Assembly (NCBI GenBank): GCA_903928015.1
Contig: CAIYPF010000143.1
Coordinates: 130,980 to 194,979 of the forward strand
Length of the DNA stretch: 64,000 nucleotides
Source: an uncultured Gammaproteobacteria bacterium
GTDB lineage: Bacteria; Pseudomonadota; Gammaproteobacteria; Pseudomonadales; UBA5518
Direction: 5' to 3'
Positions 1 to 64,000 of this stretch are shown here, in pieces. The number at the start of each line of letters is the position of its first letter. The first letter of the stretch is position 1. The notes below the pieces were generated by a model. That model was not told the origin of the DNA, did not search any database, and was given only the letters and a program-made list of their open reading frames with translations. A program made the position numbers and the translations under genes.

Positions 1-847
1 GCCGTGCCTGCGGGGAATGATCCCGGTCGAGGTCAAAGAGATAGAGCGGCTTGCAGGTGGCGCTAGCCTCGGACAGCATCGAGATGCTGTCAAAGGTGGC
101 GATGATCCGATCGGCCATGCCGAGATACGCATAATAGGGATTATCAGGATCGCCAGCGCGCCACTCGTAGAGTTCATGAGGAACGCTGGTCTCGCTCCGG
201 AGCAAGCCGGTCACGCACGCCGGTGTGCGTGAACTGGTGCTTATCATCAGGCTGCCACCCAATTCACGGGCGAGGGCGCTCGCCTGAAGCGCAAGCCTGG
301 AGGCGGCACGAGCCCCGAAGGCGTGCGGCCCGCTCGGGCCACCCACCATCACTGCGATGCGCGGTGAGGGCAATTGCTCGAGGCGCTCCTGGTGTCGCTC
401 GACCGCCTGGGCAAGATGCGCAGGTGTTACCCGGTGCATCGTAAGTGCGTTCTGAAGCACCTGGGGCATGGCAGGCAAGCGGTACTGCGGTGTCGCGACG
501 ACGAGATCGAAAGCGGGCGGATCGGACCACGGCCTGCCCACGTGCACAAGACGCGTACGGCCACCGGATGCCTCCCGTACCCAGCGGCACACCGGCTCGT
601 TTCGCATGCCGGCGCCGATAACCAGATCCGGCCATGGGGGCACCAGGGTTGCAGCACTGTCCCGCGCGAGCCCGAAAAGGCCAGTGCCACGGAATAGCTC
701 GAATGGACGACCAATCGGACGGTAACGGACAGGCTTCAATTCAAAGGGCCAGCCCAGCGCCTCCGCGAGTGCCAGCATCTGACTCTGCTCGCCAGCCCTG
801 TAGGCACCGATCACCCACACGCGGGGTTGGGCGGTTTTCCCGGACAC
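1..847 (-). CDS. ELM1-family putative glycosyltransferase (3' end cut by the window)
   Basis: An open frame reads leftwards from a GTG at 847 off the window edge, giving 282 residues without a stop. The N-terminus reads RVWVIGAYRAGEQSQ followed by LALAEALGWPFE. Later come HVGRPW, DLVVATPQYRLP, RIAVMVGGPSGPH and a serine/threonine stretch leading to FDSISMLSEA. These are the hallmarks of the ELM1 (DUF1022, Mito_fiss_Elm1) family. NCBI-style annotation treats that family as GT-B-like putative glycosyltransferases, but biochemical evidence is thin. The GTG start is preceded by a GGAAAG-type ribosome binding site about six bases upstream, and only a few residues precede the conserved core. The gene is divergent from the ACP and serine palmitoyltransferase genes, so a role in adding a sugar to a sphingolipid is possible but is inference. 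Confidence 0.8.
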   Translation of the reverse strand, partial: MSGKTAQPRVWVIGAYRAGEQSQMLALAEALGWPFELKPVRYRPIGRPFELFRGTGLFGLARDSAATLVPPWPDLVIGAGMRNEPVCRWVREASGGRTRLVHVGRPWSDPPAFDLVVATPQYRLPAMPQVLQNALTMHRVTPAHLAQAVERHQERLEQLPSPRIAVMVGGPSGPHAFGARAASRLALQASALARELGGSLMISTSSRTPACVTGLLRSETSVPHELYEWRAGDPDNPYYAYLGMADRIIATFDSISMLSEASATCKPLYLFDLDRDHSPQAR

Positions 848-911
848 TCGTTGCTTTCCACCAAAAATGCACAAGGGGCACCGACCGGGCGGTCGAGCCG
901 AGATCGTGACA

Positions 912-919
912 AGTATACT
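912..919. promoter_or_regulatory. Candidate divergent -10 element
   Basis: The palindrome AGTATACT lies in the short gap between the ELM1-family gene and the ACP gene. It provides a TATACT hexamer on each strand, placed to give leaders of about 50 bases for both. No convincing -35 hexamer was found for either direction, so this is a weak call. Confidence 0.3.
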
Positions 920-975
920 GAGGACATTCACCGCCGCGGCGAGTTGGCCGCTGGCAAGTGCCGGGAAAACGCACG

Positions 976-1218
976 ATGGCAAGCTACGACACCTGTCTCG
1001 CGCGAGTGCTTGAGTTGCTCGCGCCCCTCGCCAAGGCGGGCGGTCCTGTCTCAGGATCGAGCGACCTGATAGGCGAACTCGGACTCTCCTCGATCGACGT
1101 AATGGAAATGATCGAAGGCATCGAGGACGAGTTCGATATCTCCTTCCCCCTGAACAACCTCTCATCCATCCGCACCGCCGGCGAGCTCGCCGCAGAGATC
1201 GCGAGGCTGTCGCAATGA
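976..1218 (+). CDS. Dedicated acyl carrier protein
   Basis: An 80-residue acyl carrier protein. The attachment motif reads ELGLSSIDVMEMIEGIEDEFD-like, aligning Ser39 with the serine of the canonical DSL that carries 4'-phosphopantetheine. The start at 976 (MASYDT) is preferred over 958, since the upstream residues add nothing conserved. Its stop overlaps the start of the serine palmitoyltransferase gene (ATGA), implying translational coupling. In Caulobacter crescentus a dedicated ACP is encoded beside serine palmitoyltransferase and acts in sphingolipid synthesis. By analogy this one would carry the fatty acid used for the long-chain base or the amide chain. It differs from the AcpP consensus (DSL to SSI) and is not in a fab cluster, so it is unlikely to be the housekeeping ACP. 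Confidence 0.88.
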   Translation: MASYDTCLARVLELLAPLAKAGGPVSGSSDLIGELGLSSIDVMEMIEGIEDEFDISFPLNNLSSIRTAGELAAEIARLSQ

Positions 1219-2402
1219 GCCTGCTCGACAAGTTCGAGGCCATGACCGCAGTACGCGCAGAACTCGCTTCGCGTGGAGTGCGCCCCTTTGGCGCCGTGAA
1301 CGAACAGATTATTTCCCCCACGGAAGGCACCATCGGGGGCAAAAGGGTCATCCTCGCGGGAACCCACAATTATCTGGGCCTCACCTTCGACCCCGACTGC
1401 ATCGCTGCGGCGCAGCGTTGCGTTGCGGAGCAAGGCACAGGCACTTGCGGTTCACGCATGGCGGCGGGCACATACGCGGAACACGACGCGCTGGAACGCG
1501 AACTCGCTGCCTTCTTCGGGCGTCGTCACGGCATCGTTTTTTCCACCGGCTTCAGCGCCACGATGGGCGTACCTGCAACCCTCGCCGGGGCGGGCGACAC
1601 GATTCTCATGGACTCCGACAGCCATGCCAGCATCTACGATGGAGTCCGTCTCAGTGGCGCCGAGGTAGTGCGGTTCAGGCACAACGATGCCGCCAACCTC
1701 GAGAAGCGTCTTGAACGGCTCGGCGAGAAGGCAAAAGACACCTTGGTAGTCGTCGAAGGGATCTACAGCATGCTGGGCGATATGGCGCCCCTTGGCGAGA
1801 TCGCGGAACTCAAGCGCAAGTACGGCTTCTGCCTGCTCGTAGACGAGGCCCATTCCATGGGCGTCCTTGGCGAGCGGGGGCGCGGCCTTGCCGAGGCCGC
1901 AGGAGTAGAGGACGACGTCGACTTCATCGTCGGCACCTTCAGCAAGAGCCTGGGATCCATCGGTGGTTATTGCGTCAGCAATCTCGACCAGACCGATGCC
2001 ATCCGGTTCTCGATACGCTCCTACCTTTTCACGGCCTCCTCGACACCTGCCACGGTAGCCTCCACACGCGCAGCATTGCGGGTGCTGCAGGCGCGACCGG
2101 AACTGCGGGACACGCTGTGGCGAAATTCCAGAATGCTCTACAACGGGCTGCGCGATCTCGGTTTCCGCGTAGGCCCTGAGGCCAGCCCCGTCGTGGCAGC
2201 CATCTTCGAGGATCGGGACACGGCAATCCGCTACTGGCGGGGACTGCTGAACCAAGGTGTGCTGGTCAACCTCGTTGTCCCCCCGGGGTCGCCATCGACC
2301 TACAGCCTGCTGCGCGCGAGCGCCAGTGCGGCGCACACCGAAGAGCAGATCACGCGCATCCTCAAGGCATACGCCAACCTCAAGCTCGAGGAGGCGGCCT
2401 GA
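1215..2402 (+). CDS. spt: Serine palmitoyltransferase
   Basis: A 395-residue fold-type I PLP enzyme of the alpha-oxoamine synthase family, which condenses L-serine with a long-chain acyl thioester to 3-ketosphinganine. Visible signatures are GTHNYLGLTF at about 49-58, the PLP-stacking His137 in DSDSHASIYDG, Asp210 and His213 in VDEAHSMG, the Schiff-base Lys244 in GTFSKSLG, and Arg367 in a VPPGSPSTYSLLRAS block. The DSDSHASIYDG block, the FTAS segment and the PP-x-LLR block match the Sphingomonas and Caulobacter soluble enzymes more closely than the relatives KBL, BioF or HemA, as far as can be judged by eye. It overlaps the ACP gene by four bases and the phosphoesterase gene by one, so the three form one operon. 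This assignment anchors the locus as sphingolipid biosynthesis. Confidence 0.9.
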   Translation: MSLLDKFEAMTAVRAELASRGVRPFGAVNEQIISPTEGTIGGKRVILAGTHNYLGLTFDPDCIAAAQRCVAEQGTGTCGSRMAAGTYAEHDALERELAAFFGRRHGIVFSTGFSATMGVPATLAGAGDTILMDSDSHASIYDGVRLSGAEVVRFRHNDAANLEKRLERLGEKAKDTLVVVEGIYSMLGDMAPLGEIAELKRKYGFCLLVDEAHSMGVLGERGRGLAEAAGVEDDVDFIVGTFSKSLGSIGGYCVSNLDQTDAIRFSIRSYLFTASSTPATVASTRAALRVLQARPELRDTLWRNSRMLYNGLRDLGFRVGPEASPVVAAIFEDRDTAIRYWRGLLNQGVLVNLVVPPGSPSTYSLLRASASAAHTEEQITRILKAYANLKLEEAA

Positions 2403-3331
2403 TGACTGCGCCCGAGGCGGTATTCCGCTTCGCGCATCTGTCAGACCCGCACCTGACCGACCCCTCGGGCGCCCGCTTTCGCGAACTCGCAGGCAAGCGC
2501 GCGCTGGGATACCTCTCCTGGCGGCGCCGTCGCCGCCACGAACATCGACGCGAATTCCTTGACGCCCTCAGCAGCGATCTCCAGAACAGGGCTCCGGACC
2601 ACACCGTTATCACCGGGGACCTTACCCATATATCCCTGCCCCAGGAGTTCCTCGAGGCCCGCGAGTGGCTACGCTCACTGGGAACTGCGGAACGCATCAC
2701 CGTCGTCCCGGGAAATCACGACTGCTATGTACGCATGCCGTGGGACCAGTCGCTCGGCTTGTGGTCCGAGTTCATGCGCGCCGACAGCGCAGAAGCAGGC
2801 ACCGGATCTCTGTTTCCGCTCGTCCGGATACGCGGACCCGTGGCGTTCATAGGCCTCAGCTCAGCAGAGCCCTCTCCTCCCCTTTTTGCGACGGGCAGAC
2901 TGGGTGACGAACAACTGGATCGTCTGGATCAGGCGCTTGCAGCGCTCGAGCACAGCGGGCTTCTTCGTGTCTTGATGCTCCATCACCCACCGGTGCCTGG
3001 CACCGAGAGGTGGCGCAAGCGCCTTGTCGATGCTCCGGAGCTGTGCAGCCTTCTCGAAAAACGACCTGTGGACATGGTGCTGCACGGACACAGGCACCGG
3101 CCGGGTCATACCTTGATCAAGATGACGGGACGCCAGATCCCGGTGTTCGGGATTCCGTCGGCCTCTGCGGCAGGACTGCATTGCAAACACGCATCCGAGT
3201 ACAACGAATACGATGTCGTGAGGACTGAGCGGGGCTGGCGGGTGGATGTCAGGGCTCGCAGCTGGCAGGAAGGCTCGCCAATCTATCGGGAAGAGCAGAT
3301 CGCAAGGCTGGAGATCGGACGATCCCGCTGA
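2402..3331 (+). CDS. Calcineurin-like metallophosphoesterase
   Basis: A 309-residue protein with the full binuclear-metal phosphoesterase set: SDPHL (Asp15, His17), GDLT (72-75), GNHD (104-107), HHPP in the middle, and HGHRH towards the C-terminus. The SDPHL start resembles the Icc/cyclic-nucleotide phosphodiesterase branch rather than UDP-diacylglucosamine hydrolase LpxH. There is an arginine-rich run, RRRRRHEHRR, near residues 41-50. The start overlaps the serine palmitoyltransferase stop by one base (TGATG), so it is co-translated. A phosphatase in such an operon could act on a phosphorylated sphingoid or head-group intermediate. The sequence itself gives no substrate. It converges with the nucleotidyltransferase gene, with a six-base gap. 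Confidence 0.85.
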   Translation: MTAPEAVFRFAHLSDPHLTDPSGARFRELAGKRALGYLSWRRRRRHEHRREFLDALSSDLQNRAPDHTVITGDLTHISLPQEFLEAREWLRSLGTAERITVVPGNHDCYVRMPWDQSLGLWSEFMRADSAEAGTGSLFPLVRIRGPVAFIGLSSAEPSPPLFATGRLGDEQLDRLDQALAALEHSGLLRVLMLHHPPVPGTERWRKRLVDAPELCSLLEKRPVDMVLHGHRHRPGHTLIKMTGRQIPVFGIPSASAAGLHCKHASEYNEYDVVRTERGWRVDVRARSWQEGSPIYREEQIARLEIGRSR

Positions 3332-3337
3332 AGGTCA

Positions 3338-4138
3338 TCAGGGCCGTTGCAACATGACTGCTTCGACCAGAGCATGGTCCTCGATCGAGTCCACATCAAC
3401 ACCCGCCTCGCCGAAAGGCATTCGCACAGCAGCAACGCGAATACCTGTACGGCGCGTGAGAAGCGCCATTGCCTGATCCAGCGTGAGCCAGCCAAGCCGA
3501 TAGCGCAGCACGGCTGTCCACCCCAAGAGTTGAAGGACGCGCCACGGAGTCTTGCGCGCACTCTCGACCTGACGCCACAGCGCCGCAAGTTCCCGGCCGG
3601 CAGTTGTGTTGAAGACGAAAAGATTGCACCCGCAGTAATCGTCATCCCGAAACCGCAGCAGCGTCTTGCGCATCGTGGGGAAGATTTCCCGGACCTTGGA
3701 GTAAGGCGCCAGGCCCACCACCGCGTCTGCTCCTGTCTGATCAGCGTGAGCGCAGAAATACTCGATGTACTCAGGCCGGAGCAGTGGATGATCTGCCGTC
3801 GTCAGGAGCACACGCAGCGCGGGATCGATGTCCCGCAACACGTCCGATGCGCTGGTGCTGGGCGTTGCACCGGAGGCTCTCCACCTGACGGCGCCTGCGT
3901 CTAGCCGCTCCAGCAACTCGGGGTCGGCCCGCGCCGCCTCTATCGGCGGACCGCTCAGGTGAACCGAGGAAATGCAGGCAGCACTCTTCAACGCGTCGAG
4001 CACGTGCAGGATCATGGGCCTGCCGGCAATCGGCAGAAGCGCCTTGCAGCCACGCCCGGAGGCGACTACCAGCGGATCGTCCTGCCGACGATCACCAGCC
4101 AGCACAATCGCCGCGCACCGCCTGGCATCCATTCTCAC
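3338..4138 (-). CDS. MobA-like nucleotidyltransferase
   Basis: A 266-residue protein with an NTP-transferase N-terminus: IVLAGDRR, then a loop ending GRGCKALLPIAGRPM, and later TTADHPLL, which supplies the metal-binding Asp of this fold. It belongs to the NTP_transf_3/MobA-like superfamily, which activates sugars, alcohols or cofactors as nucleotide conjugates. It overlaps the stop of the GNAT-like gene upstream (ATGA), so the pair is one operon; this coupling also supports the 4138 start. Because its partner resembles ceramide synthase, making an activated head group for a sphingolipid is a reasonable inference. A molybdenum-cofactor role is less likely because no moa/mob gene is nearby. Confidence 0.78.
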   Translation of the reverse strand: MRMDARRCAAIVLAGDRRQDDPLVVASGRGCKALLPIAGRPMILHVLDALKSAACISSVHLSGPPIEAARADPELLERLDAGAVRWRASGATPSTSASDVLRDIDPALRVLLTTADHPLLRPEYIEYFCAHADQTGADAVVGLAPYSKVREIFPTMRKTLLRFRDDDYCGCNLFVFNTTAGRELAALWRQVESARKTPWRVLQLLGWTAVLRYRLGWLTLDQAMALLTRRTGIRVAAVRMPFGEAGVDVDSIEDHALVEAVMLQRP

Positions 4139-5277
4139 AGCTCCATCTCGTAAAGCCGGTAGCGCTTGTACAGTTGGCCACCGATCGCCTCGATGATGCT
4201 GCGCATACCCGAGTTGTCCTCCAGTATCCAGGACATCTCGACTTCACGGACGCCACGGGCACACAGGCTCTTGCGGACGGCATCGATCACCAGGAATGCG
4301 AGCCCGGGCCCCAGCCGGGAATGCTGGAAAGACTGGCGCACCCCCATGAGCGGCACTCTGGCGCTTCGGGGGTGTCTGACCTTGAGTCCCCAGAGCAGCT
4401 TCAGCCAGCCGAGAGGAAGCAATCTGCCACCGAAACCACGGATGAGTTCGTTGATGTTGGGCATTGCCACGATGAAAGCGGCAGGCTCACCGTCGACCTC
4501 GGCGATCTGGACGTAATCGGTCGGCGACAACAAGGTGACCATTTTGCCGACATCCGCAAACTCTTCCTCGGTGAACGGCACGAAACCGTAATTGCGCGAC
4601 CACGCGTCGTTGAAGATATCGCGGATCAGCGCGAGTTCACGCTCACGATTTCGGGTATCGAGGGGTCTCACCCGGACGCTGGCTCCTCCAGCCTCTGCGA
4701 GACGCTTCATCACTCGGGGAGCCTGGAAATCAGGAGCGACGCGGTAGGCCAGCAAATCCTTAGCTGGCAGCAGACCGACAGACTGAAGGGCTGCGTCATA
4801 ACGCGGCAGTCCATGCCCCATCATCACGCAAGGCGGCGAATCGAAACCCTCGACCAGCAGGCCGCACTCCTCGTTCACAGACAAATTCAGCGGCCCCCGC
4901 AACCTGCGAGCCCCCTGCGAGCGCAGCCACGCCGCGGCGACGTCCATCAAGGCGCTGGTGACGGCGGGGTCATCCGCTGCTTCGAACAGACCGAAAGCTC
5001 CACGCTGATCCCCGTGCATGTCTTGATGCAACTGGTCCCACTGTGCGGTGATTCTGCCAACGGGCCTGTCTGATGCGTCGTAGGCAACCCACGCCTGGAC
5101 TGACGCGTGCAAGAGATAAGGATTGCTGCCCCAGACCCTTTCACGGAGTTCGAACTCGAGCGGCGCTATCCAATGCGGGTCGCCTGCGTAAAGCTGCGAA
5201 GGCAGACGGAGAAAGTCGTTACGGCGGGATCGGGAATCGACGGGGAGCACCCTGATCGCATTGTCGGAGCGTTTCAA
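4135..5277 (-). CDS. GNAT-fold protein, candidate bacterial ceramide synthase
   Basis: About 380 residues from a TTG at 5277 preceded by GGAG. The frame stays open to 5400, but those upstream residues look non-coding and lie beyond a TATACT -10-like hexamer at 5319-5324. Conserved-looking segments are FLRLPSQLYAGDPHWIAPL, a GRITAQWD block, RLRGPLNLSVNEECGLLVEG followed by FDSPPCVMMGHG, and KDLLAYRV. The C-terminal acyl-transfer-like half ends in GQLYKRYRLYEMEL. This architecture fits the N-acyltransferase-like family that contains the Caulobacter ceramide synthase bCerS, which acylates the sphingoid base. The family call rests on motif recollection, and other members have no known function. 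Its position within the serine palmitoyltransferase locus strengthens the inference. Confidence 0.72.
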   Translation of the reverse strand: MKRSDNAIRVLPVDSRSRRNDFLRLPSQLYAGDPHWIAPLEFELRERVWGSNPYLLHASVQAWVAYDASDRPVGRITAQWDQLHQDMHGDQRGAFGLFEAADDPAVTSALMDVAAAWLRSQGARRLRGPLNLSVNEECGLLVEGFDSPPCVMMGHGLPRYDAALQSVGLLPAKDLLAYRVAPDFQAPRVMKRLAEAGGASVRVRPLDTRNRERELALIRDIFNDAWSRNYGFVPFTEEEFADVGKMVTLLSPTDYVQIAEVDGEPAAFIVAMPNINELIRGFGGRLLPLGWLKLLWGLKVRHPRSARVPLMGVRQSFQHSRLGPGLAFLVIDAVRKSLCARGVREVEMSWILEDNSGMRSIIEAIGGQLYKRYRLYEMEL

Positions 5278-5602
5278 TGGATGGTTTCTCCGAACCGTGC
5301 CACAGGAGCAGTGCGGCGAGTATACAAGCCGGTTTGAAGACAGCGCCACATGACAACGCCTTCGCGAGCACACTGAAAAAACTCTTTTCAAATCCGGCAA
5401 TTAGCTGAGCAAAAAACGATGTGCCTGCGGCCTTTTCGGGCCAAATAGTACCAATCGACCAAGGTTGATTTGGGGCGAGTACGAACGAAAAATAGGTCCG
5501 ACAAGTACGACAGCGCTCAAAGACTGTCGTGGGCCAAGAAGCAGCGGCGCAGGCCTTCAAGGGGAAGGCAAGTGGGTAGGCGCCAGCGAGCTCGACCACG
5601 AC
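5278..5602. other. Divergent intergenic region between the acyltransferase-like and acyl-AMP ligase genes
   Basis: About 325 bases of visibly lower GC than the flanks, with no supported gene. For the minus-strand gene, TATACT (the complement of 5319-5324) is a plausible -10. For the plus-strand gene, TTGATT at 5465-5470 followed 17 bases later by AAAAAT is a weak promoter candidate. No long inverted repeat resembling an operator was found. Confidence 0.5.
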
Positions 5603-7405
5603 ATGGGCATACAACAAGGGAAACACACGGTTTTGCGCACCGAATCGACACCCACACGACACGATCTTCCGTTTCGCCCCGCGGATTTTCGTACTCTCAC
5701 CGAAGCTCTGGATTACGCCGCACGCGGCGAAACCGGCGCGAACTTCTATACGGGTCGCGGAGACTTCTACGCGTCTCTGCCCTTCTCCGAATTGAGACAG
5801 CAGTCCATTTGCCTTGCACGCAAGCTGCTTGGCCTCGGGCTCCAGAAGGGTGACAGGGTTGCGATGGTCGCCGAGACCCACCCTGATTTTCTGCGGGTAT
5901 TTTTCGGGTGTCAGTACGCAGGCCTGATCCCTGTGGCCCTTCCCGCCACCATCAACCTTGGTGGCCACCAAAGTTTCGTAGCGCAGTTGCGCGGTCTTAT
6001 CGAAAACAGCGGCTCGTCCATCGCCATCGCCTCTGAGGGCTTCCTTCCCTTCGTGCTCGAAGCGGTTGAGGACCTGCCCCTGCTGATGGTCGGAGAGCCC
6101 GCCGAATTCGATCAGTTGCCCGAGAACGGTGCTGAATTGCCCGTGATCGAGCCGGGGGATGTCTCATACCTCCAGTACACCTCTGGCAGCACCCGATTCC
6201 CGCGCGGAGTGATCATCGAACACCGTTCGGTGATGAGCAATCTGAACGGAATCATCATTGATGGCGTGAAAATCAAGGAAGGCGACCGCTGCTTCTCGTG
6301 GCTGCCGTTCTATCACGACATGGGGCTGGTCGGTTTGGTGCTGGTTCCCGTTGCAGCGCAGATGTCCGTCGATTACATGGACACTCGGGATTTCGCCATG
6401 CGCCCCAGGCAATGGCTGAGCCTGATGTCCCAGACCAAGGCCACCATATCGTTCAGCCCTTCATTCGGTTACGAGCTGTGCGCCAGGCGCCTGCGTGACG
6501 GTGAGGCCGGGCGCTATGACCTCAGCAACTGGCGCGTCGCGGGCATCGGGGCCGAGATGATCCGCTGGGAGACGCTTGAGCGGTTTGCAGCAGTCCTTGC
6601 CCCCGCAAACTTCGACCCCAGGGCATTTCTTGCCTGCTACGGCATGGCAGAGTGCTCGCTGGCAGTCAGCTTTTCTCCGCTGTTCGGTGGATTCCGGACC
6701 GACCTCGTGGATCTCGATCACCTTACCGACCACGGACGTGCAGTGCCCGTCAGTGAGGGCGCTACCGGGCGGGCCAGAGCCTTCGTCGATTGCGGCAAAC
6801 CGCTCCCCGAGTACGAGATGGAAATCCGTGACGAGCACGGTGCCATCCTGCAGGACAGGACAACAGGCACGATCTTCGTCCGCGGCGCGAGCGTGATGTC
6901 CGGGTACTTCAATGCCCCTGCAGAGACCGCGGCCGCACTCAGCCCGGACGGCTGGCTGAACACGGGCGACATCGGCTATATGGTCGACGGAAGTCTGGTG
7001 ATCACCGGTCGGCAGAAAGACCTGATCATCATCAACGGTCGCAACATCTGGCCCCAGGACCTCGAGTATCTGGCGGAGCATCAACCCGAGGCTCGTGTCG
7101 GTGACGCGCTGGCCTTCTCGGTGCCGGGACCCGAATCCAGAGAGATATGCGTACTCGTGGTGCAGTGCCGGGAAACCAATCTGCAGCGTCGATCGGCGCT
7201 CATTGATCGCCTTACCCGACTGGTGCGCCTCGAGATGGGCATCGATTCCTACATCGAGCTTGTACCGCCGCACACCTTGCCTCGAACCTCCTCGGGAAAG
7301 CTCTCCCGATCCAAAGCACGTCAGACATTCATCCAGACCCACGACCTGTCAGAGGTTGCCGCAACTGCGGAAGGCGCACCGCTGCGCCAGCAAGTTTCGG
7401 CCTGA
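5603..7405 (+). CDS. Fatty acyl-AMP ligase / acyl-ACP synthetase
   Basis: A 600-residue ANL-superfamily adenylating enzyme. The P-loop motif YTSGSTRFPRG is at about 192-202 and is followed by the SWLPFYHDMGL block typical of fatty acyl-AMP ligases. Further on are ACYGMAE, the NTGDIGY motif with its ribose-binding Asp, GRQKDLIIINGRN, and a C-terminal LPRTSSGKLSRSK carrying the catalytic lysine. The HDMGL and INGRNIWPQDLE segments resemble FAAL-type enzymes, which load acyl chains onto carrier proteins rather than CoA. With a dedicated ACP in the same locus, the likely job is to activate a fatty acid for sphingolipid synthesis, as the acyl-ACP synthetase of the Caulobacter ceramide cluster does. 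The start is uncertain: 5603 is the first ATG adjoining conserved sequence and has a weak ribosome binding site. Confidence 0.85.
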   Translation: MGIQQGKHTVLRTESTPTRHDLPFRPADFRTLTEALDYAARGETGANFYTGRGDFYASLPFSELRQQSICLARKLLGLGLQKGDRVAMVAETHPDFLRVFFGCQYAGLIPVALPATINLGGHQSFVAQLRGLIENSGSSIAIASEGFLPFVLEAVEDLPLLMVGEPAEFDQLPENGAELPVIEPGDVSYLQYTSGSTRFPRGVIIEHRSVMSNLNGIIIDGVKIKEGDRCFSWLPFYHDMGLVGLVLVPVAAQMSVDYMDTRDFAMRPRQWLSLMSQTKATISFSPSFGYELCARRLRDGEAGRYDLSNWRVAGIGAEMIRWETLERFAAVLAPANFDPRAFLACYGMAECSLAVSFSPLFGGFRTDLVDLDHLTDHGRAVPVSEGATGRARAFVDCGKPLPEYEMEIRDEHGAILQDRTTGTIFVRGASVMSGYFNAPAETAAALSPDGWLNTGDIGYMVDGSLVITGRQKDLIIINGRNIWPQDLEYLAEHQPEARVGDALAFSVPGPESREICVLVVQCRETNLQRRSALIDRLTRLVRLEMGIDSYIELVPPHTLPRTSSGKLSRSKARQTFIQTHDLSEVAATAEGAPLRQQVSA

Positions 7406-7423
7406 GGCCAAGGCGAATCCCAG

Positions 7424-8341
7424 GTGCTCGTTGCACTCACGGGCGCGACAGGGTTCATTGGCGAGCGCCTGGCGAAAAGGCTTGTTGCAGAAGGCCACAC
7501 GGTACGGGCTCTCACCCGCCGGAACTCCATGTCACTTCCCCCGGGGATCGAACCCGTCCGCGGAGATCTCTCGGACAACGAATCCCTTGGCCGGCTGGTT
7601 GAGGGTTGTGATGCCCTGATGCATCTCGCAGGGGCAGTGCGTGGCAGCACTGCCTCAGACTTCAATTTCCCCAACGTGGACGGCACTGCGCGGCTGATAG
7701 CGCAATGCAGTGCACGCGCGCCACGGCTTCCCGTGCTTTTCTTCTCTTCGCTGGCCGCCCGCGAACCGCAGTTGTCTCATTACGCGGCAAGCAAACGCCG
7801 GGCGGAGGATCTGTTCCCGGGTTACGACGGCCCATGGCTGGTGCTGCGCCCTCCGGCGGTCTATGGCCCCGGCGACAAGGAGATGCTGCCAGTCTTCCGG
7901 TTCATGGCGCGCACAGGCTTCGCACCCTGCGCAGGCAGGCGCAGCGACAGACTCTCACTGGTGTTTGTGGATGACCTCGTGGATGCGTCCGTTGCCTGGT
8001 TGCCACGCCGCGAACGCATCCGCGCCGTGTGCTCGCTGCATGACGGCCACACCGGTGGCTACGACTGGCCCGACCTTGCGGAGGCTGCAGCGGCCGTATG
8101 CGGGCGGCGCGTGCGTGTCTGGGAGCTACCAACGCACGTGCTTGATATTGCCGCGCGCGCAAATCGCTCGATCTGCAGACTGACCGGGCGCCAACCCATG
8201 CTGTCACCGGAGAAACTCCGCGAGCTGAGGCATCCCGACTGGGTGTGCGATAACGACGACATCACCTCGCTTGTGGATTGGGCGCCTGCCACATCGCTTG
8301 AAGATGGTCTGGCGGCGACTCCCGGCTGGGCGCGCAACTGA
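7424..8341 (+). CDS. NAD-dependent epimerase/reductase, candidate ceramide reductase (CerR-like)
   Basis: A 305-residue extended short-chain dehydrogenase. The Rossmann glycine motif GATGFIG is at residues 7-13. The catalytic set is Ser108/109, Tyr120 and Lys124 (HYAASK), and LRPPAVYGPGD follows. It starts with GTG 18 bases after the acyl-AMP ligase stop, so the two are one transcript. In Caulobacter an NAD-epimerase-like protein, CerR, reduces the 3-keto group of the ceramide. Here the family, order and neighbours match that scheme. The fold is shared with nucleotide-sugar epimerases and 3-beta-hydroxysteroid dehydrogenases, so sequence alone does not fix the substrate. Confidence 0.8.
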   Translation: MLVALTGATGFIGERLAKRLVAEGHTVRALTRRNSMSLPPGIEPVRGDLSDNESLGRLVEGCDALMHLAGAVRGSTASDFNFPNVDGTARLIAQCSARAPRLPVLFFSSLAAREPQLSHYAASKRRAEDLFPGYDGPWLVLRPPAVYGPGDKEMLPVFRFMARTGFAPCAGRRSDRLSLVFVDDLVDASVAWLPRRERIRAVCSLHDGHTGGYDWPDLAEAAAAVCGRRVRVWELPTHVLDIAARANRSICRLTGRQPMLSPEKLRELRHPDWVCDNDDITSLVDWAPATSLEDGLAATPGWARN

Positions 8342-8417
8342 GGGCCGAGGCGCGCATTCGTCTGGACGAGCCGCAAGCCCTGTCGCTAAGCTCGCGCACG
8401 TTTCAACTCTTCCACGG

Positions 8418-9662
8418 ATGTATCCCATGGGTGGCTGCCCTCTCGCAAATCTGATCGACCCGGACACCTACGCGGAAGGCATGCCCTACGACGAACTCCG
8501 TCGATATCGGGAGCAGGGCCCGGTGGTCCGTCATGAAGACCCTCTTACGGGCGTTCCTTACTGGGCGATCGTAGGGCAGCAGGAACTCGACTACGTATCC
8601 AAACACCCCGAGCTTTTCTCCTCGGCTGAGCGCTCGCCTTTCCCGGCCGAGTATCCCCAGGACCAGGTTGAGGGCATACATCGCAAGACGATCATCGGCA
8701 TGGATCCACCACTGCACCAGAAGGTGAGGAGGATCATGCGCGGTGCCTTCACGCCGGCCGCCGTGGACGCTCACGAGGCCTCGTTCCGGCTGCACGCCAA
8801 GCGGATTGTCGACGCGGTGCTTTCACGCGGTGACTGCGAGTTCGTCGAAGAGGTGGCAGCAGAACTGCCGCTCCTGGCGATCCTCGAGCTGCTTGGCGTG
8901 GATCCCGCCGACCGCAAGGATTTCTTCAACTGGACCAACACGATGATCTTCGCCGACGACCCCGATATGGCGGTCTCGGAACTGGACGGACAGATCGCTG
9001 CTGCCAATGTGATCGGCTACGCGATGCGCCTTGCCGAGGAGCACCGGCAATCGCCGCAGAAGAACGTGCTCGGAGCGCTGCTGGACGGACTGATCGACGG
9101 GAAACCCCTCAGCACCGAGGAATTCGGCTGGATGTTCGTCCTGACGCTGGTAGGCGGCAACGAGAGCACCCGCACGGTCATCGCCCATGGCATGCGCCTG
9201 CTTATGGAGAACCCGGACCAGCTGCAGTTCCTCGTCGAGAACCCTGAGCGCATCGGCGCGGCCACAGAGGAAATGCTGCGCTACAACACGGCCTTCATCG
9301 CGATGCGTCGAACAGCAATGCAGGACGTGGAATTGGCGGGACAGCACATCCGCAAGGGTGACAAGGTCCTGCTGCACTACCATGCGATCAATCATGACGA
9401 GCGCGTTTTCGGCGAGGACGCGATGCGCTTCGACGTCCGCCGGGCCGAGCGCATGCCCGATCTCTACAACCAGTTGCGTTCTTTCGGGATCGGGCAACAC
9501 TTCTGCATCGGCTCGCACCTGGCAAGGCTGGAGCTTCGGGTCATGTTCGAAGAGATCATCCCGCGCTTGCGGAACCCGCGAATGCTCGCGCCACCGCGCT
9601 TCGTGCGCTCCTTCTTCGTCAACGGCATGAAGGAGATGCGGATAGCGTTCGATGCCGCTTGA
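8418..9662 (+). CDS. Cytochrome P450
   Basis: A 414-residue soluble bacterial P450. The I-helix reads LTLVGGNESTRT, supplying the oxygen-activating region with Thr after Ser. The K-helix ExxR is in EEMLRYN. The heme-binding loop is FGIGQHFCIG, with the thiolate ligand at about Cys363. The upstream open frame extends to 8271, but conserved sequence begins at MYPMGGCPL, so 8418 is chosen; ATG 8427 is also possible. It lies 76 bases after the CerR-like gene on the same strand and may be part of that operon. The substrate is unknown: hydroxylation of a sphingoid or fatty chain is conceivable from context, but the sequence resembles many P450s acting on lipids, terpenes or steroids. Confidence 0.92.
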   Translation: MYPMGGCPLANLIDPDTYAEGMPYDELRRYREQGPVVRHEDPLTGVPYWAIVGQQELDYVSKHPELFSSAERSPFPAEYPQDQVEGIHRKTIIGMDPPLHQKVRRIMRGAFTPAAVDAHEASFRLHAKRIVDAVLSRGDCEFVEEVAAELPLLAILELLGVDPADRKDFFNWTNTMIFADDPDMAVSELDGQIAAANVIGYAMRLAEEHRQSPQKNVLGALLDGLIDGKPLSTEEFGWMFVLTLVGGNESTRTVIAHGMRLLMENPDQLQFLVENPERIGAATEEMLRYNTAFIAMRRTAMQDVELAGQHIRKGDKVLLHYHAINHDERVFGEDAMRFDVRRAERMPDLYNQLRSFGIGQHFCIGSHLARLELRVMFEEIIPRLRNPRMLAPPRFVRSFFVNGMKEMRIAFDAA

Positions 9663-9799
9663 TGTCGATTTTTTTTACAGTGGAACGCAGGTAAAGCCGG
9701 GCGTCTTCCGGCAACCATTTGGACTACCGGGCTATTTTCAATTCGGTATGAAATTTGCTCCGATTTGGGCGCAGCGGGATCCAGACATATCGGGACATC

Positions 9800-9979
9800 A
9801 TGTACCTCAGATCAGGCGAGACATCGATGCCCCCGTTCCGGACAGACCGGCTCTACCAGGTCGACGGACGCTGGTACTTCGTCACCCGCGAAAAGACCCG
9901 CGAAGGCCCTTACCAGAACCGGATCGATGCCACCCTCGGCGTCCAGCGCTACGTAAGCCATGTGAACAGCCCGCGCTGA
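9800..9979 (+). CDS. Small DUF6316-like protein
   Basis: A 59-residue protein with the pattern RTDRLYQVDGRWYFVTRE followed by EGPYQNRIDATLGVQRYV. This strongly resembles short gammaproteobacterial DUF6316 proteins (F-R-x-D-R, NGEWYF-TRE, GPF-R). No function is known. ATG 9800 is preferred over 9755, because conserved sequence begins only after it and the upstream part looks non-coding. It stands alone between the P450 and the methyltransferase gene. Confidence 0.6.
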   Translation: MYLRSGETSMPPFRTDRLYQVDGRWYFVTREKTREGPYQNRIDATLGVQRYVSHVNSPR

Positions 9980-10037
9980 TCTCCTGCAAGACGCGTCCGT
10001 CTCCGGCAAGTGCTCCCCTCCTGGACGCCCACAGGCC

Positions 10038-10823
10038 GTGAAGCCACCCTCCCCCGAGTATTCACTCCGCAAGTCCCGCTTCGAGCGCTGCCTTACCGTT
10101 TACGGACGGAAGGCAGTACTGGAAGCTCTTCAGGCTCCGGGAGTGCACTGCGAGCGGTTGCATCTGGCGCGGAGCAACCGCGAGGCCGAGATACTCGAAG
10201 ACATCATCTCTTTGGCACGTCGTCAGGGCGCCGAGATCCGCGAGCACGAGCGCAGCGCACTCGCGCACATCTCGCGCAATGCCCGTGAAGACCAGGGCGT
10301 GGCTGCAGACCTGCGATGGTCCGGATACCGACAACTCGACGACCTGCTCCTCGAACGCCCGGCAGCTGACACCTCGCTTGTCGCGGTCGACGGCATAACG
10401 AATCCGCAGAACCTGGGAATGCTCATACGATCGGTAACCGCAGCAGGTCTCGGCATCCTCCTGCCTCGGGAAGGAAACTGTGAGATCTCGCCGCTGGTCA
10501 TCAAGGCCAGCACGGGGACGGTTTTCCGCGCCACGGTGCTGCGGTGCAATTCGCTTGGTGCCGCACTTGGCCAGCTGAGAGAGCACGGATGGCGGGTTGC
10601 GGTACTTGATGCACGCTCAGGACGGAGCCTCTTCGGCGCACTGGACGCGAGGCCCAGGGTATTCGTTCTCGGGGGCGAGACCTCCGGCGCGAGCAAGGAA
10701 ACGATGGAGTTTGCAGATGAGCGCCTGGCGGTGCCGATGGCAAACGGTGTTGAGTCTTTGAACGTGGCCGTTACGGCTGCGCTGGTAGCCTACCGGGCCA
10801 GCATGGCCGCCACGAGCGGCTGA
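10038..10823 (+). CDS. SpoU/TrmH-family RNA 2'-O-methyltransferase
   Basis: A 261-residue protein with an N-terminal SpoU substrate-binding segment (VYGRKAVLEAL) and the trefoil-knot methyltransferase motifs: motif 1 DGITNPQNLGMLIRSV, ASTGTVFR, motif 2 VLGGETSGAS, and motif 3 VPMANGVESLNVAVTAALV. These enzymes methylate a ribose in tRNA or rRNA using SAM. It resembles RlmB in layout, but diverges enough in the N-terminal half that the target (23S G2251 or another site) is not assigned. It converges on the VWA gene with a nine-base gap. Confidence 0.88.
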   Translation: MKPPSPEYSLRKSRFERCLTVYGRKAVLEALQAPGVHCERLHLARSNREAEILEDIISLARRQGAEIREHERSALAHISRNAREDQGVAADLRWSGYRQLDDLLLERPAADTSLVAVDGITNPQNLGMLIRSVTAAGLGILLPREGNCEISPLVIKASTGTVFRATVLRCNSLGAALGQLREHGWRVAVLDARSGRSLFGALDARPRVFVLGGETSGASKETMEFADERLAVPMANGVESLNVAVTAALVAYRASMAATSG

Positions 10824-10832
10824 GGCGCGAAC

Positions 10833-12008
10833 TCAGCGCGCCAGGTAGCCCATGGCGTCTTCCAGACCGCGCAAGGTCATGGGAAACATCCTGTCCTCGA
10901 CCAGCTGCCGCGTCAGATCTATCGACTGGGTGAAATCCCAGTGCTCCTGTGGCGTCGGGTTGAGCCACACCACCTTGTTCCACGTCTGCACGACACGCTG
11001 CATCCACGCAGTACCGGGTTCTTCGTTGAAGTATTCCACGCTTCCGCCAGGCTGCAGGATCTCGTAGGGAGACATCGATGCATCACCCACGAACACCACC
11101 CTGTAGTCGTGCGGATACTTGTGCAGCACATCCAGGGTGCTGACCTTCTCGCTGTGGCGGCGCGCGTTGTTCCGCCACACGGCGTCGTACAGGAAGTTGT
11201 GGAAGTAGAAATACTCCATGTGCTTGAACTCGGTGCGCGCCGCCGAGAACAACTGCTCGCAGGTGCGCACGTGGGGATCCATGGAGCCCCCCACATCAAA
11301 GAAGATCAGCACCTTCACCGAGTTGTGGCGCTCGGGCACCATCTTCAGGTCGAGCAGGCCCGCCTTCTGCGCCGTGGAGCGGATGGTATCGGGGACGTCG
11401 AGTTCCTCCGCGGCACCGGTACGCGCGAATTTCCGCAGTCGCCGCAGAGCGATCTTGATGTTGCGCGTCCCGATCTCGACAGCATCGTCGAGGTTCCTGA
11501 ATTCACGCTTCTCCCACACCTTGGCCGCGCGCTGGTTGCCGCCGTTGGGACCGACGCGGATGCCCTCTGGATGGTAGCCCTGAGCACCGAATGGCGAAGT
11601 ACCTCCCGTACCGATCCACTTGTTGCCGCCCTCGTGACGCCCTTTCTGTTCCTCGAGACGCTTCTTGAACTCCTCGATGAGTTTCTCCAGTCCGCCCAGC
11701 GACTCGATTTTCGCTTTTTCCTCATCCGTCAGGGATTTCTCGAACTCCTTGCGCAGCCAATCTTCGGGGATGAGCGTGGCGAGGATGTCGTCGAGAGACT
11801 GGATATCCTTGAAGTAAGCACCGAAGGCCCGGTCGAAGCGGTCGAAGTATTTCTCGTCCTTCACGAGAATCGCCCGGCTCAGATGGTAGAAGCCGTCCAT
11901 GTCGGCAAAGACCAGCCGTGCACGCAAGGCACCCAGCAAATCGAGGTACTCGCGGATCGAGACCGGAACGCCGCCGCTGCGCAGGCCGGCAAAGAAGTTC
12001 AACAGCAT
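10833..12008 (-). CDS. VWA-domain protein (CoxE-like), partner of the MoxR ATPase
   Basis: A 391-residue protein of the CoxE/YehP-like VWA group. The N-terminal half is helical and charged, including a run rich in Lys and Glu near residues 115-145. The C-terminal half holds the VWA domain with a metal site DVGGSMDPHV. The first serine of the usual DxSxS is Gly, a variant common in this group. It overlaps the stop of the upstream AAA ATPase by one base, giving a MoxR-VWA pair. Such pairs act as chaperones or metal-insertion machines, but no target is suggested by the neighbours. Confidence 0.85.
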   Translation of the reverse strand: MLLNFFAGLRSGGVPVSIREYLDLLGALRARLVFADMDGFYHLSRAILVKDEKYFDRFDRAFGAYFKDIQSLDDILATLIPEDWLRKEFEKSLTDEEKAKIESLGGLEKLIEEFKKRLEEQKGRHEGGNKWIGTGGTSPFGAQGYHPEGIRVGPNGGNQRAAKVWEKREFRNLDDAVEIGTRNIKIALRRLRKFARTGAAEELDVPDTIRSTAQKAGLLDLKMVPERHNSVKVLIFFDVGGSMDPHVRTCEQLFSAARTEFKHMEYFYFHNFLYDAVWRNNARRHSEKVSTLDVLHKYPHDYRVVFVGDASMSPYEILQPGGSVEYFNEEPGTAWMQRVVQTWNKVVWLNPTPQEHWDFTQSIDLTRQLVEDRMFPMTLRGLEDAMGYLAR

Positions 12009-12856
12009 CAGCGACGACTCTCACGCCGGTGCATGAAGGCGAGGCGCTCGAGCAGGTGCACGTCCTGCTCGTTCTTGACCAGCGCGCCGTAGAGCGGCGG
12101 TATCGCCTTGCTCTGGTCGAGATTCTTCAGTACCTCTTCGGGGATGTCGTCTGCCAGCAGCAATTTGAGCCAGTCGATCAACTCGGAGGTAGAGGGCTTT
12201 TTCTTCAGACCGGGCACGCCGCGGACATCGAAGAAAATGTCCATGGCGTCGCTGACCAGTGACTTCTTGATATCCGGAAAGTGCACCTCGACGATGCGCT
12301 GCATCGTCTCCTTGTCGGGAAACCGGATGAAGTGGAAAAAACACCTGCGAAGGAAGGCGTCGGGGAGCTCCTTCTCGTTGTTGCTCGTGATGATCACGAT
12401 GGGCCGCGTGATCGCGCGGACGTTCTCGCCGGTCTCGTAGACGTGGAACTCCATCCGGTCGATCTCGAGCAGCAGGTCGTTCGGGAACTCGATGTCGGCC
12501 TTGTCGATCTCGTCGATGAGCAGCACAGCCTGCTCGGGAGCTTCGAAAGCCTCCCAGAGGCGGCCCTTGCGGATGTAATTGCGAATGTCGTGCACGCGCG
12601 AATCGCCCAATTGCGAATCCCTGAGCCGCGATACCGCATCGTATTCATACAGACCCTGCTGGGCTTTGGTCGTGGACTTGATGTGCCATTGCAGCAGCGG
12701 CTTGCCAAGGGCACGCGCGATCTCCTCGGCGAGCATTGTCTTGCCGGTCCCTGGCTCACCCTTGATAAGCAAAGGACGCTGCAATGCCACGGCAGCGTTT
12801 ACTGCCATCTGCAGGTCCTCGGTGGCGATATACCTGTCAGTACCGGTGAAACTCAT
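12008..12856 (-). CDS. MoxR-family AAA+ ATPase
   Basis: A 282-residue AAA+ protein: Walker A GEPGTGKTML, Walker B VLLIDEIDKAD, sensor 1 TSNNEKELPDAFLRRC. Start 12856 (MSFTGTDRY) follows a GGAG ribosome binding site, and the upstream extension of the frame to 13102 is not conserved. It is the first gene of a two-gene operon with the VWA protein. MoxR proteins remodel or activate partner enzymes and complexes; the client here is unknown. Confidence 0.9.
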   Translation of the reverse strand: MSFTGTDRYIATEDLQMAVNAAVALQRPLLIKGEPGTGKTMLAEEIARALGKPLLQWHIKSTTKAQQGLYEYDAVSRLRDSQLGDSRVHDIRNYIRKGRLWEAFEAPEQAVLLIDEIDKADIEFPNDLLLEIDRMEFHVYETGENVRAITRPIVIITSNNEKELPDAFLRRCFFHFIRFPDKETMQRIVEVHFPDIKKSLVSDAMDIFFDVRGVPGLKKKPSTSELIDWLKLLLADDIPEEVLKNLDQSKAIPPLYGALVKNEQDVHLLERLAFMHRRESRR

Positions 12857-13059
12857 GCCTGCTCCCGCGTGTGGCACCGTCCCTGGCAAGCACCGTGCTA
12901 AGCCGGGGGAAGATGGATGTTGACGCGAGAGTCTAAACCACGACGGCGCGAGCCCGGACTGTCGAAACAGCTCAGATTCCACTGCTCCGCATGGACGCAG
13001 GGGTGCGGGGCACGCTAGCCTCGACAGCATCAACTTCCGCACTGCAGGGGACGAATGCC

Positions 13060-14034
13060 ATGAACGTGTTTGCAGACAACAGCCTGTCCATCGGCAACAC
13101 ACCGCTGGTGCGCCTGAACCGCATCACCAGTGGCACCGTCTACGCAAAGCTCGAGAGCCGTAATCCCGCCTTTTCCGTGAAATGCCGTATCGGCGCCAGC
13201 ATGGTCTGGGCAGCGGAGCAGGACGGCTCGCTCAAACACGGCATGGAGATAGTGGAACCTACCAGCGGCAACACCGGAATCGCGCTGGCGTTTGTGGCTG
13301 CTGCACGCGGTTACCGCATCACGCTCACCATGCCCCACACCATGAGCCTGGAGCGTCGTCAGGTGATGGCAGCGCTCGGAGCGAACCTGGTGCTCACAGA
13401 CGGCGCGCTGGGTATGAAGGGCTGCATCGGGAAGGCGGAAGAACTGGTGGCACAGGACCCCGGGCGCAGGCTGATGATGCAGCAATTCCAGAACCCGGCG
13501 AACCCGGCCATTCACGAGCGCACAACGGGCCCGGAAATCTGGCGCGACACCAACGGCAGCATCGACATACTGGTGTCGGGCGTCGGCACTGGGGGCACGC
13601 TCACGGGCATTTCGCGTTACATCAAGAAAACACAGGGCAAGCCCATCACCACCGTAGCCGTCGAGCCCGCGTCATCAACCATGATCACGAACACGCTGGC
13701 AGGCCTTCCCGCCACCCACGCCCCGCACAAGATCCAGGGCATCGGCGCGGGTTTCGTGCCGGGAAACCTCGACCTCTCGCTGGTAGATCAGGTAGAGCAG
13801 GTCAGCGATGACGAGGCAATGGAATTCGCCCACCGCCTGATGCGGGAGGAAGGCATCATGGCGGGAATCTCCTGCGGCGCGGCAGCGGCAGTCGCAGCAC
13901 GGGTCGCAGCGCAACCGCAACACGCCGGCAAAACCATCGTGGTCGTGCTTCCGGACTCTGGCGAGCGCTACCTCAGAAGCCCGCTGTTCGAAGGCCGCTT
14001 CGGCGACAGGGAATTGGTACAGGCGATCAGCTGA
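13060..14034 (+). CDS. cysK: Cysteine synthase A
   Basis: A 324-residue O-acetylserine (thiol)-lyase. [11 protein letters not shown] starts the protein and the PLP lysine is in FSVKCRIG. The substrate loop PTSGNTG and the phosphate-binding GTGGTLTG follow. The C-terminus has a GISCGAA loop and PDSGERYL. It makes cysteine from O-acetylserine and sulfide. Start 13060 is preceded by a GGGG run. It overlaps the convergent membrane-protein gene by eight bases at its 3' end. Confidence 0.95.
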
Positions 14035-14419
14035 TCGCCCGGCGGGAGCTGTCCTGCGGCGTTGCATCCGCGCGCCCGGGGTTGCTGCGCCGCGCCACCA
14101 CCAACCGGCTCCACAGGAAGCGCAGCAACCAGCATGCGGCCACGGAGAATCCCATGATCAGCAGCACCCGCACGCCTACCAGCGGGCCCAGACCGCCCTC
14201 GGGCGCGGTGAGCAGTTCGTAGACGACAACGAAAAGCGCAGGCGCGAGGTGCTCCTGCGTGCCATCAACCGACGCCGGCACCAGAAACACCACGGCAAGC
14301 ATCACCCGCAGAGCGTCACTGACCCACGACCAGAAGCCCGCAGTGAGCCGCCAGAAGACTGACATCACGGCCACCGCGGAAAGCAGGTAAATCGACCAGG
14401 CCATGATGTAGTCGGACAT
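14027..14419 (-). CDS. Small inner-membrane protein of unknown function
   Basis: About 130 residues from MSDYIMAW. There are three or four hydrophobic segments: about residues 5-20, 33-50, 58-72 and a strong one at 82-100. A short basic, polar tail follows ([18 protein letters not shown]). I do not recognise a named family with certainty. It follows ycgL by 10 bases and is probably transcribed with rnd-ycgL. Confidence 0.7.
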
Positions 14420-14429
14420 GGTCTGCACT

Positions 14430-14699
14430 TCAGGTGTCCTCCACTCGGTCCGACGCCCCGGGATGGGGTGGCAACTGCAGGTAGAAGCCATTGTGCTCGA
14501 TCGCACGCAAAACGTCGGCGGCATCGGATCGAGCGAGTTTCCGCTCCGGGGTCAGCGCAAAGGTCATGGCGCGCTCGGTCCCACCCAGCTGCAGGAGAAG
14601 TGCTTCAGGCACGCGGGCAAAGCCCTCCTGATGGTCTACGAAAAGGTATGTGTCCGGGTTGCGACGCGAGCGGAACACCGCGCAGATCATCCTGCTCAC
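14430..14699 (-). CDS. ycgL: YcgL-domain protein
   Basis: 89 residues, with the YcgL signature ICAVFRSRRNPDTYLFVDH at the start, then a FALTPERKLAR-type segment and an IEHNGFYLQLPP end. The function of the family is unresolved; it is widespread in gammaproteobacteria and often adjoins rnd, as here. The GTG at 14699 overlaps the rnd stop (GTGA), which supports coupling. ATG 14690 is the alternative start. Confidence 0.85.
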   Translation of the reverse strand: MSRMICAVFRSRRNPDTYLFVDHQEGFARVPEALLLQLGGTERAMTFALTPERKLARSDAADVLRAIEHNGFYLQLPPHPGASDRVEDT

Positions 14700-15841
14700 G
14701 GCAACTCCCTCGCCATCCGCCACAGGGACTCGCCGATGGCTTCACGGCGCCAGCCAATCAGCAGTGACGAATCCTCGGCTGCGCCATTGCCGGACGCACG
14801 CCGAACGAGGTCCTCGAGTTCGCGGCGCCGGGCCAGCATCTCGGGCGCAACGCCCAGCACTTCCGACATTTCCACCACATGCGCGCGCAGCGCTTTCACG
14901 CGGCGGGTCTCTGCCGGACCGGGCGGCGGAGAAAGCGCATCGGGTTGCTGCTCGGGCGCCAGGGCAAGCGCGGCGCTCACTTCGGCCAGCAACGCCTTGC
15001 CGTGACGCCGACGGGCAGACTCCTGCAGCTCGGGGACGGATTCGAGACCACGCTCATCCAGGACCGGAATCTCCGCGATCCGCAGAAGCGCTGCGTCCGG
15101 GATGACCCAGCTTCGGGGCAGGTCGCGATCCCGGGCTGTACGCTCGCGCCAGGCATGCAGCGCACGCAGCACTGCGAGCCGCGGTCGATCGAGGCGCCAG
15201 GCGCCACCTATGGAAGAAAGATCAGCTGCGGGTTCCCGAGCGCGCGCCCGCGGCACGATGGCTGCGCACTCTGCGGCGGCCCAGGCTGCCTTGCGTGGAT
15301 CTGCGGCAAGATGCGCCAGCAGGGCCTCGTGCAGTCGCGGCAGGAACAGCACATCCTCTGCTGCATAGCTCAGTTGCGCCGCTGACAGCGGCCGCTGCAG
15401 CCAGTCGGTACGCGTTTCCGATTTCTGCAATTCAACTCCCAACTCGAGACCCACCAGCCGCTGGTAGCCTACCGACAGACCGTGTCCGCAGAAGGCTGCA
15501 AGCACCTGGGTATCGACCAGCGGCTCCGGCAATGCGCCCAGACGTCTGGCGCACACTTCCAGATCCTCACTGCACGAGTGCATTACCTTGGTGACGGTTG
15601 CATCGGCGAGGACGTCGGCAAGCGGCGAGAGATCGTCGATCGCGAGAGGATCGACCAGATGGCAGAGCTCACCATCAAACAACTGGAAGAGCGCAGCCTG
15701 CGGGTGAAACGTCCGCACGCGCATGAACTCGGTATCGAGAGCAAGCAGGCCCGTCGCGCGGCATCGGTCGGTGGCCTGCCGCAGGGCGGCGGTATCGGGC
15801 AACAGCGAGAAGGACGACAACGTAGGCACCTCGCTGTTCAA
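14696..15841 (-). CDS. rnd: Ribonuclease D
   Basis: A 381-residue DEDDy 3'-5' exoribonuclease. The catalytic set is visible as LDTEF (Asp, Glu), SCSEDLEV (Asp) and YAAEDVLFL (Tyr and Asp), followed by an HRDC-type helical C-terminal region. It matures tRNA 3' ends and other stable RNAs. It overlaps recR upstream by four bases and ycgL downstream. Confidence 0.92.
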
Positions 15842-16434
15842 ACGGGCTTGCGGCCGAGGAAGGCGTGCTGGAGTGTTCCGCCATCCACGTATTCGAGCTC
15901 ACCACCGAGCGGCACACCGTGCGCGATCCGCGACACAGACACACCCGCTGCACGCAGCTGCTCGGTGATGAAATAGGCCGTCGCTTCACCTTCGACTGTA
16001 GGGTTCGTCGCGAGAATCACCTCACGGAACTGTTCCTCGCGCGCGCGCACGGCGAGCAGGTCAAGTCCCAGTTCCGACGGGCCGATGCCGTCAATGGGCG
16101 AAAGCCGACCCAGCAACACGAAGTAAAGCCCGCGGTATCCGCCCGCCTGTTCCACTGCGATCACGTCTGCAGGAGTCTCGACGATGCAGAGCGTGCTGCG
16201 GTCGCGGCGCTCGCTGGCACAGATAGAGCAGACACCGTCCTCGCTCAGGTTCCGGCAAAGGCGGCAGCGGCCGACTTTCTCCACAGCCCGGGCAAGGGCA
16301 GCTGCAAGCGCGGACGCGCCTTCTCGATCGCGCTCCAGAAGGTGCATCGTCATGCGCTGGGCTGACTTGGGGCCAACGCCGGGCAAGCACTGCAAGGCAT
16401 CCATTAGCGTGTCTATCGCCGGACCAAAACGCAT
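15838..16434 (-). CDS. recR: Recombination mediator protein RecR
   Basis: 198 residues: an N-terminal helix-hairpin-helix ([12 protein letters not shown]), the C4 zinc finger CRLC-x8-CSIC, then a Toprim domain with VVETPADV-like and [12 protein letters not shown] segments. It works with RecO and RecF to load RecA at gaps. Start 16434 (MRFGPAI) follows a GGAG site; the frame upstream is not conserved. The order dnaX-ybaB-recR is the usual one. Confidence 0.94.
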
Positions 16435-16456
16435 GCAGAGAGCTCCGAAGGGGGGT

Positions 16457-16777
16457 TCAGAAAGCGGCAGGAAACCCGGCTGGAAGACCAAGGCCCCCGG
16501 CCACCTCGCCGAGCCGCTCGCGCTGGAGTTCACCGAGCCGCCGCACGGCATCGTTGCAGGCTGCGGCAACGAGATCCTCGATGACCGCGGGATCCTCGGT
16601 GAACAGCGAACGCTCTATGTGGATCCGGCGAACCTCGTGGCTGCCGCTCATCCGCACACGAACCAGCCCACCACCGGATTCACCCTGCACCTCGAGACGC
16701 GCAACCTCTTCCTGAACGGCCTTCAGCTTCTGCTGCACGGCCTGCGCCTGCTGCATCAACTCCTGCCAGTCCTTCAT
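16457..16777 (-). CDS. ybaB: YbaB/EbfC nucleoid-associated protein
   Basis: 106 residues beginning [12 protein letters not shown], with the helix-sheet-helix layout of the YbaB/EbfC family: a coiled N-terminal helix, [20 protein letters not shown], then a C-terminal helix. It binds DNA as a dimer. The start follows a strong GGAGG site and lies one base after the dnaX stop. It is translated between dnaX and recR. Confidence 0.93.
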
Positions 16778-16778
16778 G

Positions 16779-18515
16779 TCACGATCCTCCGGTGGATGGC
16801 GCATCAACGGGCCGGATGCTGTCACGGAGCAAGCGGCCGGCGAAAGTGTCGAGCAACAATCTGACGTTGGCGTCAGCCTCGATACGAACGACAGCCTGTT
16901 CACGCCGCTCTTCCGCGATACGCAGCTCACGCGCCGCGGGCGTCTCACCGACCGGATCGCCTGTCTGAACCTTGAGATCCACCGGAGCACCGAAGTGCGC
17001 AGAGAGTGCGCCGCCAAGCCGTTCAATGGCCGCTGCCGAGGCAAGGCTCGCATGGCCTGCACCGAGGTCGAGCATCACGCTGCCCGTCTCCACAACCCGC
17101 GGAAGCGCGTGCATCGCGAGACTCCGGGCCATGCCGGCCAGGGGAAGCACAGCCAGCAAGGCTGCCCAGTTGCCCGTGTTCAGCTCATCGAGGGACACGG
17201 GGGCTGGGACATCGACGCGCTCCGCTGCTTTCTGTACGGCCTCGACCGGCACTTGCGCCGCGGGAGAACTGCTCTGCCGAGGCTCGGCAACTGACCGTAC
17301 CTCAGCCGGCGGCGACTCCGGGGCCACGACAGGCTCCCGGACGACCACGGGCTCAGGCTTTTTTACGGAGCCCGCCACCTCCTGCGCGGGTACCGTAGCG
17401 GAAGATGTAACAGCACTTGCAGGGGGCGCCGCCGCAGGGCGAAACGCGAGCATCCTGAGCAGCGCCATCTCGAGCCCGCTGCGGGCATCAGGGGCATAGG
17501 GAAGATCACGGCGACACTGCAAGCCGATCTGGTAATAGAGCTGTAGATCAGCCTGGCTCGCGGCTTCGGACCAGCGCGTGATCTGATCGCGCTCGCCATG
17601 GATCGATTCGATTGCCGCCGGCACGGCCTGCACCAGCGCTATCCGGTGAAGCTCGACCAGCACTTCGGCCAGCACGCGCTCGCAGTCGGCACCCTGCGCC
17701 GCAAGGGACTCGACGGCCAGCAGCACGCCCGGCGCGTCCACGGCAAGCAAGGCGTCCAGCAGCGCACGGAGTTGCTCGCGCTCGACGTAGCCGAGCATCT
17801 CGCTAACGGTGGCGGCAGCCACCTTGCCGCCGCCATGCGCGATCGCCTGGTCGGTGAGGCTGAGTGCATCCCGCATGCTGCCTTGGGCCGCGATGGCGAT
17901 CTGCCAAAGCCCGGCTCGCTCGCCTTCGAGACCTTCAGCGGCAAGGATTTTTTCCAGATGCCCGGTGATTTGCTCGGGCGAGAGGTTGCGCAAGTGAAGC
18001 TGGAGGCAGCGGGAGAGAACCGTAGCCGGGAGTTTCTGCGGATCGGTGGTGGCCAGCAGGAACTTGACGTGCGGAGGGGGTTCCTCGAGGGTCTTCAGCA
18101 GCGCGTTGAAAGAGTGCCCGGAGAGCATGTGTACCTCGTCGATGAGGTACACCTTGTAGCGACCGCGCGCCGGCGCATAGAGAACGTTCTCGAGCAACTC
18201 CCGGGTGTCCTCGACCTTGGTGCGCGAGGCAGCGTCGACTTCCAGCAGATCAACGAAGCGACCATCCGCGATCTCGCGACAGGCGCTGCATTGGCCGCAC
18301 GGCGAAGCAGACACCCCTTCTTCGCAATTCAGGCACTTGGCGATGAGGCGCGCGAGCGTGGTCTTGCCGACGCCGCGGGTGCCGGTCAGGAGATATGCGT
18401 GGTGGAGCCTGTTACTTCCGAGAGCGTTCACCAGGGCACGCAGCACGTGCTCTTGCCCGACCATCTGGTCAAAGGCCTGCGGACGCCAGCGGCGTGCGAG
18501 TACCTGGTAGCTCAT
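16779..18515 (-). CDS. dnaX: DNA polymerase III subunits gamma and tau
   Basis: A 578-residue tau protein, the clamp-loader motor. It begins MSYQVLARRWRPQ with Walker A GTRGVGKTT. The zinc cluster is CLNCEEGVSASPCGQCSAC, Walker B is YLIDEVHML, and sensor 1/SRC is ATVLSRCLQ. A Pro/Val-rich linker at about 370-430 precedes the C-terminal tau domain. The linker contains a slippery A AAA AAG heptamer that would yield a shorter gamma protein of about 387 residues (separate entry). Start 18515 is chosen because family conservation begins there; the open frame to 18602 runs into the 4.5S RNA gene. Confidence 0.95.
   Translation of the reverse strand: MSYQVLARRWRPQAFDQMVGQEHVLRALVNALGSNRLHHAYLLTGTRGVGKTTLARLIAKCLNCEEGVSASPCGQCSACREIADGRFVDLLEVDAASRTKVEDTRELLENVLYAPARGRYKVYLIDEVHMLSGHSFNALLKTLEEPPPHVKFLLATTDPQKLPATVLSRCLQLHLRNLSPEQITGHLEKILAAEGLEGERAGLWQIAIAAQGSMRDALSLTDQAIAHGGGKVAAATVSEMLGYVEREQLRALLDALLAVDAPGVLLAVESLAAQGADCERVLAEVLVELHRIALVQAVPAAIESIHGERDQITRWSEAASQADLQLYYQIGLQCRRDLPYAPDARSGLEMALLRMLAFRPAAAPPASAVTSSATVPAQEVAGSVKKPEPVVVREPVVAPESPPAEVRSVAEPRQSSSPAAQVPVEAVQKAAERVDVPAPVSLDELNTGNWAALLAVLPLAGMARSLAMHALPRVVETGSVMLDLGAGHASLASAAAIERLGGALSAHFGAPVDLKVQTGDPVGETPAARELRIAEERREQAVVRIEADANVRLLLDTFAGRLLRDSIRPVDAPSTGGS
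17358..17383 (-). promoter_or_regulatory. dnaX programmed -1 frameshift site
   Basis: On the minus strand the dnaX reading frame runs gta-aaa-aag, giving the slippery heptamer A AAA AAG (complement of 17358-17364) in the correct phase. Thirteen bases upstream is a Shine-Dalgarno-like AGGAGG (complement of 17378-17383). After a -1 slip the ribosome would read GCC and then TGA, ending after one extra residue, as in E. coli, where one codon precedes the stop. The product would be a gamma subunit of about 387 residues. A downstream CCGGG/CCCGG stem is possible. Confidence 0.85.
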
Positions 18516-18573
18516 GGTGTGGCGGCTGGTTCCGGGTGACGGAGGCAAGGCCAAGCCTGCAGGGGCATGGAGG

Positions 18574-18683
18574 CGGCCCCGGTCAGCCACACCCCGGCAC
18601 ATGCATCAGCAACTACCGTTGCTCCCTTCCGGGCCTGGCGGGGTTCGCTACCTAGCGTTGCGAGGGGACCGACCGGGACCACC
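18574..18683 (-). ncRNA. ffs: 4.5S signal recognition particle RNA
   Basis: Read on the minus strand, the region contains CAGGCCCGGAAGGGAGCA, matching the conserved SRP RNA core (GGTCAGGTCCGGAAGGAAGCAGC in E. coli). It is flanked by complementary ends, GGTCCCGGTCGG at the 5' side and CTGACCGGGGCC at the 3' side. Its length of about 110 nt fits the small bacterial form. It binds Ffh to target membrane proteins. Its position just upstream of dnaX is typical. The exact ends are estimated from the terminal helix. Confidence 0.93.
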
Positions 18684-18787
18684 ATAAGGGACCCGTGCAG
18701 GAGGCGCCGGATTATGGGCGATCGCAGGTCCCGGCAGCAAGCCGCCAGAACGGCCGCGACAGTTGCCTCGGCGGCCCACCCGCGCGG

Positions 18788-18817
18788 GCTTGACAACGAA
18801 AGTTGCAGATGAAAAGA
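18788..18817 (+). promoter_or_regulatory. Candidate sigma-70 promoter for the unknown gene at 18906
   Basis: A perfect TTGACA at 18788-18793 is followed after 18 bases by AAGAAT at 18812-18817. This would give a leader of roughly 80 bases before the ATG at 18906. It lies in the gap between ffs and that gene, which otherwise holds nothing recognised. Confidence 0.5.
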
Positions 18818-18905
18818 ATGCGCCGCCCTCGCCTCCAGCTGTAAAGGAAAGCGAGCCCGTGTCGCACGTGGGGGCACGTAGCGCAGCCTACAACCGAGGT
18901 CATGG

Positions 18906-19490
18906 ATGCAGCCCAAACCCCTGACAGATATCGACTCGCGCGTACTCAAGGAAGACTATTTCAACTACGACCTCATCGCGCGCTCATGGAACGACGAGTA
19001 CCGGGGCCGGGTCTGGAAGAACAAGGAGCGCATAGCAGATTTCGAGGGCACAGACCTCGACGAGATAATGGTCGAGCTGCGCGGCATCGTCGACGCGATC
19101 CTGCACGAGAAGCGCAGGGAGCGTGGCAAACGCAAGACCGGCATCCCCGAGCTCGCCGAGGCGATTGCCGGTTTCGAACCCAAGCTGAGCCGCCCCCAGA
19201 AGATGATGCTGAGCGTCCACTGCAAGGCGCCGGGGCAGCGCGTGATGATGCGCGCCATGACCCGCCTCGGGGACTACGCCAGCGCAGAGCTGGCATTTGC
19301 AGACTACGTGCAGGTGGCGCGGCGACTGTCCGACGAACTGGCTTACGCTCCAGCCAGCCGGCGCAAGGACGTCTACGCAGGGAGCGCCCTGCTGTTCTCC
19401 GACGAGATCGTCGTCGGCTCGGTAGGCCCGGATACGGTGCTGACGCTTCGCCCGGAAGTGGCTAAAGCCATCGAGACCCTCAAGTGGTGA
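18906..19490 (+). CDS. Conserved-looking protein of unknown function
   Basis: 194 residues, soluble and rich in charged residues, with no signal peptide or membrane segment. It starts MQPKPLTDIDSRVLKEDYFN and has a basic run KRRERGKRKTG near residue 70. A helical middle part contains KLSRPQKMMLSVHC, and the C-terminal part contains RRKDVYAGSALLFSDEIVVG. I do not recognise the family. A good ribosome binding site (GAGG) precedes ATG 18906 and a consensus-like promoter lies upstream. The frame overlaps the tilS stop by 11 bases in convergent orientation. Confidence 0.7.
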   Translation: MQPKPLTDIDSRVLKEDYFNYDLIARSWNDEYRGRVWKNKERIADFEGTDLDEIMVELRGIVDAILHEKRRERGKRKTGIPELAEAIAGFEPKLSRPQKMMLSVHCKAPGQRVMMRAMTRLGDYASAELAFADYVQVARRLSDELAYAPASRRKDVYAGSALLFSDEIVVGSVGPDTVLTLRPEVAKAIETLKW

Positions 19491-20826
19491 CGAGGGCCTG
19501 AGCCTCGCCGCCCACGGGCGTCCAGACCAGACGGACGCCCTGCTCCCCCGGCCCCGCCTCAAAACCCTCGCAGACTCCCACACCCGCCACCGCTGCCAGT
19601 TGCCCGTCGACCAGCAATAACGGAACGCTGTCACGCAGCCATGGCGGAATGCCGGCCTCGGCGAGCAATTGCTTGAGCGGCTTTGCCGGCCGGCCCGAGA
19701 TGCGGCAAAGCATCCCTGCCCCACGGAACGTCACGGTGTAACGAGTGCCCGCTCTTACGCCACCACCTGGTTTTTCTGTCAAAAGAGATACCCGACCTGC
19801 TCCCGGGATCTGTCCCGTATGGCCCGGTTCGATGTCGAAAGGCGTCGGGGCAGGCTCCCGCTCGGCCCTGCGGGGAAGCAGATAGAGCGCATCGTCAAAT
19901 CGTCGGACGACGCTTGATCCGATCACCAGCCTCGGCTGACGATCCGGCGCCGCCTCGATCACCTCCGTGACCAGCGTCTCAAGGGAGCGCGCCTCCGCGG
20001 CCTGATCCGTATGGGCCTTGAGCCACTCGCGCAGCACCATCCTGCGCCGTGGCTGCGGGAAGCCACGCCAGGGCCCAAGGCGCAGGCAGCCTTGGCCGAA
20101 ACGGTCCAAGGCCCTGCACAGTTGCAAGTCCTCTTCTGCGCGCGTCGAGCAAATCGCGGCGGCATCGGCGCAATGAGCCGCAGCTCTGCCCATACGGGCA
20201 GCGGCCCCGGGCCAGCGGGACTCAAGCACGGGCATCACTTCGCGTCGCAGGAAATTCCGCGCGTAGCCGGGCTCCGCGTTCGAGGGATCTTCGATCCAGT
20301 CGAGCCCGGCGCCCAGCGCGTGCTCGCGCAAGCGTTCACGGGGCCATTCGAGCAAAGGCCGGCAGAGGAGCGCGCTACCGCAAGGCCGGGCTGCAGGCAT
20401 GCCGGCGAGCCCCGCCGGGCCTGCGCCCCGCAGCAAACGCAGCAGCACGGTCTCTGCCTGGTCGTCCTGATGATGGGCGAGCAGAAGCAGATCGTCCTCG
20501 CGGCAGAAACTCTCGAAGACCTGGTACCGTGCCCGCCTCAGGCGATCCTCTGCCGCCGAACCGGGCTCGGCACGGCGCAGGCTGAAAGCCACACCACGTG
20601 CCGCACACACTGCCTCGCAGTGTCGGCCCCAGGCGGAAGACTCGGGGTTGACGCCGTGATCGACATGAAGCGCCTCGAGCGTCGGCGCAGACTCACTGCC
20701 GGCAAGCAGGCGGACGCAGAGGTCGAGCAGCACGAAGGAATCCATGCCGCCGCTGAAGGCGACGACCCAGCGCCGGGCGGCGGGATATTCCTCAAGGAGG
20801 CGCTCCAGGGGGTCGACGGAGCGCAC
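19480..20826 (-). CDS. tilS: tRNA(Ile)-lysidine synthetase
   Basis: A 448-residue PP-loop ATP pyrophosphatase. The motif is VVAFSGGMDSFVLL, with Met in place of the usual variable residue. HVDHGVN, the LLLAHHQDDQAET block and DPSNAEPGYARNFLR follow, with TilS-type C-terminal domains after them. It modifies the wobble cytidine of the AUA-reading tRNA to lysidine, an essential step. It starts six bases after accA, a common gammaproteobacterial adjacency. Confidence 0.94.
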   Translation of the reverse strand: MRSVDPLERLLEEYPAARRWVVAFSGGMDSFVLLDLCVRLLAGSESAPTLEALHVDHGVNPESSAWGRHCEAVCAARGVAFSLRRAEPGSAAEDRLRRARYQVFESFCREDDLLLLAHHQDDQAETVLLRLLRGAGPAGLAGMPAARPCGSALLCRPLLEWPRERLREHALGAGLDWIEDPSNAEPGYARNFLRREVMPVLESRWPGAAARMGRAAAHCADAAAICSTRAEEDLQLCRALDRFGQGCLRLGPWRGFPQPRRRMVLREWLKAHTDQAAEARSLETLVTEVIEAAPDRQPRLVIGSSVVRRFDDALYLLPRRAEREPAPTPFDIEPGHTGQIPGAGRVSLLTEKPGGGVRAGTRYTVTFRGAGMLCRISGRPAKPLKQLLAEAGIPPWLRDSVPLLLVDGQLAAVAGVGVCEGFEAGPGEQGVRLVWTPVGGEAQALVTT

Positions 20827-20832
20827 GGAACT

Positions 20833-21783
20833 TCAGCGGTTCCCGAAGGACATGAGCCTCCGGAACCGGGCCTCCAGCAGTTCGTCGCTGGGCATGGCGC
20901 AGAGTCGGTCAAGCTGGGCGACAACATGATCGCGCACCCGGACGGCAACCGCGTCCGGATCCCGGTGTGCGCCGCCGCGGGGCTCGGGGATGGTCGCGTC
21001 CACGATGCCAAGGTCCTGCAGCACCGTAGAGGTAACACCCATTGCCTCAGCGGCCTCTGGTGCCTTCTCGGTGGTCTTCCAGATGATGTTGGCGCATCCC
21101 TCGGGCGAAATGACGAAGTAGGTCGAGTACTGCAGCATCGCGAGGTGGTCTCCGACGCCGATGCCCAGCGCGCCGCCCGAACTTCCCTCTCCGATCACCA
21201 CACAGACGATGGGCGTGGCAAGGTGGGACATGACCGCCAGGTTCTGCGCGATGGCCTCGCTGATCCCGCGCTCCTCGGAATCGATGCCGGGATATGCGCC
21301 GGGAGTGTCGATGAGCGTGACCACCGGCAAGTGGAAGCGCTCGGCAAGATTCATCAGGCGCAGCGCCTTGCGGTATCCCTCGGGCTTGGGCATGCCGAAA
21401 TTGCGGCGTACCTTCTCCTGGACGCTGCGGCCCTTCTCCTGACCGATGATCACAACGGGACGCCCGTCGATACGGCCAACACCGCCAATGATGGCAGCGT
21501 CATCCGCGAAATGACGGTCACCGTGAAGCTCGTCGAAATCGGTGCAGATGCGCTCGATGTAATCGCTGGTGTAAGGGCGGCGGGGATGACGCGCCACCTT
21601 GACGATCTGCCAGGGCGTCAGCGCGCCGTAGATCTTGTCGGTGAGGCGCTCGCTCTTGCCGCGGAGTTTCTCGATCTCGTCGGTGATGCTGATTCCGGCA
21701 TCGTTACCGACCAGCCGCAGCTCCTCGATACGCGCCTCGAGCTCGGCGATCGGCTGTTCGAAGTCCAGGAAATTGGGATTCAT
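20833..21783 (-). CDS. accA: Acetyl-CoA carboxylase carboxyltransferase subunit alpha
   Basis: 316 residues with the start [15 protein letters not shown] and the carboxyltransferase core: [29 protein letters not shown] and [15 protein letters not shown]. With AccD it forms malonyl-CoA, the building block of fatty acid synthesis. Downstream of dnaE and upstream of tilS, as in Pseudomonas and E. coli. Confidence 0.96.
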
Positions 21784-21865
21784 CGCGAAGGAACAGCCTT
21801 GCCGCGCGTGGGGTCGATGAGCTTAGCAACGTGACCGTCAAATTTCCACGCACACGGGCACGGGC

Positions 21866-24800
21866 TCAGCCATAGGAGAGCACGACGTTGTCGGCACCAA
21901 AACGCTCGCGCAGACGGCCGAGGGCCTCATCGGTGGGAGGTACGCGCCATTGCTCGCCAAGCGTGATGTCGGCCTGGGCCCCGCTTCCCGTGTAGACCAC
22001 GCGCACGGGACAGCCCCCGCGCGTGCGCCAGCCCGACATCAGGCTGCCGAACTGACTGGCGAAATCCGGGCTGAAGTGCGCCTCTCCAAGGCGCAGCACC
22101 AGTTCCCGCGCAAAGCGTCTGCGCGCCTCGGCGATGGTATAGGCCTCCTGTGCTCGCATGCGCAGACCACCGCCCGAAAACTCATCGACGCTCACCGTGC
22201 CTTCCACGACCAGAAAGCTGTCGGGAACGACGAATTCCCTGCAACTGCGATAGGTGTCGGCGAACAAGGAGACCTCGATGCGCGCCGTGCGGTCGTCCAG
22301 TTGCACGAAGGCAATGTCTTCACCCTTCTTGCTCTTCATGGTGCGAAGGCCCACGACCAGGCCAACGACACGCTGCGGCTCGTCCGAGGGGCGTAGACCC
22401 GCGATCCGGGTTCGGGTGAAGCGGGCAACCTCCGCGGCGTAGTCGTCGATGGGATGACCCGTCACGTAGAGACCGAGCGTGTCGCGCTCGCCACGCAGCC
22501 GCTCCTTGACGCTCCATGCGGGCGCGAAAGCATACGCAAGATAGGGATCCGTCCCATCATCGGCGCCCGACGCGCTGCCCACCGCGTCGCCAAAAAGATC
22601 CACTAGCCCGACATTGTGGTTGCGGGCTTGCTGCTCGGCCGCTTTCAGTGCCTCGGGCATCGCGGCCATGAGGACCTGCCGGGGCGCACCGAGCCCGTCC
22701 ATGGCGCCAGAGCGGATAAGCGCCTCCAATGCACGCTTGTTGACGCGCTTGGGGTCCGTGCGGCGGCAGAAATCGAAAAGATCACGGAAAGGGCCGTCTT
22801 TGGCGCGCGCCTCGGCAAGGCTCTCCACCGGTCCCTCGCCGATACCCTTGATCGCGCCGAGTCCGTAGACGATCTCGCCGGTGCCGTTCACCGTGAAACG
22901 GAACTCGCTGGCGTTCACATCGGGAAGCACAAGCGGCAAGCGCATGTGGCGGCATTCCTCGACCAGGACCACCACCTTGTCGGTGTTGTGCATTTCGGAG
23001 GAAAGCACCGCGGCCATGAACTCCGCCGGATAGCACATCTTCAGCCATGCAGTCTGGTAAGACACCAGCGCATAGGCCGCGGAGTGGGATTTGTTGAAGC
23101 CGTAGCCCGCGAACTTCTCCATGAGGTCGAAGATCGAGCCGGCAAGATCAGACTCGATGGAGTTGTCGCGCGCCCCTGTGAGGAAGATCTCGCGCTGCTT
23201 GGCCATCTCCTCGGGTTTTTTCTTGCCCATCGCGCGGCGAAGGAGATCGGCGCCACCCAGCGTGTAGAGCGCCAGGACCTGCGCGATCTGCATTACCTGT
23301 TCCTGGTAGAGGATCACGCCATAGGTGTTGTCGAGAATGGGCTCGAGCAGCGGATGCGGATAGCGCACGACAGCACGGCCATGCTTGCGATCGATGAAGT
23401 CATCGACCATGCCGGACTGCAGTGGCCCGGGGCGGAACAGCGCCACCAATGCGACGATGTCCTCGAAACAACTCGGCTGCAGCCGCTTGATCAGCTCCTT
23501 CATGCCTCGCGATTCGAGCTGGAACACCGCAGTGGTCTCGCCCCGGCAGAGCATGCCGAAGGTCGCTCCGTCATCCAGCGGGATCGCATTGATGTCGATG
23601 GCAGGCTCTGCCCGGCGGGCCCGGGACGCGTTGATGATGTCCAGCGCCCAATCGATGATCGTCAGCGTGCGCAGTCCGAGGAAGTCGAACTTCACCAGAC
23701 CTACGGACTCGACGTCGTCCTTGTCGTAGTGCGTGACCGGGCCACCACCGGTGTCGTCGGCATAGAGCGGGGAGAAGTCCGTAAGCGTGGTAGGGGCGAT
23801 GACCACGCCACCGGCGTGCTTGCCCGCGTTCCTCGCGAGGCCCTCGAGCTTGAAGGCCATTTCCATGATCTCGGCCACGTCCTCGTTCTGCGCGACGAAA
23901 TCGCGCAGGGGCTCCTCCTGTGCCATCGCCTTCTCGAGGGTCATGCCCACCTCGAAAGGGATCATCTTGGAGAGCTTGTCGGCGAGGCCGTAGGGTTTGC
24001 CTTGCACACGGGCCACGTCGCGGACCACGGCCTTTGCCGCCATGGTCCCGAAGGTGATGATCTGCGAGACCGCGTCCCTGCCGTAGGTTTCCGCCACGTA
24101 GGAGATGACACGGTCGCGTCCTTCCATGCAGAAGTCGACGTCGAAGTCCGGCAGTGAAACCCGCTCGGGATTGAGGAACCGCTCGAACAACAGGTTGTAT
24201 GCAAGGGGGTCGAGGTCGGTGATGCCGAGCGCATAGGCCACCAGCGAACCTGCGCCTGATCCGCGCCCCGGCCCCACCGGAACGCCGTTGTTCTTGGCCC
24301 AACTGATGAAGTCCATGACGATCAGGAAGTAACCCGCAAAGCCCATCGAGTTGATCGTTTTCAACTCGAATGCGAGACGCTCCTGGTAGGTCGCCACATC
24401 GGCTGCCGGCTTCGCCATCGATGCAAGCCTGAGGCCGAGCCCCTCGGCTGACTGGCGCTCCAGGTAGCGCTCGGGCGTGTCGCCTTCAGGCACCGGGTAA
24501 TCGGGAAGGTGGTACTTGCCGAGTTCGATTGCGAGCGTGCATCGACGGGCTATCTCGACTGTGTTCTCGAGCGCCTCGGGCAGGTCGGCGAACAGCGCCT
24601 GCATTTCTTCCACAGGGCGCAGGTACTGGTACTGGCTGTAATTGCGGGGACGGCGTGGATCCGCCAGTGCCCTGCCCTCCTGTATGCACACCCTGGCCTC
24701 GTGGGCCTCGTAGTCGTCGCGAGCCAGGAAGCGAACATCGTTGGTAGCCACCACAGGGCAAGCGAGTCGCGCCGCAAGATCGACAGCCAGGTGAAGATAA

Positions 24801-25327
24801 TCCTCTTCCTGAGGGCGACCGGTGCGACAGAGTTCGAGGTAGAAGGCATCCGGAAAAAGCCGCATCCACTCCGCAAGGGAGTCGGCTGCCTGAGCGCTCT
24901 TGCCCGACAGCAGTTGCTGGCCTATCGCGCCCTCTCGTCCGCCCGAGAGCGCGAGCAGGCCATCCGTATTCCCCTGCAACCAGGCGCGACGCAGGACGGG
25001 CTTGCCCAACTGCTGCCCCTCCAGCCACGCCCTCGAAAGCAACGCCATGAGGTTGCGGTAACCCCGGTGGGAGCTGACAAGCAAGGTGAGCGGATGCACT
25101 GCTCCCGCATCGTCCACGAGCACATCGCTGCCAGCGATCGGCTTAACGCCGGCGGCAGAGGCTTCCTTGTAGAACTTGATGAGACCGAAGAGATTCGAGA
25201 AGTCCGTAAGCGCGACGGCGGGCATGCCGAGTTCCGCACAGCGCTCCACGAGTTCCTCGATACGCACCAGTCCATCGACCAGGGAGTACTCGGAGTGCAG
25301 GCGGAGGTGGACGAAGGGGACACTCAT
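21866..25327 (-). CDS. dnaE: DNA polymerase III subunit alpha
   Basis: 1153 residues, the usual DnaE length. The N-terminal PHP domain starts FVHLRLHSEYSLVDG. The polymerase palm has GPGRGSGAGSLVAY and the catalytic PDFDVDFCMEGRD. The finger region has FNKSHSAAYALVSYQTAWLK. The C-terminal part includes an OB-fold (VVGLVVGLRTMKSKKGEDIAFVQLDD). It is the replicative polymerase. Start 25327 matches the family; the open frame to 25627 would run into rnhB and is rejected. Confidence 0.97.
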   Translation of the reverse strand: MSVPFVHLRLHSEYSLVDGLVRIEELVERCAELGMPAVALTDFSNLFGLIKFYKEASAAGVKPIAGSDVLVDDAGAVHPLTLLVSSHRGYRNLMALLSRAWLEGQQLGKPVLRRAWLQGNTDGLLALSGGREGAIGQQLLSGKSAQAADSLAEWMRLFPDAFYLELCRTGRPQEEDYLHLAVDLAARLACPVVATNDVRFLARDDYEAHEARVCIQEGRALADPRRPRNYSQYQYLRPVEEMQALFADLPEALENTVEIARRCTLAIELGKYHLPDYPVPEGDTPERYLERQSAEGLGLRLASMAKPAADVATYQERLAFELKTINSMGFAGYFLIVMDFISWAKNNGVPVGPGRGSGAGSLVAYALGITDLDPLAYNLLFERFLNPERVSLPDFDVDFCMEGRDRVISYVAETYGRDAVSQIITFGTMAAKAVVRDVARVQGKPYGLADKLSKMIPFEVGMTLEKAMAQEEPLRDFVAQNEDVAEIMEMAFKLEGLARNAGKHAGGVVIAPTTLTDFSPLYADDTGGGPVTHYDKDDVESVGLVKFDFLGLRTLTIIDWALDIINASRARRAEPAIDINAIPLDDGATFGMLCRGETTAVFQLESRGMKELIKRLQPSCFEDIVALVALFRPGPLQSGMVDDFIDRKHGRAVVRYPHPLLEPILDNTYGVILYQEQVMQIAQVLALYTLGGADLLRRAMGKKKPEEMAKQREIFLTGARDNSIESDLAGSIFDLMEKFAGYGFNKSHSAAYALVSYQTAWLKMCYPAEFMAAVLSSEMHNTDKVVVLVEECRHMRLPLVLPDVNASEFRFTVNGTGEIVYGLGAIKGIGEGPVESLAEARAKDGPFRDLFDFCRRTDPKRVNKRALEALIRSGAMDGLGAPRQVLMAAMPEALKAAEQQARNHNVGLVDLFGDAVGSASGADDGTDPYLAYAFAPAWSVKERLRGERDTLGLYVTGHPIDDYAAEVARFTRTRIAGLRPSDEPQRVVGLVVGLRTMKSKKGEDIAFVQLDDRTARIEVSLFADTYRSCREFVVPDSFLVVEGTVSVDEFSGGGLRMRAQEAYTIAEARRRFARELVLRLGEAHFSPDFASQFGSLMSGWRTRGGCPVRVVYTGSGAQADITLGEQWRVPPTDEALGRLRERFGADNVVLSYG

Positions 25328-25343
25328 CTGCAGCTCACCGGGG

Positions 25344-25991
25344 CTATTGCGCCCATTGTGCAGCGGCCATACGGACCGGCGCAAAAGAGTAACGATGGAC
25401 CGGACAGGGACCGAGCCTGGCCAACGCGTCCAGATGATCCGGCGTGGGATAACCCTTGTGCACGGAGAAGCCGTATCCGGGGTATTGCAGATCAAGATCC
25501 AGCAGATCGGCATCACGGCTGACCTTCGCCAGGATCGAGGCCGCGCTGATCGCGGGCACTTTTGCATCGCCGCCCACGACAGCTGCCGAAGCATGGCTCC
25601 ACTTAGGGCAGCGATTGCCATCCACAAGAACGAAATCGGGGTGGACTACGAGACCCTCTACCGCTCTGCGCATCGCCAGAAGGCTTGCCTGGAGAATATT
25701 CAGCTCGTCGATCTCGCCCGGACTGGCCCGGCCAACCGACCAGGCCAAGGCTTGCTCGCGAATGATGATGGAGAGCTTTTCCCGCTTGGCGGCAGACAGT
25801 TTCTTGGAGTCATCGAGCCCGGGGATGCTCACTGCGGCCGGGAGGATCACGGCCGCGGCAACCACGTCGCCCGCCAAGGGTCCCCGGCCTGCCTCGTCGA
25901 CGCCGGCGACATTCCGGAAAGGGAGGACGCGTTCGCGCCAGTCAGTCGCTTCCAGTGCAGACGTGCGCTTGCTGCGGGGAGAAGATGACAT
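25344..25991 (-). CDS. rnhB: Ribonuclease HII
   Basis: 215 residues with [16 protein letters not shown] (catalytic Asp32 and Glu33), DDSKKLS, VLVDGN and [17 protein letters not shown]. It removes ribonucleotides and RNA primers from DNA. It starts only 15 bases after fabZ and ends 16 bases before dnaE. In most Gram-negative relatives lpxA and lpxB separate fabZ from rnhB; here nothing does. Confidence 0.95.
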
Positions 25992-26006
25992 CCCGCGCGA
26001 GCAGGA

Positions 26007-26447
26007 TCAGCGCTTGCGATCCGCGCAGAGGATCGTGGCCGAGCAGGCGAGCTCGCCATCTACCGATGCGCGGCAATCGAATTTCCAGATCCCGCGCTTC
26101 TCGGCCAGGATCGCTGCCTCGAGCTGAAGGCGATCGCCAGGGACTACGGGCCGCTTGAAGCGCAGATCGTCTGCGCCCACAAAAAGGTAGATCGAACCGT
26201 CAGCGGGCTTCTTGCCCATCGTCTTGAATCCAAGGATCCCGGCGGCCTGCGCCATTGCCTCGACGATAAGCACACCCGGCATGATCGGTTTGTCGGGGAA
26301 ATGTCCATCGAAGAAGGGCTCGTTCACCGTCACGTTCTTGAACGCCACGATGGCCTTGCCGGGTTCCAGAGAAACCACTCGGTCGACCAAAAGGAAGGGA
26401 TAACGGTGAGGCAGGTGCTCCCGGATATCGTTGACGTCCATGAGCAT
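26007..26447 (-). CDS. fabZ: 3-hydroxyacyl-[acyl-carrier-protein] dehydratase
   Basis: 146 residues with the hot-dog active site: His49 in [14 protein letters not shown] and Glu63 in VEAMAQAAG, plus [13 protein letters not shown] near the start. It dehydrates 3-hydroxyacyl-ACPs in type II fatty acid synthesis. The MLMDVNDI start follows an AGGTAA site. Its usual neighbours lpxD (upstream) and lpxA-lpxB (downstream) are missing, although fabZ itself is intact. This fits loss of lipid A genes while fatty acid synthesis is kept. Confidence 0.96.
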
Positions 26448-26506
26448 CGTTGCGTTACCTCGGCAGGCGCGGGCGCGTGATCGTGGAAAAACGCGAAGTG
26501 AGGCCT

Positions 26507-26540
26507 GAAAACACCCTCGCCCGCATCAGGCGAGCGAGGG
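26507..26540 (-). terminator. Terminator-like hairpin between skp and fabZ
   Basis: On the minus strand CCCTCGC (complement of 26534-26540) pairs with GCGAGGG (complement of 26514-26520) across a 13-base loop. An alternative register pairs CTCGCC with GGCGAG. A short TGTTTT run follows. It could terminate or attenuate transcription leaving skp. It occupies the spot where lpxD is found in relatives. Confidence 0.5.
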
Positions 26541-26555
26541 GCAACACCCCGACTG

Positions 26556-27074
26556 TCAGGGCTTGGTCTGGTTGAGTTTGTCCGTGACCTTGGCGGTCAG
26601 GCTATAGCTGGCTTCGGAAAACAGCGCCGCCTGTGAGTTCAGGAGAAGGCCGACCCCTTCGGCCTTGACCAGATCGCCAACCACCGTATTGGCGCGTGGC
26701 ATCATCTCGCGCATCACGCGGCCAGCGACTTCACGCTCGGACTGCTGGAGCTTCTTCACCACGAACTCGAGATCCGTGCGCAGATCGTTCAGCTTCTTGG
26801 CTTTCTCAGCCTGCTGCTCGGCGCTCATGACTTCCCGGTTCTTGTTGAACTCCTCGGCAAGCTGGTCGTACTGCTTCTTGATGCCTTCGGCTTCTTTCTT
26901 GTTCCGCGTGTAGTCGGGGGTCTGACGCAGCGCGTTGAACTGGGTCTTGGCCTCCTCGGTGTTGAAGACGGCCTCCTCGAGGTTGAGCACGGCTACCCGG
27001 CCCTGCGCCAGGACGGCGCCAGAAAACAGCGACAGCGCACAGGCAAAGATCGTAGCGAAACCGATCCGATTCAC
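26556..27074 (-). CDS. skp: Periplasmic chaperone Skp/OmpH
   Basis: About 172 residues from a GTG at 27074 with GGAG upstream. This gives a clean signal peptide (MNRIGFATIFACALSLFSGAVLA, cleavage near AQG). The frame also opens with an ATG at 27113 overlapping the bamA stop, which would add 13 residues ahead of the signal peptide and is less likely. The mature part begins RVAVLNLEEAV and continues as a long charged coiled coil (KKEAEGIKKQYDQLAEEF), as in Skp, which holds unfolded outer-membrane proteins in the periplasm. It directly follows bamA, as expected. Confidence 0.9.
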   Translation of the reverse strand: MNRIGFATIFACALSLFSGAVLAQGRVAVLNLEEAVFNTEEAKTQFNALRQTPDYTRNKKEAEGIKKQYDQLAEEFNKNREVMSAEQQAEKAKKLNDLRTDLEFVVKKLQQSEREVAGRVMREMMPRANTVVGDLVKAEGVGLLLNSQAALFSEASYSLTAKVTDKLNQTKP

Positions 27075-27112
27075 GTGGATACTCCAGATTGAGGTGGTCA
27101 GGAAGTTGGACA

Positions 27113-29734
27113 TCAGAAGCCTTGGCCCAGCGAGAACTGGAAGACTTCCGTACGGTCAGCGGCCTCGTCGTTGATGGGCTTGGCGAGGCTGAATGTGATC
27201 GGGCCGAAGCCGGTTATCCAGGTCACGCCGAATCCGACCGAGTACCGCAATTCACCGAAGTCGATGTCGGAACATAGTACTTGCTCGGCATTGCAGTTTG
27301 TATCAAAAACATTACCGAAATCGAGGAAAAAGCCGGTTCGAACCGAGCGCTGATCCTTGATGAACGGCATCGGGAACAGGAGTTCTGCGCCGCCTTCTAC
27401 AAGGATGTTTCCACCGAAAGGATCGTTGCCGTTGTTGTTCCTGCTGTTGTAGTACGCAGGGTTGGAAACGATCTTCTGCATGCCCGGACCCTTGCAGTCG
27501 CTCTTGGGCACCCACTCGCCCTTGACCCTCTCATGGGCGCAGGTGATATAGGCCCTGCCCAGATATTTGTCGAGATTGTCGTTCAGCACCGATTGCGTTT
27601 GATAGAGATCAGCAACGGTACTGCGCGGACCAAGGGTGTTCGCCTTGAAACCACGCACGGAGCGGAAGCCACCCGAGTAGAAGTGCTCGTAGAAGGGCAG
27701 TTCACTGGTATTGCCGAATCCGTCGCCATACCCAAGATCGGTTCTGAGCCGGACGGTGAAGTCGCGCCAAATCGGGATGAACACCTGCCCGTTGTAGTTC
27801 AGCTTGAAGTATTTGAGATCGCTGCCCGGTGTGGCCACCTGGAGAGAGAGGTTCTGCGAATACCCGCGGGTGGCGAGCTGGCCACGGTTAAGGGCGAACT
27901 GCGACCAGGTGCCGGTGACCAGGTAGTTGAAATAGCTGTCGCCGTAGAGATCGAGGAAGCCGTTGGCGGCACCATTGTGAAAGTACCTGGAGGGCGTGTC
28001 AGCCTGGATATCGTCGAGCCCGAGGTAAGAGCCATCCTTGGGAAGGTCGGCGAAATTCACGTAACCAATGGCATCTTCCCAGGGACGGGGGCTGCCTTTG
28101 ATTTCCTGCACCGCGCCCACACCGGCACTGATATCCGTCTGGTTGATGCCGAATGTAAGCCCCAGACGCTGGGTCTCGCTGATCGGATAACCGAAGGCGA
28201 CGCTGGCGCCGATGGTGTCCGTGGTGTAGCTCGCTATGTTGATTTCCTTCAGATCGGTCGAACGGTAGAACACCGTGAAGCCCCGGCTGATGCCATCTTC
28301 GGTGTAATAGGGATCCACGTAATTGAAGCTGTACAGGTCCTGGTACTTGCTGGTGTTGAGGCCGACGCCCACCTGTTTGCCGGTGCCGAGGAAGTTGTTC
28401 TGCTGCAGGTTGGCGCCAAGGATCAGCCCTGCGTCCTGCGCATAGCCTACGCTCGCACCGATGGAGCCCGAAGACTGCTCCTCTACCGTGTAGTTGACGT
28501 CGATCAGGTCATCAGTGCCGGGAACAGCCTTGTTCTCCGTCTTGACCTCCTTGAAGAAACCGAGCCGCTCAAGGCGGACGCGCGACTGCTCGATGAGTGC
28601 CGAAGAGGCCGGAGCCGACTCCATCTGGCGCATCTCGCGGCGAAGCACCTCATCGACGCTCTTGGTATTGCCGCGGAACTCGATACGGTGAACGTAGGTG
28701 CGCTTGCCCGGGTCAACGAAAAACTTGAGACCAACAGTCTTCTTCTCGTCGTCAATCTCCGGCATCCCGGTCACTTTCGCGAAGGTATAACCCTCCACGC
28801 CGAGTCGCTGGGTGAGGAGTTCCTCGGTGTCCGTGACCTGCTTCTGCGAGAAATCCTCGCCCTCTTTCGGAAGCAGCAGGGGCTTCATCTCGGCCTCGGG
28901 AACGATGATGTCGCCCGAAAGCCCCACGGTATTGAGGGTGTACTTCTGGCCCTCGGTGACGTTCACGGTGATGTAGACGCCGGTGCGATCAGGCGTGATC
29001 GCCACCTGCGAGGAATCGATGTTGAATCGGATGTAGCCACGATCGAGGTAATAGGAACTCAGCGTTTCGAGGTCACCCTTCAGGGTTTCGCGCGAGTACT
29101 TGTCATCGCTGGTGATCCACGACAGCCAGCCCGAACTCTTCAGCTTGAAGAGTTCGATGAGATCGTCATCCTCGAACACCGTGTTGCCCACGATGTTGAT
29201 GTGCTTGATGGCCGCGACATTGCCTTCCGAGATATCGATGTTAACGGCGACGCGGTTGCGCGCCTGCTCTGCAACCTCGGTCTCGATGGTGGCGTCGTAG
29301 CGACCCTGGCTCACGTACTGGCGCTGCAATTCGATGCGCATCTGCTCGAGTGTGGCGCGCTGGAAGACGTTGCCGACGGCGAGACCGGACTTCTTGAGAC
29401 CGTCGAGCAGCGCATCGGTCTCGATGGCCTTGTTGCCCTCGATGTTGATCTCGCTGATCGAGGGACGCTCGACCACTGTTATCACGAGCACGCCACCATC
29501 ACGGCCGATCTGCACGTCGTCGAAATTGCCAGTGCGGAACAGTGCGCGGGTTGTCTCTGCGACGACAGAGTCATCGACCTTGTCGTTCACCTTGACGGGT
29601 ATGTCGTTGAAGACGGAACCGGCCGAGATCCGCTGCAAGCCCTCGACGCGGATGTCGGTGATGGTGAATGTCTCGCCAAAGGCGCCACAGGCGATACCGA
29701 GAAGCAGCGAGAAGAGCAGTAGGTGGCGCTTCAT
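27113..29734 (-). CDS. bamA: Outer membrane protein assembly factor BamA
   Basis: 873 residues: a signal peptide (KRHLLLFSLLLGIACGAFG), five POTRA domains to about residue 430, then the 16-strand barrel. The lid-loop motif is SVRGFKANTLGPR. The sequence ends EVFQFSLGQGF with a C-terminal aromatic insertion signal. It inserts beta-barrel proteins into the outer membrane. It is longer than the roughly 810-residue E. coli protein. The L6 loop after VRGF has a cysteine pair (AYITCAHE and KSDCKG), as E. coli does, and a later loop holds another pair (TNCNAEQVLCSD). Located between rseP and skp as usual. Confidence 0.96.
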   Translation of the reverse strand: MKRHLLLFSLLLGIACGAFGETFTITDIRVEGLQRISAGSVFNDIPVKVNDKVDDSVVAETTRALFRTGNFDDVQIGRDGGVLVITVVERPSISEINIEGNKAIETDALLDGLKKSGLAVGNVFQRATLEQMRIELQRQYVSQGRYDATIETEVAEQARNRVAVNIDISEGNVAAIKHINIVGNTVFEDDDLIELFKLKSSGWLSWITSDDKYSRETLKGDLETLSSYYLDRGYIRFNIDSSQVAITPDRTGVYITVNVTEGQKYTLNTVGLSGDIIVPEAEMKPLLLPKEGEDFSQKQVTDTEELLTQRLGVEGYTFAKVTGMPEIDDEKKTVGLKFFVDPGKRTYVHRIEFRGNTKSVDEVLRREMRQMESAPASSALIEQSRVRLERLGFFKEVKTENKAVPGTDDLIDVNYTVEEQSSGSIGASVGYAQDAGLILGANLQQNNFLGTGKQVGVGLNTSKYQDLYSFNYVDPYYTEDGISRGFTVFYRSTDLKEINIASYTTDTIGASVAFGYPISETQRLGLTFGINQTDISAGVGAVQEIKGSPRPWEDAIGYVNFADLPKDGSYLGLDDIQADTPSRYFHNGAANGFLDLYGDSYFNYLVTGTWSQFALNRGQLATRGYSQNLSLQVATPGSDLKYFKLNYNGQVFIPIWRDFTVRLRTDLGYGDGFGNTSELPFYEHFYSGGFRSVRGFKANTLGPRSTVADLYQTQSVLNDNLDKYLGRAYITCAHERVKGEWVPKSDCKGPGMQKIVSNPAYYNSRNNNGNDPFGGNILVEGGAELLFPMPFIKDQRSVRTGFFLDFGNVFDTNCNAEQVLCSDIDFGELRYSVGFGVTWITGFGPITFSLAKPINDEAADRTEVFQFSLGQGF

Positions 29735-29789
29735 ATCGATTCGGCAGGTCCTTGGCTTGGTTCGCTCCGGATTGGGCGCATTGTGGCGC

Positions 29790-31154
29790 TCAGTTGGCCG
29801 CGAACCGGCTAATGTCGTTGAAAAGGGCCAGCGCCATCACGCTGACGAGCATAAGGAGCCCCACCTGGTATCCGAGCATCTGGACTCTCTCGGAGACCGG
29901 ACTGCCCTTCGCCAGTTCGACAAGGCAGAAGAGCAGATGTCCGCCATCGAGCACCGGGATGGGAAAAAGGTTCAGCACGCCCAGGCTGATACTGAGCAGT
30001 GCAAGGAAACCGATATAAGACTCCAATCCTGAGCGCGCGGAAGCGGCCGCCACTTTAGCAATGGTGATGGGGCCACTCAAGTTCTTCGGCGATATCAGGC
30101 CCTCGATCATCTTGCGCGTGGAGTCCACGGTGAAGACAACCAGCGACCAGGTCTGGGCAAGCGCCGGGCGCAGGGCCCCTACAGGCCCGTAACGCTCGAA
30201 GCGGAGATACTCGGGAGGCCATTCGGGGATGACCGCACTCACGCCTGCCTGCCCCACCGGCGGGCCGTCGGCCTGCTCTATGGGGGAAGGCACGAGACTG
30301 AGCGTGACGGCAACACCGCCACGGTCAACCTGCAGAGGCAAAGCAATACCGGGACTCGCACGCACCACGCGCACCCAATCCTCCCAGGTCGATACAGCAG
30401 ACCCGTCAACCGAGAGGATGCGATCCCCGGACAGCAGCCCTGCCGCTTCGGCAGCGCTCCCGGCCACGACCTCCGCGATGCGGGGTTCGATCACGGGGAG
30501 TTCAAAGGCGAGCCCCAGCCCACCGAGCAGATCCGGCTCCTCCTGCTCCTTGAGCCAATCGTTGATTGGCAACACTACCTCTCGGGTCTGCTCGCTGCCG
30601 GACACCACCAGGCCGAGGCGTATCTCACCGGTCTCGCCGAGACGCTTCAGCAGTTGCATGGAGACCGCCTGACGCGTGGGCGTGGGCTTGCCGTCTACGG
30701 ACACAAGCTCCTCACCGGCCTCCAGCCCCGCCAAGGCCGCCGGGGAGCCGGGCTCGACCTTGCCCACAACTGGCGCAACGCCCCGCACGCCGACCATGAA
30801 GAGCGCGTAAAACACCACAACGGCCAGGATGAAATTGGCAAACGGGCCTGCGGCAACGATCGCCATGCGCGAGAGCACCGGCTGGCGATTGAAGGAAAAA
30901 GGCAGATCTTCTGGCGCCACCGCCCCTTCACGCTCGTCGAGCATCTTCACGTAGCCGCCCAGCGGTATTGCGGCCACGACATACTCGGTTCCGTCCCGAC
31001 CGACCCGACTCCATAGCGAACGCCCGAAGCCCACGGAAAACCGGAGCACGCGAACGCCGCAGCGACGCGCCACCCAGAAGTGGCCGAACTCGTGAACAGA
31101 AACCAGTATCCCGAGCGTAATCAGGGTTAGCAGGACGGTATTCAGCAATTCCAT
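29790..31154 (-). CDS. rseP: Site-2 intramembrane zinc protease RseP
   Basis: 454 residues. The zinc motif HEFGH is at residues 21-25 in the first membrane helix, then GFGRSLWS. Two PDZ domains span the centre (GLEAGEELVSVDGKP and GLLSGDRILSVDGS). The C-terminal membrane part has the second metal motif PVLDGGHLLF. It cleaves the anti-sigma factor RseA in the envelope stress response and clears signal peptides. Start 31154 has a GAGG site and gives the family N-terminus; the frame upstream to 31277 lies in dxr. Confidence 0.95.
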   Translation of the reverse strand: MELLNTVLLTLITLGILVSVHEFGHFWVARRCGVRVLRFSVGFGRSLWSRVGRDGTEYVVAAIPLGGYVKMLDEREGAVAPEDLPFSFNRQPVLSRMAIVAAGPFANFILAVVVFYALFMVGVRGVAPVVGKVEPGSPAALAGLEAGEELVSVDGKPTPTRQAVSMQLLKRLGETGEIRLGLVVSGSEQTREVVLPINDWLKEQEEPDLLGGLGLAFELPVIEPRIAEVVAGSAAEAAGLLSGDRILSVDGSAVSTWEDWVRVVRASPGIALPLQVDRGGVAVTLSLVPSPIEQADGPPVGQAGVSAVIPEWPPEYLRFERYGPVGALRPALAQTWSLVVFTVDSTRKMIEGLISPKNLSGPITIAKVAAASARSGLESYIGFLALLSISLGVLNLFPIPVLDGGHLLFCLVELAKGSPVSERVQMLGYQVGLLMLVSVMALALFNDISRFAAN

Positions 31155-31170
31155 CGCGTGTCCCTCGTGA

Positions 31171-32349
31171 TCAGCCAAGCAGCCCGCGCGCGGCGCGTCG
31201 GGCCCCTGCATCGATCGCTTTGACATGCTCCAGCGATTCCAGTTCGCTCGATACGTGCAAATCCAGCACCGATGCAATCACTTCGGGTATGGCCATGTAG
31301 CCAATGCGCCGGTCAAGGAATGCCTCGACCGCGATCTCGTTGGCTGCGTTCAGTACCACCGGGGCCGAAGCCCCCTCTCTGGCTGCCTGCAGCGCGAGCC
31401 GCAGACAGGGGAAGCGGCGCAGGTCCGGCGCCTCGAAGGCGAGGTTTGCGGCCGCGACGAGATCGAGGGACGGTGCACCCGAGGCGATACGCTCAGGCCA
31501 TGCCAGCGCACACGCGATGGGCACGCGCATGTCCGGGCTTCCCAGTTGGGCGAGGACCGAGCCGTCGATGTATTCGACCATCGAGTGAATCACGCTCTGT
31601 GGGTGTATCACGACCTCGACCTGATCGACGGACATGCCGAAGAGCCAGCAGGCCTCGATCATCTCGAGCCCTTTGTTCATCATGGTTGCCGAGTCGACCG
31701 AGATCTTGCGACCCATGACCCAGTTCGGATGGGCAACGGCCTGCTCCGGCGTCACGGCATCGAGACTCTCGAGCGGCGCCGAGCGGAACGGTCCTCCTGA
31801 GGCCGTCAGCAGCAGGCGCCGCACCGATGGCACCGTGTCACCGGTCCGGTAGCCGCCCGGCAGACACTGGAAGATCGCGTTGTGCTCGCTGTCGATCGGA
31901 AGCAGTTCCGCTCCGCCCTCTTGCACCGCAGCCATGAAAAACGCGCCAGCCATGACAAGGGATTCCTTGTTCGCCAGCAACAGACGCTTGCCCGCCCGCG
32001 CCGCCGCCACTGTCGGGGCAAGCCCGACCGCACCAACGATGGCAGCCATCACGGTATCTGCTTCTGGGTCGGAGGCGATTGCCTCGAGTCCGGACTCACC
32101 TTCCAGGACTTCGGTATCGATGCCGTCAGCACGCAAGGCAGCGCGCAATTTGCCCGCAGCAACTGCATCCCCTACCGCAGCAAGGCGTGGCCGCCAACGC
32201 CGGCACTGGCGCAGGAGTTCCTCCCAGCGACTGCCGCATGACAACGAACGGACGCTGAAGCGCTCGGGATGCCGCGCTATGACATCGAGGGTGCTCTCGC
32301 CGATGGATCCCGTGGAGCCGAGCACACAGACCTGCCTTGGCCCGGTCAT
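31171..32349 (-). CDS. dxr: 1-deoxy-D-xylulose 5-phosphate reductoisomerase
   Basis: 392 residues with the NADPH motif [14 protein letters not shown], the metal site [13 protein letters not shown], a TASGGPFR segment and [15 protein letters not shown]. It performs the first committed step of the MEP isoprenoid pathway, feeding undecaprenyl phosphate and quinones. Its start overlaps the cdsA stop by four bases. Confidence 0.96.
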
Positions 32350-33173
32350 GACGCAAAGCCTCCCGCGACGAACACACCCAGCGCAAACACGGGCAGCCCC
32401 GCGGTCAGGCTATCCAGGCGGTCGAACAAACCCCCGTGCCCCGGAAGCAGCGAACCGCTGTCCTTGATGCCGGTGAAGCGTTTGAGCATGCTCTCGAGCA
32501 AATCACCCACTACCGCCGCGAGAGCGGTGAACAGGCACACAAGAAGCCACGCCCCGAGGCGATCCGCAGGCATCCCGACGCCCAGCGCGACGGCGCCGGC
32601 AAGCGCAAGGCTGGCCGACAAGCCGCCACAGAACCCGGACCAGGTCTTCGCCGGGCTGACGTGCGGCATCAGCTTGGGACCACCGAAAGATCGGCCGGCA
32701 AAAAATGCTCCGATGTCGACGAACACAATGAGGGCGATACAGAACAGCAGCAACCACTCCCCGTGATGCAGGGAGCGCAGGTACAACACCGCAATCCACG
32801 GCGGAACCAGCACGCACAGACCAAGAAGAAGCCTGCAGGGCACGGAACCCCAGAGCGCGGTTCCGCGCGGGTAGGCGACCACCGCGACGGCGGCGCAAGC
32901 CCACCCCGTACCGCTCGCAAGCAAAAGGAGGCCCAGGCCATCACGGCCCGGGCCGGCGAGCAGCACAGCCAACCCCATGACCAGGGCAGTGCCCAGCACG
33001 AAGGCCAGACGAACCGCCTTGCCAGCAAGCCCGCCAAGCGCGGACCACTCCCAGGCAGCCCCGAGAATGAGCGCCGCAATGGCCATGTCCAGAACAAGGG
33101 GTGGAGCCGAAAGTATGAGCAGCACCGCTGGCACTGCCATGAACAACCCGGTGCGGATGCGCTGCATCAACAT
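32346..33173 (-). CDS. cdsA: Phosphatidate cytidylyltransferase
   Basis: 275 residues with about seven or eight hydrophobic segments and the CdsA signature [25 protein letters not shown] near residues 228-252. It makes CDP-diacylglycerol for phospholipids. It overlaps uppS upstream by one base and dxr downstream by four. Confidence 0.95.
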
Positions 33174-33940
33174 CAGGGACTCCCTGTTGCCAGCGTCGGG
33201 CGGGCGCCAAAGCGACGCTCGCGCATGCGGTAGTCCTGAAGCGCGGCCTGCAACTGCTCATCGCCAAAATCCGGCCAGAAGCACTCGGAAAAATACAGTT
33301 CCGTATACGCCAGCTGCCAGAGCAGGAAGTTGCTGATGCGGTGGTCCCCACCCGTGCGGATGAGCAGGTCCGGGCGAGGCAGATCGCTCAGGCTCAGGCC
33401 AGCCTCGATGTCGGCTGCATCGATAGCCGCGGGATCGATCCTGCCCGCAGCCGCTTCTGCGGCCAGGCGGCGGGCTGCTTGCAGGATGTCCCAGTGACCA
33501 CCGTAATCCGCTGCGATCACCAGAGTAAGGGCCGTATTGGAGGCCGTGATGCCTTCCGACTCCTCCATCAGGGCGGCCAAGCGGGGAGGCAATCGACCCC
33601 GATCACCGATGATGCGCAAACGAATGCCGTTCTGGTGGAGTTTGTGCACTTCGGATCTGAGATAGCGGATGAACAAGGCCATGAGCCCGCGGACTTCATC
33701 TCGCGGACGCGCCCAGTTCTCGCTGCTGAACGCAAACAGCGTAAGAACCTCGATTCCCTCGCGCAAACAGGCGTCAAGATGCCTGCGTATGACCTCGACT
33801 CCCGCGCGGTGTCCCGCCAGCGCCGGCAGGCCGCGGGCGCGCGCCCAGCGGCCGTTGCCGTCCATGATGATCGCAACGTGTCTCGGCGCACCCTCGCGGT
33901 GACCGGACAGCGGTTCGCTTGCTCCGAGGTGCATGGACAT
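33173..33940 (-). CDS. uppS: Undecaprenyl diphosphate synthase
   Basis: 255 residues with VAIIMDGNGRWARARG (catalytic Asp), GHRAG, FAFSSENWARP and the RTGGDHRISNFLLWQLAYTE block. It makes the C55 lipid carrier for peptidoglycan and other envelope polymers. It lies 14 bases after frr and overlaps cdsA. Confidence 0.96.
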   Translation of the reverse strand: MSMHLGASEPLSGHREGAPRHVAIIMDGNGRWARARGLPALAGHRAGVEVIRRHLDACLREGIEVLTLFAFSSENWARPRDEVRGLMALFIRYLRSEVHKLHQNGIRLRIIGDRGRLPPRLAALMEESEGITASNTALTLVIAADYGGHWDILQAARRLAAEAAAGRIDPAAIDAADIEAGLSLSDLPRPDLLIRTGGDHRISNFLLWQLAYTELYFSECFWPDFGDEQLQAALQDYRMRERRFGARPTLATGSP

Positions 33941-33954
33941 CTCGCCTGCGCGGC

Positions 33955-34512
33955 TCAGATGATCATCAAGTCCTTTTCTTTCACGGCGAGCATCTGGTCG
34001 ACCTCGGCGATGAAGCGGTCAGTGAGTTTCTGGACATCGTCCTGGGCGCGCCGGTCCTCGTCTTCGGAGATGTCTTTCTCCTTCAGAAGGTCCTTGAAGT
34101 CCCCGTTGACGTCACGCCGGATATTGCGAATCGAGACTCTCGCGAGTTCTGCCTCGTGCCGGGCCTGCTTGATGTAGCCCTTGCGCGTCTCCTCCGTGAG
34201 GGCGGCCATGGGCACACGGATCACCTGACCCGCGCTGGAGGGGTTCAGGCCCAGATCCGACTTCATGATCGCGCGCTCGACATCCGCAACCATGCTGCGC
34301 TCCCAGGGCGTGACGACCAGCATGCGCGCCTCTTCGACGGTCACGTTCGCAACCTGGTTGATCGGGACTTCGTTGCCGTAATAGGACACTCGCACGGTGT
34401 CGAGGATGCCGGGATGCGCCCGACCGGTGCGGATCTTGTTCATCGCCGCTGCGAGCGATTCCACGCTCTTGCGCATGCGCTGCTCGGCATCGCTTTTGAG
34501 ATCGTCGATCAT
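33955..34512 (-). CDS. frr: Ribosome recycling factor
   Basis: 185 residues, full length, with [13 protein letters not shown] near the start and [15 protein letters not shown] in the middle. It splits post-termination ribosomes with EF-G. Placed 22 bases after pyrH in the standard translation-envelope operon. Confidence 0.97.
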
Positions 34513-34534
34513 CTGGGTTCTCCCTTCGCCCGGG

Positions 34535-35266
34535 TCATTCGATCAATGTGCCTTCTTCGCCGCCCATCACGATGTTGAGCAGCGCTCCTGCCTTGTCCAT
34601 CGCGAACACCCTCACCGGCATGTGGTGGTCGCGGCACAGGCAAATGGCGGTCAGGTCCATTACACCGAGTTTGCGGTCGAGAACTTCGTCATAACTGAGT
34701 CTCTCGAAGCGCACGGCATCCGGATTCTTCACCGGATCATCGGTGTAGACGCCATCGACCTTGGTGGCCTTGAGGACGAGGTCAGCATCGACCTCGATGG
34801 CGCGCAGGCAGGCGGAGGAGTCAGTCGTGAAGAAGGGATTGCCGGTGCCTGCCGCGAAAATCACAACGTCGCCCTGCCCGAGATGCCGCACGGCCTTGCG
34901 CCGGTCGTAGTGATCGACGACACCGCTCATCGGGATCGCGGACATGATGGACGAGGAGATATTGGAGCGCTCGAGCGCATCGCGCATCGCCAGCGCGTTC
35001 ATCACGGTGGCAAGCATGCCCATGTGGTCGCCAGTCACGCGGTCCATCCCCGCCGCATGCAGGGCCGCACCGCGAAAGAGGTTGCCGCCACCGATGACCA
35101 GACCGACCTGTACGCCGATACCGACCAGTTGCCCTACTTCCAGAGCCATCCGGTCGAGAATCTTGGGATCGATGCCGAAACCTTCCGTTCCCGTCAGTGC
35201 CTCGCCGCTCAGCTTGAGCAGGATGCGCTTGTACTTCTTGTCCTTGGCTTTCTGCTTGTGCATCAC
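34535..35266 (-). CDS. pyrH: UMP kinase
   Basis: 243 residues: [54 protein letters not shown] and [11 protein letters not shown]. It phosphorylates UMP to UDP and is normally regulated by GTP and UTP. The N-terminal [13 protein letters not shown] leaves a few residues of start uncertainty. Confidence 0.97.
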
Positions 35267-35348
35267 GGTGCCCGGCTGCGGTTCGGAGTGGGGCGGAAGT
35301 CTAACGACTTCCGCCCTCCGCGTCTGCCGGCCGAACTGATGGGAGCGC

Positions 35349-36209
35349 TCAGCCTTTCAGCTGGGCAGCAACCTCGGCAGCGAAATCCTTCTCTTCTTTC
35401 TCGATGCCCTCACCCACCTCGAAGCGCACGAACGCTGCCAGAGAGGCGCCGCCCTTGGCGAGCAATTTGGCGACAGTGATGTCGGGGTCCTTGACGAAGG
35501 GCTGCTCCGAGAGGCTGATCTCGGCAAGGTACTTGCGCACCCGGCCCTCGACCATCTTGGCAACGATATCTGCCGGCTTGCCGCTATCGGCGGCCTGCGC
35601 GGTGTAGATCTCACGCTCCTTTTCGATCACCGAGGCGGGAACCTCGGCCGGCGTGCCGAACTGCGGGTTCTGGGCCGCGACATGCATGGCGATGTCGCGG
35701 GAGAGTTCGGCGTCACCGCCCTGGAGGGCCACCAGCACGGCGATGCGGTTGTTGCCGTGCACATAGCTGCCGAGGTTCGCTCCCTCGACCGCCACCTGGC
35801 GCACGCGACGGACCGATATGTTCTCGCCGATTTTCTGGACCAGCGCCTGGCGCTCGGTCTCGATGGCGCCAGCGGTGATGGCTGCCACATCGTCGATGCC
35901 GGAAGCGATCGCCGCATCAGCAACGCGCTCGACGAAGCCGAGGAAGTTGGAATCACGCGCGACGAAATCGGTCTCGCTGTTCACCTCGAGAAGCATGCCG
36001 CGCGTGCCCGAGACGCGCACTGCAACAGCGCCATCGGCAGCGATACGGCCGGCTTTCTTGGCGGCCTTCATGCCACTCGACTTGCGCAGTTCCTCGACGG
36101 CGAGGTCGATGTCGCCGTTCGATTCCACCAGCGCTTTCTTGCACTCCATCATGCCGAGGCCGGTGCGCTCGCGCAGTTCTTTCACCAGGGATGCGGTTAT
36201 CTCAGCCAT
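35349..36209 (-). CDS. tsf: Elongation factor Ts
   Basis: 286 residues starting [17 protein letters not shown], with the EF-Tu-contacting TDFVARD (residues 81-87) and a complete C-terminal domain. It recycles EF-Tu-GDP. Start 36209 follows a GGAGG site; the frame upstream to 36389 is not conserved. It is separated from rpsB by a strong hairpin. Confidence 0.97.
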
Positions 36210-36243
36210 GAGTAATTCCTCCGGAAACAGGGTGTTGATGCGA

Positions 36244-36269
36244 AAGCGGCGGCTGGTAGGCCGCCGCTT
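36244..36269 (-). terminator. Strong hairpin between rpsB and tsf
   Basis: A perfect 10-base-pair stem: the arms AAGCGGCGGC (36244-36253) and GCCGCCGCTT (36260-36269) flank a six-base loop, and there is no T-run after it. It probably acts as an attenuator or RNA-stability element tuning tsf against rpsB. Confidence 0.55.
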
Positions 36270-36297
36270 CGGGTCGGGGATCGCGGGAGCGCCGGCC

Positions 36298-37038
36298 TCA
36301 GACGGCCGGTTCTGCCGCAACCTCGACGAAGTCGTCCTTCTGCGGGATTCCGCTGCCATCGGAACGGCCGGCGGTGCAGGCATCCGCAATGGCGCTGACG
36401 TAGAGGCGAACGGCGCGGATGGAGTCGTCGTTGCCGGGGATCAGGTAGTCGATACCGCTCGGGTCACTGTTGGTGTCGCAGATGCCGATTACCGGAATCC
36501 CGAGCTTGTTGGCCTCGCTGATCGCGATGCGCTCGTGGTCTACGTCGACCACGAAGATCGCATCGGGCAGCCCGCCCATGTCCTTGATGCCGCCGATGCT
36601 CTGCTCGAGCTTGCCCATCAGGCGCGTACGCATCAGGGCTTCTTTCTTGGTCAGCTGGGCGAAGGTGCCGTCCTGGCTCTGCTGCTCGAGCTCGCGCAGG
36701 CGTTTGATGGAAGCACGGATGGTCTTGTAGTTGGTCAGCATGCCGCCCAGCCAGCGCTGGTTGACGAAGGGCATGCCGGCGCGGCGTGCTTCTTCCTCGA
36801 TGATACGGCTGGCGGAACGCTTGGTGCCAACGAAGAGCAGGCGGTTCTTGTTCGACGCCAGTTGGCGCACGAAAGCAAGCGCGTTGTTGAACGCGGGGAC
36901 CGTGTGCTCGAGGTTGATGATGTGGACTTTGTTGCGTGCGCCGAAGATGAAGGGCTTCATCTTGGGGTTCCAGTAGCGGGTCTGGTGTCCGAAGTGGACG
37001 CCGGCCTGCAGCATTTCTTTCATCGAAACGGTAGTCAT
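36298..37038 (-). CDS. rpsB: 30S ribosomal protein S2
   Basis: 246 residues starting [18 protein letters not shown], with [27 protein letters not shown] and [13 protein letters not shown] clear AGGTGATTT ribosome binding region precedes the ATG. It is the first gene of the minus-strand translation and envelope block and has a leader of roughly 190 bases. In several bacteria S2 autoregulates rpsB-tsf; no specific site was identified here. Confidence 0.97.
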
Positions 37039-37379
37039 AAATCACCTGCAATGTAGGGTTAGGCCTCCACGCACCCCGGCAACCAACCCCTGGCCTCCCG
37101 AGGGAGGGGTATCAGGGGCACCCTGGCTGTCGTGCCGGTGCGTGTGTGTCGTTTACGGTCTCCAAACGCCTCTGCCGTCGGCAGGGTTGCGTGGTACCGC
37201 ACGCCCGGGGGAAACCCCGGAGCGGCGAGCCTTATAACACAGGGTCCACGACGGGCAGAAGCCGCCCGTGAAGCGGGGTGGCAAAGTCCCGTAATCCGCC
37301 ACAGGGCCGCGCAGAGGAGATCGGGGTGATCGGGTACACTCCCGCGCTGGCCAGCAGAGCAACCCGCGGACCTCCCAAA
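37039..37379. other. Divergent rpsB/map intergenic region with candidate rpsB promoter
   Basis: About 340 bases without a supported gene between rpsB (minus) and map (plus). On the minus strand TGTTATAAG (complement of 37231-37239) forms an extended -10, TGn-TATAAG. It is placed to give an rpsB leader of about 190 bases. The leader contains a tight CCTCCC/GGGAGG stem near 37094-37107 that could be a regulatory structure. No confident map promoter was seen. Confidence 0.5.
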
Positions 37380-38210
37380 ATGCATAACCCCGAGGGCGGC
37401 ACCCGCCCCACCACACTGCCGCCCACCGGCCGGATCAAGACGCCGGTTGAAATCGAGAAAATGCGCGTCGCCGGGCGCCTTTCAGCCGAAGTACTCGAGA
37501 TGATCGCGCCCTTCGTCCAGCCCGGCGTCAGCACCGGGGAACTGGACACGATCTGTCACGAGTACATGGTGAATGTCCAGCAAGCCATCCCTGCCCCCCT
37601 CAATTACCACGGTTTCCCCCGCTCGATCTGCACCTCGCCCAATCAGGTCGTCTGCCACGGCATCCCGTCCGAGAAAAAAATCCTGAAATCCGGCGACATC
37701 GTCAATGTCGACATCACCGTCATCAAAGACGGCTACCACGGCGACACCAGCGCGATGTTCCTGGTGGGCAAGGTGGACGCCCATGCCGAGCGTCTGGTCC
37801 GGGTCACCCAGGAATGCCTCTACCGCGCCATCGAACTCGTGCGCCCCGGGACACGGCTGGGGGATATAGGTCACGTCATCCAGCAGCACGCCGAAGGTAG
37901 CTACTACACGGTGGTGAGGGAGTACTGCGGCCATGGGATCGGCGCGCAGTTCCACGAGGAGCCGCAGGTGCTTCACTACGGAAGGCCCGGTACCGGCGAT
38001 GAACTGCACGAAGGCATGACCTTCACCATCGAACCCATGATCAACGCCGGCAAGCGCTTCACCAAGCTCTCGAAGCGCGACGGGTGGACGGTGGAAACAC
38101 AGGACGGGCGGCTCTCGGCGCAGTGGGAGCACACCTTGCTGGTAACCGCGAGCGGCTGTGAGGTACTCACGGCGCGCAACGACGAACCCTGGCGCCAGGT
38201 CCGCACATGA
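37380..38210 (+). CDS. map: Type I methionine aminopeptidase
   Basis: 276 residues. Metal ligands appear in VNVDITVIKDGYHGDTSAMF (two Asp), YCGHGIGAQFHE (His), FTIEPMIN (Glu) and SAQWEHTLLV (Glu). It removes initiator methionine. ATG 37380 is chosen as the first start after the intergenic region; it leaves a short extra N-terminus before the conserved IKTPVEIEKMR. Divergent from rpsB as in many gammaproteobacteria. Its stop overlaps the glnD start (ATGA). Confidence 0.94.
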   Translation: MHNPEGGTRPTTLPPTGRIKTPVEIEKMRVAGRLSAEVLEMIAPFVQPGVSTGELDTICHEYMVNVQQAIPAPLNYHGFPRSICTSPNQVVCHGIPSEKKILKSGDIVNVDITVIKDGYHGDTSAMFLVGKVDAHAERLVRVTQECLYRAIELVRPGTRLGDIGHVIQQHAEGSYYTVVREYCGHGIGAQFHEEPQVLHYGRPGTGDELHEGMTFTIEPMINAGKRFTKLSKRDGWTVETQDGRLSAQWEHTLLVTASGCEVLTARNDEPWRQVRT

Positions 38211-40900
38211 GCGAGGCAGCCGGACCGCTCGCCGAGTCCGCTCTGCGGGCCGCCTTCGCTTCGGGCGCAGCGCCGCGCGGGATCATGCGCACGCAACTGG
38301 CGGCCGTCCGGGCCGAACTCGACCGACGCTTCCTGGCGCGGGAAGACATCCGCCAACTGGTGCGGGAACGCGCCCGCGAAGTCGACGCGCTCATGCGCTG
38401 CCTGTGGCTCCACTGCGCCCTGGCGGGCAACGAGGGCATCGCGCTGGTCGCGGTAGGCGGTTACGGGCGGGGGGAGCTCCATCCGCACTCGGACATCGAT
38501 CTGCTGGTGCTGCTGTCCGATGACGAGCGGCGTGGCGAGCACGCGCAATCCATAGAGCGATTCGTTACGGCCACGTGGGACATGGGACTCATCGTGGGCC
38601 ATAGCGTCCGCACGCTCGCAGACTGTGCGAGCGTCGGTGCCGAAGACATCACCATCGCCACCAGCATGATGGAAGCGCGCCTGATCGCAGGCGACGAGGC
38701 GCTGATGCCGCCTCTGCGCGCCGCGACCGGACCCGACTGCATCTGGCCGAACGCCGAGTTCTTCCGCGCCAAGTGGGACGAACAGATCGCAAGGCACCGC
38801 AAGTACGACAACACCGAATACAACCTGGAGCCCAACATAAAGGGCTGCCCGGGAGGTCTCCGGGACATACAGACGGTTGCCTGGGTGGCGAAGCGCCATT
38901 TCCGCGCTGCGCGCACGCGGGAGCTCGTCGATCGCGGCTTCCTCACCGAGACCGAATACCAGACCCTTACCACCGGAAAGCACTTCCTCTGGCGGGTGCG
39001 CTATGCCTTGCACATGCTCTCGGACCGACCTGACGACCGCCTGCTCTTCGACTATCAGCTGAGCATCGCCAGGCTCTTCGGCTACGAGGACGATGAAAAA
39101 GGCCTCGCGGTCGAGCACTTCATGAAGGATTACTTCCGCTGGGTGCTGAAACTCGGCGTGCTGAACGAGATGCTCGTCCAGTTGTTCGACGAGGCCATCC
39201 TGCGCGCCTGCGAGCCGGTGCGGCTCCACGAGCTCAACCAGCGTTTCAATGTGCGCAACGGCTACATCGAGGCCGCACACGACCGCGTGTTCCGCGAAAC
39301 GCCCTGGGCACTGGTCGAGATCTTCACGCTGATGGCCCAGCACGACTTCATCAATGGCGTGCGCGCGACCACGATCCGGCTGATCCACCAGCACTGCCGA
39401 CAGATCGATGCAGCCTACCGTCAGGATCCGCGCGCCAATCGCCTGTTCCTGCAGTTGCTCGGTGCGCCTTTCCGGGTCGCCACACAGCTCGACCGCATGA
39501 AACGCTACGGCGTACTCGGCCGCTTCATCCCGGAATTCGGCCGCATAGTCGGCCAGACGCAGCATGATCTCTTCCACGTCTATTCCGTGGACTCACACAC
39601 GCTGCGCGTGGTGAGGAACATGCGCAGGCTTCTGCTGCCCGAGGCCAACGAGCGATTTCCCAGCGTGGCGTTCGCGGCACGCCGCCTGCCCCGCCCCGAA
39701 CTCCTCTACATCGCGGGGCTTTTCCACGACATTGCCAAGGGGCGGGGCGGGGACCACTCGGAGCTTGGCTCGACCGATGCGCACGCCTTCTGCTTGCGGC
39801 TCGGGCTGAGCCCCCGCGAAGCGAACCTCGTCGCATGGCTCGTGAGCAACCACCTGGTGATGTCCACAACCGCGCAGCGGCGCGACATCGGAGACCCGGA
39901 CGTCATCATGGAGTTCGCTCGCCTGGTGTCCGACCAGCCAAGGCTCGACCACCTCTACGCGCTCACCGTCTCCGACATCAACGCCACCAATCCCACGCTA
40001 TGGAACAGCTGGCGGGGGAGCCTGCTGCACGCGCTCTACGTCGAGACCAAGCGCGCCCTGCGGCGCGGCCTTGAAAACCCGGTGGACGCCGGGGAGCGGA
40101 TCGCAGAGACGCGCGCCTCGGCGCTTGAACTGCTCTCTGCGAAGGGGCTCGAGCAGACGCGGATCGCCGCCCTGTGGGCAGAACTGGGGGACGATTATCT
40201 GCTGCGGGAATCCGCCGCAGACGTGGCATGGCATACCGAAGCCATACTCGCCGCGGCCGACGACGAACCGCTGGTGCTGCTGAAGGAAGTCGGCTCCCGC
40301 TTTGACCCGGTGACGCAGATCTTCATCTACGCTCCGGACCGCGACAACGTCTTCGCCGTGATCGCGGCCACCATGGAGCAACTCGGACTGAACGTGCACG
40401 GCGCGCGTGTTCACTCCTCTACCAACGGTCATGCGATCGACAGCTTCTTCGTGCTGGAGCAGGACGGAACCCCGGTTCACCGCAGCGCGCAACGTAGCCG
40501 GGAGGTCCAGCGCGCCCTGGCATCCAACCTGCGGCGCGAAAACCTGGTCGAGTTGGTGCAACGACACACCCCGCGTGCGCTGAAGCACTTCAGCGTTCCC
40601 ACCCAGACACGACTGGGCGAGGACAAGGGACGTGGCTGCACGATACTCGAGGTCATGACCCCCGATCGCTCCGGGCTGCTGGCTCGCATCGGACGGGTGT
40701 TTCTGGCCAACGGCATACGCGTGAGCAACGCGCGAATCACCACTCTGGGTGAGCGGGTGGAAGACGTGTTCTTCATCACCGGCGCCAACGGCAAGCCGAT
40801 CACCGATCCGGATGCTGCAGATCGCCTGCAACGCGACATCCGCGCAGCCCTCGACGGCAACGAGACGCGGCAGGAGTCGCGCTCGCGCTCGGCACAATGA
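38207..40900 (+). CDS. glnD: PII uridylyltransferase / uridylyl-removing enzyme
   Basis: 897 residues in four parts: a nucleotidyltransferase domain with GGYGRGELHPHSDIDLLVL near residue 85, a central helical region with NIKGCPGGLRDIQTV, an HD hydrolase domain (LFHDIAKGRGGDHSELG), and two C-terminal ACT domains (the second with TPDRSGLLARIG). It uridylylates or deuridylylates PII proteins in response to glutamine. Sits between map and dapC, a familiar arrangement. Confidence 0.96.
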   Translation: MSEAAGPLAESALRAAFASGAAPRGIMRTQLAAVRAELDRRFLAREDIRQLVRERAREVDALMRCLWLHCALAGNEGIALVAVGGYGRGELHPHSDIDLLVLLSDDERRGEHAQSIERFVTATWDMGLIVGHSVRTLADCASVGAEDITIATSMMEARLIAGDEALMPPLRAATGPDCIWPNAEFFRAKWDEQIARHRKYDNTEYNLEPNIKGCPGGLRDIQTVAWVAKRHFRAARTRELVDRGFLTETEYQTLTTGKHFLWRVRYALHMLSDRPDDRLLFDYQLSIARLFGYEDDEKGLAVEHFMKDYFRWVLKLGVLNEMLVQLFDEAILRACEPVRLHELNQRFNVRNGYIEAAHDRVFRETPWALVEIFTLMAQHDFINGVRATTIRLIHQHCRQIDAAYRQDPRANRLFLQLLGAPFRVATQLDRMKRYGVLGRFIPEFGRIVGQTQHDLFHVYSVDSHTLRVVRNMRRLLLPEANERFPSVAFAARRLPRPELLYIAGLFHDIAKGRGGDHSELGSTDAHAFCLRLGLSPREANLVAWLVSNHLVMSTTAQRRDIGDPDVIMEFARLVSDQPRLDHLYALTVSDINATNPTLWNSWRGSLLHALYVETKRALRRGLENPVDAGERIAETRASALELLSAKGLEQTRIAALWAELGDDYLLRESAADVAWHTEAILAAADDEPLVLLKEVGSRFDPVTQIFIYAPDRDNVFAVIAATMEQLGLNVHGARVHSSTNGHAIDSFFVLEQDGTPVHRSAQRSREVQRALASNLRRENLVELVQRHTPRALKHFSVPTQTRLGEDKGRGCTILEVMTPDRSGLLARIGRVFLANGIRVSNARITTLGERVEDVFFITGANGKPITDPDAADRLQRDIRAALDGNETRQESRSRSAQ

Positions 40901-42108
40901 ACCCCGACCTGCGACAACTCCACCCCTATCCCTTCGAGCGCCTCTCGGCTCTGCTGGAAGGTGTTTCCCCACCCGATGGCGTGAAGCCCATTGCGATGCA
41001 CATAGGCGAGCCCGGACACGCCGCTCCGGCGATCGCTCTGGACGCACTCTGGGAACATCGGGACGGTTTTTCCAAGTACCCCAAGACGGCCGGTGAGCCC
41101 TGGCTCCGGGACGCGATGGCCGCATGGTTGCGAAAACGCTACGGGCTCGCCGAAAGCGAGATGCAGGCATCCTCGGGTGTGTTGCCGGCAAGCGGCAGCC
41201 GCGAGGCGCTGTTTTCCTTCACGCAGGCGTTGGTGTCGCGGGATCCTGGCGGCGCGCGGGTCGCCATGCCCAATCCGTTCTACCAGATCTACGAAGGCGC
41301 AGCGCTGCTCGCAGGGGCGAAGCCGCTCTACCTGCCTGAACTGGCGGAGCGTCCCGGCATTCCGGATTTCGCCGCCGTTGGCGAAACCGAATGGCCGGGC
41401 TGCCAGATGCTCATCGTCTGCTCTCCCGCCAACCCTTCGGGCGCCGTGCTGGGCATGGAGGATTGGGAAGCGCTTTTCCAGCTCGCCGACCGCTACGGCT
41501 TCGTCATCGCCTCGGACGAGTGCTACTCCGAGCTCTACCCGGACGAGTCCAGCCCCCCGATCGGCGTGCTTGCAGCGTGCAAGGCGCTGGGCCGCGGGAA
41601 TTTCCGCGGCTGCGTGGCATTCCACAGTCTCTCCAAGCGCTCGAGCCTGCCGGGCCTGCGCTCGGGGATGGTCTCCGGAGATCCCGATCTGCTGAAGCAG
41701 TTCCTGCTCTATCGCACCTACCATGGCTGCGCGATGCCCCTGCCCCATCAGTACGCCAGCGCCGCGGCCTGGGCGGACGAGACGCACGTGATCGCCAACC
41801 GGACGCTCTACCGCCGGAAATTCCACGACGTCATGTCGGAACTCGGCGACTGCCTTGATCTGCGCCTTCCCGAAGGTGGCTTCTACCTCTGGCCCCTTGT
41901 CGGCGGCGATGACACCGTGTTCGCCCGGGAATTGCTGCGCACGGAGGGTGTGTCGGTGTTGCCGGGCAGCTTTCTCGGGCGGGACGGCAAACAGGGAAAT
42001 CCCGGGGCCGGCCGGGTGCGCATCGCGCTGGTCGGGGAACTCGAAGAAAGCATCGAGGCTGCGCGGCGCATTCGACGCTTCGTCGAGGGACACTGGCGAG
42101 GAGCCTGA
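40897..42108 (+). CDS. dapC: Succinyldiaminopimelate transaminase
   Basis: A 403-residue class I aminotransferase. IGEPGHAAP, ASGSREALFSFTQAL, CSPANPSGAVL, DECYSELY and the PLP lysine in HSLSKRSSLPGLRSG are all present. It converts N-succinyl-2-amino-6-oxopimelate to succinyl-DAP in the lysine and cell-wall pathway. Overlaps the glnD stop by four bases, with dapD and dapE close downstream, so the assignment is firm. Confidence 0.93.
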   Translation: MNPDLRQLHPYPFERLSALLEGVSPPDGVKPIAMHIGEPGHAAPAIALDALWEHRDGFSKYPKTAGEPWLRDAMAAWLRKRYGLAESEMQASSGVLPASGSREALFSFTQALVSRDPGGARVAMPNPFYQIYEGAALLAGAKPLYLPELAERPGIPDFAAVGETEWPGCQMLIVCSPANPSGAVLGMEDWEALFQLADRYGFVIASDECYSELYPDESSPPIGVLAACKALGRGNFRGCVAFHSLSKRSSLPGLRSGMVSGDPDLLKQFLLYRTYHGCAMPLPHQYASAAAWADETHVIANRTLYRRKFHDVMSELGDCLDLRLPEGGFYLWPLVGGDDTVFARELLRTEGVSVLPGSFLGRDGKQGNPGAGRVRIALVGELEESIEAARRIRRFVEGHWRGA

Positions 42109-42188
42109 GGTCAAGGCCCCGCAGGGCACATCTCAAGTTGCTTCTGTTAAGCTCGTCACGGAACAGCAATCCAGAGCGAGCGCGATCC

Positions 42189-42539
42189 GTGCTGATCGTC
42201 TACGGCATCCCCAACTGCGACACCGTCCGCGCCGCCTGCAAATGGCTGCAGTCGCGTGGCATCGCGTTCGAATTGCACGACGTCCGGAAAGATCACCTCG
42301 ACTCGCGCACGCTCGAGCACTGGCTCGAGGCTCTTGGGCGCGAGCGCCTGATCAACAAATCGAGCGCCACCTGGCGCACGCTGGACAGCACGGGGCGAGA
42401 GCAGGTCGAGCGGGGCAACCCCGTGCCTGTGATCATCGCCAACCCCACCCTGATGCGCCGCCCGGTGCTGGTGGGCGAAGATCTGCTCCACGTCGGTTTC
42501 AACGCGCAGGACTACGAGCGCCTGTTCGCCAACTCCTGA
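42189..42539 (+). CDS. ArsC/Spx-family protein (YffB-like)
   Basis: About 116 residues, thioredoxin-fold, from a GTG start: LIVYGIPNCDTVRAACKWL, then LINKSSATWRTL and NPTLMRRPVLV. The single N-terminal cysteine in PNCDTV is typical of the YffB branch, which is not a proven arsenate reductase. Its function is uncertain. It often lies beside dap genes in gammaproteobacteria, as here, between dapC and dapD. ATG 42138 would add 17 unconserved residues. Confidence 0.85.
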   Translation: MLIVYGIPNCDTVRAACKWLQSRGIAFELHDVRKDHLDSRTLEHWLEALGRERLINKSSATWRTLDSTGREQVERGNPVPVIIANPTLMRRPVLVGEDLLHVGFNAQDYERLFANS

Positions 42540-42548
42540 GAATCCACC

Positions 42549-43577
42549 ATGTCCCACGCATTGTTCGCCTTGGGGCTGGGCACGGGCACCCGCAGCGCCA
42601 CCGGCGCCTGGCTGGAAGTCCTGTTCCCGCAGCCGATCCTGAATCCCTCGCCTGCCGTCGCCGCAATCATCCACGGCTGGGGCGGTAACGCTGAACTCCT
42701 CGAACCGGGCACGGAGGCCTTGCATGAACTCGCCACTGCGCTGGATGCGGCGGGAGAGAGCGCGCAGGCGGCCATCGCACGGGGCTTGGCAGGGAGCGCC
42801 GGTCTCGCGGTGGTTGTGGCGCTTCACGCGGATGTCGCGCTGCGCAACGTGCCCGAGGCCTACCTCAAGCTGCAATTGCTGTCGCACCGGCTATGCCGTC
42901 CGCACCAGCAGAATCTCGATGGCCTCTTCGGCGTGCTGCCCAACGTTGCCTGGAGCAGCGAAGGCGCCATCGCTGTTGCCGAGTTGCCGGCACGCACGCT
43001 TGCATCGCGGGCCGCTGGCCGCACGCTGACGGTTCATGCTGTGGACAAGTTCCCGCGAATGGTCGATTACGTCGTGCCCTCGGGCGTGCGCATCGCCGAT
43101 GGTGCACGCGTGCGGCTCGGCGCCTACCTCGGCGAAGGGACCACCGTGATGCACGAGGGCTTCGTCAATTTCAACGCCGGCACCGCGGGGCCGGGCATGA
43201 TCGAGGGGCGCATCTCTGCCGGCGTGTTCGTGGGAGCAGGCTCTGATCTGGGGGGCGGCTGTTCGACGATGGGAACGCTCTCGGGCGGCAACAAGGCACG
43301 CATCTCGGTCGGACGGGAATGCCTCGTCGGCGCCAACGCGGGCATCGGCATCTCGCTGGGCGATCGCTGCACCGTCGAGGCCGGCCTCTATGTGACGGCA
43401 GGCGCACGCGTTAGCCTGCTGGACGAAACAGGCACCGTGCAGCGGGTCGTGCGCGCGCGCGAACTCTCCGGCGGCTCGGACCTGCTGTTCCGGCGCAACT
43501 CGCAGAGCGGCGCCATCGAATGCCTCTCCAACCGCGCCGCGATCGCACTGAACGCGGCCCTGCATGCCAACGACTGA
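42549..43577 (+). CDS. dapD: Tetrahydrodipicolinate N-succinyltransferase
   Basis: 342 residues, the longer DapD type seen in Pseudomonas and actinobacteria. The N-terminal domain is followed by a left-handed beta-helix built of hexapeptide repeats (VRIADGARVRLGAYLGEG, then GVFVGAGSDLGGGCS, ISVGRECLVGANAGIGISLG). It transfers succinyl from succinyl-CoA in lysine synthesis. Overlaps dapE by 14 bases. Confidence 0.93.
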   Translation: MSHALFALGLGTGTRSATGAWLEVLFPQPILNPSPAVAAIIHGWGGNAELLEPGTEALHELATALDAAGESAQAAIARGLAGSAGLAVVVALHADVALRNVPEAYLKLQLLSHRLCRPHQQNLDGLFGVLPNVAWSSEGAIAVAELPARTLASRAAGRTLTVHAVDKFPRMVDYVVPSGVRIADGARVRLGAYLGEGTTVMHEGFVNFNAGTAGPGMIEGRISAGVFVGAGSDLGGGCSTMGTLSGGNKARISVGRECLVGANAGIGISLGDRCTVEAGLYVTAGARVSLLDETGTVQRVVRARELSGGSDLLFRRNSQSGAIECLSNRAAIALNAALHAND

Positions 43578-44721
43578 AGCACCCGTGGACACGCACTCAG
43601 CCACGCTGGCGTTGGCGATGGACCTGATCCGCAGGCCCTCGGTCACGCCCGAAGATGCCGACTGCCAGGCTCTGATCGCGGCGCGACTGCAGGCACTGGG
43701 CTTCGATGTGGTCGCACTGCCTTTCGGCGAGGTGCGCAATCTCTGGGCCGTGCACGGCAGCAGCGGTCCGCTGTTCGTCTTCGCCGGACACACCGATGTA
43801 GTGCCTGCGGGCCCGCTTGAACACTGGAGTCATCCACCCTTCGAGCCCCGGCTGGAAAACGGATTCCTGTGCGGACGCGGCGCCGCCGACATGAAAGGCA
43901 GCCTCGCAGCCATGGTGACGGCCTGCGAGCGTTTGCTTTCGCGGCGAAGTCTGTCCGGCAGGATCGGCTTCCTGCTCACCAGCGATGAGGAAGGCCCGGC
44001 CGTGGACGGAACCGTCCGCGTCATGGACTGGCTGCAGGCTCGCAACGAACGCATCGACTGGTGCGTGGTGGGAGAGCCCTCCTCCACCCTGCACACGGGC
44101 GACCTCATCCGCGTCGGTCGTCGTGGCTCATTGAGCGCCAGGCTGCGCGTCAAAGGTGTGCAGGGGCATGTGGCCTACCCGGAACGGGCCTTGAATCCCG
44201 TTCACGCTGCGGCACCCGCGCTGGCGGAGCTTGCGACCACCCATTGGGACGCCGGAGACGCGGACTTCCCGCCCACCAGCTTCCAGATCTCCAACATCCA
44301 CGCCGGCACCGGCGCCGGCAACGTGATCCCCGGAGAGATGCGTGTCGATTTCAATCTGCGCTTTGGCACCGCCTCAACGCCAGAGTCGCTGCAGCAACGC
44401 ATAGAGCGCTTGCTGGATCGCCACGGCCTGAACCGGGACATCGACTGGACGCGAGGCGCGATGCCGTTTCGCACTGCGGCCGGCGCACTGCGCGAGGCAG
44501 CAATCACGGCTATCCGCAGCCGCGTTGGCCTGGAGCCGGAACTCTCCACCGGCGGCGGCACATCGGACGGACGCTTCATCGCACCATACGGCGTGCAGGT
44601 AATCGAACTGGGCCCCTGCAACGCCACGATCCACCAGATCGACGAGCGGGTGGACGCAGCCGGACTGGACACGCTCAGCGCTCTCTACGAAGACATTCTG
44701 GAGCGGCTTCTGGTGAACTGA
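43564..44721 (+). CDS. dapE: Succinyl-diaminopimelate desuccinylase
   Basis: A 385-residue M20 metallohydrolase: FAGHTDVVPAGP (His, Asp), GRGAADMKGSLAAM (bridging Asp), SDEEGPAVDG (catalytic Glu), GEPSS, and the C-terminal metal His in the STGGGTSDGRF/IHQIDERV region. It releases succinate to give LL-diaminopimelate. Converges with rsmJ across 14 bases. Confidence 0.94.
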   Translation: MPTTEAPVDTHSATLALAMDLIRRPSVTPEDADCQALIAARLQALGFDVVALPFGEVRNLWAVHGSSGPLFVFAGHTDVVPAGPLEHWSHPPFEPRLENGFLCGRGAADMKGSLAAMVTACERLLSRRSLSGRIGFLLTSDEEGPAVDGTVRVMDWLQARNERIDWCVVGEPSSTLHTGDLIRVGRRGSLSARLRVKGVQGHVAYPERALNPVHAAAPALAELATTHWDAGDADFPPTSFQISNIHAGTGAGNVIPGEMRVDFNLRFGTASTPESLQQRIERLLDRHGLNRDIDWTRGAMPFRTAAGALREAAITAIRSRVGLEPELSTGGGTSDGRFIAPYGVQVIELGPCNATIHQIDERVDAAGLDTLSALYEDILERLLVN

Positions 44722-44735
44722 GCGCGACGGCGTGC

Positions 44736-45536
44736 TCAGGCGATACGCCGCAGGGCGTAGACATCGAAACGCGTTGATCGGCCTTTCAGGCAGAAGTCCG
44801 CCGCCCTTCCCTCGAGCGGCGGTGCGGCGGCAGGGCGCTTCACCACCACCCGGTGACGGGCAACGCCCAGCGCTGCAGCGAGCAGGCGGGAAGCATCTGC
44901 GTCATCGCCCACGAGTTGCTGGAAGAGCACCATCTCCTTGCGCACGGCGGCACTCTTGGCGCGCTCGGGGAACATCGGATCCAGCAACACGACGTCGGGC
45001 TCCGCCGTGGCGAGCCAATCAGCTGCATCTGCGTGCACGAGCCGGAGCCTCTGCAGGAACTGCAGCGACACGGCTGCATCGCTGGATGCTGCCCGCGCAA
45101 GACCGTCGGCAAGAAGTGCGGCCACCACCGGGTGACGCTCGATCATCGTGACCTCGCAACCGAGAGCGGCAAGCACGGCGCTGTCCGTACCCCATCCGGC
45201 GGTGGCATCGATCACATGGAGGCGCCGGGGCGCGGGCAGCCCAACCGCCCGCGCGAGATCCTCGCGTCGCGGTCCGATTCCCCGCAATCGGTGCAGCAGT
45301 GTTCCGGAGCAGAAATCCACCGCTACCGGCAGAGGCGATCCGCGACCGGTAAGACCGAGCGCAAGCCCCCCCTCGCTCACCAGCACGACACCGGTGGAGG
45401 GCAACCCGCGCCAATCGCCCGAGCGGGCATCGAGCAGTTGCAGCGAGAGTTCTTCGGCCAGGCCAACGGCGCGTGGCCAGGAGGGGAGGTCCTGGCCGGC
45501 CACGGCAAAAACGGGATCAGGCACTGGAGACTGCAT
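44736..45536 (-). CDS. rsmJ: 16S rRNA (guanine1516-N2)-methyltransferase
   Basis: 266 residues. The SAM site is VIDATAGWGTDSAVLAALG, then VTMIERHPVVAALL and VVLLDPMFPERAKSAAVRKEM, which is specific to RsmJ. It methylates G1516 of 16S rRNA. ATG 45536 (MQSPVPD) is chosen; upstream in-frame codons to 45650 are in the gap shared with the lipoprotein gene. Confidence 0.93.
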   Translation of the reverse strand: MQSPVPDPVFAVAGQDLPSWPRAVGLAEELSLQLLDARSGDWRGLPSTGVVLVSEGGLALGLTGRGSPLPVAVDFCSGTLLHRLRGIGPRREDLARAVGLPAPRRLHVIDATAGWGTDSAVLAALGCEVTMIERHPVVAALLADGLARAASSDAAVSLQFLQRLRLVHADAADWLATAEPDVVLLDPMFPERAKSAAVRKEMVLFQQLVGDDADASRLLAAALGVARHRVVVKRPAAAPPLEGRAADFCLKGRSTRFDVYALRRIA

Positions 45537-45649
45537 CAGCGAGGGAGTCCGTATGAGCGCGCGTGATTGGACAGCGTGCGAGATGCCCGCGCAAGCGCAG
45601 TCCTGCGATGGATATACTGCGGCCCGAACACCGCACAGGACCCGCGCCA

Positions 45650-46159
45650 ATGCCTACCAAACGACTGCATGCACTGCTCGGCACTCTGGCCCTGGTGATG
45701 GCGGGTTGCCACGGCTACTCCTACACGCTGAACAACAAGGAGGTCTTCACGCCTCCACGCCTCTTTGCCGACTACCAACTCGCGGATCGGGCGCTGCAGG
45801 AGTGCGTGCAGCAGGCAATCGAAGACCAGTCGATCACCACGGCCGAAGGGCTGAAGGATCTCAACTGCTCCAAAGCGGGAATCAGCAATCTGGCGGGCAT
45901 CGGCGCTTTCCCCGCGCTTCGCCGCCTGGGACTCGACGGCAATGCCCTCGCCAGCGTGGCACCGCTCGCCGCGCTCAGGAACCTCGAACTGCTGCAACTG
46001 CGGGACAACCGCCTCACAGGTTTCGAGGCCGCGTTGTGTGGAAAGCCCGGACGCAAGATCGCTCTCTCGGGCAATACGGCTTTCCGCTGCGAGGATCTCT
46101 CGCGGCTTCAAGGCTGCGGCGTGGAGTTGATCGATCGCCCGGCGCAGTGTCCTGGCTGA
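45650..46159 (+). CDS. Leucine-rich-repeat lipoprotein
   Basis: 169 residues with a lipoprotein signal peptide (lipobox LVMAGC, cysteine at about residue 20). The mature protein carries a few leucine-rich repeats: LKDLNCSKAGISNLAGIGAFPALRRLGLDGNALA, then LRNLELLQLRDNRLTG. Two late cysteines are in FRCEDLSRLQGCG. LRR lipoproteins usually mediate protein contacts at the envelope; no partner is evident. ATG 45650 follows AGGA, and a TATACT -10-like hexamer is at 45613-45618. Divergent from rsmJ. Confidence 0.82.
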   Translation: MPTKRLHALLGTLALVMAGCHGYSYTLNNKEVFTPPRLFADYQLADRALQECVQQAIEDQSITTAEGLKDLNCSKAGISNLAGIGAFPALRRLGLDGNALASVAPLAALRNLELLQLRDNRLTGFEAALCGKPGRKIALSGNTAFRCEDLSRLQGCGVELIDRPAQCPG

Positions 46160-46203
46160 GACCGGCGTCGCGACTGTCAGAGAGGGGCGGCGGGCATTCG
46201 GGT

Positions 46204-46647
46204 TCAGTCGCAGTATTCCTGCTCGCGAGCGCGCGCTTCCGCAAGCCGACTTGCCACTTCCTCGGGCGAGTACCTCATGAAAGTACCGTCCTCGCGGCGG
46301 TAGCGGGTCGCCGGAGATGATTCAAGCCGCTGGATGATCTCCCTCGCGTCAGCGCAGGAGCGCTGGCGTTCGGCCCCGCGCGTGCCCGCCTCTTCGGCGG
46401 CGTGTGCGGCAGCCTCGGATTGTTCCCTGGCCTGCTTCTCCTGATCTTGCCTGCGCTGCTCCGCTGCAGCCGCTGCCGCAGGGTCGCCCCGGTTGTAGTG
46501 CAGCTCGTCTTTCTCGACCGTCTGGCCGGGGGGAGGAGAGGAACTGAAGTGCTTCACTCCCTGCGCATCGACCCATGTGTAGACGTCGGCGGCATGCACG
46601 GGCAGCCCGCACAGCAGGGAAAAGATCAGGGCGTGGCGGGGTTTCAT
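46204..46647 (-). CDS. Secreted DUF4124 protein
   Basis: 147 residues with a signal peptide (MKPRHALIFSLLCGLPVHA). A DUF4124 domain follows (DVYTWVDAQGVKHFSSSPPPG), then an Ala/Glu/Gln-rich helical region at about 55-90. Two late cysteines follow, one in RSCADA and one in EYCD. DUF4124 is frequent in gammaproteobacterial periplasmic proteins, without a defined role. Confidence 0.85.
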   Translation of the reverse strand: MKPRHALIFSLLCGLPVHAADVYTWVDAQGVKHFSSSPPPGQTVEKDELHYNRGDPAAAAAAEQRRQDQEKQAREQSEAAAHAAEEAGTRGAERQRSCADAREIIQRLESSPATRYRREDGTFMRYSPEEVASRLAEARAREQEYCD

Positions 46648-46664
46648 GCGGAAGTCCTCGCGGT

Positions 46665-48590
46665 TCAGCCGGGTGACAGGTTAACCACCGTCGCGGCCGT
46701 GACGCCAGCCGCCAACAGCCCATCATGCTGCAGATTCTCTTCCGGGGGCAGCAGCCGCGCCTGCAGCCAATGCCCGCCATCGGGGGAGCAAAGCACCACT
46801 CCAAGGCCTCCGGGGCTGCGCAGGCGCACGCGGCGGGGCTCTGCGTCGAAGCAGCTGAGCTCGGGCAGGCGCATGGCGTCCAGGGAATGCATCACGGCGC
46901 TGATGTCGAAATCGGGTTCGACATCGAATTCCGTGATCTCGCCGTAACGTGGCCGTATCCAGGCATCAAGCAGGAGCAGGCGCTCGAGCACCGGCAAGAG
47001 TTCTGCCCTCCCCTGCGCGTGGACCCAGGACACGAGCACGGAGCTGACGACCCGCTGCAGGCGCTCGGGCTCAGCCAGCAGGCCAAGATAGATGTCAGCG
47101 CGCGACTCATAGACCGCGAGACGATCGGCGGGGACCACGTCCACACCGGGCAAAGAGCCCTCTTGCAGCAAGGCATCGGTGATCCCCCGCATCAGGCCGC
47201 CGACGGGCAAGGAGGTCTCAAGGGCAAGCCAGCGCAGCGTGCGCGACAGGATGTGCCCGCTCACGAGCAATTGGTGGGACGTCACCAGGAAATAGCCTTC
47301 CTCGCCCTCTGCCACATCGAAACTGAGGCTGCCCACCACGTACTCACCGCGTGCTTTGCCGTAGCCCGCGACGGGCCGCGTGCGCAGCTGCAACTCGTCC
47401 CGGCGTTCGAAGAACTCGGTGCCTGGCAGCAGCGTGTAACCGAAAATGTTGATGTCGGGGAACACCGCAAGCAGACGCCCGAGATTGGCCTCGAAGCTCG
47501 CGAGATCGTCCCCGGGCAGGCCCCAGATCAACTCGGCCGACACCGGTACGCCGGCCTCGGCCATGCGCTGTGCGATCGGCTCGTACTCGTTCGCCGACAT
47601 GTTCTCTCGGTGACAGAGCTCCAGAGCGCGCGGCGTGAGCGTCTGCAACGCAAGCTGGTAGAAGGGCAGCAGCCCGTGGGAGTTCAGCAGAAGGACGATC
47701 TCCTGCACGCGCGGGCTGTGCTTCTTGGACCACGAGGTCGCAAAGCTCCGCGGCAGGCCGTAACGCTCTTTCAGGTCGCAGACGATGCGCGCTTTCTCCA
47801 GATCGTCTTTCAGGGCACCGAAATTGGAGTCGGCGAGCCAGATGTTCGGGATGCCTGCCTTGACGATGAGCTCCCAGTCCCGGCGCAGGCGCTCCAGGGG
47901 AAACGACAGCATCTTGGTGCCGATGGCGCCCGTGCCCCACTCGCAGAAGGCGCAACGGAAGGGGCAACCTCTCGAGGTCTCGTAACTCACCGCGTCGTAG
48001 AGCGGCCGCCCTTCGGCATCAGTCAGCTCTACCACCTCGAAGGGAGATGGCAGCTCTTCGAGCCGCAGTTGCCGTGGCCGGGGAGCGCTGCGCCGCAGCA
48101 TCCCGATGGAATCGAGCCAGGCGATACCGGGAATCCCCTCCCAGCGCGAACGCGGGGTATCGAGCAGTTGCTGGAAAGTGAGTTCGCCCTCCCCCAACAC
48201 CACCACATCGATGGCCTCGCTGCCCAGCCAGTCGCCGGCCTGCTGTACATGCGGCCCGCCCGCCACCACCACGACACCCGGACAGTGCAGCCGGATTTGA
48301 CGCGCCAGCGCACTGAACTCCGCGGCGTTCCATGTGTAAACGCTCAATCCCGCAACCGGCGGGTACTCCGGGTCGATCGCGGCTGCGGCAAGGGCCTCGA
48401 ATTCCGCGCCGGCCCAGCGTTCCGCCTGCGCCGCACTGCGGAAATGCACCTGGCGAAACCTCGTCTCGCCGGCATGATCGCCGTGGTGCCGGTACCAGGC
48501 GATCAGCGCACCCGTGGTTGTGGGCGCAGCGTGAAAGCCCTCGGAATCGAGACTGAAGAGCCAGACATCGCGCGGCGCCGGGGGGCTCAT
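46665..48590 (-). CDS. B12-binding-domain radical SAM enzyme
   Basis: 641 residues. The N-terminal part (about 1-190) is a cobalamin-binding-like Rossmann domain with VVAGGPHVQQAGDWLG and VVVLGEGELTFQQLL. The radical SAM core follows, with its cluster motif CPFRCAFCEWG (CxxxCxxC) near residues 215-225, then SAELIWGLPGDD. A C-terminal region of about 200 residues has no domain I recognise. The substrate is unknown; members of this group methylate or rearrange lipids, peptides or cofactors. It overlaps the MFS gene by four bases, so it is the last gene of a coupled operon. Confidence 0.9.
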   Translation of the reverse strand: MSPPAPRDVWLFSLDSEGFHAAPTTTGALIAWYRHHGDHAGETRFRQVHFRSAAQAERWAGAEFEALAAAAIDPEYPPVAGLSVYTWNAAEFSALARQIRLHCPGVVVVAGGPHVQQAGDWLGSEAIDVVVLGEGELTFQQLLDTPRSRWEGIPGIAWLDSIGMLRRSAPRPRQLRLEELPSPFEVVELTDAEGRPLYDAVSYETSRGCPFRCAFCEWGTGAIGTKMLSFPLERLRRDWELIVKAGIPNIWLADSNFGALKDDLEKARIVCDLKERYGLPRSFATSWSKKHSPRVQEIVLLLNSHGLLPFYQLALQTLTPRALELCHRENMSANEYEPIAQRMAEAGVPVSAELIWGLPGDDLASFEANLGRLLAVFPDINIFGYTLLPGTEFFERRDELQLRTRPVAGYGKARGEYVVGSLSFDVAEGEEGYFLVTSHQLLVSGHILSRTLRWLALETSLPVGGLMRGITDALLQEGSLPGVDVVPADRLAVYESRADIYLGLLAEPERLQRVVSSVLVSWVHAQGRAELLPVLERLLLLDAWIRPRYGEITEFDVEPDFDISAVMHSLDAMRLPELSCFDAEPRRVRLRSPGGLGVVLCSPDGGHWLQARLLPPEENLQHDGLLAAGVTAATVVNLSPG

Positions 48591-49891
48591 GCCGCGGCTG
48601 CCAGAGGACGATCGGCACGAACGAAGAGCCACAGGACAGAACTGAGCACGGCGAAGCCCGCCGCACCGCCCAGCGTGGGCACCCAACCGAAACCCTGATT
48701 GACCGCAAGCCAGGGCACCAATGGACCGACGATGAACCCGGCCACGTTGGCACCCGTGTTCATGATCCCCGTGCCGGAACCGGCATGTGCTGGCGCGAGG
48801 AATGTCTGCGCCTGCCAGAACGCCGCCTCCGTGAACTGCGTGGAGGCAAAGCACAAGGACATCAGCGCCACCGCAAGGTATGCGTTGTCGACGTGCAAGC
48901 CGACGACGAGGAAAACCGCCGTGGCGGCCATGCCGCAGGCGCCCGGAATACGGCACCCGAGCCGTGGTCCGAAGCGCTCGCAGAGACGGTCGCAGGCCCA
49001 GCCGCCCAGCACTGCAGCAAAACAGCCCGTGAGCCAGGGCAGCGCGGCAAGCCAGCCGCCGTTCTCGAGGAGGGAAAAACCGCGGATCTTGACCAGGTAG
49101 TGCAGGAACCAGGTGAAGAACAGATAAAACACCACGTTCATGCCGAAATACGCGAGCGTGAGCAGCAAGGTGTCGCGGTTGCGAAGCAACCTGAGCCAGG
49201 CGCCCTTCTCTTCCGGAAGTGCCGATTCAAGCGCCTCGCGCCCGGCGCGGATCAGCGCGAGTTCGCCCTGCCCTACGCCTTTGTGATCCGCGGGATCGTC
49301 GGTGGCATACCACCACCAGAGTGCGAAGAGCAGCACGCCAAAGGGGATGTAGATGTAGAACGCACTCTGCCAGCCCCAGGCAATCATGGCGGCAGCCACC
49401 AGCGGCTGCGTGGCCGCGGCACCGAGGGTGATGCCTGCGCTGGAGAGCGACGTCGGCAGCCCCCAATGACCCACCGGAAACCACGCAGCAATCGCTACCG
49501 CCTGCACGGGAAATATGGGCGCGTGGACGATGCCCACGAGAAAGCGCACCACCAGCAGGATCCCGATGACCGCGAGCAGCGATCCGGCAAAAAGACCGGG
49601 CAGGAAGCCGGTAGCTGCAGACGTGAGAAGCCACAGCACTCCGAGGACTGCGAAGACCCTGCGCGCACCGAAGCGCTCGCCCAGCATTCCGCCCGGCAAC
49701 TGCCCGACCGCATAACCGAGCGGAAATGCAGCGTAGATCCAGCCCATCTGCACTTCGTCGATGCCGAGCGCCGGCATCATGAACTGCCCGGCAACCTGGA
49801 TGTCCTGGCGCAAGGCGTAGGACAGGAACGCCATCGCGGCCAGCAGCGCGAAGAACTTCCAGCGGGTGTTGCCGGCCGCCGGGGCACTCAT
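48587..49891 (-). CDS. MFS transporter
   Basis: 434 residues with about 12 membrane segments. The first-loop motif is GYAVGQLPGGMLGERFGARRVF, and a similar GWACDRLCERFGPRLG occurs at the start of the second half. It resembles the anion/organic-acid (ACS) branch. The transported compound is unknown. It overlaps the aminotransferase gene upstream and the radical SAM gene downstream by four bases each, implying co-expression with both. Confidence 0.88.
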   Translation of the reverse strand: MSAPAAGNTRWKFFALLAAMAFLSYALRQDIQVAGQFMMPALGIDEVQMGWIYAAFPLGYAVGQLPGGMLGERFGARRVFAVLGVLWLLTSAATGFLPGLFAGSLLAVIGILLVVRFLVGIVHAPIFPVQAVAIAAWFPVGHWGLPTSLSSAGITLGAAATQPLVAAAMIAWGWQSAFYIYIPFGVLLFALWWWYATDDPADHKGVGQGELALIRAGREALESALPEEKGAWLRLLRNRDTLLLTLAYFGMNVVFYLFFTWFLHYLVKIRGFSLLENGGWLAALPWLTGCFAAVLGGWACDRLCERFGPRLGCRIPGACGMAATAVFLVVGLHVDNAYLAVALMSLCFASTQFTEAAFWQAQTFLAPAHAGSGTGIMNTGANVAGFIVGPLVPWLAVNQGFGWVPTLGGAAGFAVLSSVLWLFVRADRPLAAAA

Positions 49892-51093
49892 GCGGTGGTG
49901 TCCGCAAGCACGGCGTGCAGCGCGGCTGCCAGCGGAGCGATGTTCCGGGGCGTGATGCCCGCCACGTTTATGCGGGTGGAGTCGAGCATGTAGACACCGA
50001 ACTCCTCGCGCAGCCTGGTGACCTGCGCAGGCGTGATGCCCAGGAATGAAAACATCCCCTTTTGCCGCGTCACGAAGCTGAAGTCGGTGCCCGCTGCGTT
50101 GCCCTCGAGGCTGCTCGCCAGAAGCTCACGCATGCCGGCGATCCGGCTGCGCACGTCTCCGAGTTCCGTGAGCCAGTCTGCGCGCAGCGCTGCATCCGAG
50201 AGGATGAGCGAAACGATGGAAGCCCCGTGGGCGGGCGGCATGGAGTAGATCTGGCGCGCTGCCGACATCGCATTGCTCAGCACGGCCTCGGCGCGCAACG
50301 CATCCCTCGCCAGGAAATACACGCCGCCAGCGCGCTCGCGGTAGATGCCGAAGTTCTTGGAGCACGAGGCCGCGAGCACACACTCGGGTACCGCGGACAT
50401 CATGTGGCGCATGCCGGCGACATCCTCCTCCACACCATCGGCAAGCCCCTGATACGCCGTGTCGATGTACGGCGTGAATCCAACGCGCAAGGTGAGCGCA
50501 GTGAGTTCCCGCCATTGCTCGAGCGTGAGATCCGCGCCCGTGGGGTTATGGCAGCAACCGTGCAGGAGAACCACATCGCCCGCCGGCACCTTCTCGAGCG
50601 CGGACATCATGGCGTCGAAGTCCACGCCTCGTGTTGCGGGGTCGTAGTACGGATACTCGAGGATCTGCAGGCCCGATCCGCCGATCAGCGGAATGTGATT
50701 GGCCCACGTGGGCGTGCTCACCCAGACGCGGGCGTCGGGCCGCGCGCGGCGGATCACCTCGGCACCGATGCGCAGCGCACCGCAACCGCCTGGCGTCTGC
50801 ACGCCGCGGATCCGGGAATCGCGCAACGCCACGTGGCCTTCGCCGAGCAACATCGCCAGCATGCGCTCGTTGTATTCCGGATCACCCGCTATGCCCTGAT
50901 AGGTCTTGGTGGTCTGCGAGGCGAGCAGCATGGACTCGGCCGCTTGCACTGCACGCATCACCGGTGTGCGGCCTTCCTCGTCCTGGTAGACACCGACGCC
51001 AAGATCGATCTTGCCGTCGCGGGGATCGGCGCGGAAGCGGCCAAGCAATCCGAGGATGGGGTCGGGCGGCAGCAGGGAGATATCGTCGAACAT
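49888..51093 (-). CDS. Aspartate/aromatic aminotransferase (TyrB-like)
   Basis: A 401-residue class I PLP enzyme of the AspC/TyrB subgroup: LGVGVYQDEEGRTPVMRAV, KTYQGIAGD, LLHGCCHNPTGADLT, and the PLP lysine in AASCSKNFGIYRERAG. The C-terminal DSTRINVAGI block carries substrate-binding Arg-type residues. It transaminates aromatic or acidic amino acids with 2-oxoglutarate. Its place between an amidohydrolase and an MFS gene suggests a catabolic or modification pathway rather than housekeeping tyrosine synthesis. Confidence 0.9.
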   Translation of the reverse strand: MFDDISLLPPDPILGLLGRFRADPRDGKIDLGVGVYQDEEGRTPVMRAVQAAESMLLASQTTKTYQGIAGDPEYNERMLAMLLGEGHVALRDSRIRGVQTPGGCGALRIGAEVIRRARPDARVWVSTPTWANHIPLIGGSGLQILEYPYYDPATRGVDFDAMMSALEKVPAGDVVLLHGCCHNPTGADLTLEQWRELTALTLRVGFTPYIDTAYQGLADGVEEDVAGMRHMMSAVPECVLAASCSKNFGIYRERAGGVYFLARDALRAEAVLSNAMSAARQIYSMPPAHGASIVSLILSDAALRADWLTELGDVRSRIAGMRELLASSLEGNAAGTDFSFVTRQKGMFSFLGITPAQVTRLREEFGVYMLDSTRINVAGITPRNIAPLAAALHAVLADTTA

Positions 51094-51131
51094 GCGTGGT
51101 TTCCTGGTTGCGGGTATCTGTCGGGCGAGGC

Positions 51132-52886
51132 TCAGAGCGCGGCGGGATCGCCGTGGACGGGCTTGCCGTCGAGCAAGGTGAGCAGCGCCGTGGTCTCCGA
51201 GATGTCGCGGGGATCGATGGTGAAGAGATTGCGGTCGAGCACCACCAGATCCGCCGCCTTGCCAGGCTCGATGGATCCGGTCTCATGCTCCATGCCGTTC
51301 ACATAGGCAGAGCCCATGGTGAACGCGGCAATGGCCTCGGGGAGCGCTATGCGCTGCTCAGGCAGAAAAACCTCGCCATCGGGAATCGAAGGGTCGGCGC
51401 GACGCACCGCAACTTCCATCTCGTCGAAGGGGTTTGCCGTTGACACAGACCAGTCGGAGCCGAAAGCGATGATGGCGCCGCTCGCGTGGATCTGGGCGAT
51501 CGGATACATCCAGCGTGTGCGCTCTTCGCCGACGAAAGGCGTGGTGAGCTTGGTGATGTACTCGTCCGCCCAGCCCCAGAGCGGCTGGAAGTTGGCGATC
51601 ACACCCAACGGCCGGAAGCGCGGGAGGTCGACCGGATTGATCATCTGGATATGCGAGATGTGATGGCGCAGGCCGGAGTTGCCGTTGGTTTCGCGCGCTG
51701 TCTGGACGGCATCGAGACACTGGCGTATCGCGCCGTCACCGATGGCGTGGAAATGCACCTGGAAGCCCTTTGCATCGAGTTGCGTGACGGCCTGCTTGAG
51801 AAGCTCCGGGTCGACCATGGGAATGCCGGTGGGAGAACCGTGCACGTGGTAAGGCTCGGTCATCACGGCGGTGTAATTCTCCATCACGCCGTCCTGCATG
51901 ATCTTGACCGCCGTGGCATGTACACGGCCGCGGGTGTACTTGCTGCGGCGCGCTTCCATGGCGGGGATCTGCCCGAGACCCTCTCCCCGCTCCCACCACT
52001 GCGCCACCACCGCCTTGAGACTGAGTTCTCCTGCAGCATCCAGCGCTGCATAGGCCTCGAGATCGGGCTCCTGCACGCTCGCGTCCTGTATCGCCGTGAT
52101 GCCGTAGGCGTTCAGCATCTTCTGGGAGTAGCGGAGGCCTTCCATGCGCCGTTCCTTCGACCACGGCGGCGCGTGCCTGCCAACGAGATCCCCAGCGCCT
52201 TCCTGCAGGCTGCCGATGGCCTCACCGGTCTTCGGGTCACGATCGATGCGGCCATCAGCGGGGTCTGGCGTGTCACGCGTGATGCCGGCGATCTCCAGCG
52301 CCTTGCTGTTCACCCAGGTGGTGTGTCCGTCGGTGCTGCTGAGATAGACCGGCCGATCCGGCACCACCGCATCAAGCAGTTCCTTGGACGGCATGCCGCC
52401 GGGGCCGAATGCCGACATCAACCATCCGCCGCCGCGTATCCACGGCTCGTCGGGATGTGCGGCCGCGTACGCCTTGACCGTTGCGACGTACTCCTCGGGC
52501 CCGTGCTTTCCGTTCAGATCGCAGGCAGACGCCTCTATCCCGCCGCTGATGGGGTGTATGTGCGCATCCTGCATGCCGGGAATCAGCATGCGCCCCTTGA
52601 GGTCAATGACCCGCGTCGCAGGCCCGATGCGATCTGCCAGATCCGCGTTCCGGCCGACAAAGGTGATTTTCCCGTCCTTGACCGCCACCGCCTCGGCCCA
52701 ACTGCGTGTCGCATCCACCGTGTAGACGGCGCCATTGCGCAGCACGAGATCGGCCGCAGGGTCAGCCGCGACCACCGGTGCTGACACAGGAGGCGCAGCC
52801 GCCTCGCGCGAGCCGCAAGCGGCGAGCGCCAACGACAGCGCAAGGATGGCGAGGCGCGCGGGACGGTGATTCCTGATCTGGCTCAT
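51132..52886 (-). CDS. Lipoprotein amidohydrolase (YtcJ-like)
   Basis: 584 residues. The lipoprotein signal peptide ends LALAACGS (lipobox LAAC). An amidohydrolase-3 domain follows: NGAVYTVD at the start, metal site MQDAHIHPISGG, the later HFHAIGDGAIRQ, and a C-terminal GSDWSV segment. The family hydrolyses amide or cyclic C-N bonds; the substrate is unknown. The predicted location is the periplasmic face. Its start overlaps the stop of the class III aminotransferase gene by one base. Confidence 0.88.
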   Translation of the reverse strand: MSQIRNHRPARLAILALSLALAACGSREAAAPPVSAPVVAADPAADLVLRNGAVYTVDATRSWAEAVAVKDGKITFVGRNADLADRIGPATRVIDLKGRMLIPGMQDAHIHPISGGIEASACDLNGKHGPEEYVATVKAYAAAHPDEPWIRGGGWLMSAFGPGGMPSKELLDAVVPDRPVYLSSTDGHTTWVNSKALEIAGITRDTPDPADGRIDRDPKTGEAIGSLQEGAGDLVGRHAPPWSKERRMEGLRYSQKMLNAYGITAIQDASVQEPDLEAYAALDAAGELSLKAVVAQWWERGEGLGQIPAMEARRSKYTRGRVHATAVKIMQDGVMENYTAVMTEPYHVHGSPTGIPMVDPELLKQAVTQLDAKGFQVHFHAIGDGAIRQCLDAVQTARETNGNSGLRHHISHIQMINPVDLPRFRPLGVIANFQPLWGWADEYITKLTTPFVGEERTRWMYPIAQIHASGAIIAFGSDWSVSTANPFDEMEVAVRRADPSIPDGEVFLPEQRIALPEAIAAFTMGSAYVNGMEHETGSIEPGKAADLVVLDRNLFTIDPRDISETTALLTLLDGKPVHGDPAAL

Positions 52887-54271
52887 TATGGTTTTTCCTC
52901 AGGTGAAAGCAGCGCATCGAGAGCGGCGGCGAAACTTGCCACCAGTGCATCGACATCACCGCGCTCGGTGTGGGGGCAGACAAGCATCATGTTGTGGAAA
53001 GGCGTCACCAGCACGCCCCGGTTCAGCATGAACAGGTGCAGGAAGCGCTCGAGCTCGGCGTCGAAGGCCGCCTCTGCCTCGCGCCCGGTGCGCGGGGGCG
53101 CGCCACAAAACTGGAATTCGACGCGCGCACCCAGTTGCGTCACCGACCACGCCAGCCCGCGTGCGGCAATCACTGTCCGCAACGTGGCGGCAAGCTCTGC
53201 TGCGAGCGGGATCATGTGTGCGTAGGCCGCATCGGTCATCACATCCGCAAGATTCGCGCGAACGGCATGCATGGTGAAGGCGTTGGCAGAAAGCGTGGTG
53301 CCCATGCCGGAGTGCCCGTGGCCTCCGGCAGAGGAGGCGCGTTGCCGGGCAATGCGCATGCCGCTGGCAACCGCCTCGCTAACGCCGAAAACGGCGCAGG
53401 GAATGCCGCCTGCGATGGGTTTTCCGAGCACGAAGATATCCGGCTCCAGCCCGAAGGCACGCGAGTAACCGCCAGGCGCGGTGCTGATAGTGTGGGTCTC
53501 GTCGACGATGAGAAGTGAACCGCTCTCCCGCGTCATGCGCCGCAGTTCCGTGTGAAAACCGGGATCAGGAAGCACCATCCCGATGTTTGTCATGGCGGGC
53601 TCGCAGAGCACGGCAGCGACGTCGCCAGGCGCAAGCGCAGCCTCGAGTGCCGGGAGGTCGTTGAACTCGACCACCCGCATGAACGCGGAGAGATCCTGCA
53701 CTTGCCCGAGCAATCCGGGGCGATGCACGGTAGCGCCCTCGCGAAGGCGAACCAGCGTCTCGTCGACCGCTCCGTGATAGCAGCCGTCGAAGACCAGTAT
53801 CACCGGGCGCCCGGTAACGGCACGGGCCCACCGCATCACGGAACGGTTGGCATCCGTGGCGGTGTTCGTGAACTGCCAGTACGGCAAGCCGAAGCGCCGC
53901 ACCAGTTCCTGACCCACCCATACCGCGTCCTCGCCCGGGAGCATGGTGGTGTAACCGCGATCGGCCTGCTCGCGCATGGCCGCCGCCACAGCAGGCGGTG
54001 CGTGGCCGAACATGGCGCCCGTATCGCCGAGGCAGAAATCCGCATAGGCGTGGCCGTCCGCATCGGTGAAATGCGCACCGTGAGCCTCTTCGACAAACAA
54101 CGGACAGGGCGTGGGCCAGTCGGCCATCCAGTGCATTGGCACGCCACCGAAAAGCCCTGTATGTGCCGACAGGGCAAGTTCGCGCGAACGGGGATTGGCG
54201 TGCTCGAAGGCCCGACACTCGTCGTCGAAGAGTCGCTGCAACCGGGTGCGATCGATGCGGATATCGGTCAT
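52886..54271 (-). CDS. Class III aminotransferase (glutamate-1-semialdehyde-aminomutase-like)
   Basis: A 461-residue fold-type I PLP enzyme: DGHAYADFCLGDTGAMFGH, TNTATDANRSVMRWAR, DGCYHGAVDETLV, LLIVDETHTISTAPGGY, and the PLP lysine in FVLGKPIAGGIPC. It resembles GSA aminomutase-like transaminases that act on omega-amino or amine substrates rather than HemL itself, because no tetrapyrrole genes are near. Start 54271 (MTDIRID) is favoured over 54343. It heads a five-gene coupled operon and is divergent from the Tat flavoprotein. Confidence 0.88.
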   Translation of the reverse strand: MTDIRIDRTRLQRLFDDECRAFEHANPRSRELALSAHTGLFGGVPMHWMADWPTPCPLFVEEAHGAHFTDADGHAYADFCLGDTGAMFGHAPPAVAAAMREQADRGYTTMLPGEDAVWVGQELVRRFGLPYWQFTNTATDANRSVMRWARAVTGRPVILVFDGCYHGAVDETLVRLREGATVHRPGLLGQVQDLSAFMRVVEFNDLPALEAALAPGDVAAVLCEPAMTNIGMVLPDPGFHTELRRMTRESGSLLIVDETHTISTAPGGYSRAFGLEPDIFVLGKPIAGGIPCAVFGVSEAVASGMRIARQRASSAGGHGHSGMGTTLSANAFTMHAVRANLADVMTDAAYAHMIPLAAELAATLRTVIAARGLAWSVTQLGARVEFQFCGAPPRTGREAEAAFDAELERFLHLFMLNRGVLVTPFHNMMLVCPHTERGDVDALVASFAAALDALLSPEEKP

Positions 54272-54357
54272 GGGGTAGGCGGATTCCGTCCAGAGGCTTG
54301 CGACACCAACGCCGCCTGATAGACCATGCCGCGAGCATAACACGGAGATTTCCGCCC

Positions 54358-56232
54358 ATGACCTTCACCCGTCGCGACTTCGTCTCGGGCCTCGCGGTCA
54401 GCGCCGGAGCACTGCATCTGTCGCCGCTGCAGGCTGCGGCAAAGGGGCTGCTCGACCCCGCCGCGATCGGACCGGACTACTACCCTCCCGCCCTGACCGG
54501 GCTGCGCGGGAGCCACGCGGGTTCCTTCGAGATCGCACACGCGCTGGCGATGCAGGGTAAGGCGCCTGCGCTCCCCGCCGGGCCTGTGGACGGCATCTAC
54601 GATCTGGTGGTGGTGGGCGGCGGCGTGTCGGGGCTATCAGCCGCGTACTTTTTCCGGGAGCAGGCGCCAGCGGGCGCGCGCATCCTCGTGCTGGACAATC
54701 ACGATGACTTCGGTGGCCACGCCAAGCGAAACGAATTCACCGTCGGCGGGCGCACGCTGATCGGCTACGGCGGCAGCCAGAGCATCGACACGCCCTCGGC
54801 CTACAGCCGCGTTGCCATCGGCCTGCTGCGCAAACTGGGCGTGGACGTCTCGCGCTTCCACACCTACTACGACAAGGACTTCGTCAAACGCCACGGACTC
54901 GGAGCGCGCGTCCACTTCGACCGCGCCCATTACGGCAAAGACATGCTGACCGAAGACCCCTTCTCCACCCGGTGGCTGGCCATCGCCGACGCACCGGACG
55001 CAGCAACCATCATCGGTGCGATGCCGATCTCCCGGGAAGGACAGGAAGCCTTGCTTCGACTGCACGACGAGAAACGCGACCTGCTTGCGGGCCAATCCGT
55101 CGAGCAGAAAATCGCAACACTGCGCGGAATGTCCTACGACGATTTCCTCCGCCGCTTCGCCGGCATGCCGGAGGAAGTGGTGGACATGTTCAACAACGAG
55201 TCTGTAGGCCTGTGGGCCGTGGGCTATGACGCCATCTCCGCCCTCGAAGCCACTCGCGAGGGAATGCCAGGCACCACTTATCTGGGATTGGACGACGTCC
55301 TTGCAGGGGAACATCCCCACAACGACCCCTACATCTTCCATTTCCCGGAAGGCAATTCAGGCGTCGCCCGATTGCTGGTACGCGCGCTTGTCCCTGGCAG
55401 CGCGGGCGGGAGCACGATGGAAGACATCGTCACCGCACGGGTCCGCTATGAAACACTGGACCGCCCCTCCAACGCCACGCGCATACGGCTCAATTCCACC
55501 GCCATCGACGTGCGCCACCTGCCGTCCGGGGAGGCGGTCGATGTGTGCTACGCGAGGGGCGGCGTCGTGGAGCGCGTCCGTGCGAAGCACGTGGTGATGG
55601 CCTGCTGGAACCACGTCATACCGCACATCTGTCCGGACGTCCCCCCGAAGCAGGTCGAGGCCCTGCGACTGCCCCAGAAGGCTCCGCTGGTCTACACCAA
55701 CGTCGCACTCACGAACTGGCGCGCGCCGGCCCGGGCAGGCATGTACTCCTTCCGGGCTCCGCAGGAATTCTTCAGCTACGGCATGCTCGATTTCCCGGTG
55801 AGCGTGCCCGGCTATGCCTTCAGCGCCTCACCCGATGAGCCGATCATCATGCACCTCGTGCATACGCCGAGGGTCCGCGGCTTGCCTGCACGGGAGCAGT
55901 ACAGACAAGGACGTGCGCAGCTGCTCAGCACCAGTTTCGAGGACTTCGAGGGACACATACTGCGCCTGTTGAACGGCATGCTGGGCGCACACGGTTTCGA
56001 CGCTGGCAAAGACATCGCCGGCATCACGGTGAACCGCTGGCCGCACGGCTATGCCTACGAGTATGTCGACCTCGTCGATCCGCCGGAATGGACGCCTGAC
56101 AACGGGCCGCACATCGCGGGCCGCGCGCAGATCAGGCGGATATCGATCGCCAACGCCGACTCACACGCACGGGCGTACCTCGACGCTGCGATAGACGCCG
56201 GCTTCAGGGCAGTGAGCGAACAACTCGCCTGA
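54358..56232 (+). CDS. Tat-exported FAD-dependent oxidoreductase
   Basis: 624 residues. It begins MTFTRRDFVSGLAVSAGA, a twin-arginine signal followed by a hydrophobic segment. The FAD-binding Rossmann motif DLVVVGGGVSGLSAAYFF is at about residues 82-99, with LVLDNHDDFGGHA after it. The protein resembles the exported spermidine-dehydrogenase-like flavoproteins, which oxidise amines; this is a resemblance, not proof. The start has GGAG upstream. It is divergent from the class III aminotransferase operon, suggesting a joint role in amine or amino-acid chemistry. Confidence 0.83.
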   Translation: MTFTRRDFVSGLAVSAGALHLSPLQAAAKGLLDPAAIGPDYYPPALTGLRGSHAGSFEIAHALAMQGKAPALPAGPVDGIYDLVVVGGGVSGLSAAYFFREQAPAGARILVLDNHDDFGGHAKRNEFTVGGRTLIGYGGSQSIDTPSAYSRVAIGLLRKLGVDVSRFHTYYDKDFVKRHGLGARVHFDRAHYGKDMLTEDPFSTRWLAIADAPDAATIIGAMPISREGQEALLRLHDEKRDLLAGQSVEQKIATLRGMSYDDFLRRFAGMPEEVVDMFNNESVGLWAVGYDAISALEATREGMPGTTYLGLDDVLAGEHPHNDPYIFHFPEGNSGVARLLVRALVPGSAGGSTMEDIVTARVRYETLDRPSNATRIRLNSTAIDVRHLPSGEAVDVCYARGGVVERVRAKHVVMACWNHVIPHICPDVPPKQVEALRLPQKAPLVYTNVALTNWRAPARAGMYSFRAPQEFFSYGMLDFPVSVPGYAFSASPDEPIIMHLVHTPRVRGLPAREQYRQGRAQLLSTSFEDFEGHILRLLNGMLGAHGFDAGKDIAGITVNRWPHGYAYEYVDLVDPPEWTPDNGPHIAGRAQIRRISIANADSHARAYLDAAIDAGFRAVSEQLA

Positions 56233-56238
56233 GAGGCC

Positions 56239-56679
56239 TCAGGGCGCTTTGGGCTTGCAGTCGTAGATGACGTAGATCTTGCGGTAGCCGGGGCTGTCCC
56301 AGACACCGGTCCAGCCCTTGGGCAGGAGCACCCCATCGCCAGCACCGACCTGCGTCACGGTGCCATCGGTCGAGGAGAGCGTCACGCCACCCTCGAGGAA
56401 ATACATGAATTCGTCGTGCGGGTAGGGCTCGGTGGACGTGAACCGGTTGCGCCCTGTCTGATAGACGCCGGTCTGCAAGCACCCATCCGCGCTCTCGTGG
56501 GCAACCAGGTCCTTCGCGTCGACGGTGCCGGTTTCACTGGTTTCCGGAATCGTCTGGGCGCGCGGGTCGGAGAACACATTGCCGTGGAGGGCAGCGCCTT
56601 TCATCAAGACCGGTTGGGGTGCTGCGCGGGCAACACCCGCAACGGACATCGCCAACACCATGGCCACTGCCATTTTCAT
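56239..56679 (-). CDS. Exported cupin-domain protein
   Basis: 146 residues with a signal peptide (MKMAVAMVLAMSVAGVARA). A cupin fold follows: EPYPHDEFMYFLEGGVTLSS gives the first motif, and GDGVLLPKGWTGVWDSPG the second. The metal-ligand set is partial (one clear His, with Glu), so catalysis is uncertain. The start follows GGAAG. It converges with the flavoprotein gene, with a six-base gap. Confidence 0.85.
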   Translation of the reverse strand: MKMAVAMVLAMSVAGVARAAPQPVLMKGAALHGNVFSDPRAQTIPETSETGTVDAKDLVAHESADGCLQTGVYQTGRNRFTSTEPYPHDEFMYFLEGGVTLSSTDGTVTQVGAGDGVLLPKGWTGVWDSPGYRKIYVIYDCKPKAP

Positions 56680-56771
56680 GCGGAACTTCCTCGAGGGGCG
56701 CTCAGGCACCGTGCCTGATGCGGGCATCCCGATGGTGCCAGCGGTGCATGCAAGCCCGCAAGCGCAGACGC

Positions 56772-57062
56772 TCAGGTCGAGCTACGCCGGTAACGCACGG
56801 CCCGGTTCTGATCGTATGACCACCACTGCCCCTGGTAACGGTAGAGGCCGTGGCGGCTCGCGCAGCGGGACTCGGGATCACCCTCGAGATTCGCGCCCGC
56901 ACCGGCAGCAAAGGCCTCGCCGCGCAGGCAAAGACTCATCGTCCGCGCGTGATCGGCAAGTTCTTCCTGCACGGTCTCCTCGCGCATGTCGTGGATGGGC
57001 CCGGTCCACGCCCACCATCCGACCGTAGCCACCAGCACAGGACCAAGGTATCTGGACGCCAT
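56772..57062 (-). CDS. Small exported protein of unknown function
   Basis: 96 residues: an N-terminal hydrophobic segment (YLGPVLVATVGWWAWTGP) and a charged helix. Two cysteines follow (SLCLRGE and SRCASRH), then a WWSYDQNRAVRYRR tail. I do not recognise a family. ATG 57062 follows a GGAG site, which supports it as a real gene. About 200 bases of sequence with no other feature separate it from the hydrolase gene. Confidence 0.6.
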   Translation of the reverse strand: MASRYLGPVLVATVGWWAWTGPIHDMREETVQEELADHARTMSLCLRGEAFAAGAGANLEGDPESRCASRHGLYRYQGQWWSYDQNRAVRYRRSST

Positions 57063-57261
57063 GATGCACACTCCTTCAGCCTGGATGGAGTACACGCTAG
57101 CGCTGGCAGCGCAACCCATGCGTGAGCGAATGCACAGTTCGCGAACCCGGGCCCGGAGGCCGTGACGAGCATCACAACACCGCCTCGTCCCGAGGCATCC
57201 GGGCCGCGCTTCGGGCAGTGCTAAGCTGCGCCGCGGCGTCACACACTCCCGGATCACTGCG

Positions 57262-58236
57262 ATGCGATACCTCCTCCTGATGCTGTTTTCGGGCTGCGTC
57301 GCAGCGGCAGCGCCCCCGAATCCACCTGCCACCGTGGAAGCACGCATAGCGGCGCGCGAACACAGAGAGCCCGGCATCACGCCGGGAGCGGAGCGACGGG
57401 TGCGGTGGATCGAAGGCAAGCCTTCCCGAAGCCGGATATCGCTGGTCTACCTGCATGGATATTCCGCGACCCGGCAGGAGGTCTACCCCCTTGCCGAAGA
57501 GGTCGCGGACGCGCTGGGAGCAAACCTCTTCGAGACGCGCCTCACGGGGCACGGGCGCGGCGCAGAGGCGATGCTCGAGGGTACGACTGCCGCATGGGAG
57601 GCCGACGCACGCGAGGCTCTGGATATCGGCCGCAGCATCGGTGAAAAGGTAGTCGTGCTGTCGACATCCACAGGTGGGACGCTGTCGACCTGGCTGGCAA
57701 GCACGGCGGGAGACGACAGCCTCGCAGCACTCGTGATGATCTCTCCGAACTTCGCGCCTGCCGACAAGGCACTCTACCTTCTGGACTGGCCCGTGGTGGG
57801 GCCTTTGCTGCTCACCTGGTTCGGCAAGGAAGAGAGAAGCTGGCAGCCCCTGAACGAACCGCAGTCACGTTACTGGAGTTGGCACTACCCATGGCCCGCG
57901 CTGGTGGAACTCGCGCGACTCATGAAGCAAGTCGAGCGTGTGGACAAAGCTCTCATCACGACGCCGACGCTGATGATCTACTCCCCCCGTGACCAGGTCA
58001 TTGACCCGAGCGCTGTGCAGGAAGCCTTCGCGGCATGGGGTGCAAGCCAGAAGCAGTTGCTTGCCTACGAGCACTCATCGGACCCGTCGCAGCATGTGCT
58101 GGCGGGGGACATCGTCTCGCCGGGCAGTACTGCGGAACTGGCGGCGATAATCAGTGAATTCCTGCGGGAGACGGTGCTGCGCAGCAACAGACCAGACGCA
58201 GGAACTCAGTCGGGCAGCACAGGGAAATCGATGTAG
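57262..58236 (+). CDS. Exported alpha/beta hydrolase
   Basis: 324 residues with a signal peptide-like start (MRYLLLMLFSGCVAAAA). The fold follows: YLHGYSATRQE gives the oxyanion region, the nucleophile elbow is STSTGGTLS (Ser in TSTGG), the acid is in YSPRDQVID, and the histidine is in SQHVLAGD. It may hydrolyse an ester or lactone in the periplasm; the cysteine at about 12 might instead mark a lipoprotein, but the spacing is poor. It overlaps the convergent old-yellow-enzyme gene by 31 bases. Confidence 0.85.
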   Translation: MRYLLLMLFSGCVAAAAPPNPPATVEARIAAREHREPGITPGAERRVRWIEGKPSRSRISLVYLHGYSATRQEVYPLAEEVADALGANLFETRLTGHGRGAEAMLEGTTAAWEADAREALDIGRSIGEKVVVLSTSTGGTLSTWLASTAGDDSLAALVMISPNFAPADKALYLLDWPVVGPLLLTWFGKEERSWQPLNEPQSRYWSWHYPWPALVELARLMKQVERVDKALITTPTLMIYSPRDQVIDPSAVQEAFAAWGASQKQLLAYEHSSDPSQHVLAGDIVSPGSTAELAAIISEFLRETVLRSNRPDAGTQSGSTGKSM

Positions 58237-59300
58237 CCCGCCTCTGCGCCACCATATACCACCGCCGGATCGCCCATCGGATTCATCGCCGCGCCTCGCG
58301 CGAAACGCCGCACCAGATCAGGATTGGCGATGAAGGGGCGACCAATGGAAACGGCATCTACCCCCGGCCTCTGCAACACGGCCTCGGCTCGCTGCGCGTC
58401 ATAGCCACCATTGATCACCAACCGTCCCGTGTACACGCGGAGGATGTCGTCGATATTGAAGTCGACCGTCGAGCCACCGGAGCTGATGTCCGCCGCCTCG
58501 TTGATGCTCTCCACGACCTCGAGGAAGGCGAGGTCACGGGAGTTCATCTGGCCGACAGCATGCGTGAACAGGCTCTTCAGATCGCTGTCGCGGCAATCCC
58601 AGGTAACGGAAAAGGGCGAGAGCCGCACCGCAGTGCGATCGGCGCCAACCGCGGCGATGACGGCATCCGTGACCTCGAGCAGGAAACGGCAGCGGTTCTC
58701 GACAGATCCACCGTAAGCATCGGTGCGACGGTTGACACCATCGCGCAGGAACTGGTCCACGAGGTAGCCGTTCGCGGCGTGGATCTGAACGCCGTCGAAA
58801 CCCGCCTCCATCGCGTTGCGAGCACCCTGCGCGTACTGCTCGACAACGCCGGGGATCTCCTCGAGCAGCAAGGCGCGCGGCTCCGGCGTGTCGACAAAGC
58901 CTGTATCGATGAAGGTGCGGATCGCTCCCTTCACAGCGGAGGACGACACCGGCGCTTCGCCGTTCACCTGATAGAACCCGTGAGAGACGCGGCCCGAGTG
59001 CCAGATCTGGCAGAAAATCAGACCGCCGGCGGCGTGCACGGCGTCGGTAACGCGGCGCCAGCCTGCGATCTGCTCAGGCGTATGAATGCCGGGAGTGGCC
59101 CAGGCACCGCGCCCCTGCACGGAGACTTGCGTGGCCTCGGTGAGTATCAGCCCGGCGCCAGCGCGCTGCGCGTAGTAGGTGGCGTTGGCGGCATTGGGCA
59201 CGGTGCTTGGTGTGCGCGCGCGCGTCATCGGTGCCATCAGGATCCGGTTGCGCAAATGCGCTGCGCCAAGGGTTACCGGCGAGAAAACAGTGGACGTCAC
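58206..59300 (-). CDS. Old yellow enzyme family ene-reductase
   Basis: A 364-residue FMN oxidoreductase: LRNRILMAPMTRARTP, WHSGRVSH, FDGVQIHAANGYLVDQFLRD (substrate and FMN His-Asn), DAYGGSVENRCRFLLE and VSIGRPFIANPDLV. It reduces activated alkenes. GTG 59300 is chosen because the family N-terminus (TSTVFSPVTLG) begins there. It lies 113 bases after the SDR gene and is probably part of the same degradation set. Confidence 0.9.
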   Translation of the reverse strand: MTSTVFSPVTLGAAHLRNRILMAPMTRARTPSTVPNAANATYYAQRAGAGLILTEATQVSVQGRGAWATPGIHTPEQIAGWRRVTDAVHAAGGLIFCQIWHSGRVSHGFYQVNGEAPVSSSAVKGAIRTFIDTGFVDTPEPRALLLEEIPGVVEQYAQGARNAMEAGFDGVQIHAANGYLVDQFLRDGVNRRTDAYGGSVENRCRFLLEVTDAVIAAVGADRTAVRLSPFSVTWDCRDSDLKSLFTHAVGQMNSRDLAFLEVVESINEAADISSGGSTVDFNIDDILRVYTGRLVINGGYDAQRAEAVLQRPGVDAVSIGRPFIANPDLVRRFARGAAMNPMGDPAVVYGGAEAGYIDFPVLPD

Positions 59301-59413
59301 GTGAGCGGCCTCGTGTTGGTTGTCATGCGCCAGAGAGGCGCAAGGTCGGGCGCAACTATAACGAGCCACAGGGGTGCTTGCAGCAAGGCGCGCAGCCCAC
59401 CCGGGAATACCGC

Positions 59414-60181
59414 TCAGCCCTTCGGCCCGCCCGCAACATACAGCACCTGTCCCGAAACGAAACCCGATCGCGAATCGACGAAGAACGAAACGACCTGCGC
59501 CACGTCTTCCGGCGTGCCGCTGCGACCGACCGGCACGTCGCGCGTGGCATCCGCCACGAACTGCTCAACACTCACCCCGAGACGCTCGGCGGTAGCGCGG
59601 GTCATGTCGGTAAGCACAAATCCGGGCGCCACCGCGTTCACAGTAGCGCCAAGATGACCGAATTCGATAGCCAGGGTACGGGTGAGACCGACGATGCCGG
59701 CCTTGGCAGCGGAATACGCCGATTGCCCAAGGTGGCCAAGCGCGGCGACGCTGGCGATGTTCACTATGCGCCCACCGCTTGAAGCCTTGAGGAAAGGCTG
59801 CATCGCACGACTCATCAGGAATGCGCCGCGCAGGTTGACGTCGATAACCCTGTTCCAGTCCTCAATGCCCGTGCGGTGGGTCATTCGCTCGAAGAAAACG
59901 CCGGCATTGTTCACCAGCACCGAGGGCGACCCCAGTTCCGAGACGACCCGCGCCAAGGCGGATTCCACCGCCGGCTCGTCGCTGACGTCGACCGAGACCG
60001 CGATGGAATTACGGCCGGAACCGCGTACGGCAGAGACCGTTCCGGAGCAGCGCTGCTCATCGATATCGAGGACAGCCACGTCGAACCCGTCCGCAGCCAA
60101 TCGCCCTGCTATCGCCGCACCGATTCCCCTCGCTGCACCGGTCACGATCGCTACGCGCGGGAGTGCGGCTGAGATGCTCAT
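59414..60181 (-). CDS. Short-chain dehydrogenase/reductase
   Basis: 255 residues of the FabG-like classical SDR type: VTGAARGIGAAIAG, VDVSDEPAV, NNAGVFF, the catalytic SVAALGHLGQSAYSAAKAG (Ser, Tyr, Lys) and a PGFVLTDM loop. Start 60181 overlaps the acyl-CoA ligase stop by four bases. It probably oxidises or reduces a 3-hydroxyacyl or ring-hydroxyl intermediate of the neighbouring degradation genes. Confidence 0.9.
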   Translation of the reverse strand: MSISAALPRVAIVTGAARGIGAAIAGRLAADGFDVAVLDIDEQRCSGTVSAVRGSGRNSIAVSVDVSDEPAVESALARVVSELGSPSVLVNNAGVFFERMTHRTGIEDWNRVIDVNLRGAFLMSRAMQPFLKASSGGRIVNIASVAALGHLGQSAYSAAKAGIVGLTRTLAIEFGHLGATVNAVAPGFVLTDMTRATAERLGVSVEQFVADATRDVPVGRSGTPEDVAQVVSFFVDSRSGFVSGQVLYVAGGPKG

Positions 60182-61887
60182 GCGAGGCCCAGCCTGCGGG
60201 CGGCGAATTCGGCCAGCAAGAACTTGCGCGGCCTGCCGGTCGGCGTCACGGGAAGTTCCTCTGCGGTAATGAAAAGCACGTGCCGTGGCACCTTGAATCG
60301 CGCGAGATTTGCGGCGCAAAACGCGATCAGGGCCTCAGGAGCGACCTCTGTCGACGAGCGGGGTACGATGCACGCGACACCGACCTCGCCCATGCGCGGA
60401 TCGGGCACGGCAACGATGTGTGCCTGCATCACGGCGGGATGGCGCGCCAACACCTCCTCGACCTCGAGCGGAATGACCTGCTCCCCGCCGCAGCGGTAAC
60501 ACTCTTTCAGCCGTCCCACCAGAACAAGGTAGCCATCGGCGTCGATGCGCCCGAGATCGCCCGTGCGGAACCAGCCCGCGGCATCCAGCGCAGAGGCAGT
60601 GGCCTGCGGCTTGCGGTAATAGCCGCGAGTGACACCGGGGCCTTTCATGACGAGTTCACCGACTTCGCCTGGAGGGACTTCAGCACCCGTCTGCGTATCG
60701 ATCACGCGGTAAGCGACAAGCAATCCACCAAGCGCGGGATCACCCGCCACTCCTGCGTCACGCAGTCGTCCGTTGGTGCACAGCAGTCGCTCGTCCGGGT
60801 CATCCGGCCGTGTCACTGTGGTGGACGCGGTGGCCTCGCTCATGCCGTAACCGGTGGTGATTTCAATTGCGCCGAGCGCCGCGCGTATCTCCGACCATAT
60901 ACCGGGCGGTGCCTTTCCACCCGAAGAAATGAGTGAACGTAAGGAAGACACGTTGTAGCTGCGCTGACGCAGCTCTGCGAGCACAGCAAGCGTCATCATG
61001 GGAATGAACAGCGCATCGGTGGCGTGGTACCGCTCGACTGCGCGCAGCGTCGCGGCGGGATCGAACTGCAACTGCGGAACGATGGCGCCGCCTACAAAGA
61101 GAACTGACAGCATCCCCTCGACATAGCCATAGACGTGATACATCGGGAGGGAAAACACGATGCGGCGCGCGTCCTCGAAGGCCCTGCAGCGGGCGCTGCC
61201 AAAGGCTGCACGCAACAACATGTCATGGCTGAGGACGACGCCCTTCGGGCCGCCGGTGGTTCCGGACGTGTAGATGATGTCGGACGGAGAATCGCCATCA
61301 ACCACAGGAAAGGCAGGAGCTTGTGCGGCATCGGCCTCCAGCACAGAAAACGCCCGCGCGTCGGAAGGCAAGGGCTGATCTCCGGTCTGGAAGACAAATA
61401 CATCGCGCAGGCAAGGCAGGCGCAGACCACCTCCACTCGCCTTCCAGTCAGGCGCGATGGCATCGAGCATGACCATGTAATCGAGGTCCCTGAACCGGTC
61501 CATCGTGACCAGCATCACTGCGTCGGATTGCTCGAGAACGTAGGCGAGTTCGTCCTTGCGGTTGAGGTAATTCACCGGCACACACACGCCACCTGCACGG
61601 GCGATGGCGAACTTGAGGGCGACGAACTCCGGATGGTTCGCCATCACCAGGGCCACGTTCTCGCCGGGGCGCAAGCCTGCGGCCAGCAAGCCTGCAGCTA
61701 TGCGCAAGGACCAATCCAGGATCTCGCGGTAAGTGAAAGAACGCGTCTCGGTTATGACGTAAGGGCGATCGGGATACTCCGCCGCCACCCGCTCAAGCAT
61801 GGCGTGGAGGGTCCATCTCTCCCACACAGGGAAACGCGAGTCGAGGCCTTTCTGCCGCTCGGCAACGGGCTGCATCGACGTCAGCAC
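60178..61887 (-). CDS. AMP-dependent acyl-CoA ligase
   Basis: 569 residues, ANL superfamily: P-loop YTSGTTGGPKGVVLSH, TGYGMSEAT, WFRTGDLGRID and GRLKECYRCGGEQVIPLEVEE. The C-terminal lysine is in TPTGRPRKF, where the usual GK is replaced by RPRK. That may shift the catalytic lysine to the residue after, so the thioesterification-step lysine should be checked. Eleven bases downstream of the enoyl-CoA hydratase gene. Confidence 0.9.
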   Translation of the reverse strand: MLTSMQPVAERQKGLDSRFPVWERWTLHAMLERVAAEYPDRPYVITETRSFTYREILDWSLRIAAGLLAAGLRPGENVALVMANHPEFVALKFAIARAGGVCVPVNYLNRKDELAYVLEQSDAVMLVTMDRFRDLDYMVMLDAIAPDWKASGGGLRLPCLRDVFVFQTGDQPLPSDARAFSVLEADAAQAPAFPVVDGDSPSDIIYTSGTTGGPKGVVLSHDMLLRAAFGSARCRAFEDARRIVFSLPMYHVYGYVEGMLSVLFVGGAIVPQLQFDPAATLRAVERYHATDALFIPMMTLAVLAELRQRSYNVSSLRSLISSGGKAPPGIWSEIRAALGAIEITTGYGMSEATASTTVTRPDDPDERLLCTNGRLRDAGVAGDPALGGLLVAYRVIDTQTGAEVPPGEVGELVMKGPGVTRGYYRKPQATASALDAAGWFRTGDLGRIDADGYLVLVGRLKECYRCGGEQVIPLEVEEVLARHPAVMQAHIVAVPDPRMGEVGVACIVPRSSTEVAPEALIAFCAANLARFKVPRHVLFITAEELPVTPTGRPRKFLLAEFAARRLGLA

Positions 61888-61898
61888 TCTGGTGATGC

Positions 61899-62807
61899 TC
61901 AGTCTTCGGCCGCAGGGCCCTTCGCGCGGCTCGCCTGATAAGCATCCCAGTAGGTGCGGTGCTCATTGAAGGGCTTATCGCGCATCCGCACCGCAGGCCG
62001 TACGCCACCTTGCCGCCAGACCGCTGTGAACTCATCCATTCCAGGGCCCGCGATACCCATGGCATCGAGATCGTTCGCGGCGGCCATCGCCGCCACTATC
62101 CCCATCGTCTCAAACCAGCGGTTGGTGACTTCTTTGTGCGAGTAGATCGCATCCAGAGGCACGTTAGCCACGCGCTCCGCATATGCGCGCGCCACGGCAT
62201 CCACTTCCGCTCGCGGAACGGCCCGGTTCACCAGACCCTGTTCGGCCGCCTCGGCGCCGGTCATGTTGTCACCGGTGAGCAGCCACTCCTTGGTCTTGCG
62301 CATCCCGAGGTGCACCGGCCAGAGACCGAAGGTGTGGATCTCTCCCATGGCACGGGCCTCGGGCTGCCCGAGTCGGGCGTCATCGGCGCAGAAAACGATG
62401 TCGCAGACACCAATGAGATCGAGACCGCCGGCGACGCAGTGACCATGCACTGAGGCCACGGTTGCCTGGCGCAGGCGGAACAGCCGCATCCAGCGCTCCC
62501 GGGACAGGTGGAACTCGCGCCTCGACCACACGGGAGACCGGCGGTGTGGGCGACGCTGCACGTCATTGATGGCGCTGTCGGCATCCCATAGATAGGAGAA
62601 CTCGTTCAGGTCGTAGCCGGTGCTGAAATGGTCGCCGTTTGCCTTGATCAGCAGGACGCGGGTTTCGTCGTCGACGTCCAGATCGTCCATCACCAGATCG
62701 AGCTCGTCGCGTAGCTGTCGGGATAATGCATTTCCCTTGTGGGGGCGATTCAGCGTGACAGTGGCGATGCGGTCTTTCTTCTCGTAGACAAGGGTTTCGA
62801 GTTGCAC
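61899..62807 (-). CDS. Enoyl-CoA hydratase/isomerase-family protein
   Basis: About 302 residues from GTG 62807: VYEKKDRIATVTLNRPHKGNALS, then GDHFSTGYDL and the crotonase oxyanion segment SVHGHCVAGGLDLIG. The Glu-type position is in LGQPEARAMGEI. The frame also opens at ATG 62882, but that would overlap the inverted-repeat operator and add 25 unconserved residues, so the GTG is favoured. It is the first gene of the minus-strand degradation operon. Confidence 0.85.
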   Translation of the reverse strand: MQLETLVYEKKDRIATVTLNRPHKGNALSRQLRDELDLVMDDLDVDDETRVLLIKANGDHFSTGYDLNEFSYLWDADSAINDVQRRPHRRSPVWSRREFHLSRERWMRLFRLRQATVASVHGHCVAGGLDLIGVCDIVFCADDARLGQPEARAMGEIHTFGLWPVHLGMRKTKEWLLTGDNMTGAEAAEQGLVNRAVPRAEVDAVARAYAERVANVPLDAIYSHKEVTNRWFETMGIVAAMAAANDLDAMGIAGPGMDEFTAVWRQGGVRPAVRMRDKPFNEHRTYWDAYQASRAKGPAAED

Positions 62808-62874
62808 GTTGAGGCCCGGTGTTTGAGTTGATGTAAAAAGATTATTCCCGTTGAAACCGAATTCCAACATAAAC

Positions 62875-62902
62875 GTTGACACACGTCAACAGCTTAGTTG
62901 AC
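62875..62902. promoter_or_regulatory. Candidate operator with three GTTGAC/GTCAAC half-sites
   Basis: The sequence reads GTTGAC (62875-62880), four bases, GTCAAC (62885-62890), six bases, GTTGAC (62897-62902). This gives two overlapping perfect inverted repeats. It lies in the divergent gap between the enoyl-CoA hydratase operon and the FAH-family gene. This arrangement is typical of a dimeric regulator controlling both directions; no regulator gene is visible in the window. Confidence 0.6.
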
Positions 62903-62940
62903 CATTTGCCGTTAACGATGGCCGCTCAAGGTTCCGCAAC

Positions 62941-63924
62941 ATGAGACTCGTCACCGCAATTCATCGGGACAGGGAATTCACGGGCGCATGGCTGGACGGG
63001 GACACCGTGGTGCTGGATCTTGGCCATGCGGCGCGGGAGGCTGGCGAGAATGAGCGCCTCTTCGCCGACATGCAGACCATGATCTCCTCCGGACCACGGG
63101 CCTGGGACCTTGCGCGGGAATTGATCCTGCGCCGCTCCGATCAGTGTGTCGTCCCGACGGCAAGCTGCCGGCTGAAGGCACCATTGCCGCGCCCCGCTCA
63201 ACTGCGCGATTTTCTCTGTTTCGAGCAGCACCTGCTGAACGCTTTTGCTGCCGCAAAAGAACTCATCGCATCGCGCTCCGCGGATCCCGAGGCCGCGCGC
63301 CAGGAACTCGAGCGCAGCGGCGCCTACTCAATTCCACCGGTCTGGTATCAGAGCCCGATTTACTACAACGCCAGCCGCTTCGCCGTCGGCGGCACGGATA
63401 CCGATGTGCTGTGGCCCGCCTACTCGGAGGTAATGGACTACGAACTGGAATTCGCTGCGGTCATCGGTATCGGAGGGCGGGACATCGCTGCGGAGGATGC
63501 TCTATCCCATGTATTCGGCTACACGGTCTTCAATGACTTCAGCGCGCGTGACGAACAGTTCCGCGCCATGGCCGGGCGTCTCGGCCCCGGCAAGGGAAAG
63601 GACTTCGACAACGCCAACATCCTTGGCCCCTGCATCGTCACGGCAGACGAAATGGGCGATCCCTACGCACTCGAAATGACCGCCCGCGTAAATGGCGAAG
63701 AATGGTCCCGCGGCAACACCTCTTCCATGTTCCACCGCTTCGAGCAGGTCATCGCCCATATCAGCCGTTCGGAAACCCTTCATGCGGGCGAGGTCCTGGG
63801 ATCCGGCACTGTTGGAAGCGGCTGCGGTCTGGAGCAGAACCGTTATCTGCAGCACGGCGACCTCGTCGAACTCGAGATAGAGCGCATCGGCGTCCTGCGT
63901 AACCGGGTGCTTCGGTACGCATGA
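62941..63924 (+). CDS. Fumarylacetoacetate hydrolase family protein
   Basis: 327 residues with the FAH metal-binding set in MDYELEFAAVIG (two Glu) and an NDFSARDEQ segment (Asp). AGRLGPGKGKDFDNANILGP and a GSGTVGSGCGLE loop follow. Members hydrolyse C-C bonds of 2,4-dioxo acids or decarboxylate them. It is divergent from the acyl-CoA ligase operon and may share its regulator. A new ORF with a good ribosome binding site follows downstream. Confidence 0.9.
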   Translation: MRLVTAIHRDREFTGAWLDGDTVVLDLGHAAREAGENERLFADMQTMISSGPRAWDLARELILRRSDQCVVPTASCRLKAPLPRPAQLRDFLCFEQHLLNAFAAAKELIASRSADPEAARQELERSGAYSIPPVWYQSPIYYNASRFAVGGTDTDVLWPAYSEVMDYELEFAAVIGIGGRDIAAEDALSHVFGYTVFNDFSARDEQFRAMAGRLGPGKGKDFDNANILGPCIVTADEMGDPYALEMTARVNGEEWSRGNTSSMFHRFEQVIAHISRSETLHAGEVLGSGTVGSGCGLEQNRYLQHGDLVELEIERIGVLRNRVLRYA

Positions 63925-63987
63925 GAGCCGCATCGCGGGCAACCGCATACGACCACACCCAGCAAACATCACCATGAGGAGAAAAGC

Positions 63988-64000
63988 ATGAAAGAAGCAG
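63988..64000 (+). CDS. Start of an unidentified gene cut by the window edge
   Basis: An ATG at 63988 (MKEA...) is preceded by GAGGAGAAAAGC, an excellent Shine-Dalgarno sequence. Only four codons are visible, so no function can be given. It is likely to be co-transcribed with the FAH-family gene. Confidence 0.4.

Follow-up and report, generated by a model that had tools for sequence, protein, structure and literature searches.

Sphingolipid synthesis and loss of the lipid A pathway in an uncultured gammaproteobacterium and its relatives suggest replacement of lipopolysaccharide

What does a complete ceramide pathway do in a gammaproteobacterium whose genome has lost every lipid A gene that was searched for? 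The question is raised by a locus at the left end of a 64,000-nucleotide stretch of DNA (the window), in which a dedicated acyl carrier protein (AcpR), a serine palmitoyltransferase (SPT), a fatty acyl-AMP ligase (AasR), a CerR reductase and a ceramide-synthase-like GNAT protein make up the set known from Caulobacter (Table 1). The co-occurrence of a complete ceramide pathway with this loss in one genome suggests that sphingolipids have replaced lipopolysaccharide (LPS), here and in several other SPT-bearing Gammaproteobacteria. Sphingolipids help Caulobacter to survive when lipid A is lost (Zik et al. 2022, as cited in PMC10964400); laboratory Caulobacter needs sphingolipid to grow without lipid A, and nature has seemingly repeated that experiment several times in the Gammaproteobacteria. 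In the open-licence literature searched, LPS loss was nowhere linked to sphingolipids for this class.

Table 1. Features of the ceramide locus and of the lipid A gene scars in the window
Feature	Position	Strand	Evidence
ELM1-like protein, third of three in locus	1..820, start approximate	-	truncated by the window's left edge; orthologs in L027-L029 (lake MAGs) and L034 (Ca. Litorirhabdus)
AcpR, dedicated acyl carrier protein	958..1218	+	PF00550 E 1e-9; GLSSIDVM phosphopantetheine site; 37% to Caulobacter AcpR position
Spt, serine palmitoyltransferase (predicted)	1215..2402	+	PF00155 2.7e-53; NF047599 590 bits; HASIYD, DEAHSMG, TFSKSLG motifs
Calcineurin-like phosphoesterase, CC_1158 homolog	2402..3331	+	PF00149 3e-15; 44% to L058 14832-15692
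MobA-like nucleotidyltransferase, CC_1153 homolog (Caulobacter gene beside cerS)	3338..4138	-	PF12804 5e-17; 38% to L058 20311-21039 and L046 19584-20312
CerS, GNAT-like bacterial ceramide synthase	4135..5400	-	45% over 384 aa to Caulobacter CC_1154 (cerS) position
AasR, fatty acyl-AMP ligase (FAAL) / acyl-AcpR synthetase	about 5525..7405	+	NF006624 810 bits (cut-off 600 bits); 47% to Caulobacter AasR
CerR, SDR-type reductase	7424..8341	+	PF01370 1e-21; GATGFIG, YAASK; 37% to Caulobacter CerR position
Cytochrome P450	about 8379..9662	+	PF00067 1e-20; FGIGQHFCIG haem site
dnaE, scar flank	21866..25327, start approximate	-	
rnhB, scar flank	25365..25934	-	60% to E. coli RnhB
Scar, lpxA-lpxB missing between fabZ and rnhB	25935..26012	-	intact in G052 (L119)
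fabZ, kept within scar	26013..26450	-	55% to E. coli FabZ
Scar, lpxD missing between skp and fabZ	26451..26555	-	no LpxD match
skp, scar flank	26556..27113	-	65% to G052 Skp
bamA, scar flank	27113..29734	-	38% to E. coli BamA, 74% to G052 BamA

The identity of the pathway rests first on that of its committed enzyme. Spt scores 590.2 bits against NF047599, a rhodobacterial-type SPT model with a curated cut-off of 500 bits, and falls below the cut-offs of the KBL, BioF and ALAS models. Its closest solved relatives are all SPTs (414 bits, versus 224 for KBL), and in a tree of 89 rows it lies within the SPT clade (SH-aLRT 99), with the paralogs from its own genome (L003 and L004) outside. Family-model scores and tree placement thus rule out KBL, BioF and ALAS, and the protein is predicted to be a serine palmitoyltransferase that forms 3-oxosphinganine. 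The reading frames of acpR and spt overlap. The CerS candidate matches no Pfam or NCBIfam model, and its true start probably lies downstream of the listed TTG. The order of the locus is repeated in three other lake metagenome-assembled genomes (MAGs) of the genus, the nearest 70-98% identical, and, minus the P450 gene, in "Ca. Litorirhabdus", so the gene set is not a chance assembly. Family models, comparison with Caulobacter and the SPT tree agree with the original prediction that this gammaproteobacterium has a ceramide locus of the Caulobacter type, including its assignment of the PLP enzyme to SPT, and profile and sequence searches recovered all the genes it had named at or near the positions it gave. 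Its view that such loci are poorly described in Gammaproteobacteria was too strong: PMC9386255 and PMC11324152 report such genes from beta- and gammaproteobacteria, and the latter describes ceramide/CPG2 phosphosphingolipid clusters in Azotobacter vinelandii and Pseudomonas luteola and suggests horizontal transfer. Those clusters, likened here by their published description, are gammaproteobacterial like that of the host; the passage describing them does not mention the loss of lipid A.

The locus starts before base 1 of the window, some 11 kb of it lying upstream on the same contig. This part, directly adjoining the window, carries cpgB, cpgC, LptF/LptG genes, a sulfotransferase, an MsbA-like exporter and glycosyltransferases of ELM1-like and GT8-like type. 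The original prediction covered neither this upstream half nor the lipid A pathway. The CpgB candidate carries the PF00781 (DAGK) domain and a GGDG motif; CpgB and CpgC are 29% and 34% identical to the Caulobacter proteins and adjacent as in Caulobacter. Homologs of CpgA (42-44%) and CpgD (50%) lie on another contig of the host genome (C116), beside a second LptF/LptG pair and together with a flippase homolog; sequence searches found neither CpgA nor CpgD in Ca. Litorirhabdus or in G052, a species of the host genus. Both LptF/LptG pairs of the genome are distant from those of E. coli, and the locus pair had no match to Caulobacter LptF2/G2 (tblastn, 1e-4).

Set against the Caulobacter crescentus ceramide/CPG2 cluster CC_1152-CC_1168 (PMC11324152, PMC12275187, PMC10331486), the locus shares homologs of aasR, cerR, acpR, spt, cerS, cpgB, cpgC, CC_1153 and CC_1158, with cpgA, cpgD and CC_1166 homologs on C116 and LptF/LptG-type permeases common to both. 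The host differs in that its pathway is split over two loci, in its additional genes (three ELM1-like proteins, GT8-like, sulfotransferase, methyltransferase, MsbA-like exporter and P450) and in the disappearance of the lipid A pathway, whereas LpxC is present in Caulobacter. This gene content predicts a CPG/CPG2-type pathway with a ceramide (di)phosphoglycerate product. The extra genes had been taken as signs of an undescribed head group or modification; the phosphoesterase and nucleotidyltransferase, as homologs of CC_1158 and CC_1153, belong instead to the known phosphosphingolipid pathway, while the ELM1-like genes, together with the GT8-like and sulfotransferase genes that had not been named, do suggest extra decoration.

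The proposed route would begin with AasR charging AcpR with a fatty acid, which Spt would condense with serine; acylation by CerS and reduction by CerR would yield dihydroceramide, to be phosphorylated by CpgB and extended with phosphoglycerate-type groups by CpgC and by CpgD and CpgA from the second locus. The ELM1-like (GT-B) and GT8-like glycosyltransferases, the sulfotransferase and the methyltransferase might decorate this lipid, and the MsbA-like exporter and LptF/LptG could pass it to the retained LptD route.

The link to LPS comes from the rest of the genome. LpxA, LpxB, LpxC, LpxD, LpxH, LpxK and WaaA have all been lost from the host genome, and LptD is kept; the same query recovered FtsZ, FabZ, KdsA and KdsB. 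An identical search of G052 recovered all lipid A genes, which confirms that the method can detect them. The excision is clean at three sites (skp-fabZ-rnhB, ftsZ-M23-secA and exbD-kdsB) in the host genome, G008 and G146, and the corresponding sites of G052 are intact; in the window, E. coli and G052 queries found no LpxA or LpxB remnant between fabZ and rnhB. Since the sphingolipid locus and one scar share a single 202-kb contig, mis-binning cannot explain their association. These deletions bear on another reading: that the locus is a phosphosphingolipid system of the ordinary Caulobacter type, a supplement to the membrane and no more, and that the lipid A genes are missing only through MAG incompleteness. 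Most genomes compared are MAGs, and LpxC absence does reflect an assembly gap in G022 and probably in G179, where other lpx genes are kept, an explanation rejected for the host genus. Seven genes at several sites are jointly gone from the host genome and its relatives, one affected genome is about 100% complete in 50 contigs, "Ca. Litorirhabdus singularis" is represented by the genome of a cultured isolate in 17 contigs (PMC10100682), and the direct joining of flanking genes at three sites strongly disfavours incompleteness, leaving this reading highly improbable.

The loss is not confined to the host. Five of the six genus members lack the lipid A genes, LptD being present in every member; the sixth, G052, still has lpx genes, with its spt 25 kb away. 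The same genes are missing from Ca. Litorirhabdus singularis, Methylohalobius and three Nitrosomonadaceae MAGs, all SPT-positive, and from a Sphingomonadales genome (G186). Within the genus the lipid A genes were lost at least twice, with further losses in Litorirhabdus, Methylohalobius and Nitrosomonadaceae. None of the 139 SPT-negative genomes of the order was established to lack LPS. Sphingolipids do not force the loss, since SPT-positive relatives with LPS exist (G052, G041, G134, Salinisphaera and bin114). In Methylohalobius the same sequence search did not detect CpgB, and CpgA and CpgD were also without match; the ELM1/GT8/sulfotransferase set was not found in Nitrosomonadaceae. No single head-group module therefore explains all losses.

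We consider it probable that in this lineage an anionic, likely glycosylated sphingolipid made by the locus took over the place of LPS in the outer membrane. LPS might instead have been lost and the outer leaflet covered by phospholipid and surface proteins or by capsule, the sphingolipid being a minor or inner-membrane lipid. The KpsC/KpsS-like capsule genes of the genus and the sphingolipid genes of LPS-positive relatives fit this view, which we nevertheless regard as unlikely: within the sampled order LPS loss occurs only in SPT-positive genomes, LptD and LptF/LptG are retained without LPS, exporter genes sit inside the sphingolipid locus, and the capsule match is weak in Litorirhabdus. Polysaccharide loci often contain GT8-like, ELM1-like and sulfotransferase genes, which are assigned here at the level of the family. 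The LptF/LptG, ABC and glycosyltransferase genes could thus serve a capsule or O-antigen-like polymer, with sphingolipid synthesis limited to the ceramide genes. Against this, Litorirhabdus, G146 and the lake MAGs retain the same arrangement of genes around spt, and LptF/LptG lie less than 4 kb from spt in LPS-positive G052 as well, so that a polymer role appears quite improbable.

Replacement of LPS by sphingolipid has a precedent in the LPS-free outer membrane of the Sphingomonas type, with its glycosphingolipids (Kawahara 1991, as cited in PMC10964400). Both that type and the host are without lipid A genes and have sphingolipid genes; the host differs in being a gammaproteobacterium with lipid A genes still in one congeneric species, KdsA and KdsB kept and excision scars visible. 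One genus thus has LPS-positive and LPS-negative species, with the deletions still readable. Nitrosomonas europaea has no Lpx enzymes except LpxK (PMC3087551), a lipid A gene loss like that of the Nitrosomonadaceae MAGs; the term 'sphingo' is absent from the text of that survey.

The retention of KdsA and KdsB invites a broader, and doubtful, proposal: that several lineages of Gammaproteobacteria each arrived independently at a substitute for LPS anchored in sphingolipid. It would be a ceramide phosphate with sugars, possibly including Kdo attached by ELM1-like enzymes; the MsbA-like exporter would flip it, LptF/LptG and the old LptD would deliver it to the outer leaflet, and Kdo synthesis would have outlasted WaaA because the sphingolipid now carries the Kdo. 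The ELM1-like protein 2903 of Acinetobacter baumannii, a proposed glycosyltransferase, is needed for the third Kdo of lipooligosaccharide (PMC10936431). That protein acts on a lipid A-linked core, whereas the host has neither WaaA nor lipid A synthesis and retains KdsA and KdsB. The two complete upstream ELM1-like copies match PF06258, and for a putative Kdo transferase the fold searches support only the predicted GT-B fold: the ELM1 profile had no match among PDB sequences, and among the fold-search matches listed there was no Kdo transferase. Kdo retention does not require Kdo on the sphingolipid, as the KpsC/KpsS-like genes of the genus offer a simpler sink; in Methylohalobius the search for capsule genes had no match, and this type of sink was not seen there.

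As of 2024 the transporter of sphingolipids to the outer membrane had not yet been identified (PMC11087976); if replacement is true, the genes described here are candidates. The idea is directly testable in a cultured LPS-less species, Ca. Litorirhabdus singularis IMCC14734. The role of the cytochrome P450 in the locus is uncertain. G052 and Ca. Litorirhabdus showed no P450 gene adjacent to the locus, and this gene, one of the extras of the original prediction, is conserved at the same place in the three sister lake MAGs (90-93% identical).

The sphingolipid genes named in the original prediction are present in the window, as both coordinates and family matches attest, and the identity of the serine palmitoyltransferase (SPT) is consistently supported. 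The protein scores 590 bits against NF047599 (cut-off 500), falls below the respective cut-offs of the KBL, BioF and ALAS models, and among solved proteins best matches serine palmitoyltransferases (2x8u, 414 bits, versus 224 for the KBL structure 1fc4). In a tree of 89 rows it lies inside the SPT clade (SH-aLRT 99) and not with KBL or BioF, the grouping held to speak against the prediction, while two further alpha-oxoamine-synthase-like proteins of the source genome (G000) fall outside that clade. No family model matches the GNAT-like protein, which shares 45% identity over 384 residues with the protein encoded at the cerS position in Caulobacter. The adjacent P450, among the more conserved genes of the locus, occupies the same place in three sister lake MAGs (90-93% identity) and was not found next to the locus in G052, another member of the genus, or in Litorirhabdus. 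Two SPT genes on separate branches of the SPT tree occur together in some Caulobacter genomes (loci L043/L086, L046/L091 and L047/L066). SPTs from Nitrospirota and Desulfobacterota MAGs (L035, L036, L037, L038) are 58-61% identical to the window protein, and their position among gammaproteobacterial SPTs hints at horizontal transfer.

The contig extends upstream, and the sphingolipid locus is larger than the window (window position equals position in the longer stretch L009 minus 18980). Between the Tam41-like gene and the window lie, in this order, a first ELM1-like gene, methyltransferase and sulfotransferase genes, the gene for a protein without Pfam match, another ELM1-like gene, lptF, lptG and the gene for an MsbA-like ABC exporter (27% identity to E. 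coli MsbA, 26% to native G052 MsbA), which ends about 210 bases ahead of window base 1. With CC numbers assigned from gene order and PMC11324152, the kinase shares 29% identity with the Caulobacter protein at the CpgB position and the Tam41-like protein 34% with that at the CpgC position; the window phosphoesterase shares 44% with the CC_1158 position and the nucleotidyltransferase 38% with CC_1153, the gene adjoining cerS. In Caulobacter, CpgB, CpgC, CC_1158 and CC_1153 are either required for ceramide phosphoglycerate lipids or contribute to them (PMC11324152). Taking the window locus together with a second, lipid-export-like locus on contig C116, all eleven biosynthesis genes of the Caulobacter phosphosphingolipid pathway (CPG2) are represented by homologs in G000. 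Both of its LptF/LptG pairs are distant from that of E. coli, so the canonical pair may have been lost or have diverged.

Features of the window, its upstream extension and other G000 contigs
Feature	Sequence	Position	Strand	Remark
Sphingolipid genes	window	1-9662
SPT	window	1215-2402
P450	window	8379-9662
Bacterial small SRP RNA	window	18578-18674	minus
t44 RNA	window	37058-37166	minus
DAGK-domain kinase	L009	7852-8877		GGDG; upstream of window
Tam41-like protein	L009	8880-9806		upstream of window
Protein without Pfam match	L009	12718-13719		GT8-like by fold
Second lipid-export-like locus	C116 (L126)	3714-9911		CpgD, LptA-like, LptF, LptG, CpgA and flippase homologs
CDP-alcohol phosphatidyltransferase	C116 (L126)			42-44% to CpgA position
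Nucleotidyltransferase	C116 (L126)			50% to CpgD position
Polysaccharide-type flippase	C116 (L126)			31% to CC_1166 position
LptA-like protein, second LptF/LptG pair	C116 (L126)
DUF1348 gene	L116	4663-5220		between ftsZ and M23-type gene
KpsC/KpsS-like capsule Kdo transferase genes	C81	1175-4304

The protein without Pfam match is strongly conserved (49-97% identity among nine relatives). Its predicted model, of moderate confidence (pLDDT 65.7, pTM 0.71), has GT8-type glycosyltransferases as top fold matches (LgtC, Z 14.3 over 210 residues; glycogenin; GlyE), and two of nine family members weakly match Glyco_transf_8. The ELM1-like family gives a good model (pLDDT 83.4) matching GT-B enzymes and UDP-GlcNAc 2-epimerases; A. 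baumannii requires an ELM1-like protein for the third Kdo on lipooligosaccharide (PMC10936431). Homology and gene order suggest a route, for every enzymatic and transport step, in which ceramide would be made as in Caulobacter and phosphorylated by CpgB, phosphoglycerate-type groups and sugar or sulfate would be added, and the MsbA-like exporter would flip the sphingolipid, which LptF/LptG would then extract and the retained Lpt route deliver.

LpxC was not found in a genome search of G000, and is missing from 5 of 146 genomes of the order: four of this genus (G000, G008, G114, G141) and G022, which was rejected as LPS-less because it keeps the remaining lipid A genes, making its LpxC absence a gap. 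LpxB is missing in five of six genus members and present only in G052. A chimeric query joining E. coli LpxA, LpxD, LpxH, LpxK, WaaA, KdsA, KdsB, FtsZ and FabZ detected the last four in all six, and the other five only in G052; of the controls outside the genus, G041 and G001 had every gene and G134 all except LpxH. LptD is present in all six.

The lost genes left visible scars. The window reads rseP, bamA, skp, fabZ, rnhB, dnaE where G052 has bamA, skp, lpxD, fabZ, lpxA, lpxB, rnhB, dnaE, 25 kb from spt on the same contig; G052 queries found no lpxA, lpxB or lpxD remnants at the window site. Elsewhere, lpxC is gone ahead of an M23-type gene and secA (ftsZ site), and msbA and lpxK are gone between exbD and kdsB, where the flanking G000 genes have a 4-base overlap. 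G052 is intact at each of the three sites, whereas G000, G008 and G146 are cut at each (LpxC absence in the last being judged solely at the ftsZ site); G114 and G141 likewise show cuts at skp and ftsZ. At the expected lpxC place G000 carries a DUF1348 gene, with no call at the corresponding place in G008. In a tree built from a concatenation of up to ten proteins, G146 and G052 are sisters (98/99) and the other four members form one clade. With lpx genes at their native sites in G052 but not in G146, the genus lost lipid A synthesis on two or more occasions, barring regain in place.

LpxC is also missing in 10 of the 41 SPT-positive genomes behind the named loci: three of this genus, Litorirhabdus, Methylohalobius, three Nitrosomonadaceae, one Sphingomonadales genome and G179, whose gap is probably one of assembly, since LpxH, LpxK and WaaA are kept. 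LpxA, LpxD, LpxH, LpxK and WaaA are likewise missing from Ca. Litorirhabdus singularis, an isolate in 17 contigs (PMC10100682) cut at all three sites, Methylohalobius sp. SKW56, the Nitrosomonadaceae MAGs (two of them small, 2.0 and 1.3 Mb, and given lower weight) and the Sphingomonadales genome. Those sites that were examined in Methylohalobius and Nitrosomonas OFTM37 likewise had no lpx genes; in N. europaea, a 2010 report lists lpxK as the sole lpx gene (PMC3087551). These separate LPS-less lineages are a better argument than the sample of the order (LPS loss in 4 of 7 SPT-positive genomes and in 0 of 139 others, G022 counted as a gap; Fisher p 1.9e-6), which is not an independent test because all four belong to one genus.

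A second chimeric query distinguished two decoration sets. The three Nitrosomonadaceae (one with a partial CpgC) and the Sphingomonadales genome have CpgA-CpgD and lack ELM1/GT8/sulfotransferase; Litorirhabdus and Methylohalobius have ELM1/GT8/sulfotransferase and lack CpgA/CpgD; G000, G008, G114 and G041 have both sets. As G041 has both and yet keeps LPS, sphingolipid genes are compatible with LPS loss and do not force it. Ceramide/CPG2 clusters in Gammaproteobacteria are already known, as are sphingomonads free of LPS; in open-licence literature we found no report tying sphingolipid loci in Gammaproteobacteria to the loss of lipid A, or showing such loss within a single genus.

Kdo synthesis is retained though WaaA is absent. 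The KpsC/KpsS-like genes, matched strongly in G000, G008, G114 and G052, less so in G141 and G146, weakly in Litorirhabdus and not at all in Methylohalobius, offer a candidate capsule sink for Kdo, which leaves Kdo carried on the sphingolipid as a minority hypothesis.
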